Source: Clostridiales bacterium
GTDB lineage: Bacteria > Bacillota > Clostridia > Christensenellales > Pumilibacteraceae
NCBI GenBank assembly: GCA_029066805.1
Contig: JAIEFT010000034.1
Location: 1 to 48,040, forward strand
Reading direction: 5' to 3'
Length of the DNA: 48,040 bases
Shown in pieces: positions 1 to 48,040 of this stretch (positions are counted from its first letter, which is position 1; every line of letters begins with the position of its first letter). The translations under genes and the position numbers were made by a program. The notes below the pieces were generated by a model. That model had not been told where the DNA came from, did no database searches, and saw only the letters and a program-made list of their open reading frames with translations.

Positions 1-1385
1 GCGTTAAGCTTGTTGTGCAAGTTTTCGTTGACAAGACAGTCGAGCGATTTGCCGAACATGTTGGTCTGCCAAATACCCTTGGGATTTTGCTCGAACTCGC
101 TTAGCAAGTAATGAACCAAATCCTCGCTCTGCTGTTCTGTGCCGACCACGGGGCAGACCTCGGTTTCTATATCGACGCGCATTATGTGCAGACTTGGCGC
201 GGAGGCTTTGAGCTTTACGCCGAACCTCGAGCCCTGCTTGAATATTTGCGGCTCGTCAAGCGACATCTCCTCTATCGTCGGAGTTACTACACCGTAGCCG
301 GTTTCGGCCACATCGCGAAGCGCCGTGCTGAGTTTATCGAACTGACGTTTGGCTTTGACTAAATCGCCGAGCATTGCCATCAGGTCAAACTCGTCTTTTA
401 TTTCTATGCCGCACTCTTCCTGCAATGCGCGGTAGAACAGTCCCGGCTTTTCTCTGACGGCGTACACCGCCCTGCCCTTGTCGAGTTCAACGCTCTTAAG
501 CTCTACAGCGTCAAAGAACTCGCTTTCCAATTCGACTTCGCCCGCCGCGCAGTCTCGCATTTTTGTTTTGCCATCGGCTACCGCAATCGACTTTTCGAGA
601 AGCTCCGCAACGATCGGATTTTTTCCATCGAGCGCGCGTATCCAGTTGGCCGACTGAACGTATATGTCGCGCAGCGGGAATTCGTACAGCACGGACTCGA
701 ACAGCTTGACTACGTCAGCCTTGGTCAGCGCGGCAACGTTAAGCGGGATAACCGCATTGCCGTACTTTTCGGAAAGCGCCTTTGCCAGCTTTTTTGTCTC
801 CTGCGACGTCGGCACTGACGAATTGAGCACAATAACAAACGGCTTACCTAAGCTTTTGAGCTCGTTTACCGTGCGCTCCTCCGCTGCTACATAAGCGTCA
901 CGCGGCAGCTCGGTCTTGATAGAACCGTCGCTTGTCATGACTACGCCTATAGTCGAATGGTCGGCAATAACCTTTTTTGTGCCGATTTCCGCGGCGCGTT
1001 CGAACGGTATTGGCGCGTCGCTCCACGGCGTTTTTACCATGCGCTCGCCCTTGCCCTCCTTGTGTCCGGTCGCGCCGTCAACCATGTAACCGACGCAGTC
1101 CACAAGCCGCACCGAGATTTTGGCGGTGTCGCTAAGCGTTACCGTCACAGCCTCCGCAGGCACAAACTTGGGCTGAGTGGTCATTACAGCTTTGCCCTCT
1201 GCGCTCTGCGGCAGTTCGTCGCGCATGCGTTCCAGCTCGTACCCGCTTGCCGACGGCAGAACGAACGTGTTCATAAAGTTGGTTATGAACGTGGACTTAC
1301 CCGACCGCACAGGTCCTACGACGCCGATATAAATATCACCGCCGGTGCGCTCCTTGATATCGTTATAAACGTCGTATTCTTCCAT
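1..1385 (-). CDS. spoIVA: Stage IV sporulation protein A (coat morphogenetic ATPase), 3' end beyond window
   Basis: SpoIVA is the ATPase that polymerises on the outer forespore membrane and forms the base of the spore coat. The reverse-strand translation starts MEEYDVYNDIKERTGG and carries a Walker A loop GPVRSGKS at residues 24-31, followed by VMTTQPKFVP, matching the sensor-threonine region of the Bacillus protein. The reading frame stays open to the window edge, giving 461 codons; the Bacillus protein is about 492 residues, so roughly 30 C-terminal residues are missing. The start is fixed by a strong GGAGG site four bases before the ATG. It lies downstream of der-plsY but is separated from them by a terminator and has its own sigma-E-like promoter, as expected for mother-cell expression. 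Confidence 0.95.
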   Translation of the reverse strand, partial: MEEYDVYNDIKERTGGDIYIGVVGPVRSGKSTFITNFMNTFVLPSASGYELERMRDELPQSAEGKAVMTTQPKFVPAEAVTVTLSDTAKISVRLVDCVGYMVDGATGHKEGKGERMVKTPWSDAPIPFERAAEIGTKKVIADHSTIGVVMTSDGSIKTELPRDAYVAAEERTVNELKSLGKPFVIVLNSSVPTSQETKKLAKALSEKYGNAVIPLNVAALTKADVVKLFESVLYEFPLRDIYVQSANWIRALDGKNPIVAELLEKSIAVADGKTKMRDCAAGEVELESEFFDAVELKSVELDKGRAVYAVREKPGLFYRALQEECGIEIKDEFDLMAMLGDLVKAKRQFDKLSTALRDVAETGYGVVTPTIEEMSLDEPQIFKQGSRFGVKLKASAPSLHIMRVDIETEVCPVVGTEQQSEDLVHYLLSEFEQNPKGIWQTNMFGKSLDCLVNENLHNKLN

Positions 1386-1416
1386 ATTACCTCCATGGGC
1401 GTAATTACTAATCTTA

Positions 1417-1445
1417 CATATATGTTGCGATCGTGCGTATTATGC
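1417..1445 (-). promoter_or_regulatory. Candidate sigma-E-type promoter of spoIVA
   Basis: On the minus strand a GCATA element (1441-1445) is followed after 16 bases by CATATATG (1417-1424). This resembles the sigma-E pattern of ATA near -35 and CATAnnnT near -10. It would start transcription about 25 bases before the spoIVA ATG. spoIVA is sigma-E dependent in Bacillus. The assignment rests on motif and context only. Confidence 0.45.
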
Positions 1446-1512
1446 CGTCGCAATTGATTACGCTTTAATCTATGCAAAGATTTTTCTTAAAAGAACTATT
1501 ATTTTTGCACAC

Positions 1513-1540
1513 AAAAAAGCCGCACTATTTTGCACGGCTT
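1513..1540 (-). terminator. Intrinsic terminator after plsY
   Basis: On the minus strand GCCGTGC and GTGCGGC pair around a six-base loop (two G-U pairs), followed by six T. It lies just past the plsY stop and before the spoIVA promoter, so it should end the der-plsY transcript. The plus-strand reading also has a T-rich tail. Confidence 0.75.
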
Positions 1541-1560
1541 TGATTTGAGCATATCCCAGA

Positions 1561-2277
1561 TTATTCTGCTATTATATAGTCCTCGTAGACGAACGCACGA
1601 TCGGGCTGCGGCTTTATCTTTTTCGGCTTAAACAGCACTACCCGTCCCTCGTTGCCGTAAAACAGCTTGTATATGTTTTTTCTGTGCGCGAATAAGCTGA
1701 GTAGATACATGGCAAACAGTATGATCGACGCATAAATCCCTATCGGGTTTTGCGCGGACCGCAATCCTTCCATAGCCAGCGGCGCACTTATCATTATAAA
1801 CGAAGTCAGCGATCCGACCTTGGTTATGAGCAGAAACGCAACGCCAAACGCGAATGTCGCAAGCGTGTAAAGCGGTTGCATGGTAAGGCACACGCCGATT
1901 ATAGTTGCCGCACCCTTGCCACCCTTAAACTTCATCAGCACAGGATATATGTGTCCGAGCACGGCACAAATAGCCGCTACGTACATGCCGAGCCTATCAG
2001 AGCCCAGCCGCAAAAACTGTCCGTTTCCCATAAACAGCCAGCCGAGCAAGCACGGCACTACACCCTTTAGAACGTCCAGTATGAGCGTTAGAACGCCGAG
2101 AGCCTTGCCGTAGGTGCGAAGCATGTTCATAGTGCCCGGGTTGCCGCTGCCGCAACTGCGGATGTCCTTGCCTTTGAGTTTGCTTATGAGTATTGCGTTA
2201 TTAATATTGCCTACAAAATACGAGCCGAGCGCCACAAGCACGCCCGCAAGTATTTGCATCGATACAGGTATCGTCAT
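1561..2277 (-). CDS. plsY: Glycerol-3-phosphate acyltransferase PlsY
   Basis: PlsY transfers an acyl group from acyl-phosphate to glycerol-3-phosphate at the membrane, the first step of phospholipid synthesis in most Gram-positive bacteria. The 238-residue product has about five to seven hydrophobic segments. It carries the family loops GSGNPGTMN (residues 43-51) and FKGGKGAAT (about 116-124), both active-site signatures. Length fits the family apart from a charged C-terminal tail of about 30 residues. Its ATG overlaps the der stop as ATGA, so the two genes are translationally coupled; der-plsY neighbours are common in Firmicutes. Confidence 0.95.
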
Positions 2278-3584
2278 TTTTCTTCACGTCCTATGAATTT
2301 AAGTGTAATCGGTGTTCCGGTAAAGTCGAACGCGCGGCGAAGAGCATTCTCCAAATACCGTTCGTACGAAAAGTGTATGAGCTTGGCGTCGTTGACTTTA
2401 AACACAAACAGCGGCGGGCACACGCTCGGCTGTGACACGTACAGAATTTTGGCTTTGCGCCCTTTTCGCGCCGTTGGTTCGGTCATAGCTACGGCTTGTC
2501 CGATTAGTTCGTTGAGCAGTCCCGTAGAGATTCTACGTGACGCATTCTGCCAAACGTATTCGGCGGTCTGTAAGATTTTTTCCACACGCTGTCCGGTGAT
2601 CGCAGATACCGACACGCTTGTAAAATAGCTCATAAATGCGAGGTGCTCTTTGAGATCGTCGGTCTTTTCCTTTAAAGTGTTGGTGGACTTTTCCACAGCG
2701 TCCCATTTGTTGAGCACAACGACGGACGGCTTGCCGCTTTCGTGCACAAGCCCCGCTATCTTTTCGTCCTGCTCGGCTATCGGCTGCGACGCGTCCATAA
2801 CAATGAGCACTACGTCCGCGCGCTTGACAGCCGCTATCGCGCGCATAACCGAATACCGCTCGATAGACTTGTCCTCTATGTCGCGTTTGCGGCGCATTCC
2901 CGCCGTGTCAATCAATATGTACTCCTTACCCCCGACCGAGATGGGCGTATCTATAGCGTCGCGAGTAGTGCCCGCAATATTGGACACAATACTGCGTTCG
3001 TAGCCTAATAGTCTGTTCACAAGCGACGATTTGCCCACATTGGGCTTGCCTACAACCGCCACCTTGAGCGGCGCATTCTCCCCGCTCTCCGCAGCGCGCG
3101 GAAATTCCTTGCAAACCTCGTCGAGCATATCGCCCACGCCCGATCCGTGCTCTGCCGAAATGAGAATAGGTTCGCCAAGCCCAAGCCCGTAAAAGTCGTA
3201 AACATTGTCGCGGTTTGCGGCGTCGGCTTTGTTTACGGCAAGCACTATCGGCTTTTTACTCTTGCGTAGCACTTCGGCAATATCGTTATCGCCCGCAAGC
3301 ACTCCCTGTTTTATGTCCGTCAAAAATACGACAACCGACGCGATTTCCACCGCGTCCAGCGCTTGACGCTTGACGGAACGCGAGATATCGTCGTCGCTTT
3401 CGTCAATGCCGCCTGTGTCGATCAGCGTAAACTCCTTGCCGCACCACTCGCAATCGGCGTAAATGCGGTCACGCGTAACCCCCGGCATATCGTCTACAAT
3501 GGCGACGCGCCGTCCGCTGATACGGTTTATTAATGTGGATTTGCCGACGTTGGGACGTCCGACTATTGCTACGATAGGTTTCAT
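2274..3584 (-). CDS. der: Ribosome-assembly GTPase Der (EngA)
   Basis: Der is an essential tandem GTPase needed for 50S subunit maturation. The 436-residue protein shows two complete G domains: GRPNVGKS (residues 9-16) with TPGVTRD, DTGG and NKAD, then GKPNVGKS (about 181-188) with DTAGM and NKWD. A C-terminal KH-like domain of about 90 residues follows. Length is typical. The ATG at 3584 has no Shine-Dalgarno match upstream; instead a promoter with an extended -10 ends only about 12 bases before it, so the transcript probably has a very short leader. Confidence 0.97.
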
Positions 3585-3596
3585 GATACTATCGAT

Positions 3597-3625
3597 AGTT
3601 TACCACATATATAATAAAAAGTAAA
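3597..3625 (-). promoter_or_regulatory. Promoter of der-plsY with extended -10, near-leaderless
   Basis: Minus strand: TTTACT (3620-3625), a 17-base spacer ending in TGG, then TAAACT (3597-3602). The -35 is weak, but the TGn before the -10 compensates. The predicted start is near 3590, leaving about five bases before the der ATG. Confidence 0.55.
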
Positions 3626-3698
3626 TTGAATTACATACATCTTTTAAAAAGAATAGTACTACACTATTCCCGCATAACAACACGTATTAAGTTTTCTT

Positions 3699-3726
3699 GC
3701 CTACTTCTTTTCCAAAAGAAGTAGGC
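3699..3726. repeat. Palindromic intergenic repeat, copy 1
   Basis: A perfect 13-bp inverted repeat (GCCTACTTCTTTT) around a two-base centre, ending on the first base of the neighbouring TAG stop codon. Read on the minus strand, it is followed by AAGAAAACTTAATACG. A close relative with almost the same stem and flank lies at 37350-37375 in the opposite orientation. There is no T-run on the minus strand, so a simple terminator role is doubtful. Confidence 0.75.
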
Positions 3727-4415
3727 TATTTATCAAAGTATTTTTTGTACTCGTCGGGATCGACATTATCCTCGGCAAGCTCGACGTCGACTGCGGCGCG
3801 CGATTTAGTGCGGTGATTCATTGTGCGCTTAATCGCCGATACGCTCTCGAATATGACCACGGCAGTCACCGCCGCCAATATGACCGCGTCAAATGTGGCG
3901 GGCGCGCCAAATCTGAGCGGCGTGCCGTATACATACATTCCCACCGCCGACGAAATAACGTCGCCTATCGGCATGCCTAAGAATATACCGCACAATGCGG
4001 CAATCTTGGTTTTGCCGACCAAATAGTCGACCGCGCCGCACAGAAAGCCAATAATTATCACGCATACCGTGTTTGACGTTATGGGTGCGATCAAAAGGAC
4101 GGATGGGATGAACAGCGCGGCGGTAACAGCAGTCACTACTACAGCCCTGCGCACCTCCCGCATACGGAAAGCGAGCGCGAAAAACACGGCGGCAAACAGC
4201 AGTGGCGCAAAGAACCCCGCTACGTTAAACTCCACAACGCCGACGGTGAAAGTAGGAATAAACGCGCAGCCTATCAGCACGCCTACCATGACAAAAGCAA
4301 GCCATCCGGCAACGCCGAAGCTTTTGAAAACACGTTCTGCTATGCCGAAAAACAACAGCACGGCGGTAAGTCCCAATAATACAAGTCCTATAATCATACG
4401 CTTGATTATTGACAT
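3726..4415 (-). CDS. Polytopic membrane protein, DUF1614-like
   Basis: A 229-residue integral membrane protein with about six to seven hydrophobic segments and a charged cytoplasmic tail of some 40 residues. The middle and end resemble the uncharacterised DUF1614 family: FNVAGFFAPLLFA near residue 65, a segment rich in Gly and small residues, then FGAPATFDAVILAAVTAV near residue 170, where the family has a glycine-rich loop and a conserved FD pair. No biochemical role is known to me. It follows the cyclophilin-like gene but a hairpin separates them, and its start has no clear Shine-Dalgarno sequence. Family assignment is from memory of the pattern. Confidence 0.6.
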   Translation of the reverse strand: MSIIKRMIIGLVLLGLTAVLLFFGIAERVFKSFGVAGWLAFVMVGVLIGCAFIPTFTVGVVEFNVAGFFAPLLFAAVFFALAFRMREVRRAVVVTAVTAALFIPSVLLIAPITSNTVCVIIIGFLCGAVDYLVGKTKIAALCGIFLGMPIGDVISSAVGMYVYGTPLRFGAPATFDAVILAAVTAVVIFESVSAIKRTMNHRTKSRAAVDVELAEDNVDPDEYKKYFDK

Positions 4416-4443
4416 AACATCGAGCGTTTATTCAGCCAAACGG

Positions 4444-4474
4444 AAAGCACGGATCATTGTTATCCGTGCTTTTT
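4444..4474. terminator. Bidirectional-looking hairpin terminator
   Basis: AAAGCACGGAT pairs with ATCCGTGCTTT around a seven-base loop. The plus-strand reading ends in five T; the minus reading has only three. It lies just past the stop of the cyclophilin-like gene, so its likely job is to end that transcript. Confidence 0.6.
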
Positions 4475-4489
4475 ACACCGTATATTATA

Positions 4490-5491
4490 TTATATCTTGC
4501 CGTACCAGCTCGTGTAGCGGCGTTGACCGCTGCTGTCGTTACCACTTAAGTAGTCCAAAAAGTCAAAGTCTGACCATTTGGAGCTTTTAAGATTGTATAC
4601 CTTGACGCTTTCTATCATAATATTGGGCGTGGGAGGTTTCCACAGATAACCGGAGCTCAAGCCTGTATTTAACGCGGCGGTCGAGCGAATGGACTCGATG
4701 TTCTTTATTGTCTGCTCGTTAAGCGCATGACCTACCATTGCGCATTCTATGCTGTTTATGTCGTTTGGCACAGTTTCACTGTTGTCGCCGTAAAAGAATT
4801 GGAACTCTGTGGAAGTGTCTGTCCTAAACGCGAGTGCGCCTTTTTGGCGGACAAGCGAGTCTTTGGTATCGTCCGTGCCTACGCGAAGCCTGTAACCGAA
4901 TTTTTCAGTCACCTTGCTAAACCGATTGTTGGGGAGCGCCGCAAAGCTCGAGCAATAATCCGCGCTGTCGCTGCGGTGGTTGGTGCGCTCAAACGATGAC
5001 GACGATTCACCGGTACGCGGCTGTGCGACATATCCGCCGAACCGTAACCATCCGCCCTGCGCGTCGTAGAAAACGGTGTTGTCAAAATACTTGTTGGTTG
5101 CTAAGAATATAAAATTGGTTGCCGCCGTGTCGTACTCATCTTCGTCGATCACATATTCGAGTTCCATGCCGTTAGACAGTTTGAACTTGGCTATAACGTC
5201 CTCGTAGCCACGATACGGGTTGACCAAGTACAAGATCACAGGTACTAGTAGTGCCACAATAATCATGAGTATGGCGACGGCAATAACCGAGCCTGTCACA
5301 ATTGCCGAACGCTTGGACTTCTTTTGCGACAATGCCATTTGAGCTTCCGCACTCGCTGTGGGCGCATTGCTCTTTTGCTCTGTCTTAGGCTTTTGTACCG
5401 ACGAATTGACGCCTGCTTTTTTGTTCTGTTCCGCCATACGCTTTTGCTTGCGTTCTTTGGCGGTTAATGAATAGTTACGTTTTTCTTTCAA
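4490..5491 (-). CDS. Membrane-anchored cyclophilin-like protein
   Basis: The 333-residue product has a basic, Lys/Gln-rich N-terminal region (1-60), one membrane segment (about 64-90) and an extracytoplasmic domain. That domain follows the cyclophilin peptidyl-prolyl isomerase layout: TNFIFLATNKYFDNTVFYD (about 127-145) matches the NFL.LA..GYYDGT.FH region, WLRFGGY the G-G-D region, QKGALAFRT the KGALSMAR strand, and a final VGHALNEQTIKNIESI the helix before the last strand. The catalytic Arg of FHRV is absent (FYDA). It may therefore be a binding domain rather than an active isomerase. The start is TTG with AAGG five bases upstream. It lies nine bases after the DUF975 gene and is probably co-transcribed. 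Confidence 0.6.
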   Translation of the reverse strand: MKEKRNYSLTAKERKQKRMAEQNKKAGVNSSVQKPKTEQKSNAPTASAEAQMALSQKKSKRSAIVTGSVIAVAILMIIVALLVPVILYLVNPYRGYEDVIAKFKLSNGMELEYVIDEDEYDTAATNFIFLATNKYFDNTVFYDAQGGWLRFGGYVAQPRTGESSSSFERTNHRSDSADYCSSFAALPNNRFSKVTEKFGYRLRVGTDDTKDSLVRQKGALAFRTDTSTEFQFFYGDNSETVPNDINSIECAMVGHALNEQTIKNIESIRSTAALNTGLSSGYLWKPPTPNIMIESVKVYNLKSSKWSDFDFLDYLSGNDSSGQRRYTSWYGKI

Positions 5492-5500
5492 GATGACCTT

Positions 5501-7144
5501 CTATTTCTTGTTATTCAGATTTTTTAAACGCTCTTCGCGTTCCCGACGTATGCGCTCGGCACGATCGGATAATTCATGGCTTGGCGTATGCTGACGCGCT
5601 TTGGCAAGCCGTTCCGCCGCCGCTTTGCGGTCGCGCTCTATGCGTTCTTCTGCGAGCCTGCGCTTATCCAAAGTAGTCGTAGGCTCGTTTTCAGTATCTG
5701 CGTTTTGCTCGTCTTTTATATCGACGTCGAACGCGTCATCCGTAGGCTGCTCGCTGTCGAAGTTGCGCAGGAACTCGTCAAACTCGCTGTCGCTCATCAC
5801 AGGTTCGTCTGCCCCTATCGGCTCGGTTTGAACGATCGGCTCATCTCCGAACGTATCGGCAAAGTCGGCTTGTTCTACCAAGGGTTCGATAATCGGTTGC
5901 TCATCCACTACAGGCTGCGGCTCATCGTCCGTAATCGGCGTTACGCCGAAATCGTCCTCAAAGTCGTCGGTGTTGTTACCGGTATTGTTAATGTCAAAGT
6001 AGTTTACGGTAGGACGCTCGCGCTCTGCATTGGAATACATATGCTCTATTTCCGTACGGGCAAGCGCGTCCGACGCGTCAAGCTCCTGCGTAGTTAGCAC
6101 GCGCTCTGTCTCAACCAAACCCGTGCCGTCTATACGATGCGACTTTTCTTCCTGCTTTTCCACCGATTCTTGTTCTTGCTTTGCCGCTTCTTTTGCGAGA
6201 CGCTTTTCTTCGCGCGTTAGCTTGGTCTTAGCGGGTTTTTCCTTCTTGCCAGTAGGCGGCGCGAGCGGAACTTCCGGCACGCTATCGGCAACACCGCCGC
6301 CAAAGTCGTTTATGGCGGCATTCATGTCCATTACGTCCTCATCTGTCAATGCATCGACGGGCGCAGGACCTATCGGCACTTGCGGCATTGGTTGTGACGG
6401 GCTGCTCATTTGCCCTGTTATGGGCTGGCGTGCGGGTTGACTCATGCTGTACGTTACGGAAGCCAACGCTTGCGGTGATACGGTGTACGCGCCTTTATCG
6501 CCTTGAAGATTGCGTTTGTAAAACACTGTTTTTACAAGATTGATGTACGGTGCAATAAAGATGAAGCCTAAGCCGAGCGTGGCAATACCCAAAATATACC
6601 AGCCGATAAGCGACATATACAGCGCAAAGTACGAGCCTGTCTTGCCGCTCATTACCTTGTTTGACGCGGTAAGCGCGGCGGACGGTTTCATTTTAGGATT
6701 GGCTATCAATAGGAATGACGCCATTGATGTGCGAATAAGGTAAATCACACCGGGTACAATCAAACAAAGCAACAGCAAAAACGCTATGACCGTACGCTTT
6801 AGGCACATCAGAAGGACCTTGGTTATGTTGCTGCGTGCAATCGTTTCACCCAGCCGCCTGATGTTGTACGGCTGGCACTTGTACGATACCAAATAAAAGT
6901 CGGTCATGGCAAAATTGACCATGCCCGATCCGACAAACGCTATTATAAACAGTATTGAACCGTAGCATATCATTACGATTGCCGCAACATTGCTTATTGC
7001 CGAGCCCAAAGTCACGCACGACATGACAACAAGCGCAATAAGCGTAATGAATATTGTCAGCTCTACGGTGTAGACTATAATCGCCTGGTGCATATTAAGC
7101 GCGAGTTTTTTGCGTGCCTCGCCTTTTATGTCTTTTCCTATCAT
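5501..7144 (-). CDS. DUF975-type membrane protein with long acidic cytoplasmic tail
   Basis: Residues 1-235 match the DUF975 layout: an amphipathic N-terminus (DIKGEARKKLALN), about six hydrophobic segments, and the late motif SLIGWYILGIATLGLG followed by PY and FYKRNL. Residues 240-547 are a long low-complexity region, first Pro/Gln-rich, then strongly acidic, ending in a basic helix (RAERIRREREERLKNL). DUF975 proteins are uncharacterised and the tail is not usual for the family. The ATG sits at the predicted transcription start of a TTGACA promoter and has no Shine-Dalgarno sequence, so the mRNA looks leaderless. The cyclophilin-like gene follows in the same transcript. Confidence 0.75.
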   Translation of the reverse strand: MIGKDIKGEARKKLALNMHQAIIVYTVELTIFITLIALVVMSCVTLGSAISNVAAIVMICYGSILFIIAFVGSGMVNFAMTDFYLVSYKCQPYNIRRLGETIARSNITKVLLMCLKRTVIAFLLLLCLIVPGVIYLIRTSMASFLLIANPKMKPSAALTASNKVMSGKTGSYFALYMSLIGWYILGIATLGLGFIFIAPYINLVKTVFYKRNLQGDKGAYTVSPQALASVTYSMSQPARQPITGQMSSPSQPMPQVPIGPAPVDALTDEDVMDMNAAINDFGGGVADSVPEVPLAPPTGKKEKPAKTKLTREEKRLAKEAAKQEQESVEKQEEKSHRIDGTGLVETERVLTTQELDASDALARTEIEHMYSNAERERPTVNYFDINNTGNNTDDFEDDFGVTPITDDEPQPVVDEQPIIEPLVEQADFADTFGDEPIVQTEPIGADEPVMSDSEFDEFLRNFDSEQPTDDAFDVDIKDEQNADTENEPTTTLDKRRLAEERIERDRKAAAERLAKARQHTPSHELSDRAERIRREREERLKNLNNKK

Positions 7145-7151
7145 AGAATAC

Positions 7152-7180
7152 AGTTTACATTATTTATCGATATTTGTCAA
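7152..7180 (-). promoter_or_regulatory. Sigma-A promoter of the DUF975 gene, leaderless
   Basis: Minus strand: TTGACA (7175-7180), a 17-base spacer, TAAACT (7152-7157). The start point expected about seven bases downstream, near 7145, adjoins the ATG at 7144. Confidence 0.7.
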
Positions 7181-7205
7181 TAGTTTTTGAGATGTAAACA
7201 TCGCA

Positions 7206-8057
7206 TTATGCGTTTGTTAAAAACGATAAATCGAAGCCGCTGTCTGTTGCAAACGACTTTTCGTTTAAGTATTGCAGCTTGCCTTTAATTCCAGAAAAAG
7301 TCAGTTCGACCGCAGCGAGCATTTGCGTGTCCGGTGCGCCGCTCGGCGCTATATTACCTCTAATACCGTACTTGTGTTCGCCTATTATCGGGCAACCGAT
7401 AAAGCTTAAGTGTGCGCGAATCTGATGAGTTCTTCCCGTATGCGGAATAACCCTAAGTACCGCCGAGTCGCCGATACGTTGTTTGACTGTATATTCTGTT
7501 ATCATCGTTTTGTAGCCGGGCTTGGGCTTGTCCGACACCAATGCAAGATTTCGGTCGTGCAAAAGCTTGGTATAAGCCGTCAGCGTCGCGCTGTCTTCTT
7601 TCGGCGCAGGGAGTACAACCGCCTCGTAAACCTTTTTTACTCGCCTGTCGCGGAACGCGTCGGATAGCGCAGATAGCGCGCTCTCGGTTTTGGCGAACAC
7701 AATGAGCCCCGTAGTGTTTGTATCAAGTCTGTGCACGGCAAAAAGCGGTTTCCCGTACATCTGCGGCAGCATGTCGTATGCCACGCGTTTGGGCTTGTCA
7801 AAAATCACTATATTATCGTCATCGTAAATTGTGTTTACGTTTACAGCGCCTTTATTGAGCTCATCGGGCACAAAAATACTGACGTCGTCTCCGCTCTGCA
7901 AAACGGCGTTCGACTTGGATTTAACGCCGTTTACGCGCACCTCGCCGCATTTTATTAGCAAATCGGCTTTGGCTGTCGTGAGCATGGGAACATTGCTCGC
8001 CAAAAATGTCCGCAGGCTCTCGCTTTTATTTGCTCTCAGCTCGTACTTTTTTCCCAT
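7206..8057 (-). CDS. RluA-family RNA pseudouridine synthase
   Basis: These enzymes isomerise specific uridines in rRNA or tRNA to pseudouridine. The 283-residue protein has an N-terminal S4-like RNA-binding domain (about 12-70) and the catalytic motif HRLDTNTTG with Asp112 as the predicted nucleophile. Downstream, HTGRTHQIRAHL and IIGEHKYG are the usual late motifs. Length is typical. The exact target nucleotide cannot be read from sequence. A GGAGAAAC site precedes the ATG. It lies 35 bases after feoB on the same strand and may share its transcript; no functional link to iron uptake is implied. Confidence 0.92.
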   Translation of the reverse strand: MGKKYELRANKSESLRTFLASNVPMLTTAKADLLIKCGEVRVNGVKSKSNAVLQSGDDVSIFVPDELNKGAVNVNTIYDDDNIVIFDKPKRVAYDMLPQMYGKPLFAVHRLDTNTTGLIVFAKTESALSALSDAFRDRRVKKVYEAVVLPAPKEDSATLTAYTKLLHDRNLALVSDKPKPGYKTMITEYTVKQRIGDSAVLRVIPHTGRTHQIRAHLSFIGCPIIGEHKYGIRGNIAPSGAPDTQMLAAVELTFSGIKGKLQYLNEKSFATDSGFDLSFLTNA

Positions 8058-8092
8058 GTGTTTCTCCGAATTATCATCTTTTTTGTTTTTTC

Positions 8093-10093
8093 TTATGCGC
8101 GGGCTACCTTTCTACGTCGGGCTTGAATGATTTTGATAACCGCAACGACGGCGACAAGACCTGTCGCAACGCACGCGAGAACTATAAAGAAAATGCCCCT
8201 ATCCGCAGCGTAGCCTATCGCCGCTTGATAGTAGATAAGTGAGCACGCATATGCCACAAGCGTGTGTACGCACACGGACAGTAACGCGCTTTTTATTCCG
8301 TTCTCCTTAGCGATTGCCGAAAGCGTAGCGACACACGGCACGTACAAACTTGTAAATATCATGAACGATACCGCCGCCGCACGGCTTCCGAACACCTCGC
8401 CCATGCCGCCGAGCGCGCCTATGACCGATACGACCGTCTCTTTTGCGGCAACGCCCGATATAAGCGCCGCTACAGCTCGCCACGACCCAAAGCCGAGCGG
8501 AGCGAACATCGGCGCGATTAGGCTGCTAAGCGTGCACATTATACTGTCTTCAACCCCGCCCGTAAAGCCGCGTGCTACAGAAAAGCTGCACAACACCCAC
8601 ATGATTATGCTTACCATTAAAACGACCGAACCGACGCGCGCAAGGAACGACAGCACATTGTGCCACACAACGCTGACCACGCGTTTAAGCCTCGGCACAC
8701 GGTACGGCGGCATTTCCATGATGAACTCGTCATCCTCCGCTTCGCAGTGCGATATCGTTTGCATTACCTTTAGCACCACAAGCGCCGATATAAAGCCCAA
8801 AATGTACATTGCGGCTACCGCAAAGCCGGAAAGCCCGAAATATGCGGATATCGCCGTAAACACGGCAAGCCTCGCACTGCACGGACAAAACGGCGTCGCA
8901 AATGCGGCTCTGCGCCTTGCGCCCTCGCCCGATATTCCGCGCGTAGTCAGCACCGCTGTTGCCGAGCAACCCAGTCCCAACACTACCGAGAATGCCGCCC
9001 TGCCGTTAAGTCCGAACTTTTTGAAAAAATCGTCGGTCAAGAATGCTACGCGGCTCATGTACCCGCTGTCCTGAAGTATCGCCGTCAATAAGAATATCAG
9101 TACCACCTGCGGCAAAAACGCGAGCACCGCACCCACGCCGCCCACAATACCGTCACTTAACAGCGAGCTCACCCACTGCGGCAAATCGGCTCGCACGACC
9201 AGTCCTTGCGCGCGTTCGATAAGCCCCGCCAACAGATTGGAAATAGGCTTGCCAAGCTCGAATGTGATAACAAACACCGCCGCCATTACCAACAAAAATA
9301 TAGGCAGCGCGAGCTTGCCCAAAGCAATTTTATCTAACTTCAATGTTCCTGTCGGCACGGACATGTTGTCCGCCACACCCGAGAGTATGCCGTCTATATA
9401 CCGATAGCGCAGCCTTGCCGGCGCGTCCATATCGCACGCGCACGCACTGCAAGAATCGCAATCATTTAGTTTATGCCCGCCCCTCTCCGCTATATACTCG
9501 TCGCGTTCCATAACCTTAAGCGCGACAAACTCGCTTGTCAGCCCCGCATTTGCCGCACCGCTTTGCAAGCTTACGGCAAGCTTTTTTACCGCGCCGTCAT
9601 ATACATAATCGGGCTTTTTCGGTTTTTTATCGGCGGCTACTTGCGCAGCGGACAAAATCATCGATTTGGGATTTTTGTCCTTGACCGACGTGCCTATAAC
9701 GGGCACGCCCAAGCGACTCGAGAGTAGCGTTAAATCGATTTTTCCTCGCGCCTCGTCCATCATGTTGACGGCAAGCACAACATTTCTGTTCAGCTCGGCA
9801 AGCTGCATAAACATATACAGGTTGCGCCTAAGATTGTTAACTTCAGCGACGTACACTATTACGTCGTAATCGCCGAACAGAATATGATCGCGCGTTATAG
9901 CTTCTTCCGGCGTGCGTGCGGACAGCGAGTACGCGCCGGGCAGGTCGGATATGTACACGTCGGCCTTTAGCTTTTTTGTGCGCACATCCACGGTTACACC
10001 GTGCCAGTTGCCCACAGGCTCGTCCGACCTAGTAAGCCTGTTAAACAGCGTTGTTTTGCCTACGTTGGGATTGCCGCATAACGCAATTTTCAT
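8093..10093 (-). CDS. feoB: Ferrous iron transporter FeoB
   Basis: FeoB imports Fe(II) through the cytoplasmic membrane. The 666-residue protein has an N-terminal G domain with GNPNVGKTT (residues 7-15), DLPGAYSL (about 53-60) and NMMDEA. A helical linker and a membrane domain with paired Gate-type repeats follow (FLTDDFFKKFGLNGRAAF, and the Cys-containing GCSATA and CPCSARL). Unusual for the family is a Cys cluster in the cytoplasmic linker, Cys212, Cys215, Cys218 and Cys220. feoA lies one base upstream (TGA-T-ATG), forming feoAB within a nrdR-feoA-feoB run. Confidence 0.96.
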   Translation of the reverse strand: MKIALCGNPNVGKTTLFNRLTRSDEPVGNWHGVTVDVRTKKLKADVYISDLPGAYSLSARTPEEAITRDHILFGDYDVIVYVAEVNNLRRNLYMFMQLAELNRNVVLAVNMMDEARGKIDLTLLSSRLGVPVIGTSVKDKNPKSMILSAAQVAADKKPKKPDYVYDGAVKKLAVSLQSGAANAGLTSEFVALKVMERDEYIAERGGHKLNDCDSCSACACDMDAPARLRYRYIDGILSGVADNMSVPTGTLKLDKIALGKLALPIFLLVMAAVFVITFELGKPISNLLAGLIERAQGLVVRADLPQWVSSLLSDGIVGGVGAVLAFLPQVVLIFLLTAILQDSGYMSRVAFLTDDFFKKFGLNGRAAFSVVLGLGCSATAVLTTRGISGEGARRRAAFATPFCPCSARLAVFTAISAYFGLSGFAVAAMYILGFISALVVLKVMQTISHCEAEDDEFIMEMPPYRVPRLKRVVSVVWHNVLSFLARVGSVVLMVSIIMWVLCSFSVARGFTGGVEDSIMCTLSSLIAPMFAPLGFGSWRAVAALISGVAAKETVVSVIGALGGMGEVFGSRAAAVSFMIFTSLYVPCVATLSAIAKENGIKSALLSVCVHTLVAYACSLIYYQAAIGYAADRGIFFIVLACVATGLVAVVAVIKIIQARRRKVARA

Positions 10094-10094
10094 A

Positions 10095-10310
10095 TCACCT
10101 TTCGAGTATCTTTATATTTGCGGCAACGCTTGACTGAATAACGCACGACACGTTTCCGAAGTCTACAAGCACGGAATGCGCATTACGCGCCCGCACGCGG
10201 TAGCTCGCGCCAATTAGCCCAAGCTCCGCAAGCCGACGGTGCACGGACCTGCTCCCGCCTATTTCGGATACAATGCCGCAGCTACCCGCCGAGCAATCGA
10301 ACAGCGTCAT
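10095..10310 (-). CDS. feoA: FeoA-type SH3-like domain protein
   Basis: A 71-residue cytoplasmic protein of the FeoA fold, thought to modulate FeoB. The central HRRLAELGLIGASYRV segment is the family signature (RRL..LG...G). The tail V..NVSCVIQSSVAANIKI fits the last strands. The N-terminus has two Cys residues (C6, C11). It ends one base before feoB and begins six bases after nrdR, so it should be transcribed from the nrdR promoter. Confidence 0.9.
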   Translation of the reverse strand: MTLFDCSAGSCGIVSEIGGSRSVHRRLAELGLIGASYRVRARNAHSVLVDFGNVSCVIQSSVAANIKILER

Positions 10311-10315
10311 ACACC

Positions 10316-10762
10316 CTACTTGAATGCGTTGATAAATTCGATAAACGACGTTACGTCGCGGAAGTCGCGGTACACCGACGCAAACCGCACGTATGCGATT
10401 TGGTCGAGCTCCTTGAGTCCTTCCATAACGAGCTCGCCTATCTTTTTGGACGAGATTTCCTGCTCAAGCGAATTGTATACCTGCTTTTCCACAGACGCAA
10501 CCAGAGCTTCGATATCGCGCATTGCGACGGGACGCTTTTCGCATGCCTTAATAAGTCCCGACAAAATCTTGTGCGAATCAAACTGCTGACGCGTTCCGTC
10601 ATGCTTGACTACAAGCACGGGCGTGGATTCTATCACCTCGTACGTGGTGAACCGCTTGCCGCACTGCAAACATTCGCGACGACGGCGTATGCTGTTTCCT
10701 TCGTCCGTGGAGCGCGAGTCTACAACCTTGCTTTCCGCATTACCGCAATAGATACACTTCAT
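10316..10762 (-). CDS. nrdR: Ribonucleotide reductase repressor NrdR
   Basis: NrdR is a zinc and ATP-cone repressor of ribonucleotide reductase genes. The 148-residue product starts MKCIYCG; Cys3, Cys6, Cys31 and Cys34 form the zinc ribbon, with RRRREC between the pairs. The ATP-cone (about 49-139) starts at VLVVKHDGTRQQF and ends at YVRFASVYRDF. A longer reading begins 20 codons upstream, but this start matches the family length and has GAGAGG ten bases before it. No NrdR-type operator was recognised nearby. In Clostridia nrdR is often close to ylmC and sigG, which fits the neighbouring gene. Confidence 0.96.
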   Translation of the reverse strand: MKCIYCGNAESKVVDSRSTDEGNSIRRRRECLQCGKRFTTYEVIESTPVLVVKHDGTRQQFDSHKILSGLIKACEKRPVAMRDIEALVASVEKQVYNSLEQEISSKKIGELVMEGLKELDQIAYVRFASVYRDFRDVTSFIEFINAFK

Positions 10763-10822
10763 AATACGTTTTTCCTCTCGTAAGTATGCTTGCAAACAAT
10801 AATATAACTTGTTGCATAGCAT

Positions 10823-10851
10823 ATCATAGCATATTTACAGAAAGTTGTCCA
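10823..10851 (-). promoter_or_regulatory. Sigma-A promoter of nrdR-feoAB
   Basis: Minus strand: TGGACA (10846-10851), a 17-base spacer, TATGAT (10823-10828). This is about 55 bases before the nrdR ATG, with a Shine-Dalgarno site between. Confidence 0.65.
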
Positions 10852-10905
10852 CCGATTTATCATGAGATAATTCATGCGCAAACCGATAAAAGTAAACAAA
10901 TGTAA

Positions 10906-11310
10906 TTATTCGGCAACGGCCGCACCCCAACGCTCGGAACAGTCGAACAGCATGCACTTTTCACACTGACCGTCACAGCCCTTGCCACCACCGCCGCCTT
11001 TATGTTTGGGCGGAGGCGCAGGGAGGCATTCCGGCTTGCCTGCGGGAACGCATGTGGGCGCGCCGCCCGAAAGATCGTGGATCTCGACGAGAATAACATC
11101 CTCGCCGATTTTTTGAATGCACTGCCACGGCACAAACAGATCCTGTGATTTGCCGAACACGCCGCGCTTGCCGTACGGCAATATTACACCTTTGATTTTG
11201 CCGCTGTCAACAGCGAAAATCAAGTCGATGATGTGCCCCATTCGCCGCCCGTCACTGCCGTTAATTACCTCGCGGCGCTTCAATTCGCAATAAGTCATTT
11301 CGTTTTCCAT
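10906..11310 (-). CDS. ylmC: YlmC/YmxH-family PRC-barrel protein with Cys-rich tail
   Basis: Residues about 5-80 form a PRC-barrel-like domain: CELKRREVINGSDGRRMG, then HIIDLIFAVDSGKIKGVILP and a second half ending DVILVEI. This matches the small YlmC/YmxH family linked to sporulation in Firmicutes; its molecular role is not known. Unusual here is an extra 50-residue tail, first Pro/Gly-rich, then CDGQCEKCMLFDC, a cluster of four Cys that could bind metal. The frame opens at 11310; a second Met four codons on (11298) has a better ribosome site (GGAAAA). It stands alone between the polysaccharide operon and nrdR. Confidence 0.8.
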   Translation of the reverse strand: MENEMTYCELKRREVINGSDGRRMGHIIDLIFAVDSGKIKGVILPYGKRGVFGKSQDLFVPWQCIQKIGEDVILVEIHDLSGGAPTCVPAGKPECLPAPPPKHKGGGGGKGCDGQCEKCMLFDCSERWGAAVAE

Positions 11311-11391
11311 AGCAATTGTATATGCGCCGACTGCACATTTTGCTATTGTTTTTATTAGGAATATTGTCGGTCAATATAAAGCATAAAACAA

Positions 11392-11431
11392 AAAGACTGT
11401 CGCAGGCTCAATCACGCTTACGACAGTCTTT
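11392..11431 (-). terminator. Terminator of the polysaccharide operon
   Basis: AAAGACTGTCG pairs with CGACAGTCTTT, extended by an inner four-pair stem (AGGC with GCTT). The minus-strand reading continues TTTTTGTTTT. It lies 30 bases past the rmlC stop and closes the operon. Confidence 0.85.
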
Positions 11432-11462
11432 AAATACTATTTTTACATAGATTACTTAACTG

Positions 11463-12053
11463 TTAATGCAAACTTCCCCATTTAGTATCTTTCTCGCTTA
11501 ATGTTAACGGCGAACCGTCCGCAAGCGTATATCCACTCGGATCGGCATTTCCTTTGTACTCGCCGATAACGCCCCAGTTTATTCCTATACTCGGGTCGTT
11601 CCAAGCGATGCCGCCCTCGTCGTTCGGATGATAAAAATCGGTGACCTTATAGCAGAATTCCGCAGTGTCGGAAAGCACTAAAAAACCGTGCGCAAAGCCT
11701 TCACTTATATAGAACTGTTTTTTGTTCTCTTCCGTCAGCTCCACACCAAACCACTTGCCGTATGTTTTGCTGCCTTTACGCATATCAACAGCCACGTCGA
11801 ACACACGACCTTTTATTACGCGTACAAGCTTGCCTTGCGGATATTTGATTTGATAATGCAGACCACGAAGCACACCCTTTACAGACATGCTCTGATTGTC
11901 TTGAACAAAATTCATATTCAGTCCCGCTTCTTCCATATCGCGCTTATTATACGTTTCCATAAAATATCCGCGACTGTCGCCGTGAACGGCGGGTTCTATA
12001 ATATAAAGCCCGTCTATTCCACCCACGTTCTTTTGCACCTTAATTTGTCCCAT
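11463..12053 (-). CDS. rmlC: dTDP-4-dehydrorhamnose 3,5-epimerase
   Basis: RmlC epimerises dTDP-4-keto-6-deoxyglucose at C3 and C5, the third step to dTDP-L-rhamnose. The 196-residue cupin shows the family motifs DSRGYFMETY, QDNQSMS and the substrate-site string VLRGLHYQ. YISEGFAHGFLVLS and the catalytic-side Tyr in FCYKVTDFY follow. Length is typical. It is the last gene of the operon. Its start overlaps the rmlD stop by one base (TAATG), a junction type repeated through the operon. Confidence 0.96.
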   Translation of the reverse strand: MGQIKVQKNVGGIDGLYIIEPAVHGDSRGYFMETYNKRDMEEAGLNMNFVQDNQSMSVKGVLRGLHYQIKYPQGKLVRVIKGRVFDVAVDMRKGSKTYGKWFGVELTEENKKQFYISEGFAHGFLVLSDTAEFCYKVTDFYHPNDEGGIAWNDPSIGINWGVIGEYKGNADPSGYTLADGSPLTLSEKDTKWGSLH

Positions 12054-12913
12054 TACGCTCCAATCTCCTTTAAATATCGGCTTAACGCATCACGCCAATC
12101 GGGTAAATGCGCAAATTTTGCTATATCAAGCTCACTCTTGCTCAGCCTTGAATTAAGCGGGCGCTTTGCTTGCTGCGGAACAATTTTCAAGTATTCCTCG
12201 GTTGTAACAGGATTGACATTTATCTGCTTTCCAGCTTGCTTGAATATCTCGCAAGCAAACTCGTAACAACTACAATACCCGTCATTAGTGGCATGATACA
12301 CTCCGTACTTGTCGGTCTCGATCATATCTACAAGCAGCCGCGCTAAATCGACCGTATACGTCGGCGAACCTATCTGATCGTTTACTACGTTCAATTCTGT
12401 CTTACCGCTATCGGCAAGTTTGAGCATAGTTTTAACAAAGTTTCCGCCGTTTATCCCGAACACCCAAGTAGTACGGACTATATAATACTTGTCGAGTATT
12501 TCAGTAACAAAATCCTCGCCTTGAATTTTCGTTTTGCCGTATACCGAGAGCCCTTTCCGCTCGTCTGTAACCGCATAAGGTGTCTCTCCCGTGCCTTCAA
12601 AAACATAGTCAGTGGAAATAAACGCCATTTTTGCGTCTACGCTTTTACAAGCCTCTGCAATATACTTCGCGCCGAGCGCGTTTACTTCGTAAACCTTTTC
12701 GGGATACTGCTCGGCTTTATCGACCGCTGTCCAAGCTGCGCAATGTATAACTGCGGCAGGCATAATACTGCGCACTGCTTCGCGAACCTGATTCTCGTCG
12801 GTTATATCCATGTCGTCCACGTCTACACCAATCGGCTCATGTCCGCGCCGAGTCAGCTCTTTTACAACATCATAGCCGAGCTGTCCTTTTACGCCTGTAA
12901 TCAATACCCTCAT
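12053..12913 (-). CDS. rmlD: dTDP-4-dehydrorhamnose reductase
   Basis: RmlD reduces dTDP-4-keto-L-rhamnose to dTDP-L-rhamnose with NAD(P)H. The 286-residue short-chain dehydrogenase has the N-terminal nucleotide site ITGVKGQLGYDV, the STDYVFEG motif and the catalytic YGKTKIQGE (Tyr and Lys). Length is typical. It lies between rmlB and rmlC, with one-base TAATG overlaps on both sides. Confidence 0.96.
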   Translation of the reverse strand: MRVLITGVKGQLGYDVVKELTRRGHEPIGVDVDDMDITDENQVREAVRSIMPAAVIHCAAWTAVDKAEQYPEKVYEVNALGAKYIAEACKSVDAKMAFISTDYVFEGTGETPYAVTDERKGLSVYGKTKIQGEDFVTEILDKYYIVRTTWVFGINGGNFVKTMLKLADSGKTELNVVNDQIGSPTYTVDLARLLVDMIETDKYGVYHATNDGYCSCYEFACEIFKQAGKQINVNPVTTEEYLKIVPQQAKRPLNSRLSKSELDIAKFAHLPDWRDALSRYLKEIGA

Positions 12914-13938
12914 TATCTATTCCCGTACATCTTTTCGTAATAGTTTTTGTATTCGCCGCTGATTATAGTCTCCCACCACTCGCGGTTTTCCAGATACCAT
13001 TTAATTGTCTTTTTAATGCCGTCTTGGAACTTTGTTTCGGGAAGCCAGCCCAATTCATCGTGTATCTTTGTCGGGTCGATAGCGTAACGCAAATCATGTC
13101 CCTTTCTGTCCGTAACGTAAGTTATAAGACTTTCTGGCTTGCCAAGCTCTTTACATATCAGTCTTACAATATCGATATTACGCATTTCGTTATGCCCGCC
13201 GACGTTGTACACCTCGCCCACTCTGCCCTTATGAATAATAAGGTCTATTGCTTTGCAGTGGTCGTCCACGTACAGCCAATCGCGCACATTCTCGCCCTTA
13301 CCATATACCGGCAACGGCTTATCATTTAGCGCGTTTGCTATCATAAGCGGAATAAGCTTTTCCGGGAAATGATACGGTCCGTAATTGTTGGAGCACCTAC
13401 TGATACTAACGGGCAAACCGTAAGTTCTGTGATATGCCAAAACCAACAAGTCGGCGCTCGCCTTGCTTGATGAGTACGGGCTGCTTGTGTGTATAGGCGT
13501 TTTTTCCGTAAAGAACATGTCGGGACGGTCAAGCGGCAAATCGCCGTACACTTCGTCCGTCGATACCTGATGATAGCGGTCTATCCCATACTTACGGCAA
13601 GCGTCCATAAGCGTAGAAGTGCCGATTATGTTTGTTTGCAAAAAAACGTCCGGATTTTCTATACTTCTGTCAACGTGACTTTCCGCCGCAAAGTTAACAA
13701 CGATGTTAGGGTGTTCTTCCTCAAACAGCTTATACACCGCCGCACGGTCGCAAATATCTTCCTTGACAAACCGGAAGTTGGCATTGTCGAGCACACTTTT
13801 AAGCGAAGACAGATTGCCCGCATAAGTCAACTTATCCAAACACACAATGCGATAGTCGGGATATTTATTGAGCATATGGAAGATAAAATTGCTGCCTATA
13901 AAACCTGCGCCGCCTGTAACAATTATCGTCTTTTTCAT
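12913..13938 (-). CDS. rmlB: dTDP-glucose 4,6-dehydratase
   Basis: RmlB converts dTDP-D-glucose to dTDP-4-keto-6-deoxy-D-glucose. The 341-residue protein begins with the Rossmann motif GGAGFIGSNF, has VVNFAAESHVDRSI, the catalytic STDEVYGDL (Asp-Glu pair) and YSSSKASADLL (Tyr and Lys), then SNNYGPYHFPEKLIP and ENVRDWLYVDDH. Length and motifs are standard. One-base overlaps with rmlA and rmlD indicate tight coupling. Confidence 0.97.
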   Translation of the reverse strand: MKKTIIVTGGAGFIGSNFIFHMLNKYPDYRIVCLDKLTYAGNLSSLKSVLDNANFRFVKEDICDRAAVYKLFEEEHPNIVVNFAAESHVDRSIENPDVFLQTNIIGTSTLMDACRKYGIDRYHQVSTDEVYGDLPLDRPDMFFTEKTPIHTSSPYSSSKASADLLVLAYHRTYGLPVSISRCSNNYGPYHFPEKLIPLMIANALNDKPLPVYGKGENVRDWLYVDDHCKAIDLIIHKGRVGEVYNVGGHNEMRNIDIVRLICKELGKPESLITYVTDRKGHDLRYAIDPTKIHDELGWLPETKFQDGIKKTIKWYLENREWWETIISGEYKNYYEKMYGNR

Positions 13939-14816
13939 TATACGTTCCCCTCCGCAACCTTCTTCAAGTGCTCACCATACGGCGACTTGCCGTATGCTTC
14001 AGCCGATTCCAAAAGCTGCGCTTTTGTTATCCAACCGTTGCGGAATGCCACTTCCTCAGGAGCGGAAATGGTGATTGCTTGGCGTTTACTGATCATCTGC
14101 ACAAACTCCGACGCTTCCAAAAGGCTATCCATTGTTCCTGTATCAAGCCAGGCAAAGCCGCTGCCTAATAGCTCTACATTCAAATCCCCTTGCTCAAGAT
14201 ACAGTCTATTCAAATCTGTTATTTCAAGCTCTCCACGTTTAGACGGTCTAACCTTTTTAGCATATTCCACAACGCGTTTATCGTAAAAGTACAAACCTGT
14301 AATACAGTAGTTTGACTTAGGTTTTAACGGCTTTTCTTCTACAGACAAAACTTTTCCGGTTTTATCAAACTCGACTATGCCGAATCGTTGCGGGTCGTTC
14401 ACATGATATCCGAATATTGTCGCCTTGCCGTTTTGCGCGTTATCCATGGCACGCTTCAAATACTCGTCAAAACGGTTGCCGTAAAAGATGTTGTCGCCTA
14501 ACACCATTGCGCACGGACTATCCCCGATAAACTCCTCACCGAGCAGGAACGCCTGGGCAAGCCCGTCCGGCGACGGTTGCACACAATATTCAAGCTTTAT
14601 GCCGAATTGACTTCCGTCACCCAAAAGCCGCTCGAAATTAGGCAAATCGGTTGGTGTGGATATAATGAGTATCTCTCGAATCCCCGCCTCCATAAGCGTT
14701 GACAGCGGATAGAATATCATCGGTTTATCATATACGGGCAAAAGCTGTTTGCTCGTAACTTTGGTCAAAGGATACAGTCTTGTGCCGCTACCGCCTGCAA
14801 GTATTATTCCTTTCAT
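13938..14816 (-). CDS. rmlA: Glucose-1-phosphate thymidylyltransferase
   Basis: RmlA makes dTDP-glucose from dTTP and glucose-1-phosphate, the entry to the rhamnose pathway. The 292-residue protein begins [18 protein letters not shown], the nucleotidyltransferase signature, then [16 protein letters not shown] and VLGDNIFYG (metal-binding Asp). [11 protein letters not shown]-type sequence appears as [11 protein letters not shown]. It overlaps the end of the flippase gene by ATGA and the start of rmlB by one base. Confidence 0.97.
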
Positions 14817-16372
14817 TCCGATATCTCCATATTGTTTTGTTCTATTGCATCAGCTATCTCAGCGTTTTCGGCGCTTTCGATAGGCTCGTCGTTTTTAACT
14901 TGTTCCGTATCGGCAGAAGCTGCATCTGTGGATGGTTCATTAAGAGCACTATTCTTTTTGCGTTTGAACACTCTTCCGAAAATGACCTTGATAGACTTAT
15001 AATATATCGCACAGTATACGACCACAAGCCCGAAATAAACAAGACAGCCGAGCCATAAATTTAAAAGCCAGGCGCACAGAATAAATCCAACCGTCATTAT
15101 TGCTTCTATAATAAAATCTTTAACAAGATTTACATGAACAATACGACATACGAATATTTCCGACAAAACCGATTTAAACATTGTCGCCACAACTACGCTT
15201 GCTATTACCGCTATCAGATTATCAAACACATATGCACTTAGCACAAAAAGTATAACGCCGACAACTATAGAAATAAAATTGACCAACAACAGCGATTTTT
15301 CTTTTCGGTATACCTTTAGATAATTATTGGTAAGCAAGCTGACCTTTGACGAGTAAATTATAATCGGCAAAATTATTCCGAGATACATAAGACTGTTGGC
15401 ATATTTGGGCAACCACCTATTCAGAACCCAACATCCGGGGAAATAAAACAGCATTACTATAAACAAAACCGGCGACAATATGTCGCGAATACTCTTATAC
15501 ATTTGCGGCAATTTATCCTCGTCAATACGTTTTAGCGACGGGAATAATACAACGCTGATTGCCGATACAAACGTTAAAAACACATTGGAAACACTAAATG
15601 CAAACGACACCTTGCCGAACATCAACTCGTCCCAGTGCCATTGGATTATCATTTTGGCGCTGCCGATAATGAGCACCGACGACCAGTTGGCAAGCATTAA
15701 TATAATGCCCGCAAAAACGTTTGTTTTAAGCTCGCGCAATGTTTCGCGTATAGCTATAGTTTTTCCCAGATATAAACCTCTGTTAAAAATCATGCCTATG
15801 ACAAATCCAACTAAATCGCCGCATAAATCGGCAATACAATACCAATAAAAATCATTTACTTTGCAAACCAACAGTATGCCGATAACAACGCCATACGTAA
15901 GCCGTTGCGCTATTGTCAAAAATACGTATTTGCTTATCCTATTTGTTATTTGGAACATATAGGAGCTGTACGTTACAATATTTTTAGTTACAATGCCTAC
16001 TGCGACCAGCACAAAAATTATTTTATACTGACTATCGCCGAAAGCAAGTAATGATATGCCCGAAGAAATCAATGTAGTTGCACAAGTAAAGATAAGCAGT
16101 ACCGTAAATTGCGACCGCAATCGGGCTTTGTCTAATTCCTCATAGTCGTATTTGGAATACCGCAAAACAAGTCCGTCCAAAAGTCCGAAGTGCAAAACAC
16201 CGACATATCCGACATACAGAACGTACGTTTGCCAATAAGCATACTGATACTCGTCGATAAACTTCGGAACGATAAGCGTCAGAATAAAGCTTACCGCCAG
16301 TGATATGATTTGCGCTATTATCGATATTATTACGTTAGACGCAAATTTTTTTGCTGTAATTTCTTTTGCCAT
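14813..16372 (-). CDS. wzx: Wzx-type polysaccharide flippase
   Basis: A 519-residue polytopic protein with about 12 to 14 hydrophobic segments in the pattern of the polysaccharide-transporter branch of the MOP superfamily: an N-terminal [24 protein letters not shown] and a central amphipathic loop. It should flip the undecaprenyl-linked repeat unit outward. The last 45 residues are an unusual acidic cytoplasmic tail rich in Glu, Asp and Ala. The sugar transferase that opens this operon carries a similar tail. Family assignment rests on topology, size and operon context. Confidence 0.85.
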
Positions 16373-16374
16373 AA

Positions 16375-17250
16375 TCAGTCTAGTTTAGACTTTAAAAATT
16401 GAATGATCTTTTTTTGTTCGGCACTTTTTTGTTTTTTAAATAACAAGGAATAAATGTTCTTTTTAAATCGAGCATATTTAATTCTTGATTTTACGATCTT
16501 ATTATAACTCAATCCCCATTTTTTTGCATAGTATCGATCGCTTACCAAAAGACGATCCAACACTGTCAGCTTTTTTGACGCGCTTTCCGATTCTGTGCCG
16601 CCTTCCAAATGTATTATTTTTTTGTTACCGAAAAATGCTACTTTTTTGGCTGTGGAATGCAGTTTGATACGCTTAATTAAATCGGGCTCTTCTTTATACA
16701 TGAAAATGTTTTCGTCAAATCTACCCGCTTCGTCAAACGATTCTTTACGCACAAACAAATCAGCTCCGCATATAAACATATTCTTATCAATGAATTTGCC
16801 TTTCTTTCTTCTGTATTTTTCTTTTAATGTTGCTAAGATTCCGTATTGATCGTACATAAAGAACGACGCATTATTGGACCCGTCAGGCTTTATCAGTTGA
16901 ACGCCGAACAATGCCAAATCGGAGTCTTCTTCAAATTTATCAAGCGCAAACTTAAATATAGGTTCCACCAATACCGTATCGGGATTAAGAAATAACAGTA
17001 TTTCACCCGATGATATTTCAACGCCCCTATTGTTTCCGGCTCCGAAGCCGTCGTTTTTGTTTTTGATTATTTTGATCCAATCGTAAGAACGCTTTACCGT
17101 ATCAAACAACTCATTATCAGGGCTGTTGTCAGAAACAATAACTTCCAGAGCGTCGCCTATGTCGTTATATTGACGGATCGAACCCAAACAATCCGTCAGT
17201 ACCTGTATGTTTTTATATGAAACTATTATAACTGATAATTTAACACTCAC
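16375..17250 (-). CDS. Family 2 glycosyltransferase, rhamnosyltransferase-like
   Basis: A 291-residue cytoplasmic GT-A enzyme. The start VKLSVIIVSYKN is the classic GT2 first strand; VIVSDNSPDN, NDGFGAGNNRGV and LLFLNPDTVL follow, the last giving the metal-binding Asp in the form typical of rhamnosyltransferases. A basic C-terminal helix (KKQKSAEQKKII) may contact the membrane. The initiation codon is GTG and the start overlaps the polymerase gene by 11 bases. With rmlABDC in the same operon, L-rhamnose transfer is a reasonable guess, but acceptor and linkage are unknown. Confidence 0.85.
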   Translation of the reverse strand: MSVKLSVIIVSYKNIQVLTDCLGSIRQYNDIGDALEVIVSDNSPDNELFDTVKRSYDWIKIIKNKNDGFGAGNNRGVEISSGEILLFLNPDTVLVEPIFKFALDKFEEDSDLALFGVQLIKPDGSNNASFFMYDQYGILATLKEKYRRKKGKFIDKNMFICGADLFVRKESFDEAGRFDENIFMYKEEPDLIKRIKLHSTAKKVAFFGNKKIIHLEGGTESESASKKLTVLDRLLVSDRYYAKKWGLSYNKIVKSRIKYARFKKNIYSLLFKKQKSAEQKKIIQFLKSKLD

Positions 17251-18652
17251 TGTGTTTAATCTCGCTTTTTCTCAATGTGTTCGATTTATAAAGGGCTTTT
17301 GTCGTTGCCGTCGCACTCTTTTTCGAATCTAATTGCACAAGCCCCACTATCAAAAGTATTACTTGCATAGACATTAGTGTGTAATGATAAAACAACGCTG
17401 ACAGCAATATACCCAAAGTCATCGCCCATATAATATTGTCGCCTTTAGTTTTTCCTTTTCTAAAACCTTTTAACAATCTAAACAGAATCAACAAATACAG
17501 TACGACTCCTAATATACCTACATCGAAGAAGTACGATATATACGTCATTTCAACATCGTATGCAAAGTAGTTGACCATACCTAATTGCTGTAATAAATTA
17601 CCGTTAAATACATAAGCATACGACGCAGTCCCGAATCCCGTGCCGAAAATGCACATTAAACCACTTGTCTTTATCGCTTCGAAAAATCCCGAAATGTATA
17701 TCCATCTTTCCCCGCCGCTTGACGATGTACCGTATGTTCCTATTACGCGATCAAAAAACTTATCTATTGCCGTGCGCAATATATTACCTTCAAAAGCAAA
17801 ATATACAAACACCAAAGCTAATATAAAAATCGCTAAAACTATGGTTTTTACGATCGTCCACGATTTAATTATTTTGCTTATATTTATTACGATCACTATA
17901 ACAGAACAAACTAATGCCGTAGTAGATGCACTGCTGACAATTGCAAGCAGCGACACAACTGTCAACCACGGTTTGTTTTTCAAAATCGAGTAAGATAATA
18001 CGATAGGTACGATCAAGCCAATATGTGCAGGATCGTAATTGAATCCTGACGCACGTATCATACCATTAACTATCAAAGATATTGTTCCGAAACGAATATT
18101 ATTATCAATTGCATAAGCTTCAAATATATTATTATTCAAAGAATAATCAAAGACATAAAAACACGTTGCATCCAATATCGACCAAATAAGATTTAGAATA
18201 CATCCGACTAAAAGTCCGCTCAATATGCTGTTGATCAAGCCTCGCTTATTCTTTTGCGCTAACAATAATAATGCAAAAAGAACATACATCAATACTCGCG
18301 ATAAATAAGATACCGACGCGTTTTGCCATTCCGTTACATTTCTAAAATACAGCCATCCACACAGCATGGAAAAACAACTCCATGCAAACCAAATCAATAT
18401 TAACGAGGCATTACGCCCTACCTTGACATTTATACCGCTGAAAATAATCCTGACGACTAAACAGACCAATGCTATAGCGAAAAATATAGTAAACAAAGAA
18501 ATGTATCGCCCGGAGAACTTAATACAAAGTATAGGCATAGTGGAAAACACAGCCATAAAAAACATTAATATATGGCTGAAAACTAAGCTCTTCTCTTTTT
18601 TATGGGCTATGGGTGTTTGACACACGTTTTGTTGTTTGGAGCAACTGACCAT
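17240..18652 (-). CDS. wzy: Wzy-like O-unit polymerase
   Basis: A 470-residue membrane protein with about 11 hydrophobic segments and a larger hydrophilic loop near residues 300-345 (RVIGTYGTSSSGGERWIYISG). Polymerases of this class often carry Arg and Gly there. The C-terminal 30 residues are cytoplasmic and basic. Such proteins join lipid-linked repeat units on the outer face of the membrane. Sequence is poorly conserved in this family; the call rests on topology, the loop, and position between the flippase and transferase genes. Confidence 0.8.
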   Translation of the reverse strand: MVSCSKQQNVCQTPIAHKKEKSLVFSHILMFFMAVFSTMPILCIKFSGRYISLFTIFFAIALVCLVVRIIFSGINVKVGRNASLILIWFAWSCFSMLCGWLYFRNVTEWQNASVSYLSRVLMYVLFALLLLAQKNKRGLINSILSGLLVGCILNLIWSILDATCFYVFDYSLNNNIFEAYAIDNNIRFGTISLIVNGMIRASGFNYDPAHIGLIVPIVLSYSILKNKPWLTVVSLLAIVSSASTTALVCSVIVIVINISKIIKSWTIVKTIVLAIFILALVFVYFAFEGNILRTAIDKFFDRVIGTYGTSSSGGERWIYISGFFEAIKTSGLMCIFGTGFGTASYAYVFNGNLLQQLGMVNYFAYDVEMTYISYFFDVGILGVVLYLLILFRLLKGFRKGKTKGDNIIWAMTLGILLSALFYHYTLMSMQVILLIVGLVQLDSKKSATATTKALYKSNTLRKSEIKHSEC

Positions 18653-18658
18653 AAGTGT

Positions 18659-19633
18659 TTAAAAACAATACTCCCTATCTATGCCTGCGCCGATCCTCGT
18701 CAAATAAACATGCTTTGACGAAGTATCGATTTGCACTACATCAAACGCCTGATCATTCGTCGTCTTATAACTACGATCGTACTCACTTAAAGTATATACA
18801 ATAGAACTGTCGCACATTGTAGCCGTAGCAGTATAATAATCGTCGAATGTTGTCATATGATCTGCATGGATATGTCCGGAAAACACACCTGCTACAGAAC
18901 ATTTAATATTGTCACGGCTGCTTACGATTAAATTGTTAAGCGCCTCGCCTGCGGTATGCAACAACGCACCTTCATCATTAATGTTCGTATAAAACATATG
19001 TGTAAAAATCAACGCAGTCCAATTATCGTCATATGATGTTATCCGATTGATAAACCATTGTTTTTGTTCTTCGTTGTTCGGCAAATCATTACTGTTAAGA
19101 TATATACTTACTACTTGAGTATCCGAATTTTCAACATAGTAATACGGGATATCAAATCGACTGCCGTTTACAGCCATGCTACTGTCTTTGTAACTTATTT
19201 GCGGCGTATCTCGCCAATGCTGAGTATTCAGCTCGTGATTGCCGAGTATGGCGTATTTTTCTGCTACATCAAAGCTTTGTATACACTTTTTCATCCAATT
19301 CAACGCGTCTTGAGTATTAGGATAATCTTGAGCGATGTAATCACCACCGAAATTGATTTTATTTATTCCCGTTTTTTCCATTATTTGTTTTACAAGATAC
19401 GGCGAATGCTGATGATTCGCCTCCCAATGCAAATCGGTAATAAAGAAAAAGCTTTCCGTAATTTCATGCTCTTTTTGTATGGATTTGATTGTGTTTATTT
19501 TAGCGCTCAAATAATCACTATAATACGGCTTAATATTAGTAGCAGCGATATGTGTAGTGCCGCACCCGAGCAACAAAACGCCGCAACAACCAATTAAAAT
19601 CGATAGAAATATAGTTATAGCTTTCTTAATCAC
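18659..19633 (-). CDS. Lipoprotein metallophosphoesterase
   Basis: A calcineurin-like phosphoesterase predicted to be outside the membrane. Residues 1-25 form a lipoprotein signal peptide ending in LLLGC. The five metal-site blocks are visible in order: FITDLHWEANH, INFGGDYI, YAILGNHELN, FTHMFYTN and FSGHIHADH. The chosen start is the GTG at 19633, which overlaps the preceding TAG by one base; a TTG four codons upstream is possible. The substrate is unknown. As it is embedded in the polysaccharide operon it may trim a phosphate or phosphodiester from the glycan or its lipid carrier. Confidence 0.85.
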   Translation of the reverse strand: MIKKAITIFLSILIGCCGVLLLGCGTTHIAATNIKPYYSDYLSAKINTIKSIQKEHEITESFFFITDLHWEANHQHSPYLVKQIMEKTGINKINFGGDYIAQDYPNTQDALNWMKKCIQSFDVAEKYAILGNHELNTQHWRDTPQISYKDSSMAVNGSRFDIPYYYVENSDTQVVSIYLNSNDLPNNEEQKQWFINRITSYDDNWTALIFTHMFYTNINDEGALLHTAGEALNNLIVSSRDNIKCSVAGVFSGHIHADHMTTFDDYYTATATMCDSSIVYTLSEYDRSYKTTNDQAFDVVQIDTSSKHVYLTRIGAGIDREYCF

Positions 19634-20817
19634 TATTTGCGCCAAACAAACTTATTTACAATGTTTGTGTATGATTGAATAATGTTTACCACTTTAGACG
19701 AAACATTCTCGTCAACATAGTCCGGTACGGGCACTCCCCAATCGCCGTTTTTAACACATTCTACTGCCGTGTCTACCGCTTGAAGTAACGAATTTTCGTC
19801 TATGCCGGCAAGCACGAAGCAGCCCTTGTCCAACGCTTCGGGGCGTTCCGTACTCGTCCTTATGCACACTGCGGGGAACGGCTTTCCTTGCGAAATAAAG
19901 AAGCTGCTTTCCTCGGGTAACGTTCCGCTGTCCGACACGACGGCAAACGCATTCATCTGTAAGTTGTTGTAGTCGTGAAAACCGAGCGGCTCGTGTTTTA
20001 TAACTCTTTCATCCAAAACAAACCCGCTTTTTTCAAGACGCTGTCTGCTTCTCGGATGGCACGAATAAAGTATAGGCATATCGTACTTTTGCGCAAGCTT
20101 GTTTATTGCATTAAATAACTGAAAAAAGTTTTTGTCGGTATCTATATTTTCCTCTCGGTGCGCAGACAAAAGTATATACTTTTTAGGCTGAAGCCTCAGA
20201 CGCTTAAGTATATCGGAGCTTTGGATTTCCTCAAGATTGTTTTTTAGCACTTCCGCCATGGGCGAACCCGTAACGTAAGTGCGCTCTTTGGGCAGACCGC
20301 AATCGGCAAGATATCTACGCGCGTGCTCGGAATACGCCATATTTACGTCCGAAATTATATCGACTATGCGCCTGTTTGTTTCCTCGGGCAAACATTCATC
20401 CTTACACCTGTTCCCCGCCTCCATGTGGAATATAGGGATATGCAAACGCTTGGCGGCTATCGCCGAAAGGCAGCTGTTGGTGTCGCCCAATATCAAAAGC
20501 GCGTCGGGGTTTACGGCTTTCATCAGTTTATAACTGCAATTGATAATATTGCCCACAGTTTCGCCCAAATCGTCACCGACGGCATTCATGTACACCTCGG
20601 CTTCCTTAAGCTTGAGGTCTTTAAAGAATATACCGTTAAGATTATAGTCGTAATTCTGCCCGGTGTGCGCCAAAATGCAGTCGAAGTATTTTCGGCACTT
20701 GTTTATCACGGCAGACAACCTAATAATCTCGGGACGCGTGCCGACTATAATTAAAAGCTTAAGCTTTTTTCCGTCGGAAGACTTGAACGATACGTCGCTG
20801 TAATCTGTTTTTATCAT
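19633..20817 (-). CDS. capG: UDP-N-acetylhexosamine 2-epimerase, CapG/FnlC-like
   Basis: A 394-residue non-hydrolysing UDP-GlcNAc 2-epimerase family enzyme: VGTRPEIIRL, HTGQNYDYN, LILGDTNSCL, IFHMEAGNRC, LSAHREENID and SDSGTLPEESSF. The ATG at 20817 overlaps the previous stop as TAATG; an in-frame Met 19 codons upstream lies inside the previous gene. Next to CapE- and CapF-like genes it most likely performs the last step to UDP-N-acetyl-L-fucosamine rather than ordinary ManNAc formation. That specificity comes from the gene trio, not from the sequence alone. Confidence 0.88.
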   Translation of the reverse strand: MIKTDYSDVSFKSSDGKKLKLLIIVGTRPEIIRLSAVINKCRKYFDCILAHTGQNYDYNLNGIFFKDLKLKEAEVYMNAVGDDLGETVGNIINCSYKLMKAVNPDALLILGDTNSCLSAIAAKRLHIPIFHMEAGNRCKDECLPEETNRRIVDIISDVNMAYSEHARRYLADCGLPKERTYVTGSPMAEVLKNNLEEIQSSDILKRLRLQPKKYILLSAHREENIDTDKNFFQLFNAINKLAQKYDMPILYSCHPRSRQRLEKSGFVLDERVIKHEPLGFHDYNNLQMNAFAVVSDSGTLPEESSFFISQGKPFPAVCIRTSTERPEALDKGCFVLAGIDENSLLQAVDTAVECVKNGDWGVPVPDYVDENVSSKVVNIIQSYTNIVNKFVWRK

Positions 20818-22013
20818 TATACTTTCTCCGAAAAAGTGTCGGGATGAAGCGGATCGAACTGTTCGTTCGCCCACATCAGTGTTACCAAATCCTGTGTATC
20901 GGACAAATTAGTTATGCTGTGCGTATAGCCGGGCAACATATATACTTGTTGAATTTTATCGCCGCTAACTTCGTACTCCAGCACTTCGTCGCTGCCTATC
21001 TTGCGTTCTCGTATCAGTCCGTGACCGGAAACAACGATAAACAATTCCCATTTGCTGTTGTGCCAATGCTGACCTTTGGTAACACCGGGCTTGGTTATGT
21101 TGACCGAAAACTGTCCGCATTTAGCGGTCTTTAACAGCTCTGTAAAGCTGCCGCGCGCGTCTATATTCATTTTTGGTGCAAAAGCCGCTCGCGCTTTAGG
21201 CAAATACGATAAGTACGTCGAATATAATTTTTTGGCAAATGAGCCTTGCGGAATTTCGCACATTTGCAACGTATTATGCATTTCGCTAAAGCTATACAAT
21301 AAATCGACTATCTCTCCAAGCGTTGCTTTGTGCACGGTCGGGACATAACAAAACTTACCGTTATCGTTAGGAATTGCCGCAATCCCGTCATAGTCACATC
21401 TATGTTCATTGCCTTCCAGACAATCGAGCATAGCGCTGACCAAATCGTCAATATAAAGCAATTCAAGCTCGGTCGATCTGTCGTTGACTTGTATAGGCAA
21501 TCCGTTTGCTATATTATTGCAAAATGTAGCTACGGCGCTGTTATAATTTGGCTTGCACCATTTGCCGAACAGATTGGGAAATCTGTAAACATCGATTTTA
21601 GCTCCGCTTTCCTTACCGTATTCGAAGAACAATTCCTCTCCCGCTTTCTTGCTTCTGCCGTAATCGCTATCGTATCTTCCGACCAGCGACGCTTGTATGG
21701 ACGACGACAGCATGATCGGGCATTTATTGGAAGATTTTTTAAGTCCGTCCAACAATTCGCTTACAAAATCACAATTCCCGCGCATGAACTCCGAATTATC
21801 TTTAGGACGATTAACTCCGGCTAAGTTAAAAACAAAATCTGCGGTCTTGCAATAGTTTTGCAACTCAGACTTTTGCGAATCGATATCGTATTCGTATATT
21901 TCATCTACTTTGATATTCCGGCGGGTTCTGTCCTTTCCGTCACGAATATTACAAAGCGCTGCTATTATGTTTTTCCCGACAAAGCCCTTTGCGCCGGTAA
22001 CGAGTATATTCAC
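20817..22013 (-). CDS. capF: Bifunctional SDR reductase-cupin epimerase, CapF/FnlB-like
   Basis: CapF-type enzymes epimerise and reduce the CapE product on the way to UDP-L-FucNAc. The 398-residue protein has an N-terminal SDR domain (NILVTGAKGFVGKNI; VFNLAGVNRP; the YGRSKKAGEELFF Tyr-Lys pair) and a C-terminal cupin from about residue 290 (TKGQHWHNSKWELFIVVSG with metal-site His, then MLPGYTHSITNLS). The preferred start is GTG at 22013, one base after the capE stop, with AGAAGGA upstream; a TTG eight codons earlier is also open. Confidence 0.92.
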   Translation of the reverse strand: MNILVTGAKGFVGKNIIAALCNIRDGKDRTRRNIKVDEIYEYDIDSQKSELQNYCKTADFVFNLAGVNRPKDNSEFMRGNCDFVSELLDGLKKSSNKCPIMLSSSIQASLVGRYDSDYGRSKKAGEELFFEYGKESGAKIDVYRFPNLFGKWCKPNYNSAVATFCNNIANGLPIQVNDRSTELELLYIDDLVSAMLDCLEGNEHRCDYDGIAAIPNDNGKFCYVPTVHKATLGEIVDLLYSFSEMHNTLQMCEIPQGSFAKKLYSTYLSYLPKARAAFAPKMNIDARGSFTELLKTAKCGQFSVNITKPGVTKGQHWHNSKWELFIVVSGHGLIRERKIGSDEVLEYEVSGDKIQQVYMLPGYTHSITNLSDTQDLVTLMWANEQFDPLHPDTFSEKV

Positions 22014-22014
22014 G

Positions 22015-23061
22015 TTACTTATTTCCTTCTTTTGCAAGCTCTTCTTTTATATATTGGAGATTGAGCAAGCATTCTTTTACTTGCTCCACGCTCAGCAGCT
22101 TTGTATTGCTTGAATTGAACTCGGTAAGAGTGTTGCGCGTTGTATCCCCGTGTTTAAAGTACTTATCGTAATTCAATCCGCGCTTATCGCAAGGAACGCG
22201 GTAAAAATTACCCATGTCAATGGCATTGGCACACTCCTCGTTTGTAAGCAGTGTTTCATACATCTTTTCGCCGTGGCGTATACCGATTATCTTTATCTCG
22301 CTTTTATGCGCTTTGTCAAAAAGCTCCATTACGGCTTTTGCTTGAGTTTCTATCGTGCACGCCGGCGCTTTTTGCACTAATATATCCCCGCTTTCACCTT
22401 TGTCAAAAGCAAACAATACCAAATCGACAGCTTCATCCAACGACATTATAAAACGCGTCATATTAGGCTCGGTTATCGTAACGGGCTGACCGCCGCGTAT
22501 TTGATCTATCCACAACGGTATAACACTGCCACGCGAACACATTACATTGCCGTAACGCGTGCAGCAAATTTTAGTCTTTGTAGTAGTGCGGGCTTTAGCG
22601 ACTATTACCTTTTCCATCATCGCCTTGCTTGTCCCCATGGCGTTGACGGGATATGCCGCTTTGTCGGTCGAAAGGCAAACGACGGTCTGCACCCCTTCTT
22701 CGATCGCCGCAGTCAAAACGTTTTCCGTGCCGAGTACGTTTGTTTTGACAGCCTCTATCGGGAAGAACTCACAGCTGGGCACTTGTTTGAGCGCTGCGGC
22801 ATGAAAAATATAATCAACGCCGTGCATGGCGTTCTTAACGGACTGAATGTCGCGCACGTCGCCAATATAGAACTTGATTTTATCGGCGGTTTCGGGCATT
22901 TTGGCTTGAAACTCATGGCGCATATCGTCCTGCTTCTTTTCATCGCGGGAGAATATGCGTATCTCGCCTATATCGGTGTTTAAAAACCGATTGAGAACGG
23001 CGTTGCCGAAGCTGCCCGTTCCACCCGTTATCATTAGCGTTTTATTTGTGAATTGTGACAT
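22015..23061 (-). CDS. capE: UDP-GlcNAc 4,6-dehydratase/5-epimerase, CapE/FnlA-like
   Basis: CapE/FnlA starts L-FucNAc synthesis by dehydrating and epimerising UDP-GlcNAc. The 348-residue SDR protein has ITGGTGSFGNAVL near the N-terminus, FSRDEKKQDDMRHEF, IFHAAALKQVPSCEFFP and LSTDKAAYPVNAMGTSK. A Met stands where most SDR enzymes have the catalytic Tyr before TSK; this is characteristic of the FlaA1/CapE type. GAGGTAAT precedes the ATG. With the next two genes it forms a complete capE-capF-capG set. Confidence 0.93.
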   Translation of the reverse strand: MSQFTNKTLMITGGTGSFGNAVLNRFLNTDIGEIRIFSRDEKKQDDMRHEFQAKMPETADKIKFYIGDVRDIQSVKNAMHGVDYIFHAAALKQVPSCEFFPIEAVKTNVLGTENVLTAAIEEGVQTVVCLSTDKAAYPVNAMGTSKAMMEKVIVAKARTTTKTKICCTRYGNVMCSRGSVIPLWIDQIRGGQPVTITEPNMTRFIMSLDEAVDLVLFAFDKGESGDILVQKAPACTIETQAKAVMELFDKAHKSEIKIIGIRHGEKMYETLLTNEECANAIDMGNFYRVPCDKRGLNYDKYFKHGDTTRNTLTEFNSSNTKLLSVEQVKECLLNLQYIKEELAKEGNK

Positions 23062-23097
23062 AAATTACCTCACATTAATCTTTATTCTAGTCTGATT

Positions 23098-24051
23098 TTA
23101 TATCCAAAATTTGTCGCACGGCTCGGCAAAATCTATTTTTTTCAGTTTGCTTTCATCGAACAAATTGTAAATTTTATCCGCAAAAAATATATCATGCATA
23201 GCAATGCCAATATTATATACGAGTATGCGTTCTCTATCGTTTTCCCTACCCTGTGCTTTTCCGGCAACAACGTTGTGCACTTCAGCAAACCTTTTAAACT
23301 TAGCAAAGTTTTTAAAATGCTTGACATGGTCTGTATCATCTGCAAAAACTTTATCGAAGAACAAATCACAGTTAGTGTATCCCAATGTGTGAATAGGCAC
23401 TAAAAGCACACCCTCGTCGAAAGCGTCATCGGAACAAATATCATTAGGCAAATAAGTGGCGGCAGAAATTATCACATCCGAACCCCTAAACATATTGTCG
23501 ATATTTTCATAATACTCAATATTAAAGCAATCAAATTGCTTAAATCTTTCGGCGAATAGTTGCTCTTGTCCTTTATATTTAAGTAGTCTAAGAGTAAATC
23601 GGCGGTTGCGGAATTTTTCTGCCAAAACGGAAATGGTTGCTCGTGCAGTATTGCCAAGTCCTATTATCGCTATTGTTTTAAAATCTTTTTTTGCAAGCAA
23701 GTCAATAGAATGCACTGCCACCGCACCCGTTCTCATTGCAGTTATCCAATTAGCATCCATTAATGCTTTAAACTTTCCGTTATCTGCATTGAACAAAAAC
23801 AGCTTGCTGTCTAACGACGGTATTCTATTTGGATAGCGTGTTACCAATTTAACGCCGCCGACTTTTGATCCGTCATCCGACACTACTATGCTAGGCATAA
23901 CATTACAAAATGCGCCGTCCAACGGTTTCATACTTATCTTTGGCGGCAAAATAGAATCAGCCTTTCTCGCTATCATCTGCTCGACCCATTTATAACAGTC
24001 GAGCGGGGAAATGTTCAATGAAATAATGTCTTGATGAGTAATTATATTCAT
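23098..24051 (-). CDS. Ornithine cyclodeaminase/mu-crystallin family protein
   Basis: A 317-residue Rossmann protein of the OCD/mu-crystallin family, which includes ornithine cyclodeaminase, alanine dehydrogenase and SbnB-type amino-acid synthases. It shows LPPKISMKP near residue 40, VKLVTRYPNR, ALMDANWITAMRTGAVAV (the family core) and the nucleotide site IAIIGLGNTARATISVL. The start at 24051 overlaps the previous stop as ATGA; an upstream in-frame Met lies in the preceding gene. Such a gene is unusual in a polysaccharide operon. Placed directly after the cytidylyltransferase-aminotransferase fusion, it may make or reduce an amino precursor; the reaction is unknown. Confidence 0.8.
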   Translation of the reverse strand: MNIITHQDIISLNISPLDCYKWVEQMIARKADSILPPKISMKPLDGAFCNVMPSIVVSDDGSKVGGVKLVTRYPNRIPSLDSKLFLFNADNGKFKALMDANWITAMRTGAVAVHSIDLLAKKDFKTIAIIGLGNTARATISVLAEKFRNRRFTLRLLKYKGQEQLFAERFKQFDCFNIEYYENIDNMFRGSDVIISAATYLPNDICSDDAFDEGVLLVPIHTLGYTNCDLFFDKVFADDTDHVKHFKNFAKFKRFAEVHNVVAGKAQGRENDRERILVYNIGIAMHDIFFADKIYNLFDESKLKKIDFAEPCDKFWI

Positions 24052-25859
24052 TTCATTTCCGCCTTTAATGCGCAAATCAGTTTTTTATTATCTTCCCTAT
24101 TGCGTATAGCAATACGAACATACTGCTTCCCGTTTTTAATTTTTCCTGTCAAATCTTTTATAAACAAATTGTGCTTGTCCAATAAAATATTTGTCAAATC
24201 GGACGCGTTCCGACCATTTAAAAGTTCGACTGTAACATAATTTGCCTGAGTAGGAATTACCCGCAAGAATTCACTTAATTCATTTAGCTCCGAAATAAAC
24301 AGCTTGCGTTCTTCTTTGAACAACTCAAGAGCCTTCAAATAATCCTTGCTGTACTTTTCCTCTATCTGCAAATAAAACTCTGCGAATGAATTGATATTCC
24401 ATATTCCGACATCTTTTTTGATAAAATCTATCAGGCTTGTATTTCCGGACACTACAATTCCCAACCTTAATCCGGGAACACCGTAGCTCTTGGAAATGCT
24501 TTTGACTATACACACATTACTATGTGTCGAAACAAATTCCTGTGAGATAAAAGAGTTTTTATCGCCGTCGGCAAAGTCTACAAACGACTCGTCAAGTATA
24601 AGCATTATATTATTCTTGTCAGTCCACGCAACAAGTTTTTCTACTTGCTCCTTACTGATAAAATTGCCTGTAGGATTGTCGGGATTGATAAGTACCAATG
24701 TCTTTATCATTTTATCAGAGAAGAACGCTATTAAATCGTCGGCATCATATGAAAAATCATCGTTATCGGGAATGAAAACGACCTGCTCTTTTTTGTCGTA
24801 TCTATTCGAATATTCTTCAAAAGTAGGTCTGACAATTCCGATTTTACCGCGTATATTTGACATAATCGACTTGATCAATTCAGCAGCGCCATTACCTACT
24901 ACAATATTTTCACTATGCACGCCGAAGTTTTTGGCGGCAAGCAAAGAGTTAACGCTCATACCCGACGGATATTGCGTTACAATAGTGTCAAAATTAGCTT
25001 TTATTTCGTCCAAAAGCCGTTGCGGCGGGAAGAACGGATTTACCAGATAGCAAAAATCTATCAACTTGGGATAACGCCAATATCCACCGTATCTACGTTG
25101 TATCGCCCGGGTTCTATCATCTTTATCACAAAACATAGATGACGCTATATCCAAATCTTGGATATCATCTATTTCGTACCAAAGCTCTCCGCTTAAACGC
25201 TTTGCTTTTATTTCAGGATCATCAAGCATTGTTATGATCCTGAGCACTTGCTCATAATATTCGTTATTGCCGACAGCATTGCTATATGCGTTTAGAAACG
25301 GAACATAATGAGTTTGAGAAAAATGCTTACTGAACTTATATATATTAACTGTCTTATAGTACGATTTAATTTCGTCAAACTTAAATTTTTTGCCCGGTAC
25401 AAAATCAATTATGTCGTCATCATCCGATAATTTGACGCAAGTTCCATCCATCCAACTCTCGTATTTATCAACTAAAGCAAGTGTTTCTCTCGGGTCATCT
25501 GTCAACAGCTTAATAACAGAATCTTCAACAATCAAATCGGATTCAAACAAAAGCGTATCTTCTTTACACAAATAATCCTTCGCAAGCGATAACGAATATA
25601 TGTTGTTGGTTTTGTCATAAATCGGATTATCAACATAAACAACAGGCGTTTTAATATTCAATCCACCAATAAAGTCTTTAAGCTTTTGTCCTTCATAACC
25701 AGTAACAATAATCACCTTAGAAAGATTATAAGGCTCTAATTGAAATAACAATCGTTCAATCAACGCAACTCCGTTAACTTTCACCATACATTTGGTATTG
25801 TTTTGGGTAAGCTCTTTAAGTCTCTTGCCCATCCCTGCTGCCAAAATAATTGCTTGCAT
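24048..25859 (-). CDS. Fused LicC-like cytidylyltransferase and class I PLP aminotransferase/decarboxylase
   Basis: A 603-residue two-domain enzyme. Residues 1-240 are a sugar-type nucleotidyltransferase (MQAIILAAGMGKRLKELT; KCMVKVNGVALIERLL; FESDLIVED with metal-site Asp) most like LicC-type CTP:phosphocholine cytidylyltransferases. Residues 255-603 are a fold-type I PLP enzyme of the HisC/CobD kind: INPDNPTGN, ILDESFVDF and SISKSYGVPGLRLG, with the PLP Lys near residue 455. CobD relatives decarboxylate phosphothreonine or phosphoserine. With LicD just upstream, the pair could make and activate a phospho-amino-alcohol for transfer to the glycan. This reaction is inferred; an ordinary transaminase is the alternative. 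Confidence 0.85.
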   Translation of the reverse strand: MQAIILAAGMGKRLKELTQNNTKCMVKVNGVALIERLLFQLEPYNLSKVIIVTGYEGQKLKDFIGGLNIKTPVVYVDNPIYDKTNNIYSLSLAKDYLCKEDTLLFESDLIVEDSVIKLLTDDPRETLALVDKYESWMDGTCVKLSDDDDIIDFVPGKKFKFDEIKSYYKTVNIYKFSKHFSQTHYVPFLNAYSNAVGNNEYYEQVLRIITMLDDPEIKAKRLSGELWYEIDDIQDLDIASSMFCDKDDRTRAIQRRYGGYWRYPKLIDFCYLVNPFFPPQRLLDEIKANFDTIVTQYPSGMSVNSLLAAKNFGVHSENIVVGNGAAELIKSIMSNIRGKIGIVRPTFEEYSNRYDKKEQVVFIPDNDDFSYDADDLIAFFSDKMIKTLVLINPDNPTGNFISKEQVEKLVAWTDKNNIMLILDESFVDFADGDKNSFISQEFVSTHSNVCIVKSISKSYGVPGLRLGIVVSGNTSLIDFIKKDVGIWNINSFAEFYLQIEEKYSKDYLKALELFKEERKLFISELNELSEFLRVIPTQANYVTVELLNGRNASDLTNILLDKHNLFIKDLTGKIKNGKQYVRIAIRNREDNKKLICALKAEMK

Positions 25860-25861
25860 GA

Positions 25862-26701
25862 TTACTCCTCCAAAGCCTTGTTTTCTTTAACTTCATAAGC
25901 CTCGAAAAAATGGTGTGATACTCGTTTTTCTACGGGCGGTAATTGCATATAATCTCCATATTCGAGAGTAAGCCATTCGTCATAACGCGACGGGGCTTTG
26001 TACAGTTTCCCCTCGAATTCCACATCAACAACTGTATCAACAGCGTTTTTATTACATTTGAAATTTGCGAGATACCCTGTAAAATTGCCAATATAACCGG
26101 TTTCTACTTCGCTGTACTTTCTGCTATTCTTGACGATTTTCTTTGCGAAATGACCTTTGCTCAACGGCTTAATAAGCAATCTGAATCCGCGTACCGCTGC
26201 TCTCCTCATAAAATTTCCGCTCGGCTTTGTTTGCGCAAACTTTGCCAAATTATACAAATTATACTTGCTTCTTTTTTCGTACATTTTTTTCAATTCTTTA
26301 TCGTCGGCGGGCGCATTGTCGAAAACAAACACGTCGATATTGATATAAGTCTTTGCATTTTTATTACCCGCTTCGTACAAGACGGTATCGGTATCCATTA
26401 CCTTGCCGTAAGCATACGGAAAATCCTTATTATTCTCGTAACAGTAGGCTTTATATTTGACGTTATCGCCGTTAAACGTTTGCATGAATTTATCGAAATC
26501 GGGTCTTAACATACCGATATCTATATCATCATCCCAAGGGATATATCCCTTATGCCGTATCGCGCCCAACAGCGTTCCGCTGTCAAGCCAATATTTAATG
26601 CCGTTCTTTTCGCAAAACTCGTGAACGGTATCGAGAATTTGTATTTGAATCTGTTTGAGTCTTTCCGCATCTACAGGAATGAGTTCAATATCGTTTGCCA
26701 T
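25862..26701 (-). CDS. licD: LicD-family phosphotransferase
   Basis: LicD proteins transfer phosphocholine or related groups from a CDP donor to glycans. The 279-residue protein has the family core KYWLDSGTLLGAIRHKGY followed by IPWDDDIDIGMLR, with the metal-binding Asp cluster, and later NIDVFVFDNAPAD. It begins immediately after the stop of the preceding glycosyltransferase gene (TAA then ATG) and ends two bases before the cytidylyltransferase fusion, which would supply its donor. No choline kinase or choline transporter gene is present here, so phosphocholine itself is not assured. Confidence 0.9.
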   Translation of the reverse strand: MANDIELIPVDAERLKQIQIQILDTVHEFCEKNGIKYWLDSGTLLGAIRHKGYIPWDDDIDIGMLRPDFDKFMQTFNGDNVKYKAYCYENNKDFPYAYGKVMDTDTVLYEAGNKNAKTYINIDVFVFDNAPADDKELKKMYEKRSKYNLYNLAKFAQTKPSGNFMRRAAVRGFRLLIKPLSKGHFAKKIVKNSRKYSEVETGYIGNFTGYLANFKCNKNAVDTVVDVEFEGKLYKAPSRYDEWLTLEYGDYMQLPPVEKRVSHHFFEAYEVKENKALEE

Positions 26702-27868
26702 TTATTGTACCACCGAATTATATAGAGACAAATACTCGTCGCAAAAGTCTTTTGTGTTTTTTACGTCTTTTACTGTCAAATTGCTTTCCAAAAGCTTTAT
26801 CACCGATTGCAGATCGCCGCGCGGCACAACATTTTCGGTCGGCACACTCTCGCCGCTTCCGCCCGTTGCATATGTGATAACGGGCGTGCCGCAAGCCTGC
26901 GCCTCTAAATTAACGGTCGGGTAATTATCCTCGTATGTCGGATTAAACAACACGTCCGCCGCCGTATATATCTCGGCAAGCTCGCTAACGTTGTTAGTAC
27001 GCTTAATACCTATTACATTTTCGGGCAACTCGGCAAGCTGTGCGTCGGATAACCCCACTAACACTATTCTATATTTATCGTCCAATATCTTCGCCAAACG
27101 AATGAAATCGTTTAATCCTTTGCGTTCTTCCCAAACGCCCGCAACGCCCAATATAACGGTCTTTCCGTCTAAACCGTAGCGCGATTTAAAGTCGCCGTTC
27201 GTCGGCTTGAACACCTCAATATCCACTCCGTTTGCAATAACGTTTACCGGATATTCGCGTAAGAATGAATTGCCGACCAAATCTTTGAGCCACTGCGACG
27301 GACTGACTATTGTCAGATTGTCAACATCTGTAAAACACGCTTTTTTGCGCAAGTAATTCTTTTTGGAATTATCAAAAACCAAGCTTACCGGATATTGTTT
27401 TTTCTGCGGGCAATGCTCACAGCCCGTCTTCCACTTTTCACACCCCGACATATCGAAATACGGACAATGTCCGGTAAAAGTCCAACAATCGTGAAGCGTC
27501 CAAACCATCGGCTTGTTTGCTTGTTTCAAGTAATCAAATAGTACTTTGATATTCAAGTAATACCCGTGCAGATTGTGCAAATGTATTATATCGGGGTCAT
27601 ACGTTTTTATCCACTTTATAAATTTAGCCGTTGCTCGCCGCGAATAAAAACCTGATTTATCAAATATGCGCGACAGCCCCGCATGTAAATTTACTCCAAA
27701 GTCCGAGCCTATCCTGACTGCGTATTTTTCAAACCGAGTAGGCACGGCTTCCCTTCCGTATGCGATCTTACACTCATGCCCGTTGTTTTCAAGCTCTTGC
27801 GCTATATCGGTGCAGATACGCCCGGTGCTCCTTATTCCGCACACGGAATTTATCATTAGGACTTTCAC
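26702..27868 (-). CDS. Family 4 glycosyltransferase
   Basis: A 388-residue GT-B enzyme. The N-terminal half begins VKVLMINSVCGIRSTGRIC and includes HLHNLHGYYLN and the Cys/His-rich stretch HDCWTFTGHCPYFDMSGC, seen in one GT4 branch near colanic-acid-type transferases. The C-terminal half has VAGVWEERKGLNDFIRLA and NPTYEDNYPTVNLEAQACG, the retaining-GT nucleotide-sugar site. The start is the GTG at 27868: GTGA overlaps the previous stop and GAGGTG lies eight bases upstream. A 51-codon in-frame extension exists but overlaps the preceding gene. Donor sugar unknown. Confidence 0.88.
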   Translation of the reverse strand: MKVLMINSVCGIRSTGRICTDIAQELENNGHECKIAYGREAVPTRFEKYAVRIGSDFGVNLHAGLSRIFDKSGFYSRRATAKFIKWIKTYDPDIIHLHNLHGYYLNIKVLFDYLKQANKPMVWTLHDCWTFTGHCPYFDMSGCEKWKTGCEHCPQKKQYPVSLVFDNSKKNYLRKKACFTDVDNLTIVSPSQWLKDLVGNSFLREYPVNVIANGVDIEVFKPTNGDFKSRYGLDGKTVILGVAGVWEERKGLNDFIRLAKILDDKYRIVLVGLSDAQLAELPENVIGIKRTNNVSELAEIYTAADVLFNPTYEDNYPTVNLEAQACGTPVITYATGGSGESVPTENVVPRGDLQSVIKLLESNLTVKDVKNTKDFCDEYLSLYNSVVQ

Positions 27869-29064
27869 TCGAAACACCTCGAAATTGTTTCGTAGCACGC
27901 CGCAACGGAAAATTCCTCGTTGAGTAGTTTTTTGGAATTGTCCTTCTTGTCGTTTGCCTCTGCAATCGCTTGCTTCACGGTTAAAGTAAAATCTTGCACG
28001 TCGTTGCTCGCGCACTTCCACCCGAAGTTATTATCTACTATAATGTTGCCTACGTCGGTGTTGGCATCGGTACATGCCAAAACGGGTAGTCCCGCTTGCA
28101 TATATGACAACAGTCTCGACGGGAAATTGGGCACTGTAAATCTGTAATCAAGGAAAATCATACCGACGTCGCACGCGGCAAGCATTCCGTCAAAATCCTC
28201 GCGCGGTAAACGCTGTAACAGTTTAACATTATTCGGCTTTTCCGTATCTACAAAGTTTTGCAGCATATTGAACTCAGTGCCGTCGCCCACTATAAAGAAG
28301 TACGCCGAAGCATTATCCTCCTGCGCCTTTAAGCACTCTATAATAAACGGAATATCTTGGGGCTTGCCCAAGTTACCGCCGTAAACAAAAACAGTCTTGT
28401 CTTGCGGAATGCCGTACTTGTCACGCATAGCCTTGATATCTTCGTCCGACAAAGCAACGTCGACCGACTGAATACTGTTAGGAACAATCGTAATTCGCTC
28501 ACTATTTAATTGAGGATTATTCGATAAAATATAATCTTTGTTTGCTTTGCTCATACACCCGATATAATCGGTGCTTGAGTACATCTTTTTTTCCTTCTTG
28601 CGGAAATGCCGATAGACAAAACCCATTATTCCGCTCGTTTTCATCATTCCGATATCTACAGCGTTCTGCGGAAAAATGTCTTTCATCAACAAATAGTAAA
28701 TCGCCCCGTCGCGCTTTTTAAAGTACATCGATGTTTTGGCATAGCACAAATTGGAACACATGTTTACGATCAGATCGAACTTAACGCCGTTCGCGAATTT
28801 TTTAACGGCTTTGATAGTATGTTTTTCCAAAGACAGAAGATTTATCACCTTTTTTATTTTTCCCGTCTTTTGGATTTGACCGTTTTTGACTTTGATAATA
28901 TGCGCGCCGTTGTCATCCGTAAACGCACAAGTATCTTCCTTGCGCGTGGGCGTTACGGTATAAACATTGTGCCCGCGCTCTACAAACTCACGCACAAGAT
29001 CGGCATATATATAACCACTATTGCTGTTTGCTATTTCATAAAGAGATAAAAATAGAATGTTCAT
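27865..29064 (-). CDS. Family 4 glycosyltransferase, WbuB-like
   Basis: A 399-residue GT-B enzyme starting MNILFLSLYEIANSNSGYIY. The donor half has VYGGNLGKPQDIPFIIECL and FPSRLLSYMQAGLPVLACTD. The pattern recalls WbuB, an L-fucosaminyltransferase of O-antigen loci, which would fit the UDP-L-FucNAc genes in this operon; that link is suggestive only. Two Cys-containing loops (MCSNLCYAKT) are present in the acceptor domain. A GGAG lies 15 bases before the ATG, longer than usual, in a short gap left by a broken epimerase gene. Confidence 0.87.
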   Translation of the reverse strand: MNILFLSLYEIANSNSGYIYADLVREFVERGHNVYTVTPTRKEDTCAFTDDNGAHIIKVKNGQIQKTGKIKKVINLLSLEKHTIKAVKKFANGVKFDLIVNMCSNLCYAKTSMYFKKRDGAIYYLLMKDIFPQNAVDIGMMKTSGIMGFVYRHFRKKEKKMYSSTDYIGCMSKANKDYILSNNPQLNSERITIVPNSIQSVDVALSDEDIKAMRDKYGIPQDKTVFVYGGNLGKPQDIPFIIECLKAQEDNASAYFFIVGDGTEFNMLQNFVDTEKPNNVKLLQRLPREDFDGMLAACDVGMIFLDYRFTVPNFPSRLLSYMQAGLPVLACTDANTDVGNIIVDNNFGWKCASNDVQDFTLTVKQAIAEANDKKDNSKKLLNEEFSVAACYETISRCFE

Positions 29065-29091
29065 TTGCGTTTATATATACTCCTTTTAAAC

Positions 29092-29139
29092 CTATATTCC
29101 GATATAGCTGTTTGCGCCTGTTATTAAAACTTTTTTCAT
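29092..29139 (-). pseudogene. 15-codon remnant of an NAD-dependent epimerase gene
   Basis: An ATG overlapping the sugar-transferase stop (ATGA) opens a frame reading MKKVLITGANSYIGI and then TAG. This is the exact start of an SDR/epimerase-type protein with its Rossmann TGAxxxIG motif. The remainder of such a gene (about 300 codons) is absent and the next glycosyltransferase begins 28 bases later. It looks like the stump of a replaced gene that still keeps its translational coupling. Confidence 0.7.
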
Positions 29140-29882
29140 TCTTCTGTTTCTTCGGTAACGGTAGCGGTTTCGGTTATGGATTCTTCGTCCGGCTCTTCAC
29201 TATTATCTTGAAAATCGATATTATCGTCAGAGACTTCTTCAGTAGCAGCCGCTTCACTTTCGTTGTCAATATCGATATTCTCATGCTTATGAAGCTCGCC
29301 TGTACCGCCCTCGACTACACCCTCATGTTTAAACACGGCTTTTATCGTTCCGAAAAAGCATTTGCAATCAAAGGCAAAACTCAGTTTTTCCACATACTCG
29401 CCGTCAAGCGCCGCTTTGACGGGGATTTCAAGCTCATCACGCCCGTTGATCTGCGCCCAGCCCGTGAGCCCGGGTTTAATATTGTTTGCGCCGTATTTAT
29501 CGCGCTCAGCTATCAAATCGTCCTGATTCCAGAGTGCGGGGCGCGGACCGATTATACTCATTTTGCCAATTAGGATATTCCAAATTTGCGGCAATTCGTC
29601 AATTGACGTCTTACGCAAAATTTTGCCAAATCGCGTGATATACTGCTCCGGGTTTTCAAGTAAATGCGTCGGAATATCAGGCGTTTTGGTTTTCATCGTT
29701 CTAAATTTGATCAGTCGGAACAACTTTTTATTCTTCCCGACGCGCTTTTGAGTAAAGAAAATCGGACCGGGATCGTCAATAAAAATTATTATCCCGAAAA
29801 TTATAAAAAACGGGAACAGTATGATTGAGCCGATCAATGACAATATAAAATCGAATATTCTTTTGAAAAAATGCTTATACAT
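29136..29882 (-). CDS. Undecaprenyl-phosphate sugar-1-phosphate transferase (initiating enzyme)
   Basis: This enzyme starts the repeat unit by loading a sugar phosphate on the lipid carrier. The 248-residue protein has the short (monotopic/PglC-like) form: a hydrophobic hairpin at about 13-36, then DPGPIFFTQKRVGKN, FRLIKFRTMK, TSIDELPQIWNIL and MSIIGPRP, and KPGLTGWAQINGRDE. The last 50 residues are an acidic low-complexity tail not normally seen in the family. It is the first gene of the operon, about 315 bases downstream of the promoter. GAGGA lies eight bases before the ATG. The sugar could be a UDP-linked hexose or a 6-deoxy-N-acetyl sugar. Confidence 0.93.
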   Translation of the reverse strand: MYKHFFKRIFDFILSLIGSIILFPFFIIFGIIIFIDDPGPIFFTQKRVGKNKKLFRLIKFRTMKTKTPDIPTHLLENPEQYITRFGKILRKTSIDELPQIWNILIGKMSIIGPRPALWNQDDLIAERDKYGANNIKPGLTGWAQINGRDELEIPVKAALDGEYVEKLSFAFDCKCFFGTIKAVFKHEGVVEGGTGELHKHENIDIDNESEAAATEEVSDDNIDFQDNSEEPDEESITETATVTEETEE

Positions 29883-30203
29883 TACTATCCGTCCTCAAAC
29901 ACTGACTTCGCTATATTTGAGTTTTTTCGTAGGCATAAAACCGATATTCCGCCAGGCAAGTCCGCAATCGAGTTGTTCAATACAACAAAATACGCCGTTG
30001 CATATCACAAACCCAATCTACCGCCTAATTTTTCGTGTGCTTCGCCAATTCGAGTATAAAAGCATACTCGAATTTGTCTTTGGTATATCCACCGAAGCTA
30101 CTGCCGAGATCAAGCCTACGAGCATTTACTTCGGTTTCATGTCGGTGAAGCGCACCGTCGCAAACGTACGCCTAAGGTAAAAAGGCACACATTTACAAAT
30201 CTC
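29883..30203 (-). promoter_or_regulatory. Long 5' leader of the polysaccharide operon
   Basis: About 315 bases separate the promoter from the first gene. On the minus strand the leader holds a CGGTG-CGCTT-CACCG hairpin, an 11-bp stem (30047-30057 with 30064-30074), a GTTGT-ATTGA-ACAAC hairpin and a possible 13-codon reading frame, MPTKKLKYSEVSV (29895-29936), whose stop overlaps the ribosome site of the sugar-transferase gene. No known riboswitch was recognised. Leaders of this size before long polysaccharide operons often act in antitermination, which is inference here. Confidence 0.5.
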
Positions 30204-30232
30204 ATTATACATTATTGTTTGCAGAATTGCAA
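30204..30232 (-). promoter_or_regulatory. Sigma-A promoter of the polysaccharide operon
   Basis: Minus strand: TTGCAA (30227-30232), a 17-base spacer, TATAAT (30204-30209). It is the only clear promoter seen for the 17-gene run. The rest of the gap, 30233-30430, serves sigG on the other strand; no sigma-F-type site could be recognised there. Confidence 0.75.
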
Positions 30233-30430
30233 TAGATTAACAGAAAAATTAAAGCTAAATGCATAATTTTTATACTCTGCCGATTTTAACAACAATATTC
30301 GTGTAATCGTGTTAGACCGTTTCGCGGTTTATCGACGATATTCTCGCTAAAGGCGTCGATATTGCCGAATATTACCACTCCGAGATAGCCAAACTTAAAT
30401 TTGACATCACGACAAAAGAGGTATTTACTC

Positions 30431-31198
30431 ATGAAAACACGCGTAGATATTTGCGGGCTGGACACGTCCACCCTACCCAAGCTGAAACACGAAGAAATGA
30501 TGGAGCTTATCGTAAAAGCGCAAAACGGCGACGAAGCCGCGCGCGAGCTTTTTGTAATGGCGAATCTGCGCCTTGTGCTGTCCGTAACACAACGGTTTGC
30601 TCAAAAAAAGCAGAGCGTGGACGACATATTCCAGGTCGGTTGCATCGGGCTTATAAAGGCTATGCAGAACTTCAATGTAAGCTACAACTTACGCTTTTCC
30701 ACATACGCCGTGCCTATGATTATAGGCGAAATACGTAGGTTTTTACGCGACTGCTCCCCGCTTCGAGTTTCGCGGTCGGTGCGCGACACGGCGTACCACG
30801 CGCTGCAAGCACGCCAACAGATAGAACACGACACCGGCGACACGGCAACGCTTGACGATATTGCCGCCGCGCTCAATATTCCCGTTTCCGAAGTTGTATA
30901 TGCACTCGACGGGATTTCCGACCCTGTATCGCTGTTTGAACCGATATACCACGACGGCGACGACACGGTATTGGTTATGGATCAGCTTGCCGACAGCGCC
31001 GACGAGAATCGCTTGAGCAAAATAGACATCGACGACGCGATCGAACATCTTAGCGAACGCGAACGCAAAATACTGATGATGCGATTCTACGACGGCAAAA
31101 CACAAATGGAGGTCAGCAAGGAAATCGGCATATCGCAGGCGCAAGTAAGCCGCCTCGAAAAAACCGCCATCGCCGCCATTCACAACAAAGTTATGTAA
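30431..31198 (+). CDS. sigG: Sporulation sigma factor SigG
   Basis: Sigma-G drives late forespore transcription. The 255-residue protein begins MKTRVDICGLDTSTLPKL, the typical sigma-G N-terminus, and has region 2 (LRLVLSVTQRF; DDIFQVGCIGLIKAMQNF; FSTYAVPMIIGEIRRFLRD), region 3 (DPVSLFEPIYHDG) and region 4 (RFYDGKTQMEVSKEIGISQAQVSRLEK). AGAGGT lies nine bases before the ATG; an upstream in-frame Met gives an unlikely longer form. Usually sigG follows sigE on the same strand; here it is inverted, and the two genes end 18 bases apart. Confidence 0.97.
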   Translation: MKTRVDICGLDTSTLPKLKHEEMMELIVKAQNGDEAARELFVMANLRLVLSVTQRFAQKKQSVDDIFQVGCIGLIKAMQNFNVSYNLRFSTYAVPMIIGEIRRFLRDCSPLRVSRSVRDTAYHALQARQQIEHDTGDTATLDDIAAALNIPVSEVVYALDGISDPVSLFEPIYHDGDDTVLVMDQLADSADENRLSKIDIDDAIEHLSERERKILMMRFYDGKTQMEVSKEIGISQAQVSRLEKTAIAAIHNKVM

Positions 31199-31216
31199 CT
31201 TGCTTTATATATTCGA

Positions 31217-31924
31217 TTATATTTGCAAGGCTTTTGAAATATCTTTTTTGAGCCTATATATAATCTTTTTTTCCAAACGCGAAATATACGATTGCGATAT
31301 GCCCAAGAGGTCGGCGACTTCCTTTTGGGTTTTTTCGCTCTTTCCGCCAAGTCCAAACCGCATTTGCATGATAACGCGCTCGCGACTGTTAAGCCGTTCC
31401 AACGCTTCGTTAAGCAATCTGCATTCGGCTTCGTTTTCCAGTTCCTTACCCACCGCGTCGGGGTCTGTGCCCAATATATCCGCCATTACAAGCTCGTTTC
31501 CGTCGGCGTCCACGTTGAGCGGCTCGTCCAACGATACTTCGGCACGTAGCCGCACCACTCGCCTTAAGTGCATGAGTATCTCGTTTTCTATACACCGCGA
31601 TGCGTACGTAGCAAGCTTGATATTCTTGTCCGAGTCGAATGAGTTTACCGCCTTGATAAGTCCCACCGTACCGATAGAAATCAAGTCCTCGACGTCCACA
31701 CCGGTATTGTCGAACTTGCGCGCTATATACACGACAAGCCTAAGATTGTGCTCAATCAGCAGCGCTTTGACGGTGGGGTCGGTTTTGAGCCGAGCGATAG
31801 CGTCCGCCTCCTCCTGCGGTTCGAGCGGGTGCGGTAAGCCCTCACCCGCAGTTATGTACTCAAGGTCGCAGTCGCTCTTTTTTAGCGCGCACTTAATAGC
31901 CGCAAGAATTGTCTTTAAAATCAT
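31217..31924 (-). CDS. sigE: Sporulation sigma factor SigE (pro-sigma-E)
   Basis: Sigma-E directs early mother-cell transcription. The 235-residue protein has a short hydrophobic and basic pro-sequence (about residues 1-20), then [17 protein letters not shown], region 2 ([32 protein letters not shown] split by the usual breaks; [20 protein letters not shown]), the [15 protein letters not shown] block and region 4 (MRFGLGG...[20 protein letters not shown]). The pro-sequence is shorter than the 27 residues of Bacillus. It overlaps spoIIGA as ATGA, so the processing protease and its substrate are made together. Confidence 0.97.
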
Positions 31925-32745
31925 ACGCCCTCCGTCATCGCAGTAGGATTTAACAGCATTTCGTGCAAGTCGGAAAACCGCTTGCCCTGCCCGCCTACAA
32001 GTCCTACCATTGCATTTATTTTATGCCCGTGCCTGTCCGAATAGACCGTAATCGCCGTCGGTTCGACAAGATAAATTACAGTCTCGCCCGCAGGCGTGCG
32101 CGCCGTCATGGTGCGGAGCTTGGGCAAAGTTTTGGCAAACTTGACCGCCGCCGTGCCGTCCAGCTTTTCCGTAAACCTATCGATATCGGTTATGACCACC
32201 GGCAAACCCGAGCGCGCGTCGAACACACAGTTGCCGGTATCCAAAAACGCCGCAAACTTGAGCGTAGTGTCAAACACCGATACTTCCGTTCCGTACTCGT
32301 ACGGCGCGCGTGACATGGGCACGCGCATACGCTTTATGCAATACCGCACAGCCATGTAAGCTATCAATCCACACAGTAGCACTAAACATATGGGATAGCG
32401 CATAACAAACGCCTCAACGTTTTTTCCGCCGCACAGACACAGCATGACGGCATAGCACGCCCCGCCGAATGCAAACGTACAGCCCAAAAACATCACCGCC
32501 GCAACCAAAGCACGCGGGGTTTTGAAAAACATGATAAAACTAAGCACGACCCACAGCATAAGCTTGACGGCGAGCGATACAAGAATTCCGTCGATAAACG
32601 GATAAAATACCGCAACCGTCGTCCCAACTATCGCTGCGACCAAAAGCCGCCAAAGCTTTACACGATTGTGACACATCCGCGTTGCGGCAGAGCCCGCAAG
32701 GTATGTCAGTAAAAAATTATCTGCTATTACAAATTCTATGTACAT
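31921..32745 (-). CDS. spoIIGA: Pro-sigma-E processing protease SpoIIGA
   Basis: SpoIIGA is a membrane aspartic protease that cleaves pro-sigma-E. The 274-residue protein starts [18 protein letters not shown] and has five hydrophobic segments up to about residue 140. The protease domain follows, with the catalytic motif FLDTGNCV near residue 172 and LPVVITDID. Length is slightly shorter than the Bacillus protein. GAGGTTT precedes the ATG. The promoter upstream has a weak -35 flanked by Spo0A-like boxes, as expected for this operon. Confidence 0.95.
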
Positions 32746-32766
32746 GCCGTAAACCTCAATAGCGAC

Positions 32767-32795
32767 ATTGTAGCAGAACCAATTTGCATTGTCTT
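32767..32795 (-). promoter_or_regulatory. Promoter of spoIIGA-sigE
   Basis: Minus strand: AAGACA (32790-32795), a 17-base spacer, TACAAT (32767-32772). The poor -35 would fit an activator-dependent promoter. Confidence 0.5.
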
Positions 32796-32803
32796 TCCCA
32801 TTA

Positions 32804-32852
32804 TGTCGAAACGCTTAACACTTTTTAAAACTTATCCGCCTATTTTGTCAAA
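32804..32852. promoter_or_regulatory. Two candidate Spo0A boxes
   Basis: TGTCGAA at 32804-32810 is a perfect 0A box and lies eight bases upstream of the spoIIGA -35. TGTCAAA at 32846-32852 differs by one base and has the same orientation, 42 bases away (four helical turns). Phosphorylated Spo0A activates this operon in Bacillus. Confidence 0.5.
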
Positions 32853-32934
32853 TGCAATTCCGATAATTTTCCGCATAAAAAAATCACTCATGCTGTGTTT
32901 TGTATATGGATAAAAAGCAATGATAAAATAATCC

Positions 32935-32963
32935 TTGCTTTTTCTTTTTGAATTTGATATAAT
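32935..32963 (+). promoter_or_regulatory. Sigma-A promoter of the CPBP protease gene
   Basis: TTGCTT (32935-32940), a 17-base spacer, TATAAT (32958-32963), about 37 bases before the ATG, with GGAGAAAG as ribosome site. Confidence 0.7.
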
Positions 32964-33000
32964 GACCATACGATAAACAGTATCTTAACGGAGAAAGACT

Positions 33001-33684
33001 ATGGAAGATAAGAAAGAATCAATATTCCCTGTAAATGCCGATAGTAAATCGTCTGTCATAATATTTCTCATTGCATTAACGTTGATTTTTGGATTGACGT
33101 TTTCGCTTTGGGGAATATGGCTGATCGAAATATATGCAGTGAGAATGTGCCTTACGTTGCTCGTGATTGCGTCGTTTGCGGTAGTCGCCTTTGTTGCTAT
33201 GAAGCTAACGGCGCAGGAAAGCAAACTGCTGCCCACTAAAAACAGATTGTGGCTACAAATCCTGATCGGACTTGCGATTGCCGCAGTGTTATGCCTATTG
33301 ATGGGAATTGTTCCGATTTTATGCGGCACAAGCATCGTCGGTTCTCATACAGACCCGTCCGCAGGCTATTTGGCAATTTCAGCCGTACAAGATATTCTTT
33401 TTGTGGGTGTGTGCGAGGAAATCGCTTTTCGCGGTTATGTACAGAATCAGTTTGAAATTTGGTTAAAAAAATGCAAATGGCTTGCGCCGCTGATAGCCGC
33501 CGTATTGTTCGGACTGTGGCATATAATCAACGGAAGTCTGATTCAAGTGCTTTTCACTACTCTTGCCGGTTGTGTGTTTGGATATTTCAAATATTTTGTA
33601 AAAGACTGCTCACTGTTATCGGTGATCATTGCACACGGACTATATGATTTTTCTTTAGTGCTTTTAACTTGCTTTATGCTATAG
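33001..33684 (+). CDS. CPBP-family intramembrane metalloprotease
   Basis: A 227-residue membrane protein with about seven hydrophobic segments. The Abi/CPBP glutamate motif EEIAFRGYVQNQF lies near residue 140, and the two histidine motifs are in FGLWHIINGS and the final IIAHGLYDFS. Members cleave prenylated or small membrane peptides, or act in bacteriocin immunity; the substrate here is unknown. It is a single-gene unit on the plus strand with its own promoter and terminator. It splits what would otherwise be a continuous ftsZ to spoIIGA neighbourhood. Confidence 0.9.
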   Translation: MEDKKESIFPVNADSKSSVIIFLIALTLIFGLTFSLWGIWLIEIYAVRMCLTLLVIASFAVVAFVAMKLTAQESKLLPTKNRLWLQILIGLAIAAVLCLLMGIVPILCGTSIVGSHTDPSAGYLAISAVQDILFVGVCEEIAFRGYVQNQFEIWLKKCKWLAPLIAAVLFGLWHIINGSLIQVLFTTLAGCVFGYFKYFVKDCSLLSVIIAHGLYDFSLVLLTCFML

Positions 33685-33726
33685 TTAATCAAAATTTCAA
33701 TTTATCACTCTAAACATTAAAAATGT

Positions 33727-33765
33727 ATAGCCCACTATACTTCACTTAAGAAGTTAGTGGGCTAT
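33727..33765. terminator. Bidirectional terminator between the CPBP gene and ftsZ
   Basis: ATAGCCCACTA pairs with TAGTGGGCTAT, continued by ACTTC/GAAGT around a six-base loop. The plus reading continues TGTTTT and the minus reading ends ACATTTTT. It serves the two convergent genes. Confidence 0.8.
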
Positions 33766-33829
33766 TGTTTTCATCATAATAAAACTCTTTATAAAAACAC
33801 CCTTTACGGGTGATTCTTATTTAAATTGA

Positions 33830-35068
33830 TTATCCGCGGCGTTTGCGAAGCTTATCCAACCACGACAAGTCGTTGTCGTCGTCCATACTGACGTAGCCGT
33901 TGTCAGGTCTTTGCGGCTGAACGGGTTGTTGCGGGCGCGGCGGCTGTTGTACGGGCTGTTGCGGCTGATACGCGCCTGCAAACAGCGGCGGCACATTATT
34001 GCCACCCTGCGGGGCTGCTTGATGCTGTGCCGGCTGTTGCGTACCCAAAGGCTGCAAAGCGGGTCGAGCGGGCTGTTGCGACTGCCCTGCTCCGCCGGCT
34101 ACGCGATTAAAGCCCGTTGCAATAATAGTGACCTGTAACTGGTCTTTCAATTCCGGGACGATCGCGTGTCCAAACACGATATTGGCTTCCTTAGCGCAGA
34201 TGTCGCGCACAAGCTCGACGGCCTGCGACACCTCGTTCATCTTGACTTCTCTGCCCTCTATCTGAACGATCGCGCGAGTTGCGCCCTCAATCGAAGTGTC
34301 GAGTACCGTGTTGTTTACCGCGCGCTTAACGGCTTCCACAGCGCGGTTAGTGCCGCTTGCTCTGCCTATAGCCATAATTGCGTCGCCGCCGTCCTCAAGC
34401 ACGGTATGTATATCGGCAAAGTCGACGTTGATTTTGCCGGGGTTGACGATTATATCGGTAAGCGCCTGCACGCCCTGGCGCAGGATGTCGTCGGCGTACT
34501 TAAACGCTTCCTGTGTGGTCAAATCCTTAGCGACAGCAGCAAGCCGTTCGTTGGGAACAATTATAATAGAGTCCACAAACTTGCGTAGGTTTGCAATGCC
34601 CTCTATAGCGTTGCGCATGCGAACTTCGCCCTCGAACTTAAACGGCGTTGTTACAAACGCTACGACAAGCTTATCAAGGTTGTGCGCAATCTCGGCAATA
34701 ACGGGCGCTGCACCCGTGCCTGTTCCGCCGCCCATACCCGCGGTGATAAACACCAAATCCATGTCCTTGATGAGTTTGGTAAGCGTTTCGCGGCATTCCT
34801 CGGCGGCGAGCCTGCCCTTTTCGGGGTTCGCGCCCGCACCGTAGCCCTTGGTTATGTTAGAACCGATCTGGACTCTGCGCGTAGCCTTAGAAATACGAAG
34901 CGCTTGCTTATCGGTATTGATCGCCATGAAAACGTTGACCTTTACCTGCGCTTCAATCATATTATCAACAGCGTTGCTGCCACCGCCGCCAACGCCGACT
35001 ATCATTACTTTTACCGGCGAATTGGAATTGTCGTCAAGAAAATTCGCACCGTTCTGCATTTCCGCCAT
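33830..35068 (-). CDS. ftsZ: Cell division GTPase FtsZ
   Basis: FtsZ forms the cytokinetic ring. The 412-residue protein has the nucleotide loop GVGGGGSNAV (25-34), the tubulin signature GGGTGTGAAP (about 112-121) and the T7-loop NVDFADIHTVL. After residue 320 comes a Pro/Gln-rich linker of about 75 residues. The C-terminal peptide reads DNDLSWLDKLRKRRG, which differs from the common DIPxFLR(R/N) form by having Trp-Leu-Asp in its centre. AAAGGAG precedes the ATG. It follows ftsA after six bases. Confidence 0.97.
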   Translation of the reverse strand: MAEMQNGANFLDDNSNSPVKVMIVGVGGGGSNAVDNMIEAQVKVNVFMAINTDKQALRISKATRRVQIGSNITKGYGAGANPEKGRLAAEECRETLTKLIKDMDLVFITAGMGGGTGTGAAPVIAEIAHNLDKLVVAFVTTPFKFEGEVRMRNAIEGIANLRKFVDSIIIVPNERLAAVAKDLTTQEAFKYADDILRQGVQALTDIIVNPGKINVDFADIHTVLEDGGDAIMAIGRASGTNRAVEAVKRAVNNTVLDTSIEGATRAIVQIEGREVKMNEVSQAVELVRDICAKEANIVFGHAIVPELKDQLQVTIIATGFNRVAGGAGQSQQPARPALQPLGTQQPAQHQAAPQGGNNVPPLFAGAYQPQQPVQQPPRPQQPVQPQRPDNGYVSMDDDNDLSWLDKLRKRRG

Positions 35069-35074
35069 ACCTAC

Positions 35075-36286
35075 TTACTCCTTTTGTTTACGTTTGGAAA
35101 ACCAACGTTTAAATCTGTTTAACATGCCGCCGCTTGCGGGATTGCTTAATAGCACCATGTTCATTATACCGAGCGCAGAAGAAAGCTGCGCGCTGTCCAG
35201 CATGGGTTGCAGCGGCTTGACTGCTTCCGCCTCGCGCGCAAGACATTCCGACAAATACTCAATTGCGCCGCGCATCGTGCACAGCCCGCCGCCCGTAACC
35301 GATAGCGGGGTGTAGTCGGGATAGTCGTAATCGCACTGCTTTAGCGCCTTTTGTATGTACCGCGCAAACCGCTCGATCTCCAGCCGCACCACCAAGTTGG
35401 TTTCGGCTACGTCAAACCGCTTCAAATCGTTTTCCACTTCTATCTCGTACTCGGTCTGAACAACCGGCGGCTCTTCCTCGTCCTCGGGCGGAACAAAGTC
35501 AGGCTCGAGCGAAAGAATAACCTTGCGCTTTAGTTGCTCGGCTTGCTTGAGCGGAATATCAAACTTGTCCGCAAGCGCAGCGGTTATGCGCGCCCCGCCC
35601 CACGGAAAGTAGTTCTGCACGCAAATACCGTCGCCTCTTCCTATCGTGAGCGCTGTACCGAGCGCACCGACGTCCGCGAGCATGACGCACTTGTCGCGCC
35701 TAAAATCATCGAATAACAACATAATCTCGGCGAGCGACGCGGAAAGAAACTCGGTCTCGACTTCCGCCATGCTAGCCGCAGCAGCTACGTCCGCCATAAA
35801 ATCGTTGCGCGCGAGTATGTACGATATGCTCCCGCCGAGCTTGGTAGACATCATGCCTACGGGTTCTATCAGCTTGCGCTCGTTGTCCAGAGTGTAATAT
35901 ACGGGTTGCATGTTGACGACCGTCCAATTCGGGTCATCGTCGAACGCATTGCCGCTGTCTAAAAGCGCTTGAACGTCCTGTTCGGTAACTCTGCGCTTTT
36001 TATTCAGCGAGATGCTGTTGTTCACTATGTAGCACTTGGAAAACTCGTTAGGTACGCCTACGTACAGCTTGTCTATCTTTTGCTGAGCGCGTGACTCCGC
36101 ACCGGAAATAGCCTGTCCGATGCAGTGCGACAACCGCTCTTTGTCGAGCCATGCGCCACGCACAAAACCGACATACTCGCACACCCCGATACCGTCAATG
36201 TTGATCGAGTCGTTTATGCCGCGGCTACCGATCAAGACGGTTATCTTGCTCGTGCCGAAATCCAAAATTGCAACGCTTTGTTTCAA
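35075..36286 (-). CDS. ftsA: Cell division protein FtsA
   Basis: FtsA is the actin-like membrane anchor for FtsZ. The 403-residue protein has VAILDFGTSKITVLIG at the N-terminus, LADVGALGTALTIG as the second phosphate site, and TGGGLCTMRG. An acidic insertion (PPEDEEEPP) lies near residue 280. The last 20 residues form a basic amphipathic helix (GMLNRFKRWFSKRK), the usual membrane tether. The initiation codon is TTG with AGGGG upstream, and it has a promoter of its own separating it from ftsQ. Confidence 0.94.
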   Translation of the reverse strand: MKQSVAILDFGTSKITVLIGSRGINDSINIDGIGVCEYVGFVRGAWLDKERLSHCIGQAISGAESRAQQKIDKLYVGVPNEFSKCYIVNNSISLNKKRRVTEQDVQALLDSGNAFDDDPNWTVVNMQPVYYTLDNERKLIEPVGMMSTKLGGSISYILARNDFMADVAAAASMAEVETEFLSASLAEIMLLFDDFRRDKCVMLADVGALGTALTIGRGDGICVQNYFPWGGARITAALADKFDIPLKQAEQLKRKVILSLEPDFVPPEDEEEPPVVQTEYEIEVENDLKRFDVAETNLVVRLEIERFARYIQKALKQCDYDYPDYTPLSVTGGGLCTMRGAIEYLSECLAREAEAVKPLQPMLDSAQLSSALGIMNMVLLSNPASGGMLNRFKRWFSKRKQKE

Positions 36287-36399
36287 GACCTAACCCCTAT
36301 TACAAATTACCAATGTAAAGTAAGAACAAATCATAAATTCTGAAAGAAAGTACATATCGATAATCGGTAAAGAAATCCGTAAATCAATCTGTGATTGAA

Positions 36400-36428
36400 A
36401 TTATACACTACATAAGGCATATTGTCAA
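36400..36428 (-). promoter_or_regulatory. Consensus sigma-A promoter of ftsA-ftsZ
   Basis: Minus strand: TTGACA (36423-36428), a 17-base spacer, TATAAT (36400-36405). It is a perfect match in both hexamers, giving a leader of about 105 bases before the TTG start of ftsA. The leader is AT-rich; no clear fold was seen. Confidence 0.85.
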
Positions 36429-36446
36429 GTGTACTGCCGTAAATTA

Positions 36447-37307
36447 TCAGTTTTCGACGGTGTCGTAGTGCCGCGCGTAGTAACCGTCATCGGTATAAAC
36501 GCTATCCCCGTCCTGCGCCGCGTTGTGCTTAAGGTACACACAGCGTATAGGATCACCCGCGCCATCACTCAGGTTGGGATACACCTTAATCAGTCCGTGC
36601 ACCTTGACTACGTCGGTGAACGACGGATCGGTCTTGGCATACACCGCAAAGCCGCGATCGAGCATGGCGGCAAAGTCACCGCCGTTATCGTGTATCTCTA
36701 TCGAACAGCCGGCGTTTGTGCGAATGTAAACATACCCCGCACGACGTAAATCGATAAAGCCGATAAGCTCGTTTATCTGATAGTCGATCATGCCCTTGGA
36801 GCGCAGGAACGCTATAATCTTATCGACATACCACCTATCCTTGCCGTTGTTGTCTTGGAAGTATTTGCCAACCGCTGCCGAGGTTGATCCCGCAGGCTTG
36901 ACCGTGAAGTAACCGGGAAGTAACGAATCGGACTCGCTACCTATCTTACCCGAAGAATAGCATTGATAATACTTGTTGCCGTTTTGGAACTGATAGAGCT
37001 TTTCGTATATAACATAGTTGATTGTGACGCGATCGGGAAAACTGCGCTTAACATTAACAACGCCGATCTCGGGATAAGCTTGCTCCACACGCTGCTTGAC
37101 TTCTGCCTCGTCTACAAAAAACATCGAACTGTTGTTCTTAATACCCGAGGCGGCAATTACGTTTTTGTCGTACAATTCTATCTGCGGATTCTCGTAGTAG
37201 CTGTAAGCGTCAACATGCCGAACAAGAAATGTCGCGCCGCAGACCACTACTATGACCACCAGCAACAACACAACTATTAATAATGCAATCAGCTTCTTGT
37301 TACGCAT
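36447..37307 (-). CDS. ftsQ: Cell division protein FtsQ/DivIB
   Basis: FtsQ/DivIB is a bitopic scaffold of the divisome. The 286-residue protein has a short basic N-terminus, one membrane span (about residues 6-30), a POTRA domain (about 40-115, ending in KRSFPDRVTINYVIYEK) and a beta domain to about 250 (YVYIRTNAGCSIEIHD). The Asp/Tyr-rich tail is short. It lies between murA and ftsA, the usual place in Firmicutes. Promoter spacing leaves only about two bases before the ATG, so the mRNA is probably leaderless. Confidence 0.88.
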   Translation of the reverse strand: MRNKKLIALLIVVLLLVVIVVVCGATFLVRHVDAYSYYENPQIELYDKNVIAASGIKNNSSMFFVDEAEVKQRVEQAYPEIGVVNVKRSFPDRVTINYVIYEKLYQFQNGNKYYQCYSSGKIGSESDSLLPGYFTVKPAGSTSAAVGKYFQDNNGKDRWYVDKIIAFLRSKGMIDYQINELIGFIDLRRAGYVYIRTNAGCSIEIHDNGGDFAAMLDRGFAVYAKTDPSFTDVVKVHGLIKVYPNLSDGAGDPIRCVYLKHNAAQDGDSVYTDDGYYARHYDTVEN

Positions 37308-37315
37308 ACATTGTT

Positions 37316-37344
37316 AGTATAGCAAACAATAATACAAAAAGCAA
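37316..37344 (-). promoter_or_regulatory. Sigma-A promoter of ftsQ, leaderless
   Basis: Minus strand: TTGCTT (37339-37344), a 17-base spacer, TATACT (37316-37321). The start point should be near 37309, two bases before the ATG at 37307; there is no Shine-Dalgarno sequence. Confidence 0.6.
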
Positions 37345-37349
37345 GTAAT

Positions 37350-37375
37350 CCCACTTCTTTTATAAAAGAAGTGGG
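37350..37375. repeat. Palindromic intergenic repeat, copy 2
   Basis: A perfect 26-bp palindrome, CCCACTTCTTTTA and its complement, followed on the plus strand by CAAGAAAATTTTAATTCG. It matches the stem and flank of the element at 3699-3726 but in the opposite orientation. It sits just upstream of the ftsQ promoter. Confidence 0.75.
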
Positions 37376-37430
37376 CAAGAAAATTTTAATTCGATTGCAA
37401 ATACATTGGTTTTTCCGTCAAGCCGATTTG

Positions 37431-37457
37431 GTCATTCCGAACGCCGTGAGGAATCTC
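37431..37457 (+). repeat. GTCATTC-type dispersed repeat
   Basis: GTCATTCCGAACGCCGTGAG followed by GAATCTC resembles the short GTCATTCTGAGCG...GAATCTC element found between genes of many unrelated bacteria. Only one copy is in this window. It ends 10 bases before the murA stop codon. Confidence 0.5.
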
Positions 37458-37466
37458 AACATTATT

Positions 37467-38723
37467 TTAATTCTTAATTCTTTCGATCCTTCCGCCCAGC
37501 GCGGTAAACGACTGCTCGATACTCTCGTAACCGCGGTCGATATGCTCTGTACCGTATATCTCGGTTTTGCCATCTGCGGAGAGTGCGGCAATAACAAGCG
37601 CCGCACCTCCGCGAAGATCGCACGCCTTGACCGACGCACCGTGAAGCCGCTTTACTCCCGCCACCACCGCTATTCTGTCCTTGACCGTGATGTTAGCGCC
37701 CATCTTGACAAGCTCGGTCGTGTAGCCGAACCGATTTTCAAACAGGTTTTCCACTATGACCGAACTGCCGACGGCACACGCCAGTAGCGCGCAGAACTGC
37801 GGCTGCATATCCGTCGGGAATGCGGGATAAACATTTGTTTCCAGCTTATGAATCGCCTTTGGTCTGCCGTCCGCGCAAATGCGTACCGAACTGCCGCGCA
37901 CATAAAGCTTTGCACCCGTCTTTTTGAGCCTTTCGGTTATTCCGAACAGATGTTCGGGTACGACGTTCTTTACAGTTGCGCAACCACCCGTAGCCGCGAC
38001 AGCCGCGAGGAATGTCCCGGCGCAGATCCTATCCGGCATGGGCTTGTATGTACAACCGTGAAGCTTTTTTACTCCGCGCACGCGAATAATAGATCCGCCC
38101 GCGCCCGACACGTTTCCGCCCATAGCGTTTATAAAATTTGCAAGGTCTACAATCTCCGGTTCGCGCGCCGCATTTACTATCACCGTATCTCCGTCCAATA
38201 GCGCACCCGCCATCATCAGATTTTCGGTCGCGCCCACGGACGCAAAATCGAGATTGATGACCGCGCTTTTCATATCGCTGCCGTCACAGCAGATAACGCC
38301 GCCCTCGTCCTCGATTTTGACCGACAGCCCTTTCAGTCCCGATATATGTAAGTCTATGGGGCGAAGTCCTATCTCGCACCCGCCCGGATGGCTTATGTAT
38401 GCCCTTCTACAGCGCGAAAGAATTGAACCCAGTATAAATATAGACGAACGCAATTTGCCCGTTAAATCGGCGTTTATGACGTTTAGCGACACGTCGTGAC
38501 AGCAAACACGAAGATTATCGCCGATAAACTCCGCACTGCAACCCAAATGCCGCATGATGTTGAGCATGGCGTCGATGTCCTTTAGGTGCGGACACTTTTC
38601 GATAATAATGGGCTCATCGGTAAGAATACACGCCGCTATAATGGGGAGCGCCGCGTTCTTTGCTGTCTGCACGGAAATCTCGCCGCCGAGCGGCACACCG
38701 CCTTGTACTGTTAGTTTTTGCAT
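37467..38723 (-). CDS. murA: UDP-N-acetylglucosamine 1-carboxyvinyltransferase
   Basis: MurA adds enolpyruvate to UDP-GlcNAc, the first committed step of peptidoglycan synthesis. The 418-residue protein starts MQKLTVQGG, has Lys22-Asn23 (AKNAALP), and the active-site Cys116 in HPGGCEIGLRPIDLH, the fosfomycin target. TTVYPAFPTDMQPQ-like sequence appears as NVYPAFPTDMQPQ; LRGGAALVIAAL is near the end. The start at 38723 has AAGGTGG upstream; the frame extends 40 codons further but without family similarity. It heads the murA-ftsQ-ftsA-ftsZ cluster. Confidence 0.96.
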   Translation of the reverse strand: MQKLTVQGGVPLGGEISVQTAKNAALPIIAACILTDEPIIIEKCPHLKDIDAMLNIMRHLGCSAEFIGDNLRVCCHDVSLNVINADLTGKLRSSIFILGSILSRCRRAYISHPGGCEIGLRPIDLHISGLKGLSVKIEDEGGVICCDGSDMKSAVINLDFASVGATENLMMAGALLDGDTVIVNAAREPEIVDLANFINAMGGNVSGAGGSIIRVRGVKKLHGCTYKPMPDRICAGTFLAAVAATGGCATVKNVVPEHLFGITERLKKTGAKLYVRGSSVRICADGRPKAIHKLETNVYPAFPTDMQPQFCALLACAVGSSVIVENLFENRFGYTTELVKMGANITVKDRIAVVAGVKRLHGASVKACDLRGGAALVIAALSADGKTEIYGTEHIDRGYESIEQSFTALGGRIERIKN

Positions 38724-38835
38724 ACACCACCTTCTGTCAATTTTAGTATATGTGTACGCAAGCGCGGGCGTGCAAAAGTTCGCCGTCGTCAACTGATACA
38801 ATATATCCGTATTAGATATTCCGCACAACAAAAAA

Positions 38836-38865
38836 CTGTGCAACTCTATTTATAGGATTGCACAG
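38836..38865 (-). terminator. Terminator after the flavin reductase gene
   Basis: CTGTGCAA pairs with TTGCACAG around a 14-base loop; the minus-strand reading ends in six T. It lies ten bases past the reductase stop. Confidence 0.75.
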
Positions 38866-38874
38866 CTTTCTACT

Positions 38875-39438
38875 TTAAGATAATGCTTTTGCTATTTCGT
38901 TTATTTGCATGATATCATTGGCGTGATATGCTATTAAATCGTCTAGTTTGTCGGTTTGCGTTATTGAAACGCGCTTTACCGTTTTTATACCTAAATGCCC
39001 GTAATAATGCTCAATAGCGTTTAAAATAAGTTCGTTCTCTTGTTCCCTAACGCCCGCACGCACAGCTATTGCAATGCCTTGAATCGGCTTTTGCGCCGTT
39101 AATATTCTATTTGGATTGGTGTCGCCGTATGGCGTGGTTCTGTCAATCAAAGTCTTTAGCTGCGCGGGAATGTCCGCCCAATATGACGGCGCGGCAATAA
39201 CCACAATATCGGAAGACAAAATATCGTTAACTATCTTTTGGGCATCGTCGTTTTGCACGCACTTACCGTCGATATAACATTTTTTACAACCCTTACAAAA
39301 ATGCAGATCGGCGTCGCCCACGCAATACTTAACGATCTCTGCATTTTGTTTTATAGCAATACCGTTAACGAAGCTGTCTATTAAATAATTGCAGCTGCCG
39401 TTGTTGCGCGCACTGCCGTTGATACAAGTTACTTTCAT
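38875..39438 (-). CDS. Flavodoxin-fold NAD(P)H-dependent oxidoreductase
   Basis: A 187-residue flavodoxin-like protein of the NADPH-dependent FMN reductase group. The FMN phosphate loop is INGSARNNGSCNYL near the start. It is followed by the Cys cluster CKGCKKCYIDGKC (residues about 48-60), seen in iron-sulfur flavoprotein relatives, and by APSYWADIPAQLKTLIDR, the isoalloxazine contact region. The substrate is not predictable. GGAGGT lies six bases before the ATG. It stands alone between two terminators. Confidence 0.9.
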   Translation of the reverse strand: MKVTCINGSARNNGSCNYLIDSFVNGIAIKQNAEIVKYCVGDADLHFCKGCKKCYIDGKCVQNDDAQKIVNDILSSDIVVIAAPSYWADIPAQLKTLIDRTTPYGDTNPNRILTAQKPIQGIAIAVRAGVREQENELILNAIEHYYGHLGIKTVKRVSITQTDKLDDLIAYHANDIMQINEIAKALS

Positions 39439-39464
39439 CTTACACCTCCAAAAAATTTTATATT

Positions 39465-39493
39465 AAAAAGCGCAGCATTACGCAGCGCTTTTT
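39465..39493 (-). terminator. Terminator after the giant coiled-coil gene
   Basis: AAAAAGCGC pairs with GCGCTTTTT around an 11-base loop; the minus reading ends in five T. It lies nine bases past the giant gene's stop. Confidence 0.8.
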
Positions 39494-39501
39494 GATTTTG
39501 A

Positions 39502-42500
39502 TTATTCGTCGTCGTCCTTGTTGCCGTTGAGCCTTGAACGGAGCTTGTTAAGAACCAACTGGTTGGCGAGTCTGCGCACCTTGTCGGAGGCTTCCGTTTC
39601 CGCTATGGTGTTGAACTCGTGCGGAAGTATGTCGCGCAGGATTTCGTCTACTCTTTCCTCGCTTACTCCGCCGTCGCCGAGTTGTTCCACAAGCTGCTCC
39701 ATAATCAGCTTGTTAGCTACCTGCTTAGCCAGCCTATCCGCTACGTCCATCGTGTCCTTAGTTGCGGTGGGATTGAGCGACATATCGCCGTCGCCGCCGA
39801 GCAAACCTGCTTGATGCTCGATCAGAGCTTCAAAGTCGTCGTTTTCGGGCGCGGGAGTATTAATAACTACTTCCTCAACCTCCGGCTTATTCTGCTTTTG
39901 TGCGGGTTTCCTGCCGCGCTTTTTGCCTGTGCCGTTGCTTGCCGTACTTGTACCGCCTGTTTTAGCCGAGTTTTTCTGCCCGGGCTTTCTGCCACGCTTT
40001 TTGCCTGTGCTTGCGCTATTCGAGCTTGCCGCAGGTTTCTGTTCGGGCTGTTGAGGCTTTTCGGGCTCTATAATGCCGGCTATCTCGTTGAGTTGTTCCT
40101 TAAGGTCGGAAAGTGAATCCGATAAATCCTCGTCGGACTTTATGTCGCGCACTTTTTCGCGTTCGGCGAGCACTGTAATCTCGTCGCGCAGTCTTGATAT
40201 AGCGTCGAGTATGAGCGCGTTTTCCTGACTGGGCTTTTCACGACTGAGCTCTTCTCTAAGGTCTGCCAGCTCGGCAAGTATAGTATCGTTATCCGAAGCG
40301 CTGCCCGACTGAGCCATGACCTCGCGGAGTTTGGCTACCTCTTCCGCTACGGCGTCGCTGGACGCTATTTCGGCTTTGAGACTTTCTATCTCATCGGAGA
40401 TTTTGCTGCCGGCGTTCTGCGTTAAGTACTGATTCTGACGTTCCAAAAGGTGCGCCATTTCGGACATGAAGTTGAGCGTCGTCAAATCCGCGTCGCGCTG
40501 GTTTGCCATATCTGTGCGCAAATCGCCGAGTTCTTCCAAAATCTTATTGTTGGTCGCGTCGTTGCCAAGCGCAGCCACTCTGTCCGCAAGCGACTCAAAC
40601 ACGGCTTCACGCTTGTCGATTGCCGCCTTAAGCTTGCTAAGCTCGTCGGAGATAACCTCTATGTCGCTTGCAGAGCCTGCCGTAGCTACCTGGTCGCGGA
40701 GCGACGCTATCTCATCGAGAATGATATTGTTGTAGCTTTCGTAGTTAGATTCGCCCGACTCGGGATCGTTTACGTTAGCCATACTGATAGCAAATAATTG
40801 GTCGCGGAGCGACTGCACCTCTGTCATGAGCGTGTCGTCCGACTCACGGTCCGTTTCGCCGGCGATGCGCTTGACATCCTCTATCTGCTCACGCAAGGAC
40901 TGGAACTCGTCGCGCAATGCCAAAATCTCGTTCATCACGCCGAGGTCGGGCTCTTCCTTCAATGTCTGAACGTCCGCCTTGATAGCGGTTACGTCCTCGG
41001 CTACGCCGAACAGACTGTCGGACGACGAAAGCATGGCTTTGATTTCCGCAAGCTCGTCCTTGAGTGCCTGAACCTCTAAAGACGCCGCTCCGCCGCCGCT
41101 TTCTGCCGCTATGGTTGTGAGCGAACGCAGCTGCGCTATCTCGTCGCGTATCTCGCCAAGCTCGCTTGCATACCCGTGCTGTTCGGCTTGTGCCGCAAGC
41201 ATTTCTCGGATATCGTTTAGTACGCTCTCGTCAAGACCTGTGGTTTGAACGGGGCTATTCCCCACTGCCGCCACTTCGTCTTTGAGTGCGCGGATTTCGT
41301 CAATAAGCGTAGCATATGCAGTATCGCCTTCCGCGTTTACTGCGGGCTGCGCAACAGTCATGTCGCGTATGAGGTCTTTAAGCTCGTCTATCTGTACGGA
41401 AAGCACGTCTGTGCCGTCCGCCTTTAAGTGTTCGTTTTCTGCGCGGAGCGCTTCGATTTGGGCGCGCATTTCCGCCATTTCCGCGGCGTAATCGATAGGC
41501 GCCATATCCGTAAGCTTGGACTTGATTTCCGCCATTTCCGCTTCGAGCGCGTCAAAACGTTCGGAAAGTGCGCCCGTTGCCGCTTCGGCATCTTCCGCAA
41601 CACCGCCTTCTTGGACAAGCATGAGGTCCTGAAGCGTCGCGTTTACGGTTTCGAGCTGCTCCATTACCGGAGTAAGGTCGACTTGAACGGGCTCAGCAGT
41701 TTCAGCATCGCCGAACGTGTCGGTCTCGACTTCTGCGGGTTCTTGTGCAACACGCAGCTCGTCGAGCACGGCGCGGATTTCTTCTACTTGTTCCGCTATA
41801 GCGTTTATGCGATCGTTGCTGCCGAGAGCTTCCTCTATTCTGTCTATATCGTTCTTAAGATTGATTATTTCGTCGAGTACGATATTGAGCTCGTCCGCCG
41901 CCGAACTCTCGCCTTCCTCACCGTCGCCGCCGGCGATTGTCGTCCTGCGGCTGACAAGGTCTTTGAGCTCGTCGATACTGCCTGTGAGCGTAAGTTGATC
42001 GTTGCGAAGCGCGGTGATTTCGTCGAGCACCGTAAGCAGATCCTCCGAGCTTTCTTCCGCCTGCTCGGGCTGCTCGTCCTGCGGCTCGACTATACCCGTC
42101 GCATTGAGCACTTCGTCCTTGAACGCAAACACTTCGTCGCGCAACGACACGATCTCGTTAAGCACAAGATTGATTTCGCCGTCGGTTGCTTCCGACGAGT
42201 CGTCGGAAGTGGGAAGATTTGCAATATCCTCTCTGAGCGCGCGAATTTCGTCGAGAATGTTACCCGAAGAAATGGACGCGAGTTCGTTCTTTATAGACTC
42301 GAGTTCGCTCGACACTTCGTCCTGATCGACGATACGCGCTGCTTTTATGTCCTCGCGAAGTGACAGAATTTCTTCTACCGTGTCGTATTCCGACGGCGCG
42401 TCGAGTTTCTCCTTTATAGAGGAAAGCTCAGCAATAAGCGCCTGCATGGTGTCCGAATCGAGCTGTTCACCGTCGGTTTCGCCCCGGTCTTCCGCAGAAA

Positions 42501-45500
42501 GTCCCGACTCTATTGCGGCTTGAAGTTCGGCAAGCTGTGCGGAAATTCCGTCGATAGCTGCGACATTAACGTCGTTGACAGCTTGCGTGGACGCCTCGAT
42601 GTTGCCAAGGCGTTCGCGTATTTCGGCAATTTCGCCCAATAGCGCGTCGCGGGTGTCCTGATCCATACCAGAAGCGGACATATTTTCTTCCAGAGTGCTG
42701 ATATGAATTTCTTCTCTGATTCCGCTTACGGTGTCTATAATTTCTTGCTTGTTGTTTTCTGCGGTCTGCTCGTACTGCTCTATCCGCTCTAACACGAGCT
42801 TGATATCTTCGTTAGCGCCGTTTACCGCCTCTCTAAGTACGCCAATTTCTTCCGCAACAACTTGAGCGCCGTCATCGGCTACGTCTGCATTTTCCGCATT
42901 TGCGGCAAGCGATTCCGAAAGCGCATTGACCGCGTCGAGCACTGCCGCTACATTATCGCGGATTGTTACTACGTCCTCGGACTGCGGCATTAATGTGAGC
43001 GAGTCAAGTATGGCAAGCGTGTTGTCGCGAGTTACCACCACGTCCTCGGACTGCGGCATTAATGTGAGCGAGTCGAGCACGGCGTTTAAGTTGTCCTTAA
43101 TTCCCTCGAGTTCTTCCGAAGTTGTTACATCGGCAGTAGTTACATCTTCCTCAATTACTTCTTCGTCCTCGGCAACAGGCGTTTCGAGCCTATCGAGAAT
43201 GCTGTTTAACTGCTCGGATATGGGAGCTAAAGCGTCGAGCGTAGCGGTAGCAGCGTCACGTGCAGCAGCCGCGTTTTCGCCGATTGCGTTGATGTTTTCG
43301 CTTACGGAATTTACAGTATCCACAACTGCGGCAACGTTCTCGCCTACAGCGCTGATAGTGTCCGTAACCGACGTTACGTTTTCGCTTACCGAATTAACAT
43401 TATCGTTGATTACGGCAAAGTTGTCGTTTACAGCGACAAAGTTGTCGTTGATAGAAGCAATGCTATCGCTAACTGCCGCTACGCTATCCGTGATTGCGGA
43501 AAGCGTGTCCGACACAGTGGTTATGCTGTCGGTGACCGACGTGATAGTATCCGTCACTACCGCAACGTTATTGCTGATTTCGGTGACGGTTTCCTTGGTA
43601 GAAGCAGTATCTTCGGCAACAGTGTTTATAAGCGCGACGCGCGCCGCTATCTCGTCGAGGTAGCTGATAAACTTTTCTGTGTCCTGCACGGCCTCCGCAG
43701 CGTCGGGAATTTGCTCGCTCTCGGCAATTGCAAGCTCCGCCTGCTCGCGCAAGAACGCGATATCGTCAAGCAGCCGCTGTCTGTCCGTCGCGGCGGCGTC
43801 GGTGTTTGCCGCCGACAATTCCATAAACGAGCTTACGTCGGTGCGGAGCTGTTCGAGAGCTTCCGTCGTCGGAGACATGAGTATCGCGTCCGATACCGTT
43901 ACAAGCGAATCCTTAATAGCCTGCGTTTCCGCGAGGATTTCGGCTTTGGCGGCGTCGATTGTCTCTGCCGCGTCGGATGAGCCCGTTCCGTCGCCGATCT
44001 TGTTCATTATGTTTGTTTCGGACTCTATGATTACGTTGGTAACGTCCTCGTACAGCTTGTCAAACTGCGCTGTAATATCAGCAATCAATGAATTAACTTG
44101 TTCAGCAAGTTGCTCGGAAATTTCCGCAGTGCCGCCGATTGCCGCTATGTCAGCGCGAAGGTCGGATATACTGTTAAAAAACGCGTCGTATTCGTCGATC
44201 CTCGCTCTGATGTATCCGAGGTCGTCAAGCATGACTTGACGTTCTTCGTCCGACATTTCCGCACCACCCGTTGCAGGCGTTTCGACAGTAATGGGCTCTT
44301 GAAGTTTTTCGGAAATATCGACGATACGATTGGTTATGTCGATGTAGTTGTTACGCAGTTCTTCAAGCGCGCCCGAAATATCGTCGTTGCCTGTAGCGCT
44401 CTCTAACCTATTCTTAAGGTCGTCTACTGCGTAAAGTATCTGTTGGAGCGCAGCTTCGTCCGCGGACAGCTCGCCGTCACCCGACGCAGGGATAATTGTG
44501 GGTGCGGGTCTATCGAGCACTGCCGCCTTCAGTTCGTCAAGCTTGGTAAATAGTGACACACTGCCAACCGCTTTTGCGGGCTTGTACGATGCGGGCAAAT
44601 CAATTTCGGGCAAATCCAAAACGTCTGCTACCGTGATTGCGACAAGCCGCTCAACCATTTCCTTGACTGCGGCTTTATCGCCGTTTTCGTCAATAAGCTC
44701 GGTAGTGATGTCGCCTACCGTAGCGGCGTTTTCAGACTCGTACTTGTTGCTTTGAAGAGTATTTATTTCCGCTACCAGATCGGGCAGATAGTCGCCGTAT
44801 GATGTTACTGCGACAGAAGTTATCTTTTGTACCAGATTGAAGAAACGTTCGGCGCTGTCGCGCATAGCCGACGTGATTGTCGTCATGCCGCGTTCGGCAC
44901 AAAACTCGGCAACCGCGCCGAAAACTTGTTTGGTAAGCGGCTGATCGCCAAGCTCGTCGATGAGCGCATTTGTAGCTTCTATAAGATCAATAGCGTCGGG
45001 CTCGTTGCTGTCCGAAAGGCGCTTGACGTATGCGTATACAGAATTGAGCTTGTCTTTATATGATGCGGATTGCGAGTGAACATCGTATGAAACTTTTTTG
45101 AATTCATTTACAAGCTCGGAAATCGTTTGCGCGCGTTTTACCGCGTCCTCCGAAACATTGCCGATAACTGTTTTTATATCGTAAAGCTGGCGCAAAAGCT
45201 CGCTTGCGCTTATATCGGAAGAGCCGTTATTACTTGCAACTACTTGCGTTTGATTGCCGGGCGCGGCAGTGGGAACACTAACGCCCTCGAGCAGTGCTTT
45301 TAACGCCGCTATGTCGCCCGATAGCTTGCTCATTCCGTCGCCGTCAATGCTGCCGGCTGCTTTTTTCACGGACGAAACCGCGCCGCTAAGCTCCTTAGCG
45401 GACGGCATGTCGTCAAGCTGCTTTTTAAGCTGAGCTATATCGCCCTGCACACGCGCGTCCAAGTCGCGCATGGCACGCAAAATAGCCTCGTTAATTGAGA

Positions 45501-46119
45501 GTAACTTATCTAAACCGACTGTAGAAGTACCGCCCTCAACGCGCGCAGGTTCGTTACCGACCGGCAGTTCACCTTGAGGGCTTGACGCGTTTTTTAGTAG
45601 GTCGTCGATTTTACTCTGCAACCGTTGGATTTCAGCAGTGTACTGGGCTTCGGCAAACTTTTGGTCGCGCTGCATATCTTCCTTGATACGCGTGAGCTCC
45701 TTTTGCATTTCCAGACTGCTCTGATTACGAGCCAATTCGTCGCGCAAACGAGAAATTTCGTTGTACATTACAACCTCACTGCCCGCAGGCGGCGCGGTGG
45801 GCTGGTAAATGTACTGCGGCGGCATGATGGGCTGCGGCTGAATATTGGCAGGCGCAGCGGGAACCATTCCCCTCTTTAATTCGGCAAGCTCGTCAAGGAC
45901 CTTGTTAAGACGGTCGTCGTAGTAATCGTCGTTGTACCCGTCGTCGTAATCGTCTTCATAGCCCTCGTCGTCGTACTCTTCGTCGTCGTACTCTTCGTCG
46001 CCGTAATCCTCGTCGTCGTAGTCATCATCGTCGTACTCTTCGTCACGATCGATGAATTCTTCTTCTACGATTTCATCGTCATCTGCCAACGAAAAAGTCG
46101 TCTTGTCTTGGTTGTCCAT
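39502..46119 (-). CDS. Giant coiled-coil protein with acidic N-terminus and two AT-hook-like motifs
   Basis: A 2205-residue protein I do not recognise as a known family. Residues 1-70 are almost all Asp, Glu and Tyr. Residues about 85-115 are Pro/Gln-rich. From 120 to about 2000 it is predicted coiled coil, with many variants of EIxxLRDEI and DELxxLK. Residues 840-955 form about 15 seven-residue units of the type [DE][NST]VxxV[STN]. Two exact KKRGRKP motifs lie near 2038 and 2064 in a Lys/Ser/Gly-rich linker. The last 110 residues hold two similar helical blocks (DRLAKQVANKLIMEQL; VRRLANQLVLNKLRSRL). No signal peptide or membrane span. GAGGAA precedes the chosen ATG. DNA-linked scaffold is a guess. 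Confidence 0.85.
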   Translation of the reverse strand: MDNQDKTTFSLADDDEIVEEEFIDRDEEYDDDDYDDEDYGDEEYDDEEYDDEGYEDDYDDGYNDDYYDDRLNKVLDELAELKRGMVPAAPANIQPQPIMPPQYIYQPTAPPAGSEVVMYNEISRLRDELARNQSSLEMQKELTRIKEDMQRDQKFAEAQYTAEIQRLQSKIDDLLKNASSPQGELPVGNEPARVEGGTSTVGLDKLLSINEAILRAMRDLDARVQGDIAQLKKQLDDMPSAKELSGAVSSVKKAAGSIDGDGMSKLSGDIAALKALLEGVSVPTAAPGNQTQVVASNNGSSDISASELLRQLYDIKTVIGNVSEDAVKRAQTISELVNEFKKVSYDVHSQSASYKDKLNSVYAYVKRLSDSNEPDAIDLIEATNALIDELGDQPLTKQVFGAVAEFCAERGMTTITSAMRDSAERFFNLVQKITSVAVTSYGDYLPDLVAEINTLQSNKYESENAATVGDITTELIDENGDKAAVKEMVERLVAITVADVLDLPEIDLPASYKPAKAVGSVSLFTKLDELKAAVLDRPAPTIIPASGDGELSADEAALQQILYAVDDLKNRLESATGNDDISGALEELRNNYIDITNRIVDISEKLQEPITVETPATGGAEMSDEERQVMLDDLGYIRARIDEYDAFFNSISDLRADIAAIGGTAEISEQLAEQVNSLIADITAQFDKLYEDVTNVIIESETNIMNKIGDGTGSSDAAETIDAAKAEILAETQAIKDSLVTVSDAILMSPTTEALEQLRTDVSSFMELSAANTDAAATDRQRLLDDIAFLREQAELAIAESEQIPDAAEAVQDTEKFISYLDEIAARVALINTVAEDTASTKETVTEISNNVAVVTDTITSVTDSITTVSDTLSAITDSVAAVSDSIASINDNFVAVNDNFAVINDNVNSVSENVTSVTDTISAVGENVAAVVDTVNSVSENINAIGENAAAARDAATATLDALAPISEQLNSILDRLETPVAEDEEVIEEDVTTADVTTSEELEGIKDNLNAVLDSLTLMPQSEDVVVTRDNTLAILDSLTLMPQSEDVVTIRDNVAAVLDAVNALSESLAANAENADVADDGAQVVAEEIGVLREAVNGANEDIKLVLERIEQYEQTAENNKQEIIDTVSGIREEIHISTLEENMSASGMDQDTRDALLGEIAEIRERLGNIEASTQAVNDVNVAAIDGISAQLAELQAAIESGLSAEDRGETDGEQLDSDTMQALIAELSSIKEKLDAPSEYDTVEEILSLREDIKAARIVDQDEVSSELESIKNELASISSGNILDEIRALREDIANLPTSDDSSEATDGEINLVLNEIVSLRDEVFAFKDEVLNATGIVEPQDEQPEQAEESSEDLLTVLDEITALRNDQLTLTGSIDELKDLVSRRTTIAGGDGEEGESSAADELNIVLDEIINLKNDIDRIEEALGSNDRINAIAEQVEEIRAVLDELRVAQEPAEVETDTFGDAETAEPVQVDLTPVMEQLETVNATLQDLMLVQEGGVAEDAEAATGALSERFDALEAEMAEIKSKLTDMAPIDYAAEMAEMRAQIEALRAENEHLKADGTDVLSVQIDELKDLIRDMTVAQPAVNAEGDTAYATLIDEIRALKDEVAAVGNSPVQTTGLDESVLNDIREMLAAQAEQHGYASELGEIRDEIAQLRSLTTIAAESGGGAASLEVQALKDELAEIKAMLSSSDSLFGVAEDVTAIKADVQTLKEEPDLGVMNEILALRDEFQSLREQIEDVKRIAGETDRESDDTLMTEVQSLRDQLFAISMANVNDPESGESNYESYNNIILDEIASLRDQVATAGSASDIEVISDELSKLKAAIDKREAVFESLADRVAALGNDATNNKILEELGDLRTDMANQRDADLTTLNFMSEMAHLLERQNQYLTQNAGSKISDEIESLKAEIASSDAVAEEVAKLREVMAQSGSASDNDTILAELADLREELSREKPSQENALILDAISRLRDEITVLAEREKVRDIKSDEDLSDSLSDLKEQLNEIAGIIEPEKPQQPEQKPAASSNSASTGKKRGRKPGQKNSAKTGGTSTASNGTGKKRGRKPAQKQNKPEVEEVVINTPAPENDDFEALIEHQAGLLGGDGDMSLNPTATKDTMDVADRLAKQVANKLIMEQLVEQLGDGGVSEERVDEILRDILPHEFNTIAETEASDKVRRLANQLVLNKLRSRLNGNKDDDE

Positions 46120-46244
46120 AAATGTTCCTCGCATTTGTTTTTTGTGTTTTTACACTTATTCCTACCGCAAAAGCGGAATCGAATCGTTTGGTTGACAGCA
46201 AAAACTGTATCTCTTGCGCACTTTTACTATTGCCTTAAGCTATT
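46120..46244 (-). other. Gap between the two coiled-coil genes
   Basis: No convincing promoter or terminator was found. A short CCGC-AAAA-GCGG hairpin (46165-46176) has no T-run. The two coiled-coil genes may therefore share a transcript. Confidence 0.35.
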
Positions 46245-48040
46245 TTACTTAGGGCGTTTAGGTGCTCCGGGACGTGCGCCCGGTCTTACACCGGGTCTCG
46301 CCGCACCGGGACGCGCTGCTCCGGGGCGTGCGCCCGGTCTTGCACCCGGTCTTGCCGCGCCGGGACGTGCTGCTCCGGGACGTGCGCCCGGTCTTGCACC
46401 CGGTCTTGCCGCGCCGGGACGTGCGCCGGGTCTTGCGCCCGCTTTGCGTCGAGGGATACGGTTGACGCGCTCGGTAACCTTGCGGACGACACGTTGCGGC
46501 TTTTTGGCGTTTTCGGCTTTTAACCGCGCTATCTCGCCGCTGTTCTGAATATCGTCCATGGTCTTGTTGTAGAAGTCCATAAGCTCGGTAGAACCGCGCT
46601 CGTCATCGTCGAACGTGAGCTGCAAGTTGTACAGCCGTTCACGAAGATTCTTGGCTTCCTCGTCGCCCTTAAGCTCCTTCATTTCGTTGCGAATGGCGAT
46701 AATCTGATCCCTGCGCAACGCAACCTTTTTGGCTATAGCTTCCGCACGCTCGGCGTCGGCTTTTTGGCGCGCCTCTTCTTCCTTGCGCTTATTCTCTTCC
46801 TCCAAACGCTTGGCTTCGGCTTCCTCTTCGGCTTTGCGGCGCATTTCTTCTATCTCTTCCTGCGCCTTGCGCTTAGCTTCTTCTGCCTCTACTTCAGCTT
46901 GACGTCTTGCTTCCTCGGCTTCTTCCTGCGCCTTGCGTTTAGCTTCTTCAGCATCGGCTTCGGCTTGACGCTTGGCTTCCTCGGCCTGCTCTTCGGCGAG
47001 GCGGCGAGCTTCCTCGGATTCCTCCAAAGCTTTGCGGCGAGCTTCTTCCGCCTCCGCAGCCATGGCTTCCTCCGCCTCTTTGCGCGCTTGCTCGGCGGCT
47101 TCTATATCCGCCTTTGCCTTTTCCTCGGCTTCCCTTCGTGCTTGCTCGGCGGCCTCGATAGCTTCTTGTGCAGCGCGCTCTGTCTCTAAGCGCGCTTGCT
47201 CGGCTTCTTCTTGTGCCTTGCGACGAGCTTCCTCCGCCTGTTCCTGCGCCTGTTGTGCGGCAAGACGCGCTTGTTCGGCTTCCATCTTGGAACGCTCGAG
47301 CTGCTTTTTGAGGTTCTCTGCCTCGATCTTGGTTTGATCTTTGCTTATTATACCACAGCCCGAAGTGATAAGGTCGAGCGGGTTGGTATTGTTGATAAAG
47401 TCGTCAAACGACTTGCACGACTGTTCAAACTCGTCGTTGGCTCTGTCAAGGTCGGCACGCGCGCGCTCAAGATGCTCGTCGTATTCCGCTTGAGCCTCCA
47501 TTTTACGCTTAGTTCCGTCAACATTAGCCTGTTCGAGCCTGGCTTTAAGCTCTTCGAGCTTGTCGGAAGTATCGCCCTGCGCAACCATAAGCTCGAGTTT
47601 TTCGTCCTCGCCTGCCGCTTCCATTTGCGCGTTGATATCGTCAAGCTGGGTCTGCACGCTCGCGATTTCCTCTTCCAGCTCGGAAACAGTGGCGGCGACT
47701 TCCATAGCTATCATGGTGACGTCGTTGGACGACGCAGACAAATCTTCGTACACGGCTTGAGCTGTGGCGACGGCTTTCTCAGCCTCTTCCTTGTCCTTTT
47801 CGCGCATTGCTTTGACAAGCTCGAACTCTATCGCGCCGATGACCTTATCGTCGGCCTTGATGACTTCCTCAAGCGGAATTTCGTTCTTGCCTATAAAGTC
47901 GTTTGCCTTGCGGCGTTGCGCGTTAAACTCGATGCTGAGATCGGACTTCTGCTTGGTAGTCTTGGTAATTTCGCGTTCAAGCTCGGACAAGCGCGCATTC
48001 GCGTCGGATATTTGAGCGTTGAGGTCGGCGATAATGCCGA
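46245..48040 (-). CDS. Ala/Glu/Arg-rich coiled-coil protein with Gly-Ala-Arg-Pro repeat tail, 5' end beyond window
   Basis: The frame is open to the window edge; at least 597 residues are present and the true start lies outside (an internal TTG at 47990 is not a convincing start). The visible N-terminal part is coiled coil with a short break around TNPLDLITSGCGIISKDQ. A single uninterrupted helix of about 220 residues follows, built of EEARRKAQEEAEQAR-type units. Next is a folded-looking block (RDQIIAIRNEMKELKGDEE; YNLQLTFDDDERG). The last 60 residues are tandem PGARPGA units, very basic. No membrane span is visible. It precedes the giant coiled-coil gene by 125 bases. Function unknown; such helices also occur in TolA-like and cytoskeletal proteins. 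Confidence 0.8.
   Translation of the reverse strand, partial: GIIADLNAQISDANARLSELEREITKTTKQKSDLSIEFNAQRRKANDFIGKNEIPLEEVIKADDKVIGAIEFELVKAMREKDKEEAEKAVATAQAVYEDLSASSNDVTMIAMEVAATVSELEEEIASVQTQLDDINAQMEAAGEDEKLELMVAQGDTSDKLEELKARLEQANVDGTKRKMEAQAEYDEHLERARADLDRANDEFEQSCKSFDDFINNTNPLDLITSGCGIISKDQTKIEAENLKKQLERSKMEAEQARLAAQQAQEQAEEARRKAQEEAEQARLETERAAQEAIEAAEQARREAEEKAKADIEAAEQARKEAEEAMAAEAEEARRKALEESEEARRLAEEQAEEAKRQAEADAEEAKRKAQEEAEEARRQAEVEAEEAKRKAQEEIEEMRRKAEEEAEAKRLEEENKRKEEEARQKADAERAEAIAKKVALRRDQIIAIRNEMKELKGDEEAKNLRERLYNLQLTFDDDERGSTELMDFYNKTMDDIQNSGEIARLKAENAKKPQRVVRKVTERVNRIPRRKAGARPGARPGAARPGARPGARPGAARPGAARPGARPGARPGAARPGAARPGVRPGARPGAPKRPK
46264..46425. repeat. Three 54-bp tandem repeats coding for PGARPGA units
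   Basis: Units begin at 46264, 46318 and 46372. The second and third are nearly identical and the first differs at several bases. Each codes for 18 residues of Pro, Gly, Ala and Arg, so copy number can change without breaking the frame. Confidence 0.85.

Follow-up and report, generated by a model that had tools for sequence, protein, structure and literature searches.

A giant acidic coiled-coil protein from the Pumilibacteraceae division cluster is a candidate strut of an envelope-spanning scaffold

The 48,040-nucleotide stretch of DNA analyzed here (the window) encodes a giant acidic coiled-coil protein, c0, which probably forms the inner portion of a scaffold spanning the wall and is more than a simple DNA-binding protein. 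More specifically, c0 could well serve as the cytoplasmic strut in an envelope-spanning scaffold of three proteins (c2-c1-c0) encoded in the division/cell-wall (dcw) cluster of Pumilibacteraceae, a reading to which we give an even chance. No description of such a scaffold was found in the literature open to search. If the reading is true, c0 would be an unusual case, a gene of the division cluster that hardly occurs outside one family.

The c0 reading frame (39502..46134, minus strand) yields 2,210 aa from its first ATG (46134). Starting at the ATG at 46119, which is preceded by a ribosome-binding site (GAGGAA, 46130-46125), gives 2,205 aa, exactly the length stated in the earlier note. Comparison with the G005 homologue (2135 codons aligned) revealed codon-position differences of 333/209/931, and homologues of ~2000-2350 aa were found throughout the window's genus; the gene is therefore real and under purifying selection. 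Every Pfam and NCBIfam model stayed under its cut-off, in line with the earlier statement that no known family is recognizable, and a transmembrane (TM) segment was not found in the window's c0. An SMC/Rad50 identity was rejected: TIGR02168 scored 34.4 bits against a cut-off of 567, no Pfam ATPase domain matched at E<=0.01, and the likeness was a weak, composition-driven profile similarity along the coil, whereas the ATPase head was not found. DivIVA was rejected as well (no match of c0 at E<=0.01); six of eight genomes contained DivIVA candidates other than c0, five of them over the cut-off.

The features of the locus are compiled in Table 1. The head of c0 consists of ~80% D/E/Y with a net charge of -37 over its most acidic 60 aa, which bears out the acidic Asp/Glu/Tyr N-terminus described before, and the segment behind it showed a mean top-residue fraction of 0.84-0.90 in a 17-sequence alignment. 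Of 77 overlapping windows along c0, 37 showed significant heptad periodicity (3.85 expected), and these occurred block-wise. Since the heptads form blocks and residues ~329-505 are predicted to fold into a multi-helix domain, the rod is not the unbroken coil of some 1,900 residues that had been proposed, although its coiled-coil character held up. AlphaFold2 modeled residues 300-560 with a mean pLDDT of 77 and a pTM of 0.64 (block means 82-93 over 340-509). The profile of this helical domain matched homologues outside the profile (G232, G211, G150, G344, G163, and G272), and no PDB structure matched at E<=0.001. For the C-terminal part, prediction gave a three-helix model, but at low confidence (pLDDT 62, pTM 0.29); a weak relative of this domain is present in family f31, and it is possibly an oligomerization or docking module.

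Table 1. Features of the c0 locus in window coordinates
Feature	Position	Strand	Basis
spoIIGA-sigE pair	31217..32745	-	name from sequence read; synteny
ftsZ	33830..35068	-	name from sequence read; synteny
ftsA	35075..36286	-	name from sequence read
divIB (ftsQ-like)	36447..37307	-	name from position and TM-containing sequence
murA	37467..38843	-	name from sequence read; synteny anchor
FMN reductase, variable insert between c0 and murA	38875..39438	-	Pfam FMN_red
c0, acidic coiled-coil protein	39502..46119	-	ORF, RBS, purifying selection, homologues
C-terminal 80-residue helical domain of c0	39505..39765	-	alignments A1/A2
Basic linker of c0	39850..40065	-	charge profile; low position-1/2 divergence
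KKRGRKP copy 2	39904..39924	-	motif match, c0
KKRGRKP copy 1	39982..40002	-	motif match, c0
Family signature module of c0 (NEILALRDEF ... LRDQLFAISMANV ... YESYNNIILDEI)	40654..40959	-	alignment A5
All-helical folded domain of c0, residues ~329-505	44620..45150	-	AlphaFold2 and profile matches
Conserved post-head segment of c0 (DDRLNKVLDELAELK ... MYNEISRLRDELARNQ)	45625..45909	-	alignment
Asp/Glu/Tyr-rich acidic head of c0	45910..46119	-	charge; kept in long forms
c1, C-terminal 597 aa: coiled coil, KVTERVN motif, (RPGA)n basic tail	46245..48038	-	

A search of genome collections returned homologues of c0, but these were almost restricted to Pumilibacteraceae (Anaerocaecibacter and Pumilibacter). 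The signature profile A5 matched 29 of 396 genomes of the order, all 29 from the window's family; 9 of the 29 had contributed rows to it (G000, G017, G135, G056, G200, G163, G150, G232, and G211), and profiles A2, A5, and A6 were partly built from genomes later counted, so that those genomes match by construction. Shorter homologues (109-1134 aa), the majority in the same slot, lack the hooks but mostly retain the ~50-aa signature and often the folded helical domain (pLDDT ~90; no clear fold match). In same-slot forms of 109-129 aa, the signature scored 27.6-37.8 bits, whereas the top score among 9000 shuffles was 18.0. Its retention in the shortest forms marks it as the probable core module. 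Within one genomic slot, c0 thus ranges from ~110 to ~2350 residues around a retained module, which makes the function and evolution of giant bacterial coiled coils testable, and the gene is carried by three named isolates of this cultured gut lineage.

Downstream contig of 2 kb or more was available for 36 c0 loci; 30 of them had murA on the same strand no more than 3.8 kb downstream, and in 27 of the 30 ftsA could be seen as well. The exceptions were G004 (contig end at 3.1 kb), G022, G024, G317, G361, and G054. The position of c0 among division and cell-wall genes, previously called suggestive only, is therefore conserved, and the earlier wording understated it. An ftsA query matched all 20 genomes that were searched, once weakly, and six genomes of other families showed no giant insert at this locus among open reading frames of at least 120 aa. 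A place in the dcw cluster can result from hitch-hiking within a stable operon.

Two giant membrane proteins, c1 and c2, are the usual companions of c0. Upstream of c0, the c1 gene runs on past the window through a stretch of N. The c1 protein comprises a signal, an ectodomain, a TM helix, a cytoplasmic coil, and an (RPGA)n tail rich in arginine, and c2 comprises an RCC1-repeat ectodomain, a TM helix, and a conserved cytoplasmic tail; each of those examined had a signal plus one additional TM helix, and RCC1 repeats exceeded the cut-off in both c2 proteins scanned. Across 74 genomes of the family, we detected the c0 C-terminal domain in 32, c1 in 40 (tallies that take in short paralogues and weak matches), c2 in 35, all three in 29, and none in 31. 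In giant-form loci whose contig extends far enough, c1 lies directly before c0, except in G433 and G317, where an extra head-like ORF of 179-206 aa stands between them; c2 precedes c1 wherever it is present and visible. The charge of the c0 head correlated inversely with that of the c1 tail (rho -0.55, p 7e-4; 35 loci, 34 genomes), a correlation that ignores relatedness, rests on few lineage changes, and includes one c0 start set by hand (G379). G018 was left out, its c0 having been called from a start that falls downstream of the head.

We therefore propose the following arrangement as a working model. The signals, large ectodomains, and single further TM helices of c2 and c1 would form the surface and membrane part, and c1 would extend inside the cell as a long coiled coil with its arginine-rich tail at the end. 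The D/E/Y head of c0 probably docks on this tail through charge and Arg-Tyr contacts, its helical domain and signature module may bind a division or wall-synthesis partner, its coil would supply reach, and its C-terminal domain may oligomerize. The complex would thereby connect surface and membrane with a network in the cytoplasm, located at the division site or a pole; the KRGRKP linker could add contact with the nucleoid, limited to the window's genus.

The cytoplasmic bridging rod of the earlier note is supported by the missing TM segment, the strongly co-occurring membrane partners, and the conserved division slot, but its DNA end is weak. As a DNA tether, which we consider unlikely though worth weighing, c0 would use its two KKRGRKP motifs to bind AT-rich DNA in the minor groove, and its coil would connect the nucleoid with the divisome or membrane in the manner of E. 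coli MatP-ZapB-ZapA, a Ter linkage (PMC7246612, PMC6538776, PMC7188993). The likeness lies in a proposed coiled-coil link between the division machinery and another structure; however, no sequence relation was seen, and DNA binding by c0 is only putative. ZapB is tiny. The dcw location would fit a tether, and exactly two KKRGRKP copies are present, as described before (residues 2045 and 2071 in the 2210-aa numbering), in the sole net-basic stretch of the window's c0. They are far beyond chance: when the 72-residue linker was shuffled 200,000 times, two RGRKP never occurred and one occurred in 65 cases. The expected conservation of the motif held in the genus (15 of 19 members, with synonymous codon changes; absent in 4) and failed beyond it. 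Outside the genus, RGRKP was found in 0/21 loci and RGR within the last 400 residues in 0/21, while 15 of the 21 carry a basic stretch whose charge reaches at least +8; none of the short homologues examined showed AT-hook-like motifs. It is this restriction that weakens the DNA-bridging reading, and the AT-hook core is not conserved across the family. Retention with synonymous variation nevertheless allows DNA binding as a local addition, and, judged from sequence, tethering by the hooks may be such a genus-level acquisition. The AT-hook-like RGR motif of H-NS and Lsr2 binds DNA within a C-terminal domain (PMC6936261), and c0 shares its RGR core and basic context; in c0, however, the motif sits in a low-complexity linker and in one genus only among those examined. 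Further points against a tether are the strongly acidic rod (21% D/E versus 7.6% K/R), a core reading RGRKP and not RGRP, and the absence of Pfam AT_hook from the matches to the linker fragment at E<=10, although a motif this short can escape HMMER filters.

By structural class, c0 is a soluble protein with a long heptad coil and belongs with coiled-coil-rich bacterial scaffolds such as FilP and crescentin, which share its mostly coiled-coil head-rod-tail layout (PMC6599971, PMC2680258, PMC10873595). c0 is set apart by its far greater length, its folded multi-helix domain, its D/E/Y head, and a gene that sits in the dcw cluster together with those for two giant membrane proteins. It is improbable that c0 is a self-assembling filament whose acidic head binds the basic linker of another c0, with c1 as membrane anchor. 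The oppositely charged blocks at either end of nearly all long forms, the block-wise heptads, and the conserved C-terminal helical domain are consistent with it; furthermore, the linker charge shifts in the same sense as the c1 tail charge, so that head-to-tail self-assembly fits the correlation equally well. However, c0 of genus g27 lacks a basic linker yet keeps an acidic head (two heads measured, -19 to -26), and many G/S/P linkers break up the rod. The same genus also speaks against docking on c1: c1 was not found in its 14 genomes, although the measured c0 heads are still acidic.

We doubt that c2 and c1 are surface proteins for adhesion or a gliding-like process, with c0 as their cytoplasmic platform and the division cluster as a mere neighbor. 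The giant ectodomains with RCC1 repeats would suit this role, as would g27, whose c0 without detected c1 or c2 indicates partly separable modules. Against it, the reduced forms of g28 and g30 consist of c0 and a TM-anchored c1 without ectodomain in the same slot, only c0 was found in g24, and the cytoplasmic part is the one retained longest. Long coiled coils coupled across a membrane to surface proteins are known from the HMW proteins of the Mycoplasma terminal organelle and from eukaryotic LINC complexes; the coupling proposed for c0 would be similar, while the cell envelope differs. By this analogy, an equally doubtful extension of the scaffold model would be a LINC-like trans-envelope linker, with the c2/c1 ectodomains outside, Asp/Glu/Tyr versus Arg/Pro/Gly coupling under the membrane, a c0 strut of up to ~200 nm, and the Anaerocaecibacter AT-hook linker joining the surface and division machinery to the nucleoid.

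A sporulation scaffold, with c0 expressed together with spoIIGA-sigE in, for example, an axial filament or engulfment structure, is highly improbable: the pair follows ftsZ in many c0 loci and directly follows c0 in G023, but spoIIGA-sigE adjoining ftsZ is an ordinary arrangement in Clostridia. The gap before murA also receives unrelated inserts, such as the FMN reductase gene of the window (GC3 of 0.44 versus ~0.6).

Translation of c0, the acidic coiled-coil protein, from the ATG at 46119, with GAGGAA just upstream, exactly reproduced the 2205 aa claimed in an earlier note on this DNA (numbering here is that of the 2210-aa translation, P0001). Asp, Glu and Tyr make up about 80% of the most acidic 60 residues of its head (residues 6-75), and the rod contains 21% D/E versus 7.6% K/R. 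The sole net-basic stretch lies within residues 2024-2095 and carries KKRGRKP at residues 2045 and 2071; two RGRKP copies appeared in none of 200,000 shuffles of this stretch. Comparison with the homologue of G005 over 2135 codons gave 333, 209 and 931 differences at codon positions 1, 2 and 3, and divergence at positions 1 and 2 was lower in the head, the basic linker and the C-terminal helical domain (C-domain) than in the rod. The c0 gene is real and under selection as a protein. None of the models tested reached a curated family cut-off, and no ATPase head or DivIVA domain was detected; c0 is thus outside every family tested. The earlier note had likewise recognised no known family.

Downstream of c0, 36 loci had 2 kb or more of contig (nine others were too near a contig end to be judged). 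In 30 of these 36, murA was found 3' of c0, on the same strand and within 3.8 kb, and ftsA was also on that strand in 27 of these 30. Loci without a nearby murA were those of G004 (where the contig ends), G022, G024, G317, G361 and G054. Six genomes of other families had no giant insert at the locus (L116, L117 and L119-L122), and ftsW was directly followed by murA in the four other-family genomes in which both were recognised, ORFs under 120 aa being unlisted in both comparisons. Therefore, the division-cluster location, earlier considered suggestive only, is a conserved feature in most of the family. Judging by names assigned from the sequences read, a divergent serC-serA pair lies upstream of c2 in several loci (L091, L093 and L097), and membrane genes, ftsW and mur genes lie further upstream in L090 and L091. 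The c0-murA gap, which holds an FMN reductase gene in the window, contains different genes or none in other genomes and thus collects inserts. In G023 (L013), spoIIGA and sigE directly follow c0, without murA-divIB-ftsA-ftsZ in between. An Rce1-like (CPBP-type) protease gene is located between ftsZ and spoIIGA in the window. The window also holds a surface-polysaccharide-like cluster with genes for a GDP-mannose dehydratase-like protein, a UDP-GlcNAc 2-epimerase and a nucleotidyltransferase-aminotransferase fusion, together with ORFs that, going by the sequence read, encode glycosyltransferase-like and sugar-transferase-like proteins.

Two further giant genes, c1 and c2, are located immediately upstream of c0. 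Giant forms of c1 (about 1600-1900 aa) carry a signal and an ectodomain of ~600 aa; a single TM helix leads into a long coil in the cytoplasm, with a conserved KVTERVN motif and an (RPGA)n tail rich in arginine. In c2 (about 1820-2030 aa), RCC1 repeats lie outside, and a single TM helix close to the C-terminus is followed by a conserved tail in the cytoplasm. Of c1, the window contains just the C-terminal 597 aa, and it terminates at a run of N within the gene (window 48038, about 2090 in L104), so that c1 of this genome is read as two ORFs; its remainder lies across the run of N, followed by a 1904-aa c2, relatives of which have RCC1 repeats. A giant secreted protein such as c2 is an unusual gene for a division cluster. 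A tally of 74 family genomes gave 32 with the c0 C-domain, 40 with the c1 motif (a count that takes in short paralogues as well as weak matches) and 35 with the c2 motif; all three were present in 29 and none in 31, with profile source genomes among the matches. G433 and G317 have an additional ORF (179-206 aa) between c1 and c0, which carries another acidic head. Pumilibacter (g2) encodes, at a separate genomic site, another c1-like protein that is shorter (about 470-620 aa).

Coordinates of c0 and associated features
Feature	Position	Strand	Remarks
c0 ORF	46134..39502	minus	from ORF reading
FMN reductase	window 38875-39438		between c0 and murA; GC3 0.44 vs about 0.6
Rce1-like protease	window 33001-33684	plus	opposite strand
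Polysaccharide-like cluster	window about 12900-30000	minus
c2, own genome	L104 5356-11070		giant secreted protein, one C-proximal TM helix, very conserved cytoplasmic tail
Extra head-like ORF	L057 3114-3734 (G317); L064 3392-3931 (G433)		resembles a free-standing second c0 head
Second c1-like protein, g2	G020:C1:164955, G200:C2:27151, G261:C16:104039, G335:C61:2457, G426:C142:446, G388:C5:75119
1842-aa protein	L095 774-6302		beside the c0/c1 pair of G054

With full-length c0 as the query in 41 genomes, homologues were detected in 20/20 members of the genus (Anaerocaecibacter), 4/5 other family members and 1/16 others (weak). A C-domain scan of the genome collection yielded 32 loci, including those of Anaerocaecibacter muris, Pumilibacter muris and P. 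intestinalis (family Pumilibacteraceae). Of 396 genomes drawn from the order, 29 carried the signature module of c0 (A5). Every one of these belongs to the window's family, which contributed 33 genomes to the draw, and nine had supplied profile rows. Apart from the own genome, the C-domain search across 391 genomes of the class returned just two matches, both weak and taken as chance. A C-domain relative in another family (G054, E 1.7e-8) has a c1-like neighbour likewise ending in an RPGA-type tail; murA was not seen at this locus. The protein adjoining this distant pair has a zinc-ribbon-like N-terminus, a long coil and C-terminal hydrophobic segments.

Shorter homologues in other genera, of 1030-1134 and 983 aa (g27), 723-841 aa (g28), 837 aa (g26, start uncertain), 636 aa (g30) and 109-129 aa (g24), are all encoded upstream of murA; G361 (g31) has a 264-aa form, and its contig lacks murA. 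Forms from g24 scored 27.6-37.8 bits against the signature profile (best of 9000 shuffled versions, 18.0). Among 16 non-genus homologues, the signature was detected in 14, five of which supplied profile rows (G163, G150, G024, G232 and G211), and was undetected in G344 and G054. The helical domain (residues about 329-505) was clear in seven (G023, itself in the profile, G232, G211, G150, G344, G163 and G272), and the C-domain was clear in two profile members, G023 and G022, and weak in G054 and G317 (cut there). In a murA, ftsA and ftsZ tree with several weak deep nodes, the short forms sit among giant ones. Shrinkage of a large ancestor is likelier than growth, and the longest-retained part of c0 is therefore our best guess at its core.

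The charge of the c0 head (most acidic 60-aa window) was negatively correlated with that of the c1 tail (last 90 residues) over 35 loci from 34 genomes (Spearman -0.55, p 7e-4; relatedness ignored, with four g28/g30/g31 genomes forming one clade). The acidic head may pair with the basic tail; Arg-Tyr contacts are established chemistry and could join the tyrosine-rich head to the arginine-rich tail. We therefore favour a trans-envelope scaffold in which c0 would serve as the cytoplasmic strut, a proposal that we consider evenly poised. The architecture of the proteins, their co-occurrence, the conserved slot, selection on c0 as a protein and the retention of modules were observed. We infer every contact, the cell location and the function. 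A fully helical stretch of 1500 residues, at 0.15 nm per residue, would extend some 220 nm, an upper estimate given the interruptions. Head-to-tail self-assembly of c0 stays a live rival because its own basic linker follows a charge trend like that of the c1 tail.

If the scaffold proposal is right, c0 would act as a coiled-coil linker comparable to ZapB with MatP or would work like membrane-attached coiled-coil scaffolds. A LINC-like reading, if true, would be categorically new. No title or abstract opening in the literature seen described a c0-c1-c2 system. MreB and ParB were retained in 8/8 genomes searched. In the own genome (G000), DivIVA scored below the cut-off, and it was not found in the genus members G016 and G009; since it exceeded the cut-off in three other c0 carriers, a replacement of DivIVA is at most a hint.

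The earlier note had also proposed AT-hooks, on the basis of the two exact KKRGRKP motifs, a string also resembling an AT-hook in human MeCP2. At E<=10, no Pfam AT_hook match was listed; HMMER's filters can discard a motif this short. RGRKP occurred at least once, with synonymous codon variation, in 15 of the 19 genus members compared (a single c0 taken from each, truncated G007 left out) but in none of 21 loci outside the genus, which had no RGR anywhere in the last 400 residues. The motif is therefore a genus-level feature; it may well bind DNA there but probably does not represent the core function of the c0 family. Fifteen of the 21 outside loci have a basic stretch of 60 residues with a charge of at least +8. 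The genus members without RGRKP were G014, G017, G018 and, for the c0 used, G011, a genome with 7% contamination whose second c0 has one copy.
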